Shown piece by piece: positions 1-40,519 of a stretch of DNA of 40,519 nt (within the stretch, counting starts at the first letter, position 1; the number at the start of each line of letters is the position of its first letter). A program made the translations under genes and the position numbers. The DNA comes from a virus, in IMG/VR virus record IMGVR_UViG_3300042198_000104, positions 1 through 40,519 of that record; one strand, 5' to 3'. The notes under the pieces were generated by a model. The model made no database searches. It was not told the DNA's origin and saw only the letters and a program-made list of their open reading frames with translations.

Positions 1-1
1 A

Positions 2-49
2 GGGTGGTATGCCTGTGCCTACCCTACAGATGAACAAGTGACACTTTGA
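2..49 (+). CDS. 3' end of an upstream small gene (partial)
   Basis: One open frame entering from the left edge ends at the TGA at 47-49 and gives the tail GWYACAYPTDEQVTL. Only 15 residues are visible, so no function can be given. Its last codons (GTG ACA CTT TGA) match the tail of the gene ending at 7898 (GTG ACA GTT TGA), and both are followed by a TGGCACAG motif. This suggests that the shared intergenic cassette supplies the stop codon. The other two frames close sooner or look less protein-like, so this is the most likely but not a certain reading. Confidence 0.4.
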   Translation, partial: GWYACAYPTDEQVTL

Positions 50-95
50 CAACTGGCACAGGGTCCGTAGCGGGCTCTGTGCTTTGCCCTATAAT
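38..95 (+). promoter_or_regulatory. Hairpin-promoter cassette upstream of the gene at 120
   Basis: A long imperfect inverted repeat spans 56-82: GCACAG at 56-61 pairs with CTGTGC at 77-82, the stem continues inward with two G-U pairs, and the loop is 5 nt. A perfect -10 box TATAAT follows at 90-95. The A/C-rich leader to the ATG at 120 is 24 nt and has no Shine-Dalgarno site. A TTGACA lies at 46-51 but is 38 nt from the -10, too far to pair with it. The layout matches the cassettes between 6937 and 10576. Confidence 0.6.
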
Positions 96-119
96 AACTA
101 CATCAACGGAACACCACCC

Positions 120-497
120 ATGGCAACCCGCTCTCGTATTGGTATTGAACTTCGTGATGGTAGCATCTTGTCTGCGTATCACCACTGGGATGGTTATCCC
201 GAATGGTTGGGTCGTATTCTGAACACTCACTACAACACTCATGCTAAAGCAGCAGAACTGATTGATGGTGGTGACATGAGTGTTGCTTGGAATGACAATC
301 ACCAAGCAGAGTATTATGGCACTGATTGCCCTCCTCGTCTTGATGCTGATCTTGCTGAGTATCTTGATCCGCTGAAGAGTGAAGAGTATGCCTATCTCTT
401 CCGTAATGGTGAATGGGTGTGCTATGATATGCATGAGTTTGATGATAGCAAACTCCCCGAAGTTGTTGAAATCCCCTCCGCCGCCCTTGCTATTTGA
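120..497 (+). CDS. Conserved phage protein with TRSRIG and YHHWDGYPEWLG motifs
   Basis: This 125-aa soluble protein belongs to a small family that I recognise from cyanophages and other tailed phages; its function is unknown. The family signature is visible: TRSRIG at residues 3-8, a short acidic turn, then the aromatic block YHHWDGYP at 20-27, and later a LFRNGEW segment. No catalytic motif is evident. The ATG at 120 is preferred over a TTG 36 nt upstream because the upstream start would lie inside the promoter hairpin region and the family begins with M-[AS]-T-R-S-R-I. It is the first gene after a cassette with a TATAAT box and is followed 3 nt later by a membrane-protein gene, so it probably heads the long operon that runs to about 5700. 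Confidence 0.85.
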   Translation: MATRSRIGIELRDGSILSAYHHWDGYPEWLGRILNTHYNTHAKAAELIDGGDMSVAWNDNHQAEYYGTDCPPRLDADLAEYLDPLKSEEYAYLFRNGEWVCYDMHEFDDSKLPEVVEIPSAALAI

Positions 498-500
498 CCT

Positions 501-692
501 ATGAAAACTTCTTATGCTATTGGTGTGATTATTGGTGCTGTAGTTATTACAACTGTCGGTATCCTGCTTGAAGCATTTTTGCTTGGTCTTATTCTGTCCT
601 GGTTTGGTGTATACTTGGCTTTCTGGCAAAACCTTGTTATCATTGCTCTTGTGAATATGATTTTTAACAACTTTGGAGTTTCTTCTAAATGA
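501..692 (+). CDS. Small membrane protein, two predicted helices
   Basis: This is a 63-aa, strongly hydrophobic protein of unknown function. Residues about 5-32 and 35-57 form two long apolar stretches broken by a Trp-Phe-Gly turn. A short polar tail (FGVSSK) follows. It has no cleavable signal motif, so it probably sits in the inner membrane as a hairpin. Small phage membrane proteins can be holin-like or superinfection-exclusion proteins, but nothing here points to either, and its place in an early-type operon argues against a lysis role. It starts 3 nt after the preceding stop and its TGA overlaps the next start as ATGA. Confidence 0.75.
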   Translation: MKTSYAIGVIIGAVVITTVGILLEAFLLGLILSWFGVYLAFWQNLVIIALVNMIFNNFGVSSK

Positions 693-883
693 CCTACGAC
701 GAACTCTATGATCACATTGTTGCTTACATTGCTCAACCATTGGATGATAAGCGTAAAGTATGTCTGATCCTTGGTGCTGTGATGGAATTTAATCTGGATT
801 GTCTTGATGAAGGTGTAGATCCTCGCACTCTTGATATGACTGGTTTTGTGAATGAGAAACTTGATGAACTGGAGGTCAAATGA
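689..883 (+). CDS. Small acidic helical protein, hypothetical
   Basis: A 64-aa acidic protein that I do not recognise. It looks fully helical, with DELYDHIVAYIAQPL near the start and VNEKLDELEVK at the end. There is a central LILGAVMEFNLDCLDEG segment and two Cys (residues about 25 and 38). There is no membrane or catalytic signature. It is joined to its neighbours by ATGA overlaps at both ends, which indicates translational coupling in one transcript. Confidence 0.75.
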   Translation: MTYDELYDHIVAYIAQPLDDKRKVCLILGAVMEFNLDCLDEGVDPRTLDMTGFVNEKLDELEVK

Positions 884-1140
884 GGTTCCGTAACATAGAG
901 TTCCGTTGGTGTAAATTAAACAACAAATATGAACTCGTCAGGTGGCATCGTGATAATGGTTCTGAAAAAGAGTATTGTTATGTGATTGCTTTCTTTGATA
1001 AAGACAAAGAATGCTATAATATGAGAACCATAGGTGATAGGTTCTTTGAGGATAAAGATGCCTGGGTTGTTGGTAAGTATGGTCTGGAGTTTCTAAATGA
1101 AGTCTTTGAGATTGAACAAGATGAAGAGGAACTGAAATGA
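880..1140 (+). CDS. Hypothetical protein, 86 aa
   Basis: An unrecognised protein, basic at the N-terminus and acidic at the C-terminus. Residues 1-55 alternate charged and aromatic residues (FRNIEFRWCKL, YELVRWHRD, YCYVIAFFDKD) and probably form a small beta sheet. The last 20 residues are an acidic helix ending EQDEEELK. It starts on an ATGA overlap with the preceding stop and ends on another with the next gene. The tight packing on one strand supports it as a real gene despite the lack of a known family. Confidence 0.75.
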   Translation: MRFRNIEFRWCKLNNKYELVRWHRDNGSEKEYCYVIAFFDKDKECYNMRTIGDRFFEDKDAWVVGKYGLEFLNEVFEIEQDEEELK

Positions 1141-1355
1141 AGCCCTTTATCTTTATCTTCATTATTCCACTTCTCATCGTTACTGGTTATTTCCTTTCTG
1201 TGGAACTACTAAACACTTACAATACTCAAAAGGACAGAGAGATGTTTGTGAAAACTTATGAGATTGTGATAGAATGTAGGAAGTCTTATACCGTAGGTCA
1301 TTCGGCAAATTCTATTTGTGGTGAAGTTCCTGTATTTTATAATGAGGTATTATGA
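1137..1355 (+). CDS. Small protein with N-terminal membrane anchor
   Basis: A 72-aa protein. Residues 3-22 (PFIFIFIIPLLIVTGYFLSV) are a clear hydrophobic segment after MK, followed by a polar domain of about 50 residues. This reads as a signal anchor, or possibly a signal peptide, that puts the C-terminal part in the periplasm. Two Cys (in IECRKS and SICGEV) could form a disulphide there. No family is recognised. It is translationally coupled on both sides by ATGA overlaps. Together with the genes at 501 and 2515 it forms a set of small membrane proteins in the operon. Confidence 0.75.
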   Translation: MKPFIFIFIIPLLIVTGYFLSVELLNTYNTQKDREMFVKTYEIVIECRKSYTVGHSANSICGEVPVFYNEVL

Positions 1356-1552
1356 AAGTTTATGATTACCGAATTGAAGAATGCTTTGATTTTGATTGTA
1401 TGACTACTTACTATGTTATTCAAAGATATAATGTTGTTCAAGCAGAGTATGTTCTTCACTCAACAAAAAGATTTGGACAACTTATGCAAGCAAAAGAGGC
1501 AATTAGGATGTTAAGGAGATACAAAGAACCAATTTATCATTATATGGAGTGA
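1352..1552 (+). CDS. Hypothetical protein, 66 aa, Tyr-rich
   Basis: An unrecognised small protein. The N-terminal half is rich in Tyr and acidic residues (MKVYDYRIEECFDFDC, TTYYVIQRYN) and likely forms beta strands. The second half is a basic helix (MQAKEAIRMLRRYKE). Two Cys lie five residues apart near the N-terminus. It overlaps the preceding stop as ATGA and is followed after 3 nt by the next start, so it belongs to the same transcript. Confidence 0.7.
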   Translation: MKVYDYRIEECFDFDCMTTYYVIQRYNVVQAEYVLHSTKRFGQLMQAKEAIRMLRRYKEPIYHYME

Positions 1553-1555
1553 GAA

Positions 1556-1741
1556 ATGACAAAACTCTACAATCGTCCTATGAACTTCTTTGAGAAAATT
1601 CAAGTTGGTTGGTGGTGGATTGGGGAAATCTTTGATGAATGGTGCTATACTATGACGCACCCAGAAGATAGTGGTGGAGATTTCTTCTGTCATCTTCAAA
1701 CTGATTATGTCCGTTATGAACAGGATATGTATTATGACTAA
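1556..1741 (+). CDS. Hypothetical Trp-rich protein, 61 aa
   Basis: A small unrecognised protein with a dense aromatic block, GWWWIGEIFDEW, at about residues 18-29 and an acidic aromatic C-terminus (YVRYEQDMYYD). The pattern suggests an amphipathic helix that could bind a partner protein or a membrane surface; this is inference only. It starts 3 nt after the previous stop, with a purine-rich GTGAGAA just upstream, and overlaps the following gene by 8 nt. Confidence 0.7.
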   Translation: MTKLYNRPMNFFEKIQVGWWWIGEIFDEWCYTMTHPEDSGGDFFCHLQTDYVRYEQDMYYD

Positions 1742-1958
1742 CCAACAACGAGCAGAAGAACTTCTAAAAGTTATTTGTAAAAGTGAAGCACACAATACTG
1801 CTTGGATGCTTCAAGAAGTTCTTCAACATCTTCGTAAGCAACTATCAGGAACCAATAAGATTGATTTTACTGATGAACTGGATGTAATGTTTAATGCTGG
1901 ATGGGATGAATGTCTCAAAGAGATTGATGCTATTTGTGATGAATTGGAGTTGCTATGA
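1734..1958 (+). CDS. Hypothetical helical protein, 74 aa
   Basis: An unrecognised, probably all-helical protein (NQQRAEELLKVICKSEAHN, then WMLQEVLQHLRKQL, then FTDELDVMFNAGWDECLKEIDAICDELELL). The frame is open upstream to an ATG at 1671, but the ATG at 1734 is preferred. It gives the 8-nt ATGACTAA overlap with the previous stop that recurs in this operon, and the extra N-terminal residues would lie inside the preceding gene. Its own stop overlaps the next start as ATGA. Confidence 0.7.
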   Translation: MTNQQRAEELLKVICKSEAHNTAWMLQEVLQHLRKQLSGTNKIDFTDELDVMFNAGWDECLKEIDAICDELELL

Positions 1959-2518
1959 CTGAACGACTAAATCACAAACTTGATACAAGCAAACTCAAAA
2001 CCATCAAAGATGTAAAGAATGTCTTTGAGTGTATGGGTTTGTATTCTAATGCGAGTGAAGACAACGAACAGTATGAACTCCTCAAAGAATACTTCACCAT
2101 CCCAAATGAGCCGCAAGAACTCAAATTTGAATTGCCACGCAAATCATTAGAAGAAATCTCACAAGAGTTTGATGAGAAGATTGATAAACAGATTGAGGAT
2201 GTAGAGTATAAGTTCGCAGCACTCAAATATCGTCAAGAGTATCAGTTTAGCAAAAAGATTACCAAGATTATTGAGGATATTGAGTATGCGAAAGAACACG
2301 GACAATTCCCAGTAAGGCTTACAGTAGGAACATCAGATGGTTCTTATCTTGTTGCCAATAATACTGTATCTTGGAACACAGAGTATAGAATTGGTGTAGA
2401 TGAGGTAGGATACTGGGACATCAAACCAAACATCAAAGTGTATCTGAAAAAGAAACCAAATCGTGTTGTGAGATACTTTACCAAACTGCTTCTTGATTTT
2501 ACTTGGAAAGATAAATGA
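1955..2518 (+). CDS. Hypothetical protein with coiled-coil middle, 187 aa
   Basis: The largest product in the operon, with no recognised family. The N-terminal 60 residues carry TIKDVKNVFECMGLYS and a FTIPNEPQELKF linker. Residues about 63-117 are highly charged and heptad-like (SLEEISQEFDEKIDKQIEDV and following), so a coiled coil is likely. A beta-rich C-terminal part (VRLTVGTSDGSYLV, YRIGVDEVGYWDI, IKVYLKKKPNRVV) ends in a basic tail. The layout fits a multimeric accessory protein, but its role is unknown. ATGA overlaps link it to both neighbours. Confidence 0.75.
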   Translation: MTERLNHKLDTSKLKTIKDVKNVFECMGLYSNASEDNEQYELLKEYFTIPNEPQELKFELPRKSLEEISQEFDEKIDKQIEDVEYKFAALKYRQEYQFSKKITKIIEDIEYAKEHGQFPVRLTVGTSDGSYLVANNTVSWNTEYRIGVDEVGYWDIKPNIKVYLKKKPNRVVRYFTKLLLDFTWKDK

Positions 2519-2682
2519 AACTCTTACTCAAATTCCTATTTCAAGTGCCTCTACTTTACTTTTTAGTCTTTGGAGTAAATTCAATTGTCGGTGATAACTT
2601 TTGGATTTCTTCTCTGGTTATGACTGTTGTCTTATTCCTTTATACTACTGGTGATTACCTTGATGGAGAAAAAGATGACTGA
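2515..2682 (+). CDS. Small membrane protein, 55 aa
   Basis: This short frame begins with ATG at 2515 on an ATGA overlap with the preceding stop. The protein starts MKLLLKFLFQ and has two hydrophobic segments (residues about 4-24 and 29-46) separated by a short loop, then an acidic tail GDYLDGEKDD. It is probably an inner-membrane hairpin of unknown function. The frame fills the space between the genes ending at 2518 and starting at 2675 and overlaps the latter by 8 nt (ATGACTGA). This is the same overlap style as its neighbours and the main reason to accept it. Confidence 0.7.
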   Translation: MKLLLKFLFQVPLLYFLVFGVNSIVGDNFWISSLVMTVVLFLYTTGDYLDGEKDD

Positions 2683-2902
2683 ACAACGTAAACTGTGTAA
2701 AGATTGTCTCTACTACAGGAAAAGCTGGTTAGGTCATCTTTTTGGGAATAACTCACTTGATCGGTGTTACAATCCAATCGTCACTGGTGATTTTATAACT
2801 GGAGACAAAAAAAGTCAAAGTTGTGAAAATGCCAGAGATTTTGAGATGTATTGTGGTAGAGATGGTAAGCATTTTGAGCAGCTATGGGGTGATAGGAAAT
2901 GA
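2675..2902 (+). CDS. Cys-rich, possibly zinc-binding protein, 75 aa
   Basis: An unrecognised family with five Cys: a CKDC pair at 8 and 11, then Cys31 (DRCYNP), Cys50 (SQSCENAR) and Cys60 (MYCGRDGKHF). The pattern CxxC-x19-C-x18-C, with a nearby His, suggests a small structural metal site or zinc-ribbon-like fold. The start at 2675 is chosen over an ATG 48 nt upstream because it restores the ATGACTGA overlap and places the CxxC close to the N-terminus. It ends on an ATGA overlap. A role in nucleic-acid or protein binding is possible but unproven. Confidence 0.7.
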   Translation: MTEQRKLCKDCLYYRKSWLGHLFGNNSLDRCYNPIVTGDFITGDKKSQSCENARDFEMYCGRDGKHFEQLWGDRK

Positions 2903-3081
2903 ACAAACTCAAATTCACACAAGTATCCAGAGTCATTTGCCCCAAGACTGGTGTTCATTATCTTGATGCTGTTGATGAAAATGGGATACACTGGGTTGCT
3001 CAACAAGAAATTGGTGTGGAACGGTGGATTACATACAAAGAAGTTTGGAAAAAAGACCCTCAACAACCATTAGACCTATGA
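2899..3081 (+). CDS. Hypothetical small beta-rich protein, 60 aa
   Basis: An unrecognised 60-aa protein. Its sequence reads as four or five short beta strands: FTQVSRVICP, GVHYLDAVDENG, IHWVAQQEIG, ERWITYKEVW. This could be a small barrel such as an SH3-like or OB-like domain, which is inference from the pattern only. It overlaps the previous stop as ATGA, and its last codon and TGA overlap the next ATG (ATGA at 3078). Confidence 0.7.
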   Translation: MNKLKFTQVSRVICPKTGVHYLDAVDENGIHWVAQQEIGVERWITYKEVWKKDPQQPLDL

Positions 3082-3389
3082 CTGAATATCAACCAACACC
3101 ACAAACACCAGAGCAAGTAGATGAAGGTCTGCGTAATGCTATGAAACAAGCAAAGGAAGATGGTGTATTTGACCTCGATAAACTACTCGATAAACATTTC
3201 AAACGCCCACCATCGTTATGGAATGTAATGAGGCATGAGCTGGGATTTTCTATTGATATGTGTGATGAGATTGTAGAGGCAGTAGAGCGATGGTTGCCGA
3301 AGGAAGACCCACGACCATCATACGATACGCTACAATGGGATAAATGTGTTAGAATGATGAGAGAAAAACTCTGGGAGCAATCCGAATGA
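3078..3389 (+). CDS. Hypothetical helical protein, 103 aa
   Basis: A protein of unknown function. It starts MTEYQPTPQTPEQVDEGLRN and continues with helices (MKQAKEDGVFDLDKLLDKHF, SLWNVMRHELGFSIDMCDEI, VEAVERWLP). The frame could begin at an ATG at 3024, but 3078 gives the ATGA overlap seen throughout this operon and a typical MTE start. There is no catalytic signature. The last helix (LQWDKCVRMMREKLWEQ) is amphipathic. Confidence 0.7.
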   Translation: MTEYQPTPQTPEQVDEGLRNAMKQAKEDGVFDLDKLLDKHFKRPPSLWNVMRHELGFSIDMCDEIVEAVERWLPKEDPRPSYDTLQWDKCVRMMREKLWEQSE

Positions 3390-3658
3390 CTGAAATACAT
3401 TTATTCGTACAAGAAGGTTGTAGACCCTGTATGTACGCGGAAACACAGCTCAAGAAGACGGAAGGGTGGCAGGATGTGGTACAAATCACGAATGCCAAAG
3501 AGGGTAAGCAATGGACACAGTTTGCGACTGATTGTGGTGTCATAGCTACTCCTACGTTGATTGCGTTGATTGATGGTGTTATTGTTGCTAAATTAGAAGG
3601 GTCAAACAACATGACCTCTGAGTTTTGGAAATCTACCATTGAGAAGCACAGACAATGA
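3386..3658 (+). CDS. Thioredoxin/glutaredoxin-like protein
   Basis: A 90-aa thioredoxin-fold protein. The first strand (EIHLFVQEG) leads straight into a CRPC active-site motif (Cys12-Arg-Pro-Cys15) at the start of a helix. The conserved cis-proline loop is present as ATPT (Pro56), followed by the strand LIALIDGVIVAKLEG. These are the two defining features of the fold, and the length fits the single-domain glutaredoxin-size group. T4-like phages often encode such proteins as reductants for ribonucleotide reductase, which is the likely but unproven role here because no reductase gene is in view. It is coupled by ATGA overlaps on both sides. Confidence 0.75.
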   Translation: MTEIHLFVQEGCRPCMYAETQLKKTEGWQDVVQITNAKEGKQWTQFATDCGVIATPTLIALIDGVIVAKLEGSNNMTSEFWKSTIEKHRQ

Positions 3659-3954
3659 CTGAAATCGAACAGTTAGAGGAAGAGATCAAAGTACTTCAAA
3701 AGAAGTTAGATCTACTCAAAGAGATTGAAAATCGCAAAGAACAGATGCCAATGGAATTGGAGAAGGAAGGTGTCATCTCTAAGGTCCAATACAATGGACT
3801 GACATACTGGAGAATTAAGTATGACGATCTCTTTCTCCCTGTGTGGTGGAAACAAACAAAGCGTCACAAAGCTCAAATGAGTATGGTGTCAGATAGTAAA
3901 ACAAAACAAATCTTAGATGACCTGTGGTTAAATGACGTACAATCCAATGACTGA
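3655..3954 (+). CDS. Hypothetical protein with N-terminal coiled coil, 99 aa
   Basis: Residues 3-30 form a clear leucine-rich heptad pattern (IEQLEEEIKVLQKKLDLLKE), which predicts a dimeric coiled coil. A small beta-like domain follows (VISKVQYNGLTYWRIKYDD), then a basic stretch (WWKQTKRHKAQ) and a C-terminal helix. No family is recognised. The coiled coil with a basic, aromatic patch would suit a small nucleic-acid-binding or adaptor protein, but this is only inference. ATGA overlap upstream, 8-nt overlap downstream. Confidence 0.7.
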   Translation: MTEIEQLEEEIKVLQKKLDLLKEIENRKEQMPMELEKEGVISKVQYNGLTYWRIKYDDLFLPVWWKQTKRHKAQMSMVSDSKTKQILDDLWLNDVQSND

Positions 3955-4132
3955 AGAAGAGATAGAAGATTGGAAGAAATTGTTTGAGAACCCTGAAAAA
4001 ATCTATGTTTCTCCAGAAGCATATGATAAACTGGTAGAGATGCTCAACAGACCCCCAGATCCAAAAGTAGTTGCCCGTCTCAGAGAACTGATGAACAAAC
4101 CTGCCCCATGGGATAAAACAGATGAACAATGA
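3947..4132 (+). CDS. Small protein with antitoxin-like (DUF1778-type) tail
   Basis: A 61-aa protein beginning MTEEEIEDWKK. The C-terminal two thirds (IYVSPEAYDKLVEMLNRPPD, then LRELMNKPAPW) resembles the motif seen at the toxin-binding end of DUF1778/TacA-type antitoxins and of similar small cyanophage proteins. It lacks a visible ribbon-helix-helix DNA-binding part, and no GNAT toxin is adjacent, so it is not a full antitoxin. An alternative ATG at 3932 would add five residues; 3947 is chosen for the recurring ATGACTGA overlap. It could neutralise a host toxin by mimicry, which is speculative. Confidence 0.7.
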   Translation: MTEEEIEDWKKLFENPEKIYVSPEAYDKLVEMLNRPPDPKVVARLRELMNKPAPWDKTDEQ

Positions 4133-4535
4133 TATGCCGTGGGTTAATCTCACACAAGAAGAAGTTGATGAACTTCGTAACAAAAAACATGAACTGACTG
4201 ACTATGGTAAACAACGCATACAACAACTGATGAACAATCAAGAACCATACCCAGATGAAATGTTTGAGGAAGCTGAGCGTAGGGAACGTGCCAATCGTAT
4301 TCTTGAACGGTACAATCACTTTTATAACATTGAATGCTCTAGCCTATCCTATGGCACACCCATCACACCAGAATATCAACAAGCGATGACATTGGAGTGT
4401 ATGCTTGATGCCCTACGATGTGAAAATCTTAATCATGAGTTTGATAGTATTCCCACGGATGACATTAATGATCTGATTGATAATCTGTATGAACAAGGTA
4501 AAAACTATTTGGAACGAGTGAAAAATGATGTTTGA
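4122..4535 (+). CDS. Hypothetical helical protein, 137 aa
   Basis: An unrecognised, mostly helical, acidic protein. Visible segments are TQEEVDELRNKKHELTDYGK, a charged helix EEAERRERANRILERYN, a middle with three Cys (ECSSLSYG, LECMLDALRCEN) and an acidic end IDNLYEQGKNYLERVKNDV. No domain can be assigned. It starts 11 nt before the previous stop and overlaps the next gene by about 11 nt. Confidence 0.7.
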   Translation: MNNDMPWVNLTQEEVDELRNKKHELTDYGKQRIQQLMNNQEPYPDEMFEEAERRERANRILERYNHFYNIECSSLSYGTPITPEYQQAMTLECMLDALRCENLNHEFDSIPTDDINDLIDNLYEQGKNYLERVKNDV

Positions 4536-4710
4536 CGAACCACTACTCAATTCATTACAAGGAACAATGGCAACAATTGATCCAATGTCAATCAAAAAAG
4601 AACACATCACAGAGCATCGTTTGGATATGCTTGAAGAACGACTTCAACATGTAAGCGATAAATTAGATCTGCTGATCACACAACTTAAAATTGAATTCTA
4701 CAAGAAATGA
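4525..4710 (+). CDS. Hypothetical coiled-coil protein, 61 aa
   Basis: A small protein whose second half is a strong heptad-like helix (HRLDMLEERLQHVSDKLDLL, then ITQLKIEFYKK), suggesting a short coiled coil and oligomerisation. The N-terminal half (FDEPLLNSLQGTMATIDPMS) looks unstructured. Two consecutive ATG codons (4525 and 4528) are possible starts; the second would give an 8-nt overlap. Function unknown. It is linked to the next gene by ATGA. Confidence 0.65.
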   Translation: MMFDEPLLNSLQGTMATIDPMSIKKEHITEHRLDMLEERLQHVSDKLDLLITQLKIEFYKK

Positions 4711-4904
4711 CTGAAAACGACACAACACTATTCAATCCAGACGAATTCCTGCTGGATAATATCAAGAGTTATCACTATGAAGTGATGGATGAAGGGCATC
4801 ATGTGTGGATGGCATTCTATCTTGAAAATGGTAATACAGGGCACTTGAATATTTTCCTGAATAATGGTAAAATTAATACCAGATACGAGGAATGGGACGA
4901 ATGA
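4707..4904 (+). CDS. Hypothetical small acidic protein, 65 aa
   Basis: An unrecognised 65-aa acidic protein with a likely three-stranded sheet (YHYEVMDEGHHVWMAFYLEN, then GHLNIFLNNGKINTRYEEW). The N-terminal 20 residues are polar and acidic. There is no catalytic motif. ATGA overlaps join it to the genes on both sides. Confidence 0.7.
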   Translation: MTENDTTLFNPDEFLLDNIKSYHYEVMDEGHHVWMAFYLENGNTGHLNIFLNNGKINTRYEEWDE

Positions 4905-5149
4905 CAACACCAAAACAAGCAAAGGAACAATTTCTGTTTCCATCACCAACAATTAACCCAGATGCCAATCTTAACTTCGTTGAAATTGCCCAAACAAGCA
5001 ATATTAACAATTTTTCTCATCATGTGTCATACCTAGCTAACTTGGTCATTGGTGGTAAAACAAAACCAGAAGATGCCTATCAAGAGATCAAGAAACTGTA
5101 TAAAGCATTAAAGCAATCACATAAGTCACTCAAAGGTTCGTGGTTCTGA
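4901..5149 (+). CDS. Hypothetical protein, 82 aa
   Basis: The frame is open from an ATG at 4892, but the ATG at 4901 gives the ATGA overlap with the preceding stop and is preferred. The product begins MTTPKQAKEQFLFPSPTINP, is Asn-rich in the middle and ends in a basic helix (YQEIKKLYKALKQSHKSLKG). I do not recognise a family. It is followed after 1 nt by the next start. Confidence 0.65.
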   Translation: MTTPKQAKEQFLFPSPTINPDANLNFVEIAQTSNINNFSHHVSYLANLVIGGKTKPEDAYQEIKKLYKALKQSHKSLKGSWF

Positions 5150-5150
5150 T

Positions 5151-5357
5151 ATGACACAACGAGCACAAACATTAATGAATGAAGTGTGGCATGAACGTAA
5201 TACATGGGCAGACACAGAACAAAAATTAGTTGCTGCTATCATTCGTAAGTTACTTTCTCATGCTAAAACATACACAGCATCAACCATGAATGATCTACAA
5301 GTGTTGGATAAGAATGATCTCATTACACTGTCAAAAGAAGTAGAACAACTTAAATGA
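5151..5357 (+). CDS. Hypothetical helical protein, 68 aa
   Basis: An unrecognised all-helical protein (AQTLMNEVWHERNTWADTEQ, KLVAAIIRKLLSHAKTYT, LDKNDLITLSKEVEQLK). It starts 1 nt after the previous stop, has no clear Shine-Dalgarno site of its own and ends on an ATGA overlap, so translation probably depends on its neighbours. Confidence 0.7.
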   Translation: MTQRAQTLMNEVWHERNTWADTEQKLVAAIIRKLLSHAKTYTASTMNDLQVLDKNDLITLSKEVEQLK

Positions 5358-5536
5358 CTAAAGCATTTACATTACACTGTACTAAACAATATGACAGACA
5401 CAAGTATAAATTGTATCTGACAAATGGTAAGACAGAAGTGTATGAATGGTATGATGAAGTGAGAGCAAGATGGTTAGAAATACCATCACAGTTTCTTTCA
5501 CATATAGAGGTGATAGATAGAAAGAAAAAACGATAG
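5354..5536 (+). CDS. Hypothetical small basic protein, 60 aa
   Basis: A basic protein with a likely small beta sheet (AFTLHCTKQYDRHKYKLYL, GKTEVYEWYDEVRARWLEI) and a Lys/Arg-rich end (VIDRKKKR). The basic tail suggests nucleic-acid contact, which is inference only. It starts on an ATGA overlap and its TAG is followed 1 nt later by the next ATG. Confidence 0.7.
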   Translation: MTKAFTLHCTKQYDRHKYKLYLTNGKTEVYEWYDEVRARWLEIPSQFLSHIEVIDRKKKR

Positions 5537-5537
5537 G

Positions 5538-5708
5538 ATGATCAACGAAGATACACCATACAAGTTAGCAGAAATCATACGAAATACGTGGCCTCAATTG
5601 TATCTTCTCAATAGGGTTGCTATTGATAATCAACAAGGTGTTACGCATGGTTCCGCTCCAGTGACACCAAGGGTTCTCAATAAGAAAGACCTTATTGATA
5701 ATCAATAA
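5538..5708 (+). CDS. Hypothetical protein, 56 aa, last gene of the operon
   Basis: A short frame starting at ATG 5538, directly after the previous TAG, with an AGG sequence overlapping the junction. The product is MINEDTPYKLAEIIRNTWPQ followed by LYLLNRVAIDNQQGVTHG, and ends KKDLIDNQ. It matches no family I know. A 13-bp direct repeat (TATTGATAATCAA at 5621-5633 and 5693-5705) encodes IDNQ twice, and the second copy forms a palindrome across the stop codon. It is accepted because it continues the tightly packed operon. Confidence 0.55.
   Translation: MINEDTPYKLAEIIRNTWPQLYLLNRVAIDNQQGVTHGSAPVTPRVLNKKDLIDNQ
5692..5708. repeat. Perfect 17-bp palindrome at the operon end
   Basis: TTATTGAT-A-ATCAATAA is perfectly symmetric and covers the last codons and stop of the gene ending at 5708. 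It is followed by an A-rich rather than T-rich run on the + strand, so it is a weak terminator candidate. It could instead bind a dimeric protein. Part of it recurs directly at 5621-5633. Confidence 0.5.
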
Positions 5709-5820
5709 AAAATAATGGTTAAAAAAATATAAGTAATGTGAGTGAATGAAGACATATGAGAGAGAACGTGCGGGGTCTTTGTTGGCTTAGCGTGCTTGCT
5801 ACCGAAAGTCAAGTCCACAT

Positions 5821-6093
5821 GTGCCAGAACTCAAAGTGTCACATAGACCCTCAAAGGTCCTCCCAGGTGCCCTATACTACCTAAGTAATCGAGAGACATC
5901 CCAGATGCTCACTAAGATCCAGACGGTTGAGACTGACCTTTCCCCCACAGAAAAGATTGCTCTGGACGATCAGAAAGTCTGTGAGGCATTCATGGCAGCT
6001 CGTGTTGAGGGTAACAAGAAAGTTGCCCTTGAGTATGCTAAAGTGATCATGCTTAAGGCATTCGCTGTAGGTCGCCCTTCGTGGGACTTATAA
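5821..6093 (+). CDS. Hypothetical protein with GTG start, 90 aa
   Basis: This frame begins with GTG at 5821 and gives a 90-aa soluble, mainly helical protein. The N-terminal part (VSHRPSKVLPGALYYLSNRE) is followed by helices (TSQMLTKIQTVETDLSPTEK, DDQKVCEAFMAARVEGNKKV and ALEYAKVIMLKAFAVGRP). No family is recognised. The start is uncertain: no Shine-Dalgarno site is visible and an internal ATG lies at 5905. It stands alone between the end of the long operon and the DnaA-box-like cluster that touches its stop codon. The 112 bases upstream (5709-5820) hold no gene that I can support. Confidence 0.65.
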   Translation: MPELKVSHRPSKVLPGALYYLSNRETSQMLTKIQTVETDLSPTEKIALDDQKVCEAFMAARVEGNKKVALEYAKVIMLKAFAVGRPSWDL

Positions 6094-6094
6094 G

Positions 6095-6124
6095 TTTTCC
6101 ACAACCTGTGGAAACTGTGGAAAA
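6095..6124. other. Three DnaA-box-like 9-mers, candidate origin
   Basis: TTTTCCACA at 6095-6103 exactly matches the 9-mer generally taken as the cyanobacterial DnaA box. Its reverse complement TGTGGAAAA is at 6116-6124, and a one-mismatch copy TGTGGAAAC is at 6107-6115, so three boxes lie in 30 bp. The outer boxes are also arms of an 11-bp inverted repeat (6093-6103 and 6116-6126). An AT-rich block follows directly. The arrangement is origin-like, although DnaA use by a T4-like phage would be unusual. Confidence 0.45.
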
Positions 6125-6259
6125 CTCAAAATTTACAAAATCTTAAAATCCTATTTTTTTAGTTTTTTGAGTTTTTATGAATTCTTGGTTTTTAAGTTTT
6201 TTAGATTTTTAAGTTTTTTCGTTTTTTTAGCAATTAATCCTTAAACACACATCACACAA
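6125..6259. other. AT-rich block with phased T tracts, no gene
   Basis: About 135 bp made almost only of A and T, with repeated runs of five to seven T separated by short AG or GA breaks (for example AAGTTTTTTAGATTTTTAAG). No coding frame is supported. It could serve as a DNA-unwinding element next to the DnaA-like boxes, as curved DNA, or as the upstream region of the gene at 6260, whose leader is A/C-rich and lacks a Shine-Dalgarno site. Confidence 0.5.
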
Positions 6260-6508
6260 ATGAACAAATCATTCAAAAATCTTCAGAGTTCAGCTGTAAA
6301 TTCTGTTGAAGTAGTTGATAACACAGTGAAAGTAGTGTATAATAGTAACTTAGACAAAGAATATACGTTTAACTGTAAAAATATAGAGCAATTCTTAGAA
6401 GATTTCTCTTCAGAATTGATTGATGTAGAGCTAAACAATGGTAAAGGATCTGTAGGTAAATTCCTACATCGACAGATCCGAGATGGTGTTCTTGTCGAAT
6501 CTAAATAG
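6260..6508 (+). CDS. KTSC-like small protein, 82 aa
   Basis: An 82-aa protein with the layout of small KTSC-type domains: SSAVNSVEVV, then a strand pair VKVVYNSNLDKEYTFNC, a central acidic helix, and a conserved end GSVGKFLHRQIRDG. That end corresponds to the K-[ST]-x-G-x-[FY]-x-x-x-I motif of the family. KTSC proteins are small, often phage- or plasmid-borne, and of uncertain biochemical role. Similar proteins are common in cyanophages. The leader (CACACATCACACAA) lacks a Shine-Dalgarno site. It is the first gene after the origin-like block. Confidence 0.7.
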   Translation: MNKSFKNLQSSAVNSVEVVDNTVKVVYNSNLDKEYTFNCKNIEQFLEDFSSELIDVELNNGKGSVGKFLHRQIRDGVLVESK

Positions 6509-6541
6509 TACAACTCTTTGATATAGTAAATCAGCAGTAAA

Positions 6542-6703
6542 ATGTCCAAGCAAAACTATCGCTACAACAGCAACGATAAGTTTCAACAATTCAATGAAGA
6601 ATTTGAAGACTACGGATACGATGTGAAGAATATTCGTAGGCAGACTAAAAAGAAAGTTACCAAATTCAAACGAGAAACTGATGAGTGGTATGACAGTTAT
6701 TGA
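6542..6703 (+). CDS. Hypothetical small Tyr- and Lys-rich protein, 53 aa
   Basis: A short frame starting at ATG 6542, 33 nt after the preceding stop. The product begins MSKQNYRYNSNDKFQQFNEE and continues with an acidic aromatic stretch. A basic segment (IRRQTKKKVTKFKR) follows, then a short acidic aromatic end. The charge separation and basic helix suggest nucleic-acid binding, but no family is recognised. Its stop is followed at once by the ACTGGCACAG motif that marks several cassettes in this region. Confidence 0.65.
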   Translation: MSKQNYRYNSNDKFQQFNEEFEDYGYDVKNIRRQTKKKVTKFKRETDEWYDSY

Positions 6704-6752
6704 ACTGGCACAGTAGTCTCCCAATTGCCCCCCTGATCGGATATTGTATACA
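6704..6752 (+). promoter_or_regulatory. Promoter region of the gene at 6770
   Basis: ACTGGCACAG at 6704-6713 is identical to copies at 52-61 and 7674-7683. A possible promoter follows: -35 TTGCCC at 6725-6730, a 16-nt spacer and -10 TATACA at 6747-6752. Unlike most neighbours, the gene downstream has a Shine-Dalgarno-like AGGA at 6760-6763. Confidence 0.45.
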
Positions 6753-6769
6753 AGTCGTCAGGAATTCAC

Positions 6770-6940
6770 ATGAAAACCGTTCGTGTTCAGGTTGAGACTT
6801 GGGATGGTTGTACTACCATCTGGTATGAAGTTTCTCGGTTGAAGAACCCTACCGATGCTGTCAGCAAGCGAGTTAACGCTCAGCTGGCAGGTCTCAATCT
6901 TAAGCGTATTGAAGTCTCGCTGTCACCCGCTACGGTGTGA
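6770..6940 (+). CDS. Hypothetical small protein, 56 aa
   Basis: A short frame with ATG at 6770, 6 nt after an AGGA. The product begins with a strand pair (MKTVRVQVETWDGCTTIWYE), followed by a helix (KNPTDAVSKRVNAQLAGLN) and a last strand (LKRIEVSLSP). This beta-beta-helix-beta pattern is compact and plausible, but no family is recognised. The stop lies in GTGTGACAGTT, the sequence that opens the next regulatory cassette. Confidence 0.65.
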   Translation: MKTVRVQVETWDGCTTIWYEVSRLKNPTDAVSKRVNAQLAGLNLKRIEVSLSPATV

Positions 6941-6994
6941 CAGTTCAGCAAGTGTCCACTGGGGGTTGACCTGGACCCCCATCCACCCTATATT
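6937..6994 (+). promoter_or_regulatory. Hairpin-promoter cassette upstream of 7019
   Basis: A GTGACAGTT tail at 6937-6945 overlaps the preceding stop. TGGGGGT (6960-6966) and ACCCCCA (6975-6981) form a 7-bp G-run/C-run hairpin. The -35 TTGACC (6966-6971) starts at the stem and lies largely in the loop; after a 17-nt spacer the -10 is TATATT at 6989-6994. The ATG at 7019 follows 24 nt later. This is the best sigma70-type promoter in the window. Confidence 0.75.
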
Positions 6995-7018
6995 GATCAA
7001 GTCAACCGCAAACGACCC

Positions 7019-7348
7019 ATGCGAGTCATCGAACGTAAAATGAACGCCGCTATCAACGCTGGCAAGGATTTCAAACTCGACAACACTCAGGTGGTTTCTT
7101 ATACCAACTCCAGCGATGTTTACCTGTATGGTAACTTGATCGCTCGTGTGGGTGAGACCTGGGTGGAGATCTTTGACGGTGGGCATCAGTCTGCCACCAC
7201 CAAATCGCGTTTGAATGCTATTCTGCGTGAGCATGGTTGCCCTGGTGATTGTGTTTATCAGAAGAACTATCAGTGGTTCGTGACTTTCACTGATGCCAAA
7301 AATCAGAAAGTTACTGTTCCTTTCTTTTCTGGTATGCGACTGAATTAG
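7019..7348 (+). CDS. Conserved phage protein (VYLYGNLIA family), 109 aa
   Basis: A 109-aa protein of a family that I recognise from cyanophages and some bacterial genomes; its function is unknown. The visible signature is MRVIERKMNAAINAG with NTQVVSY near the N-terminus, the strand VYLYGNLIARV, then a DGGHQ/TTKSRLNAIL segment that starts the central helix. A C-terminal beta part (YQWFVTFTDAKNQKVTVPF) has two Cys just before it (HGCPGDC). The ATG at 7019 lies 24 nt from a strong -10, with no Shine-Dalgarno site. A strong terminator follows, so it is probably transcribed alone. Confidence 0.8.
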   Translation: MRVIERKMNAAINAGKDFKLDNTQVVSYTNSSDVYLYGNLIARVGETWVEIFDGGHQSATTKSRLNAILREHGCPGDCVYQKNYQWFVTFTDAKNQKVTVPFFSGMRLN

Positions 7349-7363
7349 TAAAATCTCAAAATA

Positions 7364-7408
7364 TTAGAAATCTCAATAAATTAAAAATATTGAGATTTCT
7401 AATTTTTT
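7364..7408 (+). terminator. Strong AT-rich intrinsic terminator
   Basis: TTAGAAATCTCAATA (7364-7378) pairs perfectly with TATTGAGATTTCTAA (7388-7402), a 15-bp stem with a 9-nt loop, followed at once by TTTTTT. The tail continues as three tandem AATTTTTTC-like units. It ends the transcript of the gene finishing at 7348. Confidence 0.85.
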
Positions 7409-7453
7409 CAATTTTTTCAATTTTTTAAATTTAAAGATAAATTATAGCTTATA

Positions 7454-7482
7454 TGTTATAATTAATAACTATACAAAGGAGA
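7454..7482 (+). promoter_or_regulatory. Extended -10 promoter and Shine-Dalgarno for 7488
   Basis: TGTTATAAT at 7454-7462 is a TGn-extended -10 with a perfect TATAAT hexamer and no good -35. AAAGGAGA at 7475-7482 is a canonical Shine-Dalgarno site 5 nt before the ATG. This is unlike the SD-less leaders of the surrounding cassette genes. Confidence 0.65.
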
Positions 7483-7487
7483 TTAGT

Positions 7488-7619
7488 ATGACTATTCAAG
7501 AGATGTATCAAGAGATTGTAAATCAACAGATAGAAGATACACTGAATGGATATACTGATCAAGATATCTACGATGATTTCTATACTATTCTTGATATAGA
7601 CTACACTACTCAAGAATAG
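7488..7619 (+). CDS. Hypothetical small acidic protein, 43 aa
   Basis: A 43-aa protein with a very acidic, Tyr-rich composition: MTIQEMYQEIVNQQIEDTLN, then GYTDQDIYDDFYTILDID. The YTDQDIYDDF segment resembles SYTDDELISEV in the gene at 8088, so the two may be distant relatives. Acidic small phage proteins sometimes mimic DNA or inhibit host enzymes; that is a possibility and not a finding. The start is well supported by a strong Shine-Dalgarno site and an extended -10 box. Confidence 0.65.
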   Translation: MTIQEMYQEIVNQQIEDTLNGYTDQDIYDDFYTILDIDYTTQE

Positions 7620-7638
7620 TATATCAGTCAAGTATATT

Positions 7639-7697
7639 TGTGCCAGTTTCTGAACTGTCCACTATCACTTGAAACTGGCACAGTTTGATGCCATACT
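7639..7697 (+). promoter_or_regulatory. Cassette with 12-bp inverted repeat and promoter for 7719
   Basis: TGTGCCAGTTTC (7639-7650) and GAAACTGGCACA (7671-7682) form perfect 12-bp arms around a 20-nt loop that contains the recurring CTGTCCAC word. The -35 TTGAAA (7669-7674) straddles the loop and right arm. After a 17-nt spacer the -10 is CATACT at 7692-7697 with an upstream TG. A 21-nt A/C-rich leader without a Shine-Dalgarno site leads to the ATG. Confidence 0.7.
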
Positions 7698-7718
7698 AAC
7701 ATCAACAACACAAAACAA

Positions 7719-7898
7719 ATGTTTAACGCACACCTTGAGATGTTGTCTGCTCGTGAACAACTGATGAGCGACGTTGAATGTATCATTGAGAGTTTCTTTT
7801 ATGATACCTGGGGTGATGAATTTGTTGATGAACAGAATGAGTTAATCAAAACTCTATGTGATGCCGTTTGTGCTAACTTTCCTTCTGTGACAGTTTGA
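7719..7898 (+). CDS. Hypothetical small acidic protein, 59 aa
   Basis: A 59-aa, mostly helical acidic protein (NAHLEMLSAREQLMSDVE, IIESFFYDTWGDEFVDEQNE, LIKTLCDAVCANFPSVTV). No family is recognised. The last codons (GTG ACA GTT TGA) lie inside the cassette sequence shared with other intergenic regions. The natural C-terminus may therefore have been replaced when the cassette joined. It is a single gene with its own promoter. Confidence 0.65.
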   Translation: MFNAHLEMLSAREQLMSDVECIIESFFYDTWGDEFVDEQNELIKTLCDAVCANFPSVTV

Positions 7899-7945
7899 TT
7901 AGTGGCACAGGGGGGATTGATTGCCCCCCTAATCCATGCCATACT
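7887..7945 (+). promoter_or_regulatory. Hairpin-promoter cassette upstream of 7966
   Basis: GTGACAGTTTGA at 7887-7898 provides the previous stop. AGGGGGG (7909-7915) and CCCCCCT (7924-7930) form a perfect 7-bp hairpin whose 8-nt loop contains the whole -35 box TTGATT (7917-7922). The -10 CATACT is at 7940-7945 after a 17-nt spacer, preceded by TG. A 20-nt SD-less leader follows. Confidence 0.7.
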
Positions 7946-7965
7946 AACATCGTCAACACAAAACA

Positions 7966-8091
7966 ATGCCAGACACTTACACTTTCACTGGTGACGCTGT
8001 TACTTTCCTCGGGTTAGTAGGTGTCATCTCCACTGCGATTATCATCGTAACTGCCTTCACTCGTTACTACAATTCTCCCCTTCGGAAATGA
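7966..8091 (+). CDS. Single-span membrane protein, 41 aa
   Basis: A very small protein with one hydrophobic segment at about residues 12-31 (VTFLGLVGVISTAIIIVTAF) between a polar N-terminus (MPDTYTFTGD) and a basic end (TRYYNSPLRK). The charge distribution predicts an outside N-terminus and an inside C-terminus. Function unknown. Its TGA overlaps the next ATG as ATGA, so it is coupled to the gene at 8088. The promoter cassette directly upstream supports the start. Confidence 0.65.
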   Translation: MPDTYTFTGDAVTFLGLVGVISTAIIIVTAFTRYYNSPLRK

Positions 8092-8270
8092 CAAACTCTT
8101 TTGATCGTCAAGCACTCGTTGAAGCATACATTGATCGTTTGCTTGATAACATGAGCACCAAAGATTTGCTTCAGATTGTTGGTGACCAGATGGAAGAAAA
8201 CATCGCCAGCTATACTGATGATGAACTGATTTCAGAGGTTGAGTCTTACTATCCCGATCTTCTTGACTGA
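8088..8270 (+). CDS. Conserved small cyanophage protein, 60 aa
   Basis: A 60-aa acidic helical protein of a type common in cyanophages: RQALVEAYIDRLLDNMSTKD, then LLQIVGDQMEENIASYTDDE, then LISEVESYYPDLL. The end motif, an acidic helix followed by YYP-x-LL, recurs in related small proteins. The biochemical role is unknown. It is translationally coupled to the upstream membrane protein by ATGA, and the next gene follows after 2 nt, giving a three-gene mini-operon. Confidence 0.75.
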   Translation: MTNSFDRQALVEAYIDRLLDNMSTKDLLQIVGDQMEENIASYTDDELISEVESYYPDLLD

Positions 8271-8272
8271 TC

Positions 8273-8470
8273 ATGTTGTATCAAATCCTCTACATTGAGT
8301 TTGATTTTGATGGTGAAGATGAGATGGATGCGTATGATAAAGACCTCATCACATCCGAAACCATTGGTCAAATCTGGGAAGCATGTGATGAAGATGATCT
8401 AATCGAAGAGATCACATGTGCCACGGGTTGGTGTATCAAATCCATTGATTATCGTCATGTGTTGGTATAG
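8273..8470 (+). CDS. Hypothetical acidic protein, 65 aa
   Basis: An acidic protein with a likely strand at the N-terminus (YQILYIEFDFDGEDEMD), a helix (SETIGQIWEACDEDDLIEEI) and a last strand (GWCIKSIDYRHVLV). This looks like a small alpha/beta sandwich. No family is recognised. It is the third gene of the mini-operon starting at 7966. Confidence 0.7.
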   Translation: MLYQILYIEFDFDGEDEMDAYDKDLITSETIGQIWEACDEDDLIEEITCATGWCIKSIDYRHVLV

Positions 8471-8474
8471 CTAA

Positions 8475-8548
8475 CTGGTCAGCCGCCCGTGTGCCAGCTG
8501 CCAGACTGTCCACCAACTGCCCCATTGCCCCCCATCTGCTGCCATACT
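8475..8548 (+). promoter_or_regulatory. Hairpin and CATACT promoter cassette upstream of 8573
   Basis: CTGGTCAGC (8475-8483) pairs with GCTGCCAG (8497-8504) with one bulged T. The CTGTCCACCA word follows. The -10 CATACT at 8543-8548 is preceded by TGC, an extended -10 form; no clear -35 is seen. A 24-nt SD-less leader runs to the ATG. Confidence 0.55.
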
Positions 8549-8572
8549 AAGGGCATCAAACGAAACGAACCA

Positions 8573-8752
8573 ATGAACCGCCTTGACGTGATCTGCCCCT
8601 CTGCCCCCTGGGAGAACACTACCACTGATGAGGACCGTGCCTGGGACCTGTGCTACTCGCTGTCTGAGGAGTATGGGTACGCTGAGGTCCGCCAGAATGG
8701 CATCGTGATTGGAGAGTACGGCAACCCCTCCACCTTCCTTGAGTGGCGGTGA
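8573..8752 (+). CDS. Hypothetical protein, 59 aa
   Basis: A 59-aa acidic protein: MNRLDVICPSAPWENTTTDE, a helix (RAWDLCYSLSEEYGYAE) and two strands (VRQNGIVIGEYGNP). It resembles small cyanophage proteins that end in a phosphate-binding-like IGEYG turn, but I cannot name a family. The frame is open upstream, but the ATG at 8573 sits at the standard 24-nt distance from the -10 and excludes cassette sequence. The stop lies in GGTGACAGTCTGA, the opening of the next cassette. Confidence 0.65.
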   Translation: MNRLDVICPSAPWENTTTDEDRAWDLCYSLSEEYGYAEVRQNGIVIGEYGNPSTFLEWR

Positions 8753-8806
8753 CAGTCTGAGAACTGTCCACCAATCCCCCCAGACTGCCTCTGGGGGTGC
8801 CATACT
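8749..8806 (+). promoter_or_regulatory. Hairpin and CATACT promoter cassette upstream of 8832
   Basis: GTGACAGTCTGA at 8749-8760 carries the previous stop. CTGTCCACCA follows. CCCCCAG (8777-8783) and CTGGGGG (8791-8797) form a 7-bp hairpin with a 7-nt loop. The extended -10 TGCCATACT ends at 8806, and a 25-nt leader made only of A and C with one T leads to the ATG. Confidence 0.65.
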
Positions 8807-8831
8807 AACAACATCAACAAACAACAAACAA

Positions 8832-9143
8832 ATGGACACGATCAGACTCGAAATGGCGATGGGTCGCAACATTCCCGACGCTGGTAAGGTTACTGATGCC
8901 ATGTTCGATCATTTCACTCGTGAGTTTATCGGACCTGTGCTTGAGTTCTGTACTATCATCGACGGTGTGGGTTACTGGAAAGGTGAGCAAGAATTGACCA
9001 AGATTCTTTATGTTGACATTCCCCCCAGTGATGTAGAAGAGATGACCGCTAAGTTTGAGCAGATTGCTAACTGCTACAAAACCGCATTCAGGCAGGAAGC
9101 TGTACTGATCTCTGCCGTCAACAGTGTGATCGAATTCGTTTAG
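8832..9143 (+). CDS. DUF3574-like protein, 103 aa
   Basis: The product resembles the small bacterial DUF3574 family from start to end. It opens with the strand LEMAMGRNIPDAGKVTDAM, where a G-x-x-x-P loop precedes the first helix. Then come FDHFTREFIGPVLEF, the strand TIIDGVGYWKG, an E-linked strand LTKILYVDIPPSD, and the characteristic helix-loop YKTAFRQEAVLI. The family function is not established. The ATG at 8832 is used because upstream extension would run through the hairpin and into the previous gene. It lies 25 nt after a CATACT box. The stop is part of a 9-bp inverted repeat. Confidence 0.7.
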   Translation: MDTIRLEMAMGRNIPDAGKVTDAMFDHFTREFIGPVLEFCTIIDGVGYWKGEQELTKILYVDIPPSDVEEMTAKFEQIANCYKTAFRQEAVLISAVNSVIEFV

Positions 9144-9151
9144 ATCACACT
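9123..9151 (+). repeat. Inverted repeat across the stop codon at 9141
   Basis: AGTGTGATC (9123-9131) and GATCACACT (9143-9151) are perfect 9-bp arms with an 11-nt loop and span the last codons and TAG of the preceding gene. No T run follows, so it may act in RNA processing or stability or as a protein site rather than as an intrinsic terminator. Confidence 0.55.
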
Positions 9152-9181
9152 CACAAACTAACAACAACTCACAAACCCACA

Positions 9182-9283
9182 ATGTCACACTTTACGATGC
9201 CTTGCCTGCCTGTCATCCGCCAACGTGTGACGCTTGCCGAACTGGTCTACATGTGGGCGCTGAACCGCCTGGGTATGCTGTAG
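9182..9283 (+). CDS. Very small hypothetical protein, 33 aa
   Basis: A 33-aa frame with ATG at 9182, preceded by the same kind of A/C-rich SD-less leader as its neighbours (CTCACAAACCCACA). It reads MSHFTMPCLPVIRQRVTLAE and then a short helix LVYMWALNRLGML. No family can be assigned at this size. Its TAG is the first three bases of the TAGACT -10 box for the next gene, a very economical overlap. It is accepted mainly because it fills a gap and shares leader style and base composition with its neighbours. Confidence 0.45.
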   Translation: MSHFTMPCLPVIRQRVTLAELVYMWALNRLGML

Positions 9284-9318
9284 ACTGATCACATCAAAAC
9301 AAAACGACCCATGACCAA
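9278..9318 (+). repeat. 41-bp exact direct repeat, copy 1 (promoter, leader, start)
   Basis: This stretch is identical to 9536-9576. It contains the -10 TAGACT (9281-9286), the leader GATCACATCAAAACAAAACG and the first codons ATGACCAA of the gene at 9311. Copies at 9780 and 10038 match most of it. It marks duplication or exchange of a regulatory cassette. Confidence 0.85.
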
Positions 9319-9499
9319 AATCGAAGCGACCGCCCTTGCCATCGCCGTGGTTCACAGCAACTGCCCCAACGCTGCCAACGGTCACGTTCGGATGCTTCAC
9401 CAGACGCCCGAGGGTGCTGAGACGCTGCGCCTGATCGTTCGGGATGACCTCTGCGGCGCCGCTGAGATCATCGCCAGCGCCTTGATGGGCAATCTCTGA
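9311..9499 (+). CDS. Hypothetical Ala-rich protein, 62 aa
   Basis: A GC-rich gene for a 62-aa helical protein (MTKIEATALAIAVVHSNCPN, then VRMLHQTPEGAETLRLIVRD, then LCGAAEIIASALMG). No family is recognised. The first three residues, MTN/K-like, derive from a 41-bp repeat shared with the gene at 9569. The base composition differs from that of the late genes and fits exchange with a GC-rich cyanobacterial gene pool. It lies 24 nt after a TAGACT box. Confidence 0.65.
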   Translation: MTKIEATALAIAVVHSNCPNAANGHVRMLHQTPEGAETLRLIVRDDLCGAAEIIASALMGNL

Positions 9500-9505
9500 A
9501 CTGTC

Positions 9506-9544
9506 CACCAGCTGCCCCTATGGGCGCTGGTGACCCTGTAGACT
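9506..9544 (+). promoter_or_regulatory. Hairpin-promoter cassette upstream of 9569
   Basis: CACCAGC-T-GCCC (9506-9517) pairs with GGGCGCTGGTG (9522-9532), an 11-bp GC-rich stem with one bulged T and a CTAT loop. The -10 TAGACT is at 9539-9544, only 6 nt after the stem. The leader to the ATG at 9569 is 24 nt and SD-less. Confidence 0.65.
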
Positions 9545-9576
9545 GATCACATCAAAACAAAACGACCCATGACCAA
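9536..9576 (+). repeat. 41-bp exact direct repeat, copy 2
   Basis: Identical to 9278-9318. It covers the end of the CTGTAGACT promoter box, the leader and the ATGACCAA start of the gene at 9569. The two copies are 258 bp apart and bracket exactly one gene and its downstream hairpin, so recombination between them would delete or swap that gene. Confidence 0.85.
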
Positions 9577-9745
9577 TTTTGCTAAGGCGATCCTGATCAT
9601 GCTGATGGGCAGCGTGACCATCGTGGCAGGTGCCCATGCGATGGATGCCGCCCTGAAGGTCCGGGACCTGATCGACCATCGTAGCGCCATGACCTGCCAA
9701 CAGATCAACGAGATCACCCCCGGCGGGTGCCAGATGAGCAAGTGA
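9569..9745 (+). CDS. Small exported protein with signal peptide, 58 aa
   Basis: A short frame starting at ATG 9569 within the 41-bp repeat. The N-terminus MTNFAKAILIMLMGSVTIVA has a Lys followed by a 15-residue apolar core. It is followed by GAHA at 21-24, which is a good signal-peptidase site (A-H-A). The mature part would be about 34 residues (MDAALKVRDLIDHRSAMTCQ and following) with two Cys (residues 43 and 54) able to form a disulphide in the periplasm. No family is recognised. A phage protein sent to the cell envelope could affect superinfection or transport, but the role is unknown. Confidence 0.65.
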   Translation: MTNFAKAILIMLMGSVTIVAGAHAMDAALKVRDLIDHRSAMTCQQINEITPGGCQMSK

Positions 9746-9770
9746 CCACTGCTGCCCCCATCGGGCGCCA

Positions 9771-9785
9771 CTGACCCTCTATACT
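9771..9785 (+). promoter_or_regulatory. CTGACCCTCTATACT promoter box upstream of 9810
   Basis: This 15-bp box is identical to that at 10029-10043 and nearly identical to 10372-10386. The -10 is TATACT at 9780-9785. The leader GATCACATCAACAAAC and following bases bring the ATG 24 nt after the -10. A short GCCC/GGGC hairpin lies just upstream. No -35 at 17 nt is evident, so the conserved CTGACC may be part of the recognition site. Confidence 0.6.
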
Positions 9786-9809
9786 GATCACATCAACAAA
9801 CAACCGACC

Positions 9810-9995
9810 ATGAAAGTCTACGCTGTCATCGCTGGAACCGACTACGAAGGGCAATCCTTTGACTCCCTGCGCCTGTTCGATTGCCGCTCCGCTGCTGAGG
9901 ATTATGAACTGGAACTGCAGAAGCAGTTGGGTGTAGACTATACCCTGCTGGAGGTGCGGGAGGTCTGCATGGAGTCCGCCCTCTGTGCCAACTGA
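9810..9995 (+). CDS. Hypothetical protein, 61 aa
   Basis: A 61-aa protein with strand-loop-helix-strand pattern: MKVYAVIAGTDYEGQSFDSL, RLFDCRSAAEDYELELQKQL, then DYTLLEVREVCMESAL. The opening (VYAVIAGxDYEGxxxDSLRLFDxRxxAxDY) looks like small cyanophage and cyanobacterial proteins in which a YxVxxGxxYEG strand starts the fold; I cannot give it a function. It lies 24 nt from a TATACT box with an SD-less leader and is transcribed as a single gene. Confidence 0.7.
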   Translation: MKVYAVIAGTDYEGQSFDSLRLFDCRSAAEDYELELQKQLGVDYTLLEVREVCMESALCAN

Positions 9996-10028
9996 GGCAC
10001 TGTCCACCAACCACCCCAAAGGGCACCG

Positions 10029-10043
10029 CTGACCCTCTATACT
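10029..10043 (+). promoter_or_regulatory. CTGACCCTCTATACT promoter box upstream of 10071
   Basis: Identical 15-bp box to 9771-9785, followed by the same GATCACATCAACAAAC leader and then CGAACCCAAACC before the ATG (27 nt after the -10). The upstream spacer contains the recurring CTGTCCACCAAC word. Confidence 0.6.
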
Positions 10044-10070
10044 GATCACATCAACAAACGAACCCAAACC

Positions 10071-10331
10071 ATGGCACTCGACTACAACGGTTGGACAAAC
10101 TACGAAACCTGGAATGTCGCTCTGTGGATTCAGAACGATGAGTTCCTCTACAACACTGCCAAGGCATGTGTAGAGTATTGTGGCGACAATGAGACCCCGT
10201 TTGATAAGTTCGTGCGCTGCATGACTGATGGTATCATCGGGCGCCACCTTGTACAGACTAAGGATGGGGTTCGCTGGGATAGCGCCAAGATCAACGACCG
10301 CCAGATCAACGAGATGATGGCAGAGCTGTGA
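10071..10331 (+). CDS. DUF7249-like NYETWNVALWI protein, 86 aa
   Basis: The N-terminal motif GWTNYETWNVALWIQNDE (residues 6-23) is the signature of a small family found in phages, plasmids and some bacteria that I recall as DUF7249; its function is unknown. The rest is helical and acidic (YNTAKACVEYCGDNETPFDK, FVRCMTDGIIGRH) and ends in DSAKINDRQINEMMAEL, close to the family's usual C-terminal helix. Length is typical. The ATG follows a TATACT promoter box by 27 nt. The stop codon lies in GCTGTGACGGTC, which opens the next cassette. Confidence 0.75.
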   Translation: MALDYNGWTNYETWNVALWIQNDEFLYNTAKACVEYCGDNETPFDKFVRCMTDGIIGRHLVQTKDGVRWDSAKINDRQINEMMAEL

Positions 10332-10386
10332 CGGTCAAAGGGGTGGCACAACTGCCCCCCGATCCTGCCGCCTGACCCTGTAGACT
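10328..10386 (+). promoter_or_regulatory. Hairpin-promoter cassette upstream of 10408
   Basis: GTGACGGTC (10328-10336) overlaps the previous stop. GGGG-T-GGCA (10340-10348) pairs with TGCCCCCC (10353-10360) with one bulged T. The promoter box CTGACCCTGTAGACT is at 10372-10386. Confidence 0.55.
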
Positions 10387-10407
10387 AACAGCATGAACAA
10401 AACCAAG

Positions 10408-10557
10408 ATGACCCACGAAGAACTGATCGCCATGGTGATGGCAGAGTACACCGCCAAGATGGCAGCAGAGGCAGAGTACCGCCAGAAGGTCCGCAGCGGT
10501 GAGATCGCTCCCCCTGAAGTCCAATCGGGCAACTGGTACATCAGCGACCGCCACTGA
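10408..10557 (+). CDS. Hypothetical Ala/Glu-rich helical protein, 49 aa
   Basis: A 49-aa protein: MTHEELIAMVMAEYTAKMAA, EAEYRQKVRSGEIAPP, then a short end with NWYISDRH. It looks like one long amphipathic helix plus a tail. An ATG at 10393 would add MNKTK, but it lies only 6 nt after the -10 and would be leaderless. The ATG at 10408 restores the usual distance (21 nt) and the usual ATGACC start, with AACAAAACC acting as leader. No family is recognised. Confidence 0.55.
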   Translation: MTHEELIAMVMAEYTAKMAAEAEYRQKVRSGEIAPPEVQSGNWYISDRH

Positions 10558-10561
10558 GCGG

Positions 10562-10576
10562 CAGACCGTCTAGACT
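10562..10576 (+). promoter_or_regulatory. CAGACCGTCTAGACT promoter box upstream of 10603
   Basis: A diverged copy of the 15-bp box, with -10 TAGACT at 10571-10576, starting only 4 nt after the preceding stop. A 26-nt leader (AACCACATACCAAACGAACC and following) leads to the ATG. There is no separate hairpin here. Confidence 0.55.
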
Positions 10577-10602
10577 AACCACATACCAAACGAACCCAAC
10601 CC

Positions 10603-10791
10603 ATGGCAATCTACTCTCAGTGCAGCGACCTCCAGACCCGCGAGACCATGTGGGTCGCTCGCAAGACAGAGACCGCTCCCCAGACCCGCTATGCTGGACA
10701 GATCAACCCCGCTGAGGGTTGGTGGTGGGCAGGATGCCACGCTGACCGCTACAACGAGGAAGCGATCGCCAAACTCCCCACCTTCGGGTGA
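10603..10791 (+). CDS. Hypothetical protein with GWWWAGCHADRY motif, 62 aa
   Basis: A 62-aa protein (MAIYSQCSDLQTRETMWVAR, KTETAPQTRYAGQINPAEG, WWWAGCHADRYNEEAIAKLP). The partial frame at the left edge of the window also ends with a GWYACAYPTDE segment, so the two may be distant relatives. No family with a known function is recognised. It has its own promoter box and an SD-less leader. Confidence 0.7.
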   Translation: MAIYSQCSDLQTRETMWVARKTETAPQTRYAGQINPAEGWWWAGCHADRYNEEAIAKLPTFG

Positions 10792-10820
10792 CCCCCCATC
10801 CTACCACACCCCCATTTCTC

Positions 10821-10826
10821 TACACT
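10821..10826 (+). promoter_or_regulatory. Possible -10 TACACT for a leaderless HicA-like mRNA
   Basis: TACACT lies only 6 nt before the ATG at 10833, in a C-rich gap of 41 bp. If used, transcription would start at or next to the A of the start codon. No -35 is visible, so this is a weak call. Confidence 0.3.
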
Positions 10827-10832
10827 CACCCC

Positions 10833-11012
10833 ATGACAACCAAACAACTCCAGAAGATCGCAAAGATCAATGGTTGGGTGTTACATAGAAACGGCAGCAA
10901 GCATTACATCTATCGCCACGAAGATGCGGGCAAACAAATCACAATCCCCTATCAAGTTCGTGACTTCGTAGGACGCAACATCGCCAAGCAGTTAGTGACA
11001 GTGGGGCAGTGA
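10833..11012 (+). CDS. hicA: HicA-like mRNA interferase, orphan toxin
   Basis: A 59-aa protein with the HicA (YcfA) fold signature of type II toxin-antitoxin systems, a double-stranded-RBD-like mRNA interferase. The N-terminal helix (TTKQLQKIAKINGWVL) leads to HRNGSKHYIYRHEDAG, where G-S-x-H places the catalytic His at residue 24. The strand QITIPYQ and the terminal helix VGRNIAKQLVT follow as in the family. Length is typical. No HicB-like antitoxin gene is next to it on either side, so it is an orphan in this window. It may be a free-standing phage effector against host mRNA or a derivative without activity. The ATG at 10833 is favoured over one at 10788, which lies in the preceding gene. 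Confidence 0.75.
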   Translation: MTTKQLQKIAKINGWVLHRNGSKHYIYRHEDAGKQITIPYQVRDFVGRNIAKQLVTVGQ

Positions 11013-11027
11013 AAATGCCCCCCCTTT
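11003..11027 (+). terminator. Weak terminator-like hairpin at the end of hicA
   Basis: GGGGCA (11003-11008) pairs with TGCCCC (11016-11021), and CCCTTT follows. The stem overlaps the stop codon. It is a plausible end point between the cassette region and the late block, but the T run is short. Confidence 0.4.
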
Positions 11028-11096
11028 GTTATAACGGGGCGGCCGAGCGGGTCCCATACAGCACCTCCCCTAACCTACAAAAGTATCCAGACGAGC

Positions 11097-11104
11097 GATA
11101 AATA
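11097..11104 (+). promoter_or_regulatory. T4-type late promoter GATAAATA
   Basis: GATAAATA followed by C, close to the T4 late -10 consensus TATAAATA read by the gp55-type late sigma factor. It lies 61 nt before the ATG at 11165 and at the start of the structural gene block, in a 150-bp gap (11013-11164) that holds no other gene. It is the likely entry point for late transcription. Confidence 0.65.
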
Positions 11105-11164
11105 CTTTTTGAAAATGGTTTTTTGAAAACCTCGGTAATAAAAAAATTTCCGCCAGAAAAAATT

Positions 11165-11410
11165 ATGGAAAAACCCGATTTCGATAGTTTTGATACTATA
11201 CTAAGCAACTTCGATGCCTTCTGTGACGAGTTTGAAAGTCGCGCAGCTGAAGCATTTTTACGTGGAGATCAGAATGATGGAAAAGTTACAAGAGCAACAG
11301 CAGAAATTGGAACAAGCACTCCTAATGCTGTCAGAGAGGTTACAGAACCTGGACCAACGGATATCACAGTTGGAGAGACCTACATTGATGTATCGTCGCC
11401 CGGAGAGTAA
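11165..11410 (+). CDS. Hypothetical protein, 81 aa, overlaps next frame
   Basis: The frame starts at ATG 11165 with MEKPDFDSFDTILSNFDAFC and DEFESRAAEAFLRGDQND, which looks like genuine acidic, helical coding sequence. After about 11275 it shares 137 nt with the frame of the next gene. Its remaining residues (GKVTRATAEIGTSTPNAVRE and on) look like low-quality overprinted sequence. Either the two are separate overlapping genes, or a frameshift joins this N-terminus to the coiled coil of the next frame. A TTG upstream (11123) could extend it but is less likely. Confidence 0.55.
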   Translation: MEKPDFDSFDTILSNFDAFCDEFESRAAEAFLRGDQNDGKVTRATAEIGTSTPNAVREVTEPGPTDITVGETYIDVSSPGE

Positions 11411-11504
11411 GAATTACGAAAGTTTGTCTGACACATTGGATTATCTACATAATAATGTAGAAGGAATTAAGAAAGATCTCATTAGAGTTGCCCAGACAGT
11501 ATAA
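11274..11504 (+). CDS. Coiled-coil protein before the spike tip, 76 aa
   Basis: The product is a long heptad-like helix (MMEKLQEQQQKLEQALLMLS, then ERLQNLDQRISQLERPTL), followed by MYRRPESKNY and a second helix (LSDTLDYLHNNVEGIKKDLI). The ATG at 11274 (or 11277) has a GGAG 6 nt upstream, which supports internal initiation. It overlaps the upstream frame by 137 nt, and its TAA overlaps the ATG of the PAAR gene (TAATG). A trimeric or dimeric coiled coil next to the spike gene suggests a tail-tip or chaperone role, which is inference. Confidence 0.6.
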   Translation: MMEKLQEQQQKLEQALLMLSERLQNLDQRISQLERPTLMYRRPESKNYESLSDTLDYLHNNVEGIKKDLIRVAQTV

Positions 11505-11881
11505 TGCCTAATATTGTAGGACCAGATACAGTTGATACATCCAGTACAGATGGTAATTGTTTGTATCCAGCAAAAGCATTAGGAGGATCGCCCTTTGTGT
11601 CTCCTAATGTAAAAATGGAAGGGCAACAAGTAAAGTTTTACAATTCTACTAATTTACCTTCATCTGTGAATGGTTTAAAAATCAATCCTGCGATACCTGT
11701 TCCATGTCAACCAGGCATACGAAGAATTGAACCGGTAATTAACAATAGTGTGTTGATTAATGGTCAGCTTTTCGCAGTTACTGGTGATGAAGCAGATTTA
11801 ATTCTTGGAGCAACAACACCAAGGACCTTGACAGGACCGTATAGTTATCCTACAATAAAGATTGGTACAAGAAAAGTATAG
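11504..11881 (+). CDS. PAAR-repeat spike-tip protein (gp5.4-like)
   Basis: A 125-aa protein of the PAAR type, which forms the sharp, metal-bound tip on contractile-tail spikes (gp5.4 in T4). The Gly/Pro-rich beta pattern is visible: DTVDTSSTDGNCLYPAKAL, GGSPFVSPNVKMEGQQV, the central PSSVNGLKINPAIPVPCQPG, and the closing strands SVLINGQLFAVTGDEADLI. The fold is a conical beta structure, and the Cys and other residues near the centre may help bind metal. Short length and location just upstream of gp25 and gp6 agree with cyanophage gene order. It starts on a TAATG overlap. Confidence 0.7.
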   Translation: MPNIVGPDTVDTSSTDGNCLYPAKALGGSPFVSPNVKMEGQQVKFYNSTNLPSSVNGLKINPAIPVPCQPGIRRIEPVINNSVLINGQLFAVTGDEADLILGATTPRTLTGPYSYPTIKIGTRKV

Positions 11882-11893
11882 GAGAATTGATCA

Positions 11894-12040
11894 ATGGCAA
11901 AAGCAACAGGTGGTTTGTCCAAGAGTGGATATATCGAAGGAGCACCCAAGAAGACCCGTCAAGGTCGTTCACAGAACACTCATCTTGGTGCTAGCTCACG
12001 CAACGGTCGCAAGAAGCGTTATCGTGGTCAAGGAAGGTAA
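11894..12040 (+). CDS. Conserved small basic cyanophage protein, 48 aa
   Basis: A 48-aa, strongly basic, Gly-rich protein (MAKATGGLSKSGYIEGAPKK, TRQGRSQNTHLGASSRNGRK, KRYRGQGR). I recognise near-identical small proteins at this place in cyanophage genomes; their function is unknown. It lacks hydrophobic residues and is probably disordered, so it may bind DNA, RNA or an acidic protein surface during assembly. The start has a strong AGGAGA 8 nt upstream (11880-11885). Its TAA overlaps the next ATG, and AGGAAGG inside its last codons serves as the ribosome site for that gene. Confidence 0.75.
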   Translation: MAKATGGLSKSGYIEGAPKKTRQGRSQNTHLGASSRNGRKKRYRGQGR

Positions 12041-12543
12041 TGAAAAAATTATTGTTCATTTCACAAGATAAAGAAATGGCACTCATTCAGGAGATGTCAT
12101 ACAAAATCAAAATGTCGGATTGGGATATTCACCCAAGCAAGACATGCTTTTTGTGTGTCTCTCCTGATTATTCAGGAATTGTAACGCAACATCTCTCTCA
12201 CTCATTATCAATGGGTAGAGAGATTTTTCATGTTGAAGCAGTGAACGTTCCCTTTCCAGACGAGTGTTCACAAAAGTATAAAATTGATTTTCGTATAAAT
12301 TACCAGGAATGGTCTGAACGATGGGAAAATTTTGTTCTAATTGAAGCTGGCGTTATTCGTGGGAGTAATTATACATGGATCACAGAAGCAATGAGAAAAA
12401 CTGCTCCAAACATGTATCACACCGTAGCATTGTGTGAGAACATTGGAAGTGTATACAAAAGTGAAATGGTTTCTTTGTACTATGATGATATGATTGAAGA
12501 TTTACATTTTTGGTGGGAGAGACCAAACAATCACTGGACCTGA
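12040..12543 (+). CDS. Conserved protein with phosphoribosyltransferase-like segment
   Basis: A 167-aa protein seen next to gp25 in cyanophages. It has alternating strands and helices: KKLLFISQDKEMALIQEMSY, CFLCVSPDYSGIVTQHL and GREIFHVEAVNVPFPDE. The strand-loop FVLIEAGVIRGSNYTWI (residues about 101-117) sits where type I phosphoribosyltransferases have their PRPP loop. The acidic pair of that motif is incomplete (EA instead of DD), so the activity is doubtful. The assignment is a guess from pattern only. Start: TAATG overlap with an AGGAAGG ribosome site. Confidence 0.6.
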   Translation: MKKLLFISQDKEMALIQEMSYKIKMSDWDIHPSKTCFLCVSPDYSGIVTQHLSHSLSMGREIFHVEAVNVPFPDECSQKYKIDFRINYQEWSERWENFVLIEAGVIRGSNYTWITEAMRKTAPNMYHTVALCENIGSVYKSEMVSLYYDDMIEDLHFWWERPNNHWT

Positions 12544-12602
12544 ACGCCGAACGGGATAGAAACCCCGTAAAAAGTTCTGTTTACCTTAATTTTAGGAGAA
12601 CA

Positions 12603-12806
12603 ATGGGACTACATCCAGTTGACAAAAGTAAAGATTTTATTAAACAAGGAAAAACGTTAATTACTGAAACAGACAGTGAGAGATATTTACAACTCTCAAA
12701 GAAAAAGAAAAAAGATGAGCTCTACCCAATTCCAGAAGATCGTTATGAACGTCATTGTGGTGGTTCTGGTGGATTTGATGACTTTGTAGAGCGTTGGCAC
12801 GAGTGA
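12603..12806 (+). CDS. Hypothetical basic protein, 67 aa
   Basis: The ATG at 12603 is preceded by AGGAG 5 nt upstream, so it is chosen over an in-frame ATG at 12510 that lies in the preceding gene. The product (MGLHPVDKSKDFIKQGKTLI, TETDSERYLQLSKKKKKDEL, YPIPEDRYERHCGGSGGFDD) is polar and basic in the middle with an acidic end, and is probably partly disordered. No family is known to me. It ends 29 nt before gp25, and the late promoter of gp25 overlaps its stop. Confidence 0.65.
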   Translation: MGLHPVDKSKDFIKQGKTLITETDSERYLQLSKKKKKDELYPIPEDRYERHCGGSGGFDDFVERWHE

Positions 12807-12813
12807 ATAAATA
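12806..12813 (+). promoter_or_regulatory. T4-type late promoter AATAAATA before gp25
   Basis: AATAAATA lies 22 nt before the gp25 ATG and overlaps the stop of the previous gene. It contains the conserved ATAAATA core of T4 late promoters. Confidence 0.6.
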
Positions 12814-12835
12814 ATAGCAGCCTTGCTGTGTCTAA

Positions 12836-13228
12836 ATGCCCGAATTTCAGACGTTCAAAGATTTGAGCGTTACTTTTAAGAAGCATCCAGTCACTGATGA
12901 TCTTGTCATCGTGAAGGATAAAGCTGCGATTACACAATCAATTGTCAATTTGCTTCTTACGAACAAGGGCGAGCGTGTATTTCAACCAAATTTGGGTTCT
13001 GGAATATATGCCACACTGTTTGAACCATTGGACTATGGTACTGCCGGTATCATTAGATCTTCTGTGATTGATGTTCTGGAACGATACGAACCAAGAATTA
13101 TTTTAATCAATGTGATCGTATCACCAGAATTTGATACCAATGGTTACTCAGTTGAAGTCACTTATGCTGTGCGTGGTAGAGAAGACACACCAATCGCAGT
13201 CGAATTCTTCTTAGAGCGTACACGATAA
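12836..13228 (+). CDS. 25: Baseplate wedge protein gp25
   Basis: A 130-aa member of the GPW/gp25 family; T4 gp25 is 132 aa. It forms the inner baseplate wedge near gp6 and gp53 and is part of the sheath-initiating ring. The family signature is clear: a KDKAAITQSIVNLLLTNKGE helix followed by RVFQPNLGSGIYATLFEPLD (residues about 47-66), then a second helix and strands ending YAVRGREDTPIAVEFFLE. The gene is preceded by a late promoter box, and its TAA overlaps the ATG of gp6 (TAATG), so the two are translated together. Confidence 0.93.
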   Translation: MPEFQTFKDLSVTFKKHPVTDDLVIVKDKAAITQSIVNLLLTNKGERVFQPNLGSGIYATLFEPLDYGTAGIIRSSVIDVLERYEPRIILINVIVSPEFDTNGYSVEVTYAVRGREDTPIAVEFFLERTR

Positions 13229-15024
13229 TGCCTTACACTCAACTTGCCAATCTGGATTTCACGGATATTAAAACTGCTCTGAAGGATTATCTCAGAGGTC
13301 AGTCCGAATTCACTGATTATGATTTTGAGGGTTCGGCATTATCGAACTTACTCGATCTGCTTGCCTATAACACCTACTACACGGCATTTAATACCAACAT
13401 GGTAGTCAATGAACTCTTCATTGATTCTGCCACCTTGAGAGACAATGTAGTGGCAATTGCGAAGCAATTAGGGTACAGACCCAAGAGCGCAACCTCACCG
13501 ACTGCTTACATCTCATTTACTGTTACATATACGAATTCTACAACGGATACACAGTTAATTCTGAAAAAAGGAACAGGATTTGTTGCTTCTTATGATAATG
13601 TTCTTTATCAATATGTTGTTTTAGATGACGCAAAGGCACAAGTATCAAACGGTGTAGCTACATTCCTTAATGTTCCAATTAAAGAGGGAACACAACTCAC
13701 GAATACATTTACTGTGAATACAGCACTCGCGTCACAGAAATTTATTCTTGATAATTCAAATATTGACACGAACACCATCAGAGTGAAAGTATTTCCTGCT
13801 GGGGGATCTTTCTCCGAGCCTTATTTGGTGTCTGATAACATTCTTGGTGTTGATGGAAGTTCAAAAATCTTCTTTTTGAATGAAATCGAAGATGAACGCT
13901 ACGAAATCATCTTTGGCGATGGAGTATTAGGAAAAAAATTAGAAAACAACACAGTTGTTGAAGTTTCTTATCTTGTTACATCAGGACCAGCATCAAATGG
14001 AGTAAAAACATTTGTATTTTCTGGTGTATTAGAAAATCAGGATGGCGCAACTCCTGGTGGGTTTACTCTTACAATCAATTCTACGGTTGCTGCGGCAGGC
14101 GGTGAGGAGATTGAAACTACGAAGAAGATCAAATACAATGCCCCCAAGTCATACGGCACACAGGACCGTGCAGTGACCTCTCAGGACTATGCTGCGATCG
14201 TTCGTAACATCTATCCTGCCACAAGTGACATTATTATCTTTGGAGGCGAGGATCAGGTTCCTCCACAGTATGGTAAAGTCTTTATTGTGCTCAAACCAGC
14301 AGATGCGGCATATCTAACTTCCATTACAAAGCAAGAAATTGTATCGCAGTTAAAGAGATACGTTGTTGCTTCTGTTGAACCAGTATTAGTTGATCCTTCA
14401 ATTCTTTATGTTGAGTTAGATAGTAAGATCTATTACAACAGTCAGATTACAGATCAGACACCGGCACAGATCAGAGACAAAGTAATCACATCGTTACAGA
14501 GTTACATTGAAACATCTGATACTGAAAAGTTCAATGGTAAGTTCCGTCACAGTAAAGCAGTTGGTGTGATTGACGATGCTGACAAGAGCATCAATTCCAA
14601 TCTCACATCTGTGATTATGAGGAAAGATTTTTATCCTCAGTTGAATTCGACGTTCTATTATGAGATCTGTTTTCAGAATTCTTTCGATGAAGATTGCGAT
14701 GATCCAGTCTTGTCGTCAACTGGATTTAGAGTTACAGAATATCCAAATTTTGATGTCTATCTTGAAGATAGAGGTGGCAAAATTGTCCTATATAGACTAG
14801 ACGCTATAACTGGTGAAAAGATTGTCCTAGATAGGGAAGTTGGCGATATTGATTATGTGAATGGTGAATTGAAGATGTATAATCTAACTATCATTAAGGG
14901 AAGCTTCTTTGATAACAGAATTTCAGTTAGAGTTAAACCTCTGTCTAATGATATCAAGGCGGTAAGAGAGGTTTATCTCGATGTTGATATAGCAAATTCC
15001 ACCTTCAATGCGTACAAAGAGTAA
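13228..15024 (+). CDS. 6: Baseplate wedge protein gp6 (baseplate J-like)
   Basis: A 598-aa protein homologous to T4 gp6 (660 aa), which forms the iris-like ring that drives baseplate rearrangement. Visible family features are the N-terminal helix region (FTDIKTALKDYLRGQSEFTD, then YDFEGSALSNLLDLLAYNTY), the baseplate-J strand-turn IIFGDGVLGKKLENN at about residues 226-240 with VEVSYLVTSGPASNG. A conserved segment PKSYGTQDRAVTSQDYAAIV (about 306-325) follows. It lies between gp25 and the gp7-position gene as in T4-type phages. Its start overlaps the gp25 stop, and it ends 4 nt before the next gene. Confidence 0.93.
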   Translation: MPYTQLANLDFTDIKTALKDYLRGQSEFTDYDFEGSALSNLLDLLAYNTYYTAFNTNMVVNELFIDSATLRDNVVAIAKQLGYRPKSATSPTAYISFTVTYTNSTTDTQLILKKGTGFVASYDNVLYQYVVLDDAKAQVSNGVATFLNVPIKEGTQLTNTFTVNTALASQKFILDNSNIDTNTIRVKVFPAGGSFSEPYLVSDNILGVDGSSKIFFLNEIEDERYEIIFGDGVLGKKLENNTVVEVSYLVTSGPASNGVKTFVFSGVLENQDGATPGGFTLTINSTVAAAGGEEIETTKKIKYNAPKSYGTQDRAVTSQDYAAIVRNIYPATSDIIIFGGEDQVPPQYGKVFIVLKPADAAYLTSITKQEIVSQLKRYVVASVEPVLVDPSILYVELDSKIYYNSQITDQTPAQIRDKVITSLQSYIETSDTEKFNGKFRHSKAVGVIDDADKSINSNLTSVIMRKDFYPQLNSTFYYEICFQNSFDEDCDDPVLSSTGFRVTEYPNFDVYLEDRGGKIVLYRLDAITGEKIVLDREVGDIDYVNGELKMYNLTIIKGSFFDNRISVRVKPLSNDIKAVREVYLDVDIANSTFNAYKE

Positions 15025-15028
15025 GTAG

Positions 15029-18000
15029 ATGGCAGTCAAGACCAAAAGAATTTCTACTCTTATTGAGTCACAACTTCCAGAGTTCATTTCAAATGAATAT
15101 GAACTATTTGGAAAGTTTGTAGAGAAATACTACGAATCTCTAGAAGTACAAGGTGGAACACTTGACATCATCAATAATGTCCAAAAATATTTGGACATTG
15201 ATTTTTATGAAAAGAATTTATTGAAGCAAACGGATGTTTTAGCTTCTAGTATTTCTTCTTCAGACACATCAATTTATTTGATTGATGCCAGTTCTTTTCC
15301 AGAGAAAAACGGATACATTAGAATTGGCAATGAAATCATCTTCTATGCCACAAGAACAAATAATCAACTTCAGAATTGTTCCAGGGGTGTAAGTGGTAAC
15401 ACAACTTTAGGAGATCTATACGACAGTTCAGATTTCCAGAGTACAGAAGCAGCATCTCATATATCTGGAGAGATTGTTTACAATATCAGCAATCTATTTC
15501 TTTATGCGTTCGTTAGAAACTTTGAATCGCAATATTTGGGTTCTTTTCCAGAGAAGTATTTAAAAGGAGAAGTTGACAAAAGAACTCTGATCAAGAACAT
15601 TCAAAAGTTTTATAAGGCAAAGGGAACTGATAGTTCAATCAAGTTCATTTTTAACACAATCGTAGCAAAAGAAGCAGACAATAAACCATCTGTCTACAAA
15701 CCAAGAGATTTTACATACAAAGCATCTGAAGCAGACTGGGTTAGTGTTTATGCTTTAAAAGTAAAGGTTATTTCTGGAAATCCAAAGGCACTGATTGGAA
15801 AGAAAATCGTACAGTCCCCAACAAGTGAATATGGATATGCTTCTGCTACAGTAGATAATGTTTTTGCGGATGGAACATTTGATGGAGAACAGATCTGGAA
15901 CATTGTTCTTGCTCCAGAAACCGTAAATGGTGCGTTTTCAATCTCAACAAAAACTCGCCTAGAAAAAGATTTACAGGCATCAAGTGGGTCTGGAAAAAGA
16001 ATTGATGTATTTTCCACAATTGGATGGGATATATCTGGAGAGGTATTAATCAACGAAGAGAAGATCTCTTTTAGTGATAAGAATATCACTCAGTTTGTTA
16101 TTCAATCAAGAGGAACAACTCCCGTATTACACGCTGAAGGATCAACAGTTTATAAACCGGTTATTTTAGAAGGATCTGGTATATCATTATTGACCCTTGG
16201 CGTTGTTTATAACTTATCTCCACAAGACGCACATCCATATGCCTCTGTTGGCGATCAAATTCAAGTTTCACAACCAGGATTTGAAACTGCTGATCCAAAA
16301 ATAGTTCTTTCCGGAACAAATCAAACTCGTTGGGTTGTTGGAGATGGAGATCCAGTATTTACTCCAACAAATACTTCAATTTCAACAGCATTGAATGAAG
16401 TATCTACAGATGTATCTGCTATTTTTGAGGACGAGCAATATTATTACATTACGAGTTCAAGCTATCCATCTTACAAAATTTTAGATGGATCTACAGTAAC
16501 TCAAGAAGTAAAAGATCAGAAGATACTTCGTATCATAAGAAAAGAAGCAACCAAGACCACAGAGGTTTATAAAACTCCAAAACGTGACGTTGGCATCCTT
16601 TTGAATGGAGTTCCAATTTATAGTTTTCGTGATGAAGAAAGTATTCGTTTTGGTATTCTTGAAAGTATCGCAGTTGATAATCAAGGAACAGGATATGTAA
16701 ATCCTCCATTTGTTCTTCTTGACGATGTTCCAAATCAGGCAAGAGCAGTTCTATCTGGACAGGTAGTTGAAAGAATTATCGTTGATACAACAACTGTATT
16801 TCCAAGAACTCCGGAAGTTACAATTACATCTGGACGAGGAGCTGTTGTTCGTGCTGTAGTTACTGGTGGAAAAGTGACCAGTTTAATTATTGATAATCCT
16901 GGAGAGTATTATTCTTCCCCTCCGATCGTTAGAATTAGAGATAATGCCGGTAGAGGAAGATTTGCTGATTATACCGCCATTGTTAACACAGATGGTAATA
17001 TTACTGGATTTATTAAAAATGATGAAGGAAATTTTTATAATCAAAGTACAGTAATCGTAGATATTATTCCTGTTGGCAGTGGAGCATCTGGTATCCCATA
17101 TCTCAAGGAATGGAATAAAAATAGATTTACAAAACTAGCAAATACATTAGATACTGAATATGGATATGTCTTTGAAAATTATAATCAAGCATTGAAGTAT
17201 GGATATGGTCATGTCGGCAACCCTAAGGCACTCAGAGTATTACTAAATGATAATTTAAACGGAGCTGGAACAGAACCAACCACTAAAACTCACTCTCCGA
17301 TTATTGGATTTGCTTATGATGGAAATCCAATCTATGGTCCTTTTGGATATCAAGATCCACTCAATTCACAATCATCTATTGTTAGAATGACTTCAAGTTA
17401 TTCTTTGAACAACAATAGACAAAAAGGGCCATCAACATCTACTTATCCGCTGGGAACTTTTGTTAATGATTACAGATATGTACACAAGAGTGGAACACTG
17501 GATCAAAACAATGGTAGATTTTGTGTAACTCCAGATTATCCAAATGGAACATACGCTTATTTCTTGACTGTTGATAGTAATCAAGTACCACAGTTTCCAT
17601 ATTTTATTGGAGAGAATTTTTATTCTCTTCCAGTTGATAGTAACTACAATTCTGATATCAATCAAAATGATATTCCAAAAAAATCAAGAAGACTTTTTTC
17701 TCCAGGAATGCCAAGAAATGGTGAAGGAGTTATTGCTCAAATTGCCGAGGTAAGACCAGGAGTAGTTGATTCGGTTTCAATTGAAAATTCTTCTAACAAC
17801 TTCTCCGTAAATTCAAAACTTTATTTTGATAATTCTGGAACAGAAGGGCAAGATGCTGAGGTTATAGTATCATCCGTAAACGGAAAAACTGTAAATTATC
17901 TACAGAGTAAAGAGACAAAGGTTGTACAATTAACAACGATACAAAGTGCGTATTTGTTTGCGAATGACACACTAAGACAACCAGCCTCTGGAGCATATGG

Positions 18001-21000
18001 AGAAATCGTTGGAACTGTTACCAATGATAATACAATTGTGCTCAAAAATGTTTCCGGAACATTTAACACAACAGGAACATTTTCAGCAGATATTAAAACA
18101 TTCTCAATATTGATTGATCAAGATAGCAATTATACAAAGGGAGCTATACTATCTCTTACTGATGGTATTAATACCCCCATTGCTACAGGAGAAGTCTTAG
18201 AGGGAACATCGAGACAGAATGTTGTAAAAATCAAAGTATTAACTGGCACTTGGGTAGTTAATGATGATTACTTTATTCAATCAAATGATTTATTCAACAC
18301 TTCGGGATCAAGAATTATAACTCTCACTTCTTTGAGTGATAACTTAGAACCGTTTGATATCAATCAAAATGTTGCTTTAATTGAAACGGCACAAGAGCAC
18401 GGACTGGGAATTGGCGATCAAATTAATGTCAATATCTTTCCAAATGATGCCACTAAAACAAAAACATATTATTTGAGAAAAAGACTTTATCAAACAGTAA
18501 AATTTATATCTCCTGATTATACATCAAATATTAATTATACTGGTGTTGGTAGATTTGAAATTTTTAATGGTGGTGCTGATTATACACCAGGAACTTATAC
18601 AAATGTTTCGTTGACTGGAGGATCTGGATCTGGCGCAACGGCTACAATTATTGTGTCTTCTGCTGGTGTTGTTTCTTCAGTTGTTATTCAGAATGGTGGT
18701 TCTGGATATAAGAAAGCAGATTATCTAAGTGTTGATGATGAAGATCTTGTAAGATCTCTCGGTTCTCTTGGAAATGCCAGATTGGTTCTTTATATTGATC
18801 ACGTTGGATTTGCTGCCGGATCTACATCTCTGATTGTTGATAGCGCAATTGGCGTTTCTAACGGTGATTTGCTGAAGATTGGCAATGAGATAGTACAAGT
18901 ATCTTCGATTACAAATAACAGAATTACTGTAATCAGAGCGAGGGAAGGAACTCAAAATATAGATCATTATGATGGTCAAGAAGTTTCTTTATACAAACCA
19001 CGTTATAATTTTGCCAATAATTATCAAATTTCTTCTTCAAGTTTTTCTGGATTTATCAAATCATATGATCCAAATACACAAGAAGCTGTAATTGTTTTTA
19101 ACTATTCAACAGAAAAAACAAATGCTGAAGATGTAAAGATAAGCACAAATTTCTTTGATAGTAGCACTCCAGCAAAATTAGTTTCTGTTGAAACTGCCAA
19201 TGTTGTTGAATATAAATTTGAATTTTCTACCGATAATGTAAACTTTGTTTCTAATCCAAATATTGATATTCAGGAATATTACAAATATAAATTTGATACC
19301 TCACATTCTTCTTTAACTGGTACTTATTTTGATTTAAGTCCAAGCAAGAATTACAATATTGTAACTGAAGAAAAGATAACGACAACAATTTTACCAGGAA
19401 ACCCAGGATCATTTACAGATGTAAAATTTGGATTTGGTCCAAGACTATCTGCGAATTCATATTCACAAAAAATTCAAACACAATTTGCTAATTTTTACTA
19501 TTTTGATAAAAATCAAATTATAAATTCTGATGGAAAGTATTTAAAGATTATTTCTGACCCATTACAGGGAAATAAAACGATTACATATGTAACTCCAAAT
19601 AGATTTGTCTATCAATTATCTTCTATTCCTCTTTGGGATGGTTCTGGATCAATTACATACACTACAACTGGGCAATTTGCTATCGGAACAATCAACTCTT
19701 TTAGTGTTATCAATTCTGGTTTAAATTATAAGAAGTCTCCAATTATCGTTGGGTGCGATCCAACGACTTCATTTAAAGCAGAAGCAACGGTATTGTTTGA
19801 CCAAACAACAAAAACTATAACCGGAGTTAGAATTGATAACGAAGGTTCTAATTATTATAATCCAAAAGTTGTGATAACAAATGGAGATGGAATTAATGCT
19901 CAGTTTAACATTATTGTTAGACAGGGAAGAATTTTTTCAATTACTGTAGATAATCCAGGCAAAAATTATACATTTGCTCCAGAAATTGAAATTGTTGAAG
20001 GAAATATACAGGCTTATGTTAACAGCAACTCAATTGGAGTTCCTCAAAGTATTTCTATTATACAAAATGGTGGTGCTTTTCATCTTGATAAAACAGTATC
20101 ATCAGACTTTACTTCAAAAACTGTTTTTTCCCTTACTAATTTTTCTGGTGAATTTCAAAGAGGGGAACTCGTAGTTCAAAAAATTTCTGGAGTTGAAGTT
20201 GCCAGAGGTAGAGTATCGGAATGGAGACCAGGATCAAATCTACTAAAAGTAGAAAATATAACTGGTATTTTTAGAACTGGTTACACTATTTCATCAATTG
20301 ATGCCATTTCATATGGTACAATTAAATCAATATTTGTGACTGAACTATCTCCAGAAATCACAAGTTTTTATAATAATCTTGGATACTATGGATCAGATAA
20401 AGGAAAACTTGGTGTTGCCAACCAGAAACTTTTAGATAGTGATTTTTATCAAGATTATTCCTACGTCATCAAATCAAAAACTCCAATTGATCAGTGGAGA
20501 GAGTTAATTAAATCAACAACTCACCCAGCTGGATTTAAACTATTTGGTCAGGTTGATGTTGAAACAAATAGTTCAACATCAATGCCTCAGCAAGCGGCAA
20601 AGAGCGGTCATTTTTCAATCATCCAATTGTGGGATCCAGAGAAAAATGTTATTACGATTGAAAACACAAGAAGAATTCTAACACAAACAATACAGAAAGT
20701 AGAGAACCAAAGAATACGAAGAGGTTTTGGTTCAGCATCTCCATCAGAATTTAATTTCAGTGAATATCGTGCTTTTACTGTATCTCTCGCTCAAGCATTT
20801 AATGGGTATTATGATAGTGATGGAAGATTACAAGGAAGAACAGTATTTCAAGTAAGAGATGCTAATGGAGTGCCATTCAGTCCAATTAGTGCCAAGAGTT
20901 TAATTATTACTTTAGATGGAATTCTTCAAGAACCAGAAGTGGCGTATACTGTTCAGGGAGATACAATTGTATTTTCAAAACCGCCACTTGGTCCTGGAAC

Positions 21001-24000
21001 AGAAAGAACTGGCAACGATCTTAATGATCTTACTTCTTACAGAGGAGTAACTTTCTACGGCAAATATTTTGCTTTTAAAGATAATCAATATAACACAAGA
21101 TATCTAAGAAAAATTAGAAATATTTACCAAAGAAGTGGTAGATGGTTAGATGCTGCTAATCAAATTGAAAGAAATAGAACTTTTATCATTGAAGAGGTGA
21201 TTGGATATGGAAAAGCAAAATATCCAGCACTTGATTGGAGCTCTAAAATTGATGATTATCAAGAAGATATTGGATATATCTTAGATGCTTATCAACACGA
21301 TATAAGATTTGGTGGAAATGTAAAAACTATTGATTATGTCAATATTTTTAACAATAATAGTGAATATGAGTATATCACAAAGAACAAAGTAAGTTCTGTA
21401 GATATCTTTAGATATACCACAAATTTAGCAACTCTTGCGATGAGAAATTGGGACATTGTTGAAAGCAATGTTGTCTATAATTTAGGATCAACCACGATTA
21501 CAATTGGTGATACAAACCGAGTTGCTGTAGGAATGTATGTTAGTTGTGGTAGGGCATTTCCCTCAAATACAAGAATAACAGCAATTACCAGCGCAACACA
21601 AGTAACAGTATCAAATGCCGCATTAGCATCTTCGGCATCTGATCAAATCACATTCTATCTCAGTGGTATTAATAACGGTACGTTCTACGATGCTTCTAAT
21701 TTAATTCAAGCAAACAAAGCATACTTACAAGATGAAATTGGTGAATACATTTATGATAATTATACTTTACCACCAACAGATAAGCAAAAGTGTAAGAGAG
21801 ATCTCGGATATCTCATTGATGCTATCACTTATCACTTAAAGTTCGGTGGAAATAGAAAAGTTGTAGAATTTGCCAGATCTTATTACACAAATGCTGGTTA
21901 TCCATATGGAGAAGAATTAACATATATTAACAGAAGTGTTGAAGAAACAACAGCTGCGATTGATGCCTGGGAGAACTTAGGTTCATTGATGATTGCTGCT
22001 ATGAGAAATCAATTAACCGCAGGTGCTTATACATCAATCTCTCCAGTAATTGATAATACTGTTCTAACTGATCCTATTTCTCCTGTTTGTCAAGAAGTTG
22101 CTTCAAGCATCAACACGATGATTGATATCGTTAAGGAAATTATAGCAGATGGTGCTGGAAGTGTAGAAATTACAGAAGTAAATCAAAACAAAACCGGATA
22201 TTGGTCAAACACAGAAACTTACTCAAATTATAACCTCATTGATGATCCATTGCTTCTTTCACAAGAATGTAATGATGTTGCTTCATCTCTCAATTCTCTT
22301 TATCTAAATGTAAAGGATATTTTAGACAAAAAGACAGTAACAAGATCTCTTCCTGATTATGTTGATGGTGAAAATAAAGTATTTGATCTTTATTGGGAAA
22401 ACGGCGATGAAGTCATCACAGATGAAGATGAAGATCTTTTCCTAACAATTAATGCTGTTTTACAGAGACCAAAATATACAGAAGACTATCCAAGATTTGA
22501 TTCTTATTACATCAAGAGAGACGTAATACCAAACCAATTGGTATTTGATGTAGCTCCAATATGGGATCAAGATTTTAGTGCCAAGAGTATTGGAGAACCA
22601 ACTGCTGTTGAAAAAGTTGTAGGTATTGGTGTTGGTAATTACAAGAGATTGACGATTGATTACAACTTAGTTGATGGTACAAGATCCGGTCCATTCTTAA
22701 TATTGGATGTTGAAGATTTAACCGTACAAAATATAGAAGAACCTGAATTCTTGTATGTTTTCCTTGATGGTGTATTACAAAGAGAAGGTTATTCATATAC
22801 AATTTCTGGTCCAAATATTTTCTTCAATGTTCCAATTCTTGAAGAAATGAAGATTGATATGCGATATTTGTATGGAAGAGATATCGGACAAGTTCTCAAT
22901 ATTTACGATTTTAACCCTGATAGTTATTACGCAAAATCGAAAGTTTCTTTACAAGTAACAAATGGGTTGCTACAATTCATCAACTACGGATGGATGGGCG
23001 ATAAGATTGGTTCTCCAATTCACGCATATCAGATGAATGGAGATGGCACATATAAAATGATTGGTGAAATTTCAAATGTTTATGTGAATGGTGGAAGCAC
23101 ATTAGAATTTGATGTTTTTGGCAACAAATACGAAATTGATGAGGATGAAGATATAGGATTTGCTGTTAGTGGATTTTATAATCTTAATACTTCCATTTCT
23201 ATTTCAAATGCCACCGTTGTGTTTGAAAAAGATGATAACAACAGATTATTGCTTTCGGATTTAAATCAAATCTGGTCTGGCACTGTTTTAGGAAAAACTT
23301 ATAAAAAACCATTTGTCTTCTTATCAAATAATGATTTAATCAGAATTGATGGTGAAGATACATTCAGAAAAATTAAACGACTTCCAGGAATAACAACAAG
23401 TAAAGAAAATAGAAGCAATCAACAAGTTTCTAATTCTTTATATGGAACTGTTGATGTTGAGACTTACAATGGAGTTACTCGCGGCGAAGGTCTTAGTGTT
23501 GTAGCAAAAATAGAAAATGGTAAAGTTATTGATCTTGAGTGGAACCAAAGAAGCTATGATCCATTAACACAACCAACAGCATATCAATATTATATTCCTC
23601 CTGTATTAAACTTCATCTCTCTTGATGGAAATGGTGGCGGTGCCAGAGCAAACGTTTTAGTAAGCAAAGGTCAGGTCATCAGCGTTGATCTGATTGATGG
23701 TGGTTCTGGATATACAAAAGCACCAAAAGTAGTTGTATCTAGAGGATATGATTTATTAACAGAAAGAGATATTGGAGTTTCTTTGATTAATGTTGGTGTT
23801 AATTCTTTTGTAGAGCTTCAGAGTTTAACAATTGTATCTATAGTTGATGCTTTAGGAAATCAAGTTTCAGGTGTTAATTCGTTTACTTCTATATTCTTTG
23901 ATAGTCCAATAAGTTCAGATAGAGTAATTACTGCTATTGTTCAACTAGTTAGAAATACTGGAGATAATTTAAGTAGAGAACACATAGAGTTCTTGGATAC

Positions 24001-26164
24001 AGTAGAACCCGCGTTAGATGAAGTAAAAATTGTAACAGTTTCTGAAGAACCAACATTAATAATTGCCCAAATTCAGGACATTGTTTCAAATACGACAATT
24101 TCTACAAATCGTCAAATTACTACAACGTTTGAAAATCTAATTCCTAATGATGCCCTTTCTAACGTTAATTACTATGCTACTGGTGCGTATCTTGATGTTG
24201 ATCTTGGTGTATCTGATAATATTGTTTATGTTGCTGATACAAGCAAGTTTAAGACAAATGGTTATCTATTAATTGGTGACGAGATTGTTAGATACTACAG
24301 AAAACTCACCGATCGTTTCCTTAAGGTACAAAGAGGTCAATCAAATACAATTGCTAAGTCTTGGACAGCAGGAACATTCTTGCGTCAAATTCCAGATCCA
24401 GTATCTATCGTATTTGGTGGAGTATCTGTTGTTGAATCGCAATCACAAGTTGTAACTGTTAAGGGCGGAACATCAGAAATACAGGGAATTGAAGAAAGAA
24501 AAACACAATTCCAAATCATTACTCCTTCAACTTCAATAACAACGACTTCTATTTGTATCGTAGCAGAATTACAACCAGAAATTTCAATTGAATCTATATC
24601 TTCTATTTTTATTAGTGGTGGAAATAGAATTATTGAAGCAGGATCTACAAATATTGTATCTGGTTTTGATCTAAGATATTCAGCAACAGAATTGAGAGGT
24701 GAAATAAAGAAAGAGGGAATTCAATTATCAGAATTCTTAGTTTCAGAAAAACTTGTAAATATTTCTGTTTCTCCTTTTGTCTATTATAATTCAGTAGTAA
24801 CTACCACATCTACACACCAATCTGAAGTAGCAACACAAGTATTCAGTATTATCAATTCAATTGTAGATACAGAATTTAATGCGTCAATCACTATACAAAG
24901 TATTCATACTGAATTATCGCAGCTTTACATTAATCAAACAGAGGTATTGATTATTCCTCCCCCAACAGGAGCAGTTGATGGATATGAAGAAAGTTCTCTA
25001 TTAAGTGATCCGATTTTCACAAGGTCGAATGGTTTTGTAGAATTGGACGATATAAATGGACAGTATTTTGTTGGTAGAAGATCATTATCTGATATTTTAA
25101 TAAGAAATGTTTTATTTGGTAGTGGCACAAACTATATTGGAACATATGAAAAAACTAATGTTGGTCACAGAATTAGTCATTTTTCTGGAATATTCGATGA
25201 TGGATATGCGAGAGTTTCTGGAATTTCCATCCAAGAACTAGACACCTACTATCCATCTTTAACTTTACAAGACTTTGTAGATAGAGCAAATTCCAGCTAC
25301 ACATTATCAGGAGATTACTTCAATCTTCTTCCACCATCTATTCAAAATCCAGTAGCAGTTCCATTCTCAACTGGATCTATAGCATCTACTATTGAGGTCC
25401 CAACAACCACATTCTTCCCAACGAGTGGATACTTATATACAGAAAATGGTGGTTTAATTCAATATACTGGAAAAACATCTACATCATTTACTGGATGTAC
25501 TTTCGTAAGAGGATCAACAGCATTATTAGGAAATTCTGTGATCTTTGATGGAACCGGAGATTACTTAAATATCGCTTCAAATAGTGCTTTCAATTATGGA
25601 ACTGGAGACTTTACTATAGAGTTCTATTGGAGACCAAATGCTCTCAGTGGAACACAAGTTTTGATAGATCAAAGAACCGCATCAACAGATGTTTCAATTT
25701 ATGTTGAAATGAATTCTACCGGAAATATCAGAGTGTTTGTTAATGGGTCTTACAGAATTACATCTTCAAATACGTGTAGCACATCTCAATTCAATCATGT
25801 TGCTATATACAGATCTTCTGGAACTACAAGAGTTGCTATTAATGGAACTGTAACTACAGCATCAACATACACCGATGCCAACAATTATGCTTCTAAACCA
25901 TTTAGAATTGGAGCTTCTTGGACTGCTGGTTCCCCTATTTCCGGCAGAATTAACAGTTTGCGTGTTGTAAAAGGAACTTCTTTATACGCTGGTACAAACT
26001 TTACTGTTCCATCTCAAATAACAAATATTTCTGGAACATCTTTACTAACATGTCAAGGAAATTCAATAAGAGATAGAAGTTCAAATAACCTATCAATATC
26101 TGTTGTTGGAGATGCTGCTGTTTCAAATACTGGAACGACAATCATTCCATTCCAAATAACATAA
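15029..26164 (+). CDS. Giant baseplate/fibre protein in gp7 position (YHYH and LamG domains)
   Basis: A single 11.1-kb frame codes for 3711 aa. The N-terminal 220 residues (LIESQLPEFISNEYELFGKF and on) match the start of large cyanophage baseplate proteins found between gp6 and gp8. By position it replaces T4 gp7 (1032 aa), but sequence homology to gp7 is not visible. Modules seen in order: repeated GYxxIGxExIxY units (residue about 90 first), GxGYxxPP beta repeats, a YHYH domain (about 753-868, containing GFAYDGNPIYGP and NGRFCVTPDYPNGTYAYF), a duplicated helical domain (about 2041-2108 and 2221-2289), further beta repeats, and a C-terminal LamG/concanavalin-like lectin domain (about 3500-3658). 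It is probably a virion surface protein joining wedge to receptor-binding modules. Its length relative to T4 gp7 is the main oddity. Confidence 0.85.
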   Translation: MAVKTKRISTLIESQLPEFISNEYELFGKFVEKYYESLEVQGGTLDIINNVQKYLDIDFYEKNLLKQTDVLASSISSSDTSIYLIDASSFPEKNGYIRIGNEIIFYATRTNNQLQNCSRGVSGNTTLGDLYDSSDFQSTEAASHISGEIVYNISNLFLYAFVRNFESQYLGSFPEKYLKGEVDKRTLIKNIQKFYKAKGTDSSIKFIFNTIVAKEADNKPSVYKPRDFTYKASEADWVSVYALKVKVISGNPKALIGKKIVQSPTSEYGYASATVDNVFADGTFDGEQIWNIVLAPETVNGAFSISTKTRLEKDLQASSGSGKRIDVFSTIGWDISGEVLINEEKISFSDKNITQFVIQSRGTTPVLHAEGSTVYKPVILEGSGISLLTLGVVYNLSPQDAHPYASVGDQIQVSQPGFETADPKIVLSGTNQTRWVVGDGDPVFTPTNTSISTALNEVSTDVSAIFEDEQYYYITSSSYPSYKILDGSTVTQEVKDQKILRIIRKEATKTTEVYKTPKRDVGILLNGVPIYSFRDEESIRFGILESIAVDNQGTGYVNPPFVLLDDVPNQARAVLSGQVVERIIVDTTTVFPRTPEVTITSGRGAVVRAVVTGGKVTSLIIDNPGEYYSSPPIVRIRDNAGRGRFADYTAIVNTDGNITGFIKNDEGNFYNQSTVIVDIIPVGSGASGIPYLKEWNKNRFTKLANTLDTEYGYVFENYNQALKYGYGHVGNPKALRVLLNDNLNGAGTEPTTKTHSPIIGFAYDGNPIYGPFGYQDPLNSQSSIVRMTSSYSLNNNRQKGPSTSTYPLGTFVNDYRYVHKSGTLDQNNGRFCVTPDYPNGTYAYFLTVDSNQVPQFPYFIGENFYSLPVDSNYNSDINQNDIPKKSRRLFSPGMPRNGEGVIAQIAEVRPGVVDSVSIENSSNNFSVNSKLYFDNSGTEGQDAEVIVSSVNGKTVNYLQSKETKVVQLTTIQSAYLFANDTLRQPASGAYGEIVGTVTNDNTIVLKNVSGTFNTTGTFSADIKTFSILIDQDSNYTKGAILSLTDGINTPIATGEVLEGTSRQNVVKIKVLTGTWVVNDDYFIQSNDLFNTSGSRIITLTSLSDNLEPFDINQNVALIETAQEHGLGIGDQINVNIFPNDATKTKTYYLRKRLYQTVKFISPDYTSNINYTGVGRFEIFNGGADYTPGTYTNVSLTGGSGSGATATIIVSSAGVVSSVVIQNGGSGYKKADYLSVDDEDLVRSLGSLGNARLVLYIDHVGFAAGSTSLIVDSAIGVSNGDLLKIGNEIVQVSSITNNRITVIRAREGTQNIDHYDGQEVSLYKPRYNFANNYQISSSSFSGFIKSYDPNTQEAVIVFNYSTEKTNAEDVKISTNFFDSSTPAKLVSVETANVVEYKFEFSTDNVNFVSNPNIDIQEYYKYKFDTSHSSLTGTYFDLSPSKNYNIVTEEKITTTILPGNPGSFTDVKFGFGPRLSANSYSQKIQTQFANFYYFDKNQIINSDGKYLKIISDPLQGNKTITYVTPNRFVYQLSSIPLWDGSGSITYTTTGQFAIGTINSFSVINSGLNYKKSPIIVGCDPTTSFKAEATVLFDQTTKTITGVRIDNEGSNYYNPKVVITNGDGINAQFNIIVRQGRIFSITVDNPGKNYTFAPEIEIVEGNIQAYVNSNSIGVPQSISIIQNGGAFHLDKTVSSDFTSKTVFSLTNFSGEFQRGELVVQKISGVEVARGRVSEWRPGSNLLKVENITGIFRTGYTISSIDAISYGTIKSIFVTELSPEITSFYNNLGYYGSDKGKLGVANQKLLDSDFYQDYSYVIKSKTPIDQWRELIKSTTHPAGFKLFGQVDVETNSSTSMPQQAAKSGHFSIIQLWDPEKNVITIENTRRILTQTIQKVENQRIRRGFGSASPSEFNFSEYRAFTVSLAQAFNGYYDSDGRLQGRTVFQVRDANGVPFSPISAKSLIITLDGILQEPEVAYTVQGDTIVFSKPPLGPGTERTGNDLNDLTSYRGVTFYGKYFAFKDNQYNTRYLRKIRNIYQRSGRWLDAANQIERNRTFIIEEVIGYGKAKYPALDWSSKIDDYQEDIGYILDAYQHDIRFGGNVKTIDYVNIFNNNSEYEYITKNKVSSVDIFRYTTNLATLAMRNWDIVESNVVYNLGSTTITIGDTNRVAVGMYVSCGRAFPSNTRITAITSATQVTVSNAALASSASDQITFYLSGINNGTFYDASNLIQANKAYLQDEIGEYIYDNYTLPPTDKQKCKRDLGYLIDAITYHLKFGGNRKVVEFARSYYTNAGYPYGEELTYINRSVEETTAAIDAWENLGSLMIAAMRNQLTAGAYTSISPVIDNTVLTDPISPVCQEVASSINTMIDIVKEIIADGAGSVEITEVNQNKTGYWSNTETYSNYNLIDDPLLLSQECNDVASSLNSLYLNVKDILDKKTVTRSLPDYVDGENKVFDLYWENGDEVITDEDEDLFLTINAVLQRPKYTEDYPRFDSYYIKRDVIPNQLVFDVAPIWDQDFSAKSIGEPTAVEKVVGIGVGNYKRLTIDYNLVDGTRSGPFLILDVEDLTVQNIEEPEFLYVFLDGVLQREGYSYTISGPNIFFNVPILEEMKIDMRYLYGRDIGQVLNIYDFNPDSYYAKSKVSLQVTNGLLQFINYGWMGDKIGSPIHAYQMNGDGTYKMIGEISNVYVNGGSTLEFDVFGNKYEIDEDEDIGFAVSGFYNLNTSISISNATVVFEKDDNNRLLLSDLNQIWSGTVLGKTYKKPFVFLSNNDLIRIDGEDTFRKIKRLPGITTSKENRSNQQVSNSLYGTVDVETYNGVTRGEGLSVVAKIENGKVIDLEWNQRSYDPLTQPTAYQYYIPPVLNFISLDGNGGGARANVLVSKGQVISVDLIDGGSGYTKAPKVVVSRGYDLLTERDIGVSLINVGVNSFVELQSLTIVSIVDALGNQVSGVNSFTSIFFDSPISSDRVITAIVQLVRNTGDNLSREHIEFLDTVEPALDEVKIVTVSEEPTLIIAQIQDIVSNTTISTNRQITTTFENLIPNDALSNVNYYATGAYLDVDLGVSDNIVYVADTSKFKTNGYLLIGDEIVRYYRKLTDRFLKVQRGQSNTIAKSWTAGTFLRQIPDPVSIVFGGVSVVESQSQVVTVKGGTSEIQGIEERKTQFQIITPSTSITTTSICIVAELQPEISIESISSIFISGGNRIIEAGSTNIVSGFDLRYSATELRGEIKKEGIQLSEFLVSEKLVNISVSPFVYYNSVVTTTSTHQSEVATQVFSIINSIVDTEFNASITIQSIHTELSQLYINQTEVLIIPPPTGAVDGYEESSLLSDPIFTRSNGFVELDDINGQYFVGRRSLSDILIRNVLFGSGTNYIGTYEKTNVGHRISHFSGIFDDGYARVSGISIQELDTYYPSLTLQDFVDRANSSYTLSGDYFNLLPPSIQNPVAVPFSTGSIASTIEVPTTTFFPTSGYLYTENGGLIQYTGKTSTSFTGCTFVRGSTALLGNSVIFDGTGDYLNIASNSAFNYGTGDFTIEFYWRPNALSGTQVLIDQRTASTDVSIYVEMNSTGNIRVFVNGSYRITSSNTCSTSQFNHVAIYRSSGTTRVAINGTVTTASTYTDANNYASKPFRIGASWTAGSPISGRINSLRVVKGTSLYAGTNFTVPSQITNISGTSLLTCQGNSIRDRSSNNLSISVVGDAAVSNTGTTIIPFQIT

Positions 26165-26177
26165 ATAAACACATAAA

Positions 26178-26185
26178 TATAAATA
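26178..26185 (+). promoter_or_regulatory. Perfect T4-type late promoter TATAAATA before gp8
   Basis: TATAAATA matches the T4 late consensus exactly and lies 34 nt before the gp8 ATG. A second ATAAATAA is at 26161-26168, overlapping the stop of the giant gene. Confidence 0.75.
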
Positions 26186-26219
26186 ACTTTGGCACAAATC
26201 ACGTCGGAACGAAAAACCA

Positions 26220-28046
26220 ATGGCTGCTATTATCTCTGATAAATTTAGAATTTTTAACGCGAAGCAATTCTTAGAATCGCTAACTGAAGGTGCTACGGAC
26301 ACTGGTTCCGAGCGTACTAGAATGTATTTCTTTGTTGGTCGCCCTCAACCTTGGAGAGCATACTTAGAGATCTATTCTAAAGGCACAGTTAATTTTACAG
26401 TTGGACACAAAGTATTTGTTGGAACAACTGCTGGTCAATATGCTGCTTCTGCGTTTAAAGCGACAATCGCAGCTGTTTATGACTCTGCTATCTTGTTAAC
26501 CGACGTGTTTGGAACAAGCGGAGTTAATTCAGTTCCAGCACTTGGAAGCACAATTACTGCCACTGCTGACAACGGAGCAACGATTGTCACCAACGCAACA
26601 GCAAAGACTGGTGTATATCGTTATGCTACAGAAGATGTGCCACCACTTCCTTTAGACAACCAGGCAGAGAAAATTGCCATTTATGATGAAATTATTGCTG
26701 CGAAGCGTGTCACAGATGCTTTCGCAAGAGCAGTAGTTCGTCGTTACAATTGGGACTTGGTTGCTAACCCCAAGTTTGATATGTGGAAGCCAGACTACTC
26801 TGCTACTCCAGGTGGCGGTGGTCAGATCGGCAAAACAACCGCAACTGGCGCAACATCAATCGCAGATGCGAAATTCTATGTAATGAATTCCGCATATGAA
26901 GTATTTAAGTGCCTTTATAACGGAGAAAATCCAGCAAATGCCAGCGGACAAAACGCAACAGAAGAACCAATCACTACTGGTGCTAACTATACCGCAGGAA
27001 CCGGTCTTTACAAGGAAACAACAGGCGCAGGATACATCTGGAAGTATATGTATACAATGCCCACCGATGATGTTCTAAGATTCCTTTCATCGGATTTTAT
27101 GCCAATTGTTCTTCCATCAAACTCTTCGCGCCAAGCAGTGGTAGCAGCAGCAGTTGACGGAGCAATTGATGTAGTAACTATTGAAGATGCTGGATCTGGT
27201 CTTCCTGCTTCACAAACCCTCTACACATCAATTAAAGGTGATGGAACAGGTGGTATTGTTAAGTTTGTAACAAATGGAAGCGGTACTATTACCTCAGCAG
27301 AAATTGAAGCAAGAGGATCTGGATACACTTATGCCAATGTTCTTCTTGGGAACGGAAACCTATTCAGCAATGTTGGTTTGACAACTGCTGTTGCCACGTC
27401 AAGCGGTTGGAAGGGTGCTATTGAGGCAATTCTTCCTCCTCTTGGTGGTCATGGCAGTGACCATGAGGAAGAACTCAATGCTAAGAGAGTTATGACGAAC
27501 ATTCGTCTAACTTATGCTGAAGGTTCTGGTGACTTCCCAGTTGATAACGATTTCCGTAGAATTGGTATTCTTAAGGATCCACAAAACTTTGGAACAACAA
27601 CTTTCTCTACAGCGGATACCCTCTCTGGTCTAAGAGCAGTTAAGATCAGTGGAGCTACTGCCGATTATATTCCTGACGAAAGAATTCAACAAACTGTAAC
27701 TGGTGGTACTGCTTATGGTACTGTCGTTTCTTGGACCCTTGATTCTGGTTCAACGACTGCGGGTGTTCTTAAGTACATTCAAACAAACGATGCTCACACC
27801 GATTCTGGTGTTGTGAGAGCATTTGAGAGCAATGGAGCTAACGCAATCACTGGTCAGTTGTCTAGTGCTTCTGGAACTGTAAATACTTCATATAGTTCTT
27901 CTCTCCTTGGTTCTACGTTTAGCAATGGATTGGCAAATCCAGAAGTTAAGAATAATTCAGGTGAAGTAATCTATATTGAGAACCGTCGTCTCATCACTCG
28001 CGCACCTGACCAAATTGAAGATATCAAACTCGTAATTGAGTTCTGA
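26220..28046 (+). CDS. 8: Baseplate wedge protein gp8
   Basis: A 608-aa gp8 homologue. The N-terminal motif ISDKFRIFNAKQFLESL and the following YFFVGRPQPW are characteristic of T4-type gp8. The C-terminal part has the conserved MTNIRLTYAEGSGDFPVDND and RRIGILKDPQNFG. T4 gp8 is 334 aa; the extra length here lies mainly in Ala/Gly/Thr-rich insertions (about residues 60-140 and 290-390), one with a GxGY beta repeat (ARGSGYTYANVLLGNG), and in 480-580. This large form is usual in cyanophages. gp8 bridges gp7 and gp10 in the wedge. It has its own perfect late promoter. Confidence 0.9.
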   Translation: MAAIISDKFRIFNAKQFLESLTEGATDTGSERTRMYFFVGRPQPWRAYLEIYSKGTVNFTVGHKVFVGTTAGQYAASAFKATIAAVYDSAILLTDVFGTSGVNSVPALGSTITATADNGATIVTNATAKTGVYRYATEDVPPLPLDNQAEKIAIYDEIIAAKRVTDAFARAVVRRYNWDLVANPKFDMWKPDYSATPGGGGQIGKTTATGATSIADAKFYVMNSAYEVFKCLYNGENPANASGQNATEEPITTGANYTAGTGLYKETTGAGYIWKYMYTMPTDDVLRFLSSDFMPIVLPSNSSRQAVVAAAVDGAIDVVTIEDAGSGLPASQTLYTSIKGDGTGGIVKFVTNGSGTITSAEIEARGSGYTYANVLLGNGNLFSNVGLTTAVATSSGWKGAIEAILPPLGGHGSDHEEELNAKRVMTNIRLTYAEGSGDFPVDNDFRRIGILKDPQNFGTTTFSTADTLSGLRAVKISGATADYIPDERIQQTVTGGTAYGTVVSWTLDSGSTTAGVLKYIQTNDAHTDSGVVRAFESNGANAITGQLSSASGTVNTSYSSSLLGSTFSNGLANPEVKNNSGEVIYIENRRLITRAPDQIEDIKLVIEF

Positions 28047-28061
28047 TCTTTCAAAACTTCG

Positions 28062-28069
28062 CTAAATAC
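28062..28069 (+). promoter_or_regulatory. T4-type late promoter CTAAATAC
   Basis: CTAAATAC, a common cyanophage variant of the late box, lies 35 nt before the ATG at 28105 in the 58-bp gap after gp8. A GAGG Shine-Dalgarno site follows just before the ATG. Confidence 0.55.
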
Positions 28070-28104
28070 TTCAACGAGAATGCTAGTATTATTGGCGAGG
28101 TACA

Positions 28105-31100
28105 ATGCCACAGAAGACCAACCTTAACGTAAATCCTTACTACGAGGACTTTGATGAGAAAAAGAATTTTTACAAGATTCTCTTTCGTCCTGGTTACTCT
28201 ATTCAAGGCAGGGAATTAACACAATTACAATCAACTCTCCAAAATCAAATTGAAAGCTTTGGAAAATATGCTTTCAAGCAAGGAGAAATGGTTATCCCCG
28301 GTGAGGTTGGTCTTAACACAAAATTAGACTACGTTAAACTATCATCTGTTTCTGAAGTAGCAGTAAGCGAAGGAAACGATATTGTTTACAAAAAATATGA
28401 TATTTCACAACTAGTTGGACAACAACTGATTGGTTTAACTTCTGGTGTTATTGGAACAATTCTAGCAACCAAAGAAGCAACAGAATTTTCTGCTGATACT
28501 ATTTTTGTAAATTACTTAACAAGTGGTAATTCAACCACAGAAGAGACTTTTAGGCAGGGTGAGACACTAGAAGTCGTTGATGGTGTTAACACTCCCCTGC
28601 TGGTCGTTGGAACCGATGGTAGCGTTCTTCCAACAAGCATTAGTGTTACAAATCCAGACACTGGAGAAATTACTTCTTTAGAAAGTCCAGCAATGGGATA
28701 TGCTTCTGCTGTAAAGGTAGAAGAAGGAATTTATTTTGTTAATGGATATTTTGTAAGGAATGATGCTGATCTTCTTGTAATTGAAGAGTATTATGATAAA
28801 CCATCCGCTAAGGTTGGTTTTGTCATTAATGAGCAAATTGTAACTCCAGAAGAAGATAATTCTTTATATGATAATGCGATTGGATCTTCAAATTATACTG
28901 CTCCTGGCGCACACAGATTAAAAATTTCTCTTTCACTAAAAGAGTTTGATCTAAACGCAATTACAGATAAAAACTTTATTCAACTCCTAACTGTTTCAAG
29001 AGGAGTTATTCAAAAGAAAGTATCACCAACTGATTACAATCTTCTAGAAGAAACACTAGCAAGAAGAACCTTTGATGAAAGTGGAGATTATGTTGTAGAT
29101 AATTTCTCCATTGATGTCCGAGAGTATGCTCAAAAAGATGGTAACAGAGGTATATACTCTGCTGATGAGTTTGGGTTGTTCAATGGAATTACCTCTGGCG
29201 AAGCTTCGCGCAAGATGATTGCTAGTATTGGTCCTGGTAAAGCATATATCAAGGGATACGAAATCGTCAATAAAGAAACAAAATATCTTGAAATTAACAA
29301 AGCAAGAGAAAGTCTTAGTAGTGATAACGTAACATTAAAATCAAAGGGTTTGCCAACCTTTAGTGTTACTAACGTATTTGGTAGCGTCCCATTAAACAAA
29401 GAGGGGGCAGATCTTACAGCATACCCAGATGTATTTCTATACTCCAGTTTTAATGATGGATCTATTGGATTAAACAATACAGAACTTCCATCAGATCACA
29501 GACAAACTCTCAATAGAAGAGGACTGATTTTTAATTCTAATGATGCTATCAAAACGATTACTATTCAGGTAAGTAGCACAACCACATTAATTGGTTCCAT
29601 CACTGACGGCACTTTCCAGAATTTGATCGGAACATTGTATTATATCAAGTCAAGAAGCGATGTAGGATCGCCAACATCTGTTGGAAGATTTACTTCTCTA
29701 TCATACGCAACTGTTAATAAGCCACTGATCAATCCATCCGTATCGGTTCAATTCTTGGAACTTACTGTTGTTGGTCCAAAGGATGAATTAGAGTTATTGC
29801 TTCTAGAATATGATAATGGAGATAGTGAATTTAGAAGAAGATTATTCTTGTCAGAGAATGATGCTCAAAGTGATGACAATGAATTTGGATTTATTGTTGA
29901 TTATCGCCAAACCATTACCCCAGTCGTTGGCAAAGTAAAACCAAGTAATTTTTATCTACAGAAAAGAGGACCTGGATTTAACTCAGATTCTGATATCATT
30001 TTATCAAAAGGTCGTCTTTCTAGAGGATCTTCTGCTTACAATTCTATTTTTGGATTTTCTTACTTTGATCCCCAATTCTTTACGAAGATTACTTTAGAAT
30101 CGGTTATAACAGGCGCCGACGCTTTTGATGAAGGAAAGTACGTGTTCGGTCTTACTAGCGGCGCATATGGCGTTGTAGAGGGCACTGCGTCTGGTGTATA
30201 CACTACAAGTAATCTCCTGTTTGTAAAGACACTATCAGGAAGATTTTTACCAGGAGAAACGATTAGGGATGAATCTGGCAACACAATCAAGATTGCCAGG
30301 GAAAATACCATTTCTCATTTTATTATTCAGAATAGAGGTCTCGGTTATTCTGCTGGAGCAACAATCATTATTAATGGTTTAGAATTTGATTCATCCAAAG
30401 TACAATTATCTTTGACTGGTGATGGAAAAGTATACAAAGCTATTATTAATAATAGAAGTGCCCTTAATGTTGAATATTCTCAACCACCAGCAGTAAGTGT
30501 AAAAAATCCAGATGGAGCAACACCTCCAAATGCTGGCGCAGCAATTGTCCCTGTCTTATTCAGAGACGCTGTTGTTACATACACTCCACAGAATGTTAAA
30601 TCAATTGGTTGTAGATATGGATCCGGAAACGCAAACGCATTTAGTGCCGATGTCCTAATTGATGATCAAGATTTTTCAGAAATTAAATCTGTAACTGATT
30701 TTACATTCTTTGGTTCGCAGGGTTATGATTTCATCGAATCAACCAGTTTTAGTGCTGATGCTAGCTCACTGTTAGTACAGGGAGATATGGTTCAATTCTC
30801 TGATGTAGATAATAATCTGGTTAGAGCAATTGTTCAATACGCAACAAAACCATCTGGATCTTCTAAGACAAGGGTTTATCTAGATACTGTTCTTCCTGGA
30901 GATGTTAGCAATACCAGTATTGTACGTTTGAGACCAAAACTACAAAACCCAAATTCCGGAACTTTACTATTCCCAACCGGAAGCAAGCAAGTAGAAAAAA
31001 TTTCTGCTGGTGGGGACGACACAAAAATCAAATATTATTTCAGAAGAGATTTTGTTACTACCGCTTCTGCTAGTGGTGGAACAATTACATTTGCTGCTCA

Positions 31101-34100
31101 ATTGCCTTTCGGAACACAAAGATTTTCAGCATTCACTGAAAGTAATTTCATCATCACTGTTTTGAATAGAGGTGATGCTCCAAATATTCAAAACGGGGAT
31201 ATTATTTACATTGATCCAGATGCGATTGAAATTTCATCTTCAACTGATACAGCAAGCGGTTTAACTTCTGGAAGTATTAGTTTAAATCTTCCTTCGACAT
31301 ATTTTGGAACAATTCCTTCAAATGGAACGTTTCCAAAGTTAAAACTAACCGCAACTCTTGAAGTAAGCAATGCTAAACCAAGATTAAAGACTGTGGTTAG
31401 AAATAAGAGAATTGTGGTGAACTCTTCTGGAGATAGAGTTCTTCCATTTAGAGGTACTGATTATGACAATGAAGTTGTTGAAGTTCTTTCTTACTCTGAC
31501 GCATTTAAATTAAGATACGTTTATGAGGGAACTAGCACTCAACCACCTGACGTGGACAGTGCTGGTAATCTTATCTCTGGAACTGATGTTACATCAAGAT
31601 TTACATTTGATGATGGTCAAAGAGACACGATCTATGATGTTTCTAGAATTGTTTTAAAACCAGGATTTGAACCAACTTCGGGTCAAATCTTAATCGCATT
31701 TGATTACTTTGAGCATTCTCAGGGAGACTTCTGTACAATTGACAGTTACCTACATGAAGCTGGAGTTGGTGAGGACGAAATACCAGCATTCAATTCGTCT
31801 GTTCACGGAAATCTTGAATTAAAAAACGTTTTAGATTTTAGACCAAAAGTAGATAACAATGCTATTATTGCTGGTTACCAAGATGTCTCGTCATTAGAGA
31901 TTACATCTGGACAGTTCTCTGGATCTGGTTCTGTGATTGCGGCAACTCCTGCTCCAGATCCAAACATTGATTATACATTTTCATTTAGTCAGGTTCAGTA
32001 TCTTGATCGTATTGATGGCATTTTCTTGAATAAGCGTGGAGAATTTTTTGTCAAAGAAGGAAATTCTTCCCTCAACCCATCAAAACCAGATTCCGTTGAT
32101 GATGCTGTTTCTCTCTTCTATGTCTATGTTCCAGCATACACAAAGACAAGCAAAGATGTAAGAGTTACTCCAGTAGACAATCGTAGATATACGATGAGAG
32201 ATATTGGAAAACTTGAAAAGCGTATTGAGCGTCTGGAGTATTACACAACTCTCAGTATCCTTGAGCAGCAAGCCCTCAATATGCAGGTCAAGGATGAAAT
32301 TGGTTTAGATAGATTTAAGAGTGGATTTTTTGTTGATAACTTTGAAACTCATAGAGTTGGTAATCTATCATCATTAGATTATCGCTGTGCTGTTGACAGT
32401 CAGCAATCTGTTCTTCGTCCACAGTCCAAGGAAGATTCCATTCTTTTAAGAGAAGTTAATACCAGAGAAGATCAAAGATCTGTTGCTGGATATAAAAAGT
32501 CGGGCAGTGTTATTACATTACCATACACCAATTTAGAATTACTTGGTAACTCTTTTGCTTCCAAGAAACTAAATCCAAATCCATTTGTTGTTATTCAATA
32601 TGTTGGAGACGCAGAAATTTCTCCAAACATTGATCACTGGTACGATCAATCCATTGATCCAGTTGTAGTTGACACGAACACCAGTTTATTCAACATTTTC
32701 TTGGCAAAGGATGATTCAAAAGAAAGTTTCTCTAGTTTACACAATTCATTCATTGTGAATTGGGTTGGTACTGCTCCAGCATTTACTTCAATCAATTCGC
32801 TTGGAGAAGTTAATACACAGCAAGCAACGTCTGCGGTCTCCATGGCTTCAACAGCAAGCTCTTCAAATATTAGTCCTCAGAATAATGATGTTGGAAAGGG
32901 TGTACAGACAAAATCGGTTAATGGCAACCTTGTATCTACTGCGTTGTCTTTCTTCACTCGTAGTGTTCCAGTAAGATATGTAATTAGAAGATTAAAGCCA
33001 AATACGAAAGTAAATGTATTCTTAGAAGGAAGAAATGTAAATCGTTGGGTAAATCCAGACCTAAGATTTACTGGTACTGCTGGTAACTCTCTTTCATCGT
33101 TCAATGGAGACATTGTAACAGATGAAAATGGTAATGCCAGTGGTTTAATTTTAGTTCCTGCTGGTGTTCCTCCAAGAGAAAATGCGACTTGGACAGGAGA
33201 TGTCAATACGATTGATTATGATACAACAGGAGAAGAAATTCGTCTCACAACTGGAGTGCTGACCTTCAGATTTACTTCAAGTGGTTCCGATGCTCCGAAA
33301 GATACAGTGGATACCTATGCTGAAGTTAAGTATTATGCTACTGGATTGCTACCAGAAAATCCTGCTAGCATCGTATCAACCAGACCATCTTACTTCAAAT
33401 CAAATGAAGGAGTTCAAGTCATTGATAGTAATACTGATAACCCACTACGTCCAAATCCTTTGGCACAAACTTTCAAAATTGAAAACTACGATGGTGGATT
33501 ATTTACTACTGGTCTAGACCTATTCTTCTCTAAGAAGAGTAGCAATATTCCAGTCAAGGTATATTTGACTGACGTTGTATCTGGAAAGCCAGGAAAAAAT
33601 GTTATCCCAGGTTCTGAAAAAGTTCTAAATCCAAATACATTCCTGAAGTGTTACGCAAATGGAAATGTTTCTGTCACTCAAGGAGAACTCGTTACTGGAG
33701 CAAGTTCTTCTGCTAGTGGTCCAATATTAAAAATTATTGATAAGAACGGCGTAGAACTTACAGCATCAACATCTGGAAGATATTCACTAACCAACGAACA
33801 AGTATATACTGTAGTTCTTGGTAATCATAATGGCAAATCATTCAAGCAAAATGAAGATCTAATTATTCCATCGGTTACTTTAGCAAATGCTACGGATGGC
33901 ACAGATCTAAAATTAACTATTGCTAAAGATAGTGGAAAGTTATCGGATATCAGAATTAAAAACCCAGGACAAAATTACAGTAGCGCAATTCTAACCATTG
34001 AAAGTCCACAACTTCCTGGTGGATCTGTAGCAACTGCTCGTATTGAAGTATCAAACGGAAAGATCTACAACGCCGAGATTTCGCTATTTGGTTTTGGATA

Positions 34101-36201
34101 TACTGATCCACCATCTGTTGTGGTTAAGGGAGTTGGTAATGGAGCGGGTGGATGTGAAATTGAAACATTCATTGAGATTGATACCCCTGCTGTTGTTATG
34201 GGTGTAGCAACCGATACCGTTGGAGTTACAAATTCAACCATTCCAACAAGATTTGATTTTGAGTATCCAGTTTATTTACAGAATGATACAGAATATGCTT
34301 TGGTTGTAGAAACAGATTCTGTTGACTATGAACTATGGGCTTCTCGCTTGGGAGAAATTGATATATCAACAAGTACCGTTATCACAACACAACCATCTCT
34401 TGGTTCGGTTTATAGATCACAAAATATTGATAACTGGACTGAAGACATCTTTGAGGATCTTAAGTTTAAACTTTATAGAGCAGAATTTAATATCAGCAGA
34501 CCAGCAGAACTTTTATTGACAAATAGAAATCTTGGATATGAATTACTAGGATCAAATCCATTTGAAACCAACGCGAGTGCGAATACAAACGCAACTTCAA
34601 AACTATTCAAAAACAATAATAGTATTATCAAAGTAAATCACAGAGATAATGGATTTGAAGGTTTTGGAGATTCATATGTATTTTATAGAAGTGCGGAAGA
34701 AGTTGCTGGAATTACATCGGATATTTTGAATACAACTTTATTCCAGGTAAGCAATTCTGGAATTGATAGCTACAATATCAGATCAATTTCAAAAGCATCA
34801 GGAAATGCTATTGGAGGAGGATCTAATGTATATGCTACATACAACAGAAAGTATGAAATTCTATACCCACAAATTCATTATCTAACAATTACTGGAACCA
34901 AACTTGATACATTTGTAAAAACAACAGATATCATCCCTGTTGATTCTTCAACAACAAATTATACTTCATATTCACAAACAGATTATGAAAAGACTTTCCT
35001 AAATGAGCCACATTACTTCACCAATCAGAAAGTGATTGTTTCTCAGATTAATGAAACCTTAAACAGTGTTGATAGATCATTAACTTATAAGATGACACTA
35101 TCTTCTACAAGGTCATATCTCTCTCCCGTAATTGATTTGTCTAGCGCATGTGTGAAGACGGTATCAAATAGAGTTGAAGCGGCATCTGGTAAGGAAGATA
35201 GATATGGTAGAAGAGATCAAATCATTGAGTTCTACCCGGTCTATAGATTTGAACTATCTGGAAATGCTGGTACTCAAATTCAATCCAATCAAACAATAAC
35301 AGGTGAGACTACAAAAGCAACTGGAACAATTGCTAAGGTAAGTGGGAACAATGTTTGGGTTCGTGTAAAAACAAGTCAATTCTTCCAAAGAGGAGAAGGA
35401 GTAACATTGGGCAATCAATTATCCCTAACCAACGTAGTTATTGATTCCAACCCATCACAAATTCTTGTTTCAATTGCTGATGCTTCTACAATTATTGCTC
35501 GCAACCCATCAGTAATTTTACAAACTTATGATAATATTATTACTGGTAAAACTGTATTGTGGAACAACAAGACACAAGAACTAATCGTGAGAGTTGATGT
35601 ACATCCAATTCTTGATGATTTCTTTGGAAGAATTATTGATAATGCAGCATTCAATCGCAATGCTGATGTTGCTGACCAGATCTCTGATATCTTTAGAGTT
35701 GGTGATTTTATCAAGTATCCAAATCAAGCAAATGACGAAGCTTCATTCTTAGAAGTAAAATCAATTACATATACCAACGGAATTGATTATGTCTCCGACA
35801 ACACTTCAAAGAATAGCTCTGCTGTTGCTAAGTATGTGACAAAAGAAATCTCTATCAACAATCCAGCAACTTCTATTGATGTTCGTTTGACCGCTAACGT
35901 AAAAGATGTTAAGAACATTCAAGTTCTCTACAGATACAAGAAAGCATCAAGTCAGGAGAACTTTGACGATATTGACTGGGTATATTTCAATACCGATGGA
36001 GAACCAGATACTCTTGAAATTGCTTCAAGTGAAAATTCAATTTCCGGAACTACAGAAAAGCAGTCGTCATATCAAGAGTTCAAATACAGTGTTTCAAACC
36101 TACCAGAATATTCATCCTTTGCTATTAAGATTGTTATGAAATCTGTTGATCCAGCATATGTTCCAAAAATCCAAGACATTCGTGCTGTTGCTTCATTCTG
36201 A
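28105..36201 (+). CDS. Large DUF4815-type baseplate/fibre protein (gp9/gp10 position)
   Basis: This 2698-aa protein starts with the DUF4815 signature: NVNPYYEDFDEKKNFYKILF, then RPGYSIQGRELTQLQSTLQN, then QIESFGKYAFKQGEMVIPGE. This N-terminal domain anchors large phage fibre or wedge proteins. The gene follows gp8, where T4 has gp9 and gp10, so it probably links the wedge to fibres. The rest is beta-rich and contains GxGYxxPP repeats (for example FGFGYTDPPSVVVKG near residue 2000). A conserved block lies around DIGKLEKRIERLEYYTTLSI (about 1368-1387), which has a short coiled coil. Homology to T4 gp9 or gp10 themselves is not seen. A late promoter and a GAGG site precede it. Confidence 0.85.
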   Translation: MPQKTNLNVNPYYEDFDEKKNFYKILFRPGYSIQGRELTQLQSTLQNQIESFGKYAFKQGEMVIPGEVGLNTKLDYVKLSSVSEVAVSEGNDIVYKKYDISQLVGQQLIGLTSGVIGTILATKEATEFSADTIFVNYLTSGNSTTEETFRQGETLEVVDGVNTPLLVVGTDGSVLPTSISVTNPDTGEITSLESPAMGYASAVKVEEGIYFVNGYFVRNDADLLVIEEYYDKPSAKVGFVINEQIVTPEEDNSLYDNAIGSSNYTAPGAHRLKISLSLKEFDLNAITDKNFIQLLTVSRGVIQKKVSPTDYNLLEETLARRTFDESGDYVVDNFSIDVREYAQKDGNRGIYSADEFGLFNGITSGEASRKMIASIGPGKAYIKGYEIVNKETKYLEINKARESLSSDNVTLKSKGLPTFSVTNVFGSVPLNKEGADLTAYPDVFLYSSFNDGSIGLNNTELPSDHRQTLNRRGLIFNSNDAIKTITIQVSSTTTLIGSITDGTFQNLIGTLYYIKSRSDVGSPTSVGRFTSLSYATVNKPLINPSVSVQFLELTVVGPKDELELLLLEYDNGDSEFRRRLFLSENDAQSDDNEFGFIVDYRQTITPVVGKVKPSNFYLQKRGPGFNSDSDIILSKGRLSRGSSAYNSIFGFSYFDPQFFTKITLESVITGADAFDEGKYVFGLTSGAYGVVEGTASGVYTTSNLLFVKTLSGRFLPGETIRDESGNTIKIARENTISHFIIQNRGLGYSAGATIIINGLEFDSSKVQLSLTGDGKVYKAIINNRSALNVEYSQPPAVSVKNPDGATPPNAGAAIVPVLFRDAVVTYTPQNVKSIGCRYGSGNANAFSADVLIDDQDFSEIKSVTDFTFFGSQGYDFIESTSFSADASSLLVQGDMVQFSDVDNNLVRAIVQYATKPSGSSKTRVYLDTVLPGDVSNTSIVRLRPKLQNPNSGTLLFPTGSKQVEKISAGGDDTKIKYYFRRDFVTTASASGGTITFAAQLPFGTQRFSAFTESNFIITVLNRGDAPNIQNGDIIYIDPDAIEISSSTDTASGLTSGSISLNLPSTYFGTIPSNGTFPKLKLTATLEVSNAKPRLKTVVRNKRIVVNSSGDRVLPFRGTDYDNEVVEVLSYSDAFKLRYVYEGTSTQPPDVDSAGNLISGTDVTSRFTFDDGQRDTIYDVSRIVLKPGFEPTSGQILIAFDYFEHSQGDFCTIDSYLHEAGVGEDEIPAFNSSVHGNLELKNVLDFRPKVDNNAIIAGYQDVSSLEITSGQFSGSGSVIAATPAPDPNIDYTFSFSQVQYLDRIDGIFLNKRGEFFVKEGNSSLNPSKPDSVDDAVSLFYVYVPAYTKTSKDVRVTPVDNRRYTMRDIGKLEKRIERLEYYTTLSILEQQALNMQVKDEIGLDRFKSGFFVDNFETHRVGNLSSLDYRCAVDSQQSVLRPQSKEDSILLREVNTREDQRSVAGYKKSGSVITLPYTNLELLGNSFASKKLNPNPFVVIQYVGDAEISPNIDHWYDQSIDPVVVDTNTSLFNIFLAKDDSKESFSSLHNSFIVNWVGTAPAFTSINSLGEVNTQQATSAVSMASTASSSNISPQNNDVGKGVQTKSVNGNLVSTALSFFTRSVPVRYVIRRLKPNTKVNVFLEGRNVNRWVNPDLRFTGTAGNSLSSFNGDIVTDENGNASGLILVPAGVPPRENATWTGDVNTIDYDTTGEEIRLTTGVLTFRFTSSGSDAPKDTVDTYAEVKYYATGLLPENPASIVSTRPSYFKSNEGVQVIDSNTDNPLRPNPLAQTFKIENYDGGLFTTGLDLFFSKKSSNIPVKVYLTDVVSGKPGKNVIPGSEKVLNPNTFLKCYANGNVSVTQGELVTGASSSASGPILKIIDKNGVELTASTSGRYSLTNEQVYTVVLGNHNGKSFKQNEDLIIPSVTLANATDGTDLKLTIAKDSGKLSDIRIKNPGQNYSSAILTIESPQLPGGSVATARIEVSNGKIYNAEISLFGFGYTDPPSVVVKGVGNGAGGCEIETFIEIDTPAVVMGVATDTVGVTNSTIPTRFDFEYPVYLQNDTEYALVVETDSVDYELWASRLGEIDISTSTVITTQPSLGSVYRSQNIDNWTEDIFEDLKFKLYRAEFNISRPAELLLTNRNLGYELLGSNPFETNASANTNATSKLFKNNNSIIKVNHRDNGFEGFGDSYVFYRSAEEVAGITSDILNTTLFQVSNSGIDSYNIRSISKASGNAIGGGSNVYATYNRKYEILYPQIHYLTITGTKLDTFVKTTDIIPVDSSTTNYTSYSQTDYEKTFLNEPHYFTNQKVIVSQINETLNSVDRSLTYKMTLSSTRSYLSPVIDLSSACVKTVSNRVEAASGKEDRYGRRDQIIEFYPVYRFELSGNAGTQIQSNQTITGETTKATGTIAKVSGNNVWVRVKTSQFFQRGEGVTLGNQLSLTNVVIDSNPSQILVSIADASTIIARNPSVILQTYDNIITGKTVLWNNKTQELIVRVDVHPILDDFFGRIIDNAAFNRNADVADQISDIFRVGDFIKYPNQANDEASFLEVKSITYTNGIDYVSDNTSKNSSAVAKYVTKEISINNPATSIDVRLTANVKDVKNIQVLYRYKKASSQENFDDIDWVYFNTDGEPDTLEIASSENSISGTTEKQSSYQEFKYSVSNLPEYSSFAIKIVMKSVDPAYVPKIQDIRAVASF

Positions 36202-36210
36202 TTTCCGCAT

Positions 36211-36426
36211 ATGAATTATACAAAGGTTTCTGGTCATGATGGTCTTGTCAGAGATGAAAAGACTGGTGCTATCTTAAATTTGGACGATTCTGCGATTGAT
36301 GCGAGACGTAAATCAAAACACCTCAGTTCCGCATTAGAAGACATAAATATGTTGAAGAATGAAGTTTCTGAGATCAAAACTTTACTTAGAGAGTTAATCA
36401 AAAATGCCAGCAATTCAAGTCGCTAG
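36211..36426 (+). CDS. Small coiled-coil protein before the fibre gene, 71 aa
   Basis: A 71-aa protein known from cyanophages at this position: MNYTKVSGHDGLVRDEKTGA, ILNLDDSAIDARRKSKHLSS, and a helix ALEDINMLKNEVSEIKTLLR with clear heptads. The N-terminal pattern G-H-x-x-L-V-R-D-x-x-x-G-A-I is shared by such proteins. The function is unknown; a structural linker or fibre-assembly role is inferred from its neighbours. It starts 10 nt after the preceding stop and overlaps the fibre gene by 23 nt in another frame. A late-promoter-like box lies inside it. Confidence 0.75.
   Translation: MNYTKVSGHDGLVRDEKTGAILNLDDSAIDARRKSKHLSSALEDINMLKNEVSEIKTLLRELIKNASNSSR
36342..36349 (+). promoter_or_regulatory. 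Possible internal late promoter CATAAATA
   Basis: CATAAATA lies inside the 71-aa gene, 54 nt before the ATG of the fibre gene at 36404. Spacing and core match the other late boxes. In AT-rich coding DNA such a match can arise by chance. Confidence 0.35.
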
Positions 36427-39400
36427 AACTGATACCTTTGAGCAACAAAGGCAAAAGATTAATCAGATAGGATCTACTCTTTTTAGCATCACCGCTGGCG
36501 GAAGTGATCTTTCAACTGGCAATTTAAAACTTGGAGATGGTACACGTACTGTACCATCTCTGTCATTTGTATCCGATCCATCGCTTGGAATTTATAAACC
36601 AACTATAAGCACATTAGGATTTGTAGCAAATTCAAAAAAAATATTTGATATTTCTGATACATCTTTATCCTCTTATAAAGATATTATAATTCAAAAAAAG
36701 ATTTTAACTACAAATGGATTGATATTGACAAATTCTGGATCAAATTATGATCCAGGAATTTATACAAATATATCTCTTCTTGGTGGAACTGGAGATGGAG
36801 CTATTGCTTCTATTACTGTTGGTTCTTTTACTGGGTCTGTAACTAATCAAGGATCAAATTATGCTCCAGGATCTTATAGTGTAATTCCAACAACTACATC
36901 TGGTTCTGGATCACAATCCACTATTTCTTTTACTGTAGATGGTATTACTGGTTCTGTTTTAAATGCTGGCACTAGTTATCCACCAGGAACTTTTTATGAT
37001 GTACCATTAACTGGTGGTAACGGTACAGGAGCGACAGCTGATATTGTGATTACTGGAGAATCTTCTATTACTGGAACTATTACTGCTGGATCTGGTTATA
37101 CTGATGGAACATATAATAATATTCAATTTTTAAATGTTCCGACAACAACTTACACAGTAACCACAATCACCAATCCAGGAACTCCTCCTCCAGCACAAGT
37201 TTATAGAATAAATGGAACAACACAACAAACATTAACTCTTTCAAAAGGAAATACATATAAATTTGATATTTCCGATCCTTCAGTTTCTGGACATCCTCTA
37301 ATTTTTGAAACTTCTTCTGGTGGATCATTAAATTCAAATTACTATACAGTTATTACAAAAGGAACTGCTGGAACTGCTGGAGCATGTGTTTATTTGGTAA
37401 TTGATATATCTACTCCAACAGAAGCAATTAGATATGATTGTTCTGTTCATAATGGAATGGGTGGTATAATTAATATTTCAAGTGGAACAACTGGAAGATA
37501 TGGTAAATCATTAACAGGAACTGTTGTAGTAGCATCAGGATCTGTTTCTAGTGTATCTTTTACTTCTACTGGAGAGAAATACAAAGTAAATGATACTGTA
37601 GAAATTTATCCTGGCGATATTGATATTGATAACAATGGATCTGGATTTGTTTATACAATAAACTCTATTACTTTTAATGGAACTATTCAGTCGGTAACAG
37701 TAAAATCAATTGGATTAAACTACTTAAGCAATGATACTTTATCATTTAATAATTCTTCTGTTGGCGGATCTGGATCTGGATTTCAATATAGAATTAGCAG
37801 TCAACCAGGAAAAATAAGAAATTTACAATTTGTAACCAAAGGAACTGGTTATGCTATAAATGATACACTTTCAATTTCTGGAACTCCAATTACTGGAATA
37901 AGTTCAGATTTGAAAGGGGAAGTGACAGGAATTTCTGCAACATTAGATTCGGCATCTCCAATAGTTGCTCTTCCCGATACTACTGGAATTATTGCTGGAA
38001 TGACAGTAACAAATACTGGAATAACAGATATAGGATTTATTTCTTCTGGAACTACAGTATTATCAGTAGATAGTTTAACTCAAATAACTTTATCGGCAAA
38101 TCCTTCAACTTCTGGTATCTCAACTCTTAATTTCCGTTCAGTTGAAGATTTAGATAAAATTGTTGTATCATCCACCAGTGGAATTCTTGTTGGATCTATA
38201 GTAACAAAAACTTCTGGTAGTGGAGTATTAGCAAATAATACTACAGTCAGTGCTATAGATTCTTCAACAAATACTATAACTCTGTCTCCATCACCATCTT
38301 TAGCTGGACCTGTTGTTCTAACATTTACAAAACCATATGGAAATCCAACAGTAAATTTTGAATATACAATACAATCTTTAGGTGCTATTGAATTTATTTC
38401 AATACTTGATGGTGGAAATGGATATTCTACTAATGATGAATTGACAGTAAATCCAGAAGATTTAACACAACCAATAATAAAAAATGTTACATTAGCAAAT
38501 GTACAAAAAATTACTTTTGTCCAAACTATTTCGGCAAGTTATTTTCAGGTCGGTGATAATATTCAATTTACTCCTGGTGGTGGTGGAGCTCAGCCAATAT
38601 TAGGAGAAATATACGCTGTAGAGACTTCTGGTTCCAATTTATCTTACATAATTATAGAACAAATATATGGATCTCTTGGTCTTTCTCCTGGAGATACGAT
38701 TATAAAACAAGGACAGAGTACTAGTTTTACCGTCAGTACAGCAGAATTTATTGAAAGGTTCTTTATAGATGGAATAATTACTCCAGATTTGACTTTGTAT
38801 GTTGGTGATACATATCAATTTAATATAACTGATCCTTCTTTAACTGGACATGGATTTTCACTAAGTCAATTTAGAGATGGTCCAAATAGTCCTAGTTTAA
38901 TTCAAAATATATCAACCACGTTATCCACCTCATCAAATCAAATTATCGTTACTAACAGTACTGGTATTCTTCCAGGAATGGAAGTTGTTTCTCAAATTGG
39001 ATCTGGATCTGGTGTTCTAGAAACTTCAACAAAAGTAAGCAGTGTTTTAAATTCGACAACTATTATTTTAGATAAAAATCCTACTGTATCAGGATCTACA
39101 ATTTTAGATTTTAAAGGAGTAGAATATCTCACTGGAGTAGAAAAAACTTCTTCATATCTTAGAATAAGGGTAACAGAAACTACGCCAACTTTATACTATT
39201 ATTGCTCTACTTCTGGTCACGAAGATGAAGGAGGAGAAGATTTAAATGAGGCAGTTATTACAATAAATCCAGTAAATCCAAAAATATTTGGATCTAACTT
39301 TATTGCCACAGCAACATCAATTGATTCTACAGATATTATTCAAGCAGAAGTTAGCACAGGATTTATAACGGCAGAATCTTTCATTGGATCTTCAGCAATT

Positions 39401-40519
39401 ATTGATGATATCACTTCAGAAAATATCTTATCTGATGATATCGAAACAGAAAATTTGGTTGTAACAAATATAAATTCAGGGACATCTGGATCTATTAATG
39501 TTTCTGCGTCTTCTTTAAATTTAAGTGCCGATACTACAATTGGTGCTGTGTCAATAGCAAACATTACTGGAAATATCACTACAACTGGTCAAATAAAAAC
39601 CACAGGAACTCTGAATATAAATGATAAACTATCAATAAATGATGGAATTATTTCTACTTCTGCTGGAACAGATATAACACTAACTCCACCATCAAATAGA
39701 GTAACAAAAGTTTCATCTTCAACGGCGATTGTAATTCCATCTGGTAATACTTCTCAAAGACCATCTGCTTTAGCAGAAAGTGGGGCTATTAGATTTAATA
39801 CTGATACTAATCAATATGAAGGTTATAGTGGTACAACTTCTTCTTGGTCTTCTCTTGGAGGTGTGAGAGATCTAGATGGAAATACTTATATTACAGCAGA
39901 ATTAACAATAGGATCTAATGATAATACATTATGGTTTTATAACGATAACATCAATACAGTTAAATTTACACCAGAATATCAAGAGTTTGTAAATGTAAAG
40001 AAAGTAAGATCTATAAATGTATCTGCTCCTTCTTATGTAAATTGGAATGCGAGCACACCTGTCACTACTGGTGAATATCTAAAATACAGAAATAACATTT
40101 ATAAGGTTATAACTGGAGGAACAACGGGAACTTCTGGTAATGAGCCAACAAGTACTACTGGAACTAATTTTACTAATGGAACAGCAACACTAAGATTTTT
40201 TGTTTCTGCTGTATCACCACTAACATTTGAAGAAATTTCGGAACTTAGAGTTGCTCCTCTTGGTGGAACATCATTGGTTGTAAATGATGAATTGACACTA
40301 TCAACCAATGTAATTTCCACAAAAGTAAATGATTTACTAATTAGACCAAACACAGGTAAAAAAGTAACAATTGATGCTGCTACTTCATTAGTTCTCCCAG
40401 TTGGAGATACTAATGGAAGAGGAGCTCCAATACAGGGTTCAGTTAGATTTAATACAACGATTTCTCAATATGAAGGTTATGACGGAACTAACTGGTCTTC
40501 TCTTGGAGGTGTTCGTGAT
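36404..40519 (+). CDS. Tail-fibre-like protein with cupredoxin-like domains (partial, 3' end missing)
   Basis: An open frame of 1372 codons runs to the right edge without a stop. It starts MPAIQVARTDTFEQQRQKIN, typical of cyanophage fibre proteins. Visible modules: glycine-rich YxPGTYxxVxL beta repeats (residues about 110-250); a cupredoxin-like domain (about 266-366) with His297, Cys346, His349 and Met352 in type-1 copper order. Then come two TxGIxxGM units (about 516-643); a second cupredoxin-like domain (about 786-950) split by another such unit, with His816, Cys934 and His939 but no Met; and collagen-free beta segments. At the end are two SLGGVRD-type repeats (about 1125-1155 and 1345-1372). 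Probably an adhesin or whisker-like structural protein. The real C-terminus lies outside the window. Confidence 0.8.
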   Translation, partial: MPAIQVARTDTFEQQRQKINQIGSTLFSITAGGSDLSTGNLKLGDGTRTVPSLSFVSDPSLGIYKPTISTLGFVANSKKIFDISDTSLSSYKDIIIQKKILTTNGLILTNSGSNYDPGIYTNISLLGGTGDGAIASITVGSFTGSVTNQGSNYAPGSYSVIPTTTSGSGSQSTISFTVDGITGSVLNAGTSYPPGTFYDVPLTGGNGTGATADIVITGESSITGTITAGSGYTDGTYNNIQFLNVPTTTYTVTTITNPGTPPPAQVYRINGTTQQTLTLSKGNTYKFDISDPSVSGHPLIFETSSGGSLNSNYYTVITKGTAGTAGACVYLVIDISTPTEAIRYDCSVHNGMGGIINISSGTTGRYGKSLTGTVVVASGSVSSVSFTSTGEKYKVNDTVEIYPGDIDIDNNGSGFVYTINSITFNGTIQSVTVKSIGLNYLSNDTLSFNNSSVGGSGSGFQYRISSQPGKIRNLQFVTKGTGYAINDTLSISGTPITGISSDLKGEVTGISATLDSASPIVALPDTTGIIAGMTVTNTGITDIGFISSGTTVLSVDSLTQITLSANPSTSGISTLNFRSVEDLDKIVVSSTSGILVGSIVTKTSGSGVLANNTTVSAIDSSTNTITLSPSPSLAGPVVLTFTKPYGNPTVNFEYTIQSLGAIEFISILDGGNGYSTNDELTVNPEDLTQPIIKNVTLANVQKITFVQTISASYFQVGDNIQFTPGGGGAQPILGEIYAVETSGSNLSYIIIEQIYGSLGLSPGDTIIKQGQSTSFTVSTAEFIERFFIDGIITPDLTLYVGDTYQFNITDPSLTGHGFSLSQFRDGPNSPSLIQNISTTLSTSSNQIIVTNSTGILPGMEVVSQIGSGSGVLETSTKVSSVLNSTTIILDKNPTVSGSTILDFKGVEYLTGVEKTSSYLRIRVTETTPTLYYYCSTSGHEDEGGEDLNEAVITINPVNPKIFGSNFIATATSIDSTDIIQAEVSTGFITAESFIGSSAIIDDITSENILSDDIETENLVVTNINSGTSGSINVSASSLNLSADTTIGAVSIANITGNITTTGQIKTTGTLNINDKLSINDGIISTSAGTDITLTPPSNRVTKVSSSTAIVIPSGNTSQRPSALAESGAIRFNTDTNQYEGYSGTTSSWSSLGGVRDLDGNTYITAELTIGSNDNTLWFYNDNINTVKFTPEYQEFVNVKKVRSINVSAPSYVNWNASTPVTTGEYLKYRNNIYKVITGGTTGTSGNEPTSTTGTNFTNGTATLRFFVSAVSPLTFEEISELRVAPLGGTSLVVNDELTLSTNVISTKVNDLLIRPNTGKKVTIDAATSLVLPVGDTNGRGAPIQGSVRFNTTISQYEGYDGTNWSSLGGVRD

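Follow-up and report, generated by a model that had tools for sequence, protein, structure and literature searches.

A conserved origin-like element with host-type DnaA boxes, probably bound by host DnaA, in T4-like cyanophages

The element and its surroundings

The window analysed here is a 40,519-nucleotide stretch of viral DNA (IMG/VR record IMGVR_UViG_3300042198_000104, positions 1 to 40,519). That it comes from a T4-like cyanophage, as a preliminary description of the DNA had proposed, is borne out by gp6-like and gp8-like baseplate homologues and by protein families of the Kyanoviridae. Very long ORFs lie near the baseplate genes (3711 aa, 15029-26164, and 2698 aa, 28105-36201). A segment at 8300-11100 has about 48-56% G+C against 35-40% around it and carries short ORFs on both strands, and patches of it match 179 cyanophage records.

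The element considered here starts near position 5715 (Table 1). Its cluster of DnaA boxes is one among several features: a conserved noncoding block with a -10-like hexamer is followed by a small ORF, the boxes begin 2 bp past the stop codon of that ORF, and an A/T-rich block fills the space from the boxes to an 82-aa gene, for which it would also serve as 5' leader should the upstream promoter be real.

Table 1. Positions of the features that make up the element and its flanks in the window
Feature	Position	Strand	Basis
Conserved noncoding block (profile positions 1-171)	5715-5887	+	nhmmer profile, E about 1e-42, final search
Most conserved core of the block, TGTTGGCTTAGCGTGC..CGAAAGTCAAG	5780-5813	+	Invariant columns of a 16-sequence alignment
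Imperfect inverted repeat TGTGCCA..TGTCACA inside the block	5820-5843	+	Read from sequence; conserved alignment columns
Sigma-70-type -10-like hexamer TATACT	5873-5878	+	Sequence; TATAAT in many relatives
Small putative ORF, 62 aa, between block and boxes, no known family	5905-6093	+	ORF list
DnaA box 1, TTTTCCACA, exact	6095-6103	+	Sequence match
DnaA box 2, GTTTCCACA, one mismatch	6107-6115	-	Sequence match
DnaA box 3, TTTTCCACA, exact	6116-6124	-	Sequence match
A/T-rich T-tract block, candidate DNA-unwinding element	6125-6258	none	Low stability; kept in boxed and unboxed relatives
82-aa gene, phrog_4357	6260-6508	+	Syntenic anchor for fetching relatives

The preliminary description had reported three boxes in mixed orientation, two of them exact, followed by an A/T-rich block of T tracts, and all of this was confirmed. 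Its identification of the 9-mer also holds, TTTTCCACA being the DnaA box of most cyanobacteria (PMC4674748). Boxes 1 and 2 are perfect inverted repeats of each other over 8 bp, separated by 3 nt. Only one other exact TTTTCCACA occurs in the window, at 16010 within a long ORF, and the 9-mer at one mismatch has 15 matches where 21.6 are expected, so that it is not generally enriched and what is exceptional is its clustering at 6095-6124. Both copies of the extended form GTTTTCCAC in the window (6094 and 6117) fall in this cluster. When a cluster was defined as three boxes, two of them exact, within about 40 bp, the window had one and 100 third-order Markov simulations of it had none; nor did any arise in 20 such simulations for each of four complete cyanophage genomes. 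A host-type box cluster beyond chance, as expected of a DnaA-dependent origin, is therefore present.

An adjoining, easily unwound A/T-rich stretch, likewise expected of such an origin, is also found, as judged by sequence-based stability: the A/T-rich block ranks third in the window among 120-bp stretches ordered from the least stable. The matching blocks rank second in the genomes of S-WAM2 (186 kb) and G001 (186 kb) and ninth in S-PM2 (196 kb), and the counterpart in a near-identical contig (L089) has 21% G+C. The least stable 120 bp of the window is A/T-rich noncoding DNA at 7358-7477, after a Kyano_Gp96 gene, and the least stable 120 bp of G001 lie about 1 kb downstream of its own element.

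The profile of the conserved block matches S-PM2, S-RIM32, Syn1, S-CAM1, S-RSM4 and S-WAM2, among others, and S-PM2, S-WAM2 and G001 each have a single full-length copy. A scan with the block-core motif gave many chance matches; 29 are true blocks by the profile. At the equivalent place Syn9 has a textbook TTGACA-N17-TATAAT promoter, and promoter-like sequence lies between the two sites at which boxes occur in relatives (see below). In the window a promoter scan made no call at the TATACT site, and although the order of this hexamer and the downstream A/T-rich block is that of a T4-type R-loop origin, the small ORF lies between them. Further copies of the 3' half of the block, which has the -10-like sequence (model positions about 102-171), precede other small genes (in L009, L010, L016, L022, L093, L109 and L112, and at 52993, 47201 and 127489 in Syn9), which suggests a shared early-promoter module.

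Box sites in related phages

Searched by nucleotide sequence, the region turned up in Synechococcus myoviruses; with the 82-aa gene as query, a protein search retrieved 32 viral contigs. After merging of near-identical loci, the gene-fetched contigs and the isolates gave 30 distinct loci. In 10 of these, boxes lie within 200 bp upstream of the 82-aa gene, directly against the A/T-rich block. Over the 30 loci, 23 exact boxes fall in the 6 kb beside this block and 9 in the remaining 165 kb, a density about 70 times higher. Seven of those nine belong to a second box site, just upstream of the conserved noncoding block and at a near-fixed distance from it, with box starts at -49, -36 and -24 in S-PM2, L057, L063, L093 and L109. 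Both sites are occupied in L010, L023, L035, L049, L050, L065 and L093.

Upstream-site boxes are found in S-PM2, S-RIM32, Syn1, S-CAM1, Sf-FP1, S-RIM8, S-M1, QB2, S-H25, DSL-LC03 and Syn9, and the isolates with boxes span many genera. S-SZBM1 has boxes with a marginal block match (E 0.0033). Annotation of the isolates either passes over the boxes or places small hypothetical features across them. Each element carries from 2 to about 8 boxes (seven in DSL-LC03), and the element accounts for all five boxes of the S-RIM32 genome and three of the eight of S-PM2. The box cluster is retained in the deletion mutant S-PM2d, which has lost 9.5 kb nearby. The addresses of the element in cultured phages are 19.23-19.42 kb in S-PM2, 52.56-52.70 kb in Syn9 and 58.71-58.87 kb in Syn1. 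The S-PM2 record (AJ630128, 15314-23432) annotates nine tRNA features here, one of them a pseudogene, several of which overlap coding sequences and DnaA boxes. ARAGORN finds zero tRNAs in this segment, and the annotation looks misplaced; the idea of a tRNA remnant, which came from it, was dropped since the window gave none either.

The boxes come and go around a block that is widely conserved. They occur in about a third of the gene-fetched loci and in many isolates, and many other relatives keep the block and the A/T-rich stretch with no boxes, so that the site itself is conserved only in a subset of relatives, where the boxes concentrate at one place. Genome-wide counts gave no box cluster in S-RSM4, S-WAM2, S-H9-1, S-B43, Sf-CH1b, P-SSM2 or P-SSM4; the first five have at most one box in a whole genome of ~190 kb, and the last two are from Prochlorococcus, which is reported to have no DnaA box near dnaA (PMC4674748). 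Box-free ACG-2014h has the same recorded host strain, WH7803, as boxed S-PM2 and S-RIM8. These absences, the last on a shared host, indicate that the boxes are optional. On a tree of the 82-aa protein, whose support is low because the protein is short, the box state changes at least twice, and by parsimony four to five times, which indicates repeated gain or loss.

What varies between boxed relatives is the number, orientation and spacing of the boxes, while the 9-mer persists. The leading G of GTTTTCCAC is present in 26 of 30 boxes sampled from relatives. Syn1, S-CAM1 and Sf-FP1 have one-strand arrays with 3-bp gaps; opposed boxes are separated by 3, 4, 5, 14 or 16 bp, those of S-RIM8 converging at 14 bp; L016 has four boxes and L015 two pairs. 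Such variation is expected of a protein that reads single non-palindromic 9-mers, whereas a hairpin or a fixed dimer operator would keep its dyad. It therefore argues against the reading in which DnaA plays no part and the paired boxes are an RNA hairpin (TTTCCACA-ACC-TGTGGAAA) or form a dyad operator that a phage regulator would bind. The perfect inverted repeat of the first two boxes is what that reading has in its favour, but the one-strand arrangements, which have no inverted repeat, largely refute it, the gap between opposed boxes ranges from 3 to 16 bp, and compensatory changes of the arms were not seen in the gene-fetched loci; we consider it quite improbable. An intrinsic terminator, with a GC stem, a T run and co-varying arms, was rejected because of the one-strand arrays and because there is no terminator-like match at the site. 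DNA folding of the region was no better than that of shuffles (z -0.77), and a search of the region for RNA families found nothing.

The 12 picocyanobacterial genomes, recognised by their CsoS2, show no genome-wide enrichment of exact TTTTCCACA. Seven were examined at dnaN: GTTTTCCAC lies within 500 bp upstream of this gene in six (8 copies, 0.08 expected), and exact TTTTCCACA occurs in the dnaN region of only one. Since the exact 9-mer is unenriched in these hosts and rarely complete at dnaN, we infer the preference of their DnaA for it. Away from dnaN, the same genomes (L388-L399) contain a conserved TTTTCCACA pair about 270-290 bp apart, beside a DUF2811 gene in G306, and a second pair 44-45 bp apart adjoining a DUF1818 gene, both of which, from their sequence, are possible DnaA-binding loci of the host. 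In Karimacvirus-type Streptomyces phages such as Quaran19 (L415), a pair of E. coli-type boxes, TTATCCACA..TGTGGATAA, lies between genes where nothing is annotated. The cyanophage element does not look like a copied host origin, as the exact two-way trio occurs in one of 292 genomes sampled from the cyanobacterial phylum, only 35 of which are CsoS2-bearing picocyanobacteria. Overall, we are highly confident that the locus is a genuine, conserved host-type DnaA-box element.

A candidate early origin and competing readings

The identity of the boxes, their clustering, their conserved position with variable arrangement and the melting propensity of the DNA beside them can all be read from the sequence, and from these we infer binding of DnaA, opening of the DNA and origin activity. 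Our proposal is that a conserved regulatory element of the Kyanoviridae is bound by the host initiator DnaA, through boxes at one or both of two places, upstream of the promoter block and against the A/T-rich stretch downstream. Host DnaA would assemble on the boxes and help to open the adjoining A/T-rich DNA, aided by transcription from the early promoter that lies between the two places; the opened DNA could then be the entry point of the phage replisome for the first rounds of replication, after which recombination-dependent replication would take over. The element is thus probably a conserved, host-DnaA-binding, origin-like element that serves as an optional early origin, by which T4-like cyanophages may borrow the replication starter of their host. 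Whether it does act as an origin we put at about even chances. The broader proposition, that T4-like cyanophages, as lytic myoviruses, widely use a single modular origin driven by host DnaA, at which boxes come, go and change their arrangement about a conserved promoter core, and that they differ in this from T4, is a tentative one that we hold with some doubt.

The candidate origin of the preliminary description therefore keeps its box cluster and its easily melting neighbour. The GC-skew switch looked for at the site was not found: none of the complete genomes of S-PM2, S-WAM2, G001, S-RIM32 and Syn9 shows there the turn that would be expected of a DnaA-dependent origin. This is a weak test where genes run in one direction and replication depends on recombination, as in these phages. 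The boxless relatives that retain the block and the A/T-rich stretch, and the annotation of gp59, the T4-type helicase loader, in Syn9 and P-SSM4, also count against an origin in every member, and mean that the family cannot depend on DnaA. In favour of an origin are a single theta origin earlier predicted for Syn9 (PMC2984593) and the raised density of virion reads near the S-PM2 cluster described below, which its authors read otherwise. A literature search, largely of open-access papers, brought up no mention of DnaA boxes in T4-like cyanophages.

The main rival is DnaA-coupled control of early transcription, in which bound host DnaA represses or activates the early promoter within the block, no replication starts here, and early phage genes are coupled to the replication state of the host. 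The boxes do flank a -10-like site that is kept in most relatives and is part of a full promoter in Syn9, copies of the promoter half precede other small genes, and the A/T-rich block is retained where boxes are missing, as expected of a leader. However, the boxes lie both upstream and downstream of the promoter at about 30 to more than 200 bp, unlike an operator or activator site of fixed geometry. This placement favours an origin over a simple operator but does not decide between them, and we regard such a switch as possible but unlikely.

Titration, which the preliminary description had offered beside recruitment, would have the boxes sequester DnaA during the multiplication of phage genomes, with initiation in the host silenced as a result. 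The boxes are indeed clustered, up to the seven of DSL-LC03, but with only 2-8 per element and no box excess elsewhere in the genome it is weakly supported, and a sponge need not adjoin A/T-rich DNA and a promoter; we consider it very improbable. We know of no two-step injection or strong pac sites in T4-like phages, and a DNA-end or packaging element, be it a preferred start for terminase or a site at which DNA entry pauses, as at the injection stop signal of T5, appears improbable, although several observations point that way. Just downstream of the ORFanage of S-PM2 (5.8-15.3 kb), near the region, the density of virion reads rises 2-3 fold, which the authors of that work attributed to terminal redundancy (PMC4503421); the S-PM2 box cluster is at 19.2 kb, and the ORFanage ends at 15.3 kb. 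For S-H9-1, S-M1 and S-SZBM1, an end of the record falls no more than about 1 kb from the element. A rough estimate made by hand has 11 of the 32 metagenomic contigs ending 1.3 kb or less from the 82-aa gene, where about 4 would be expected. The T5 signal, too, has DnaA boxes according to its description, along with repeats and palindromes (PMC13250531). Contig ends, however, also arise at junctions of conserved DNA with variable flanks. Ends within about 1 kb of the element are unusually frequent (records MW117966, OP917831 and OL473597; contigs L009, L014, L024 and L030), and some metagenomic contigs start at the block itself; these may be true ends of the DNA, may stem from coverage, or may be breaks where conserved and variable DNA adjoin.

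The element offers a precise, conserved address in cultured model phages at which T4-like cyanophages, with one predicted theta origin (that of Syn9) until now, may start to copy their DNA. It also offers a natural comparison in its boxed and box-free relatives side by side, and a way to test how infection of some of the ocean's most abundant phototrophs may be tied to the replication control of the host.

Comparison with known systems

Two-step DNA entry is not known for T4-like phages, and in this the cyanophages would differ from T5. By description, the element is nevertheless like the T5 injection stop signal in being a phage segment with repeats, palindromes and DnaA boxes (PMC13250531). 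With the oriC of cyanobacteria such as Synechococcus elongatus, Anabaena and Cyanothece it shares clustered TTTTCCACA boxes in intergenic DNA (PMC4674748). Unlike those origins, it has no dnaN or dnaA neighbour and belongs to a lytic phage with its own replisome. From general knowledge, it can be likened to P1 oriR, pSC101 and F, foreign replicons with host DnaA boxes beside A/T-rich DNA; these have their own Rep protein and iterons, neither of which was seen at the cyanophage element. T4 origins, to our knowledge, use no DnaA boxes, whereas in the cyanophages boxes flank the candidate promoter, and transcription through the A/T-rich block would yield a U-rich RNA, unlike at oriF and oriG. What the element would share with these T4 origins, at which an R-loop forms at a promoter with an unwinding element, is that, again in a phage of the T4 type, a promoter-like sequence lies near DNA that melts easily.
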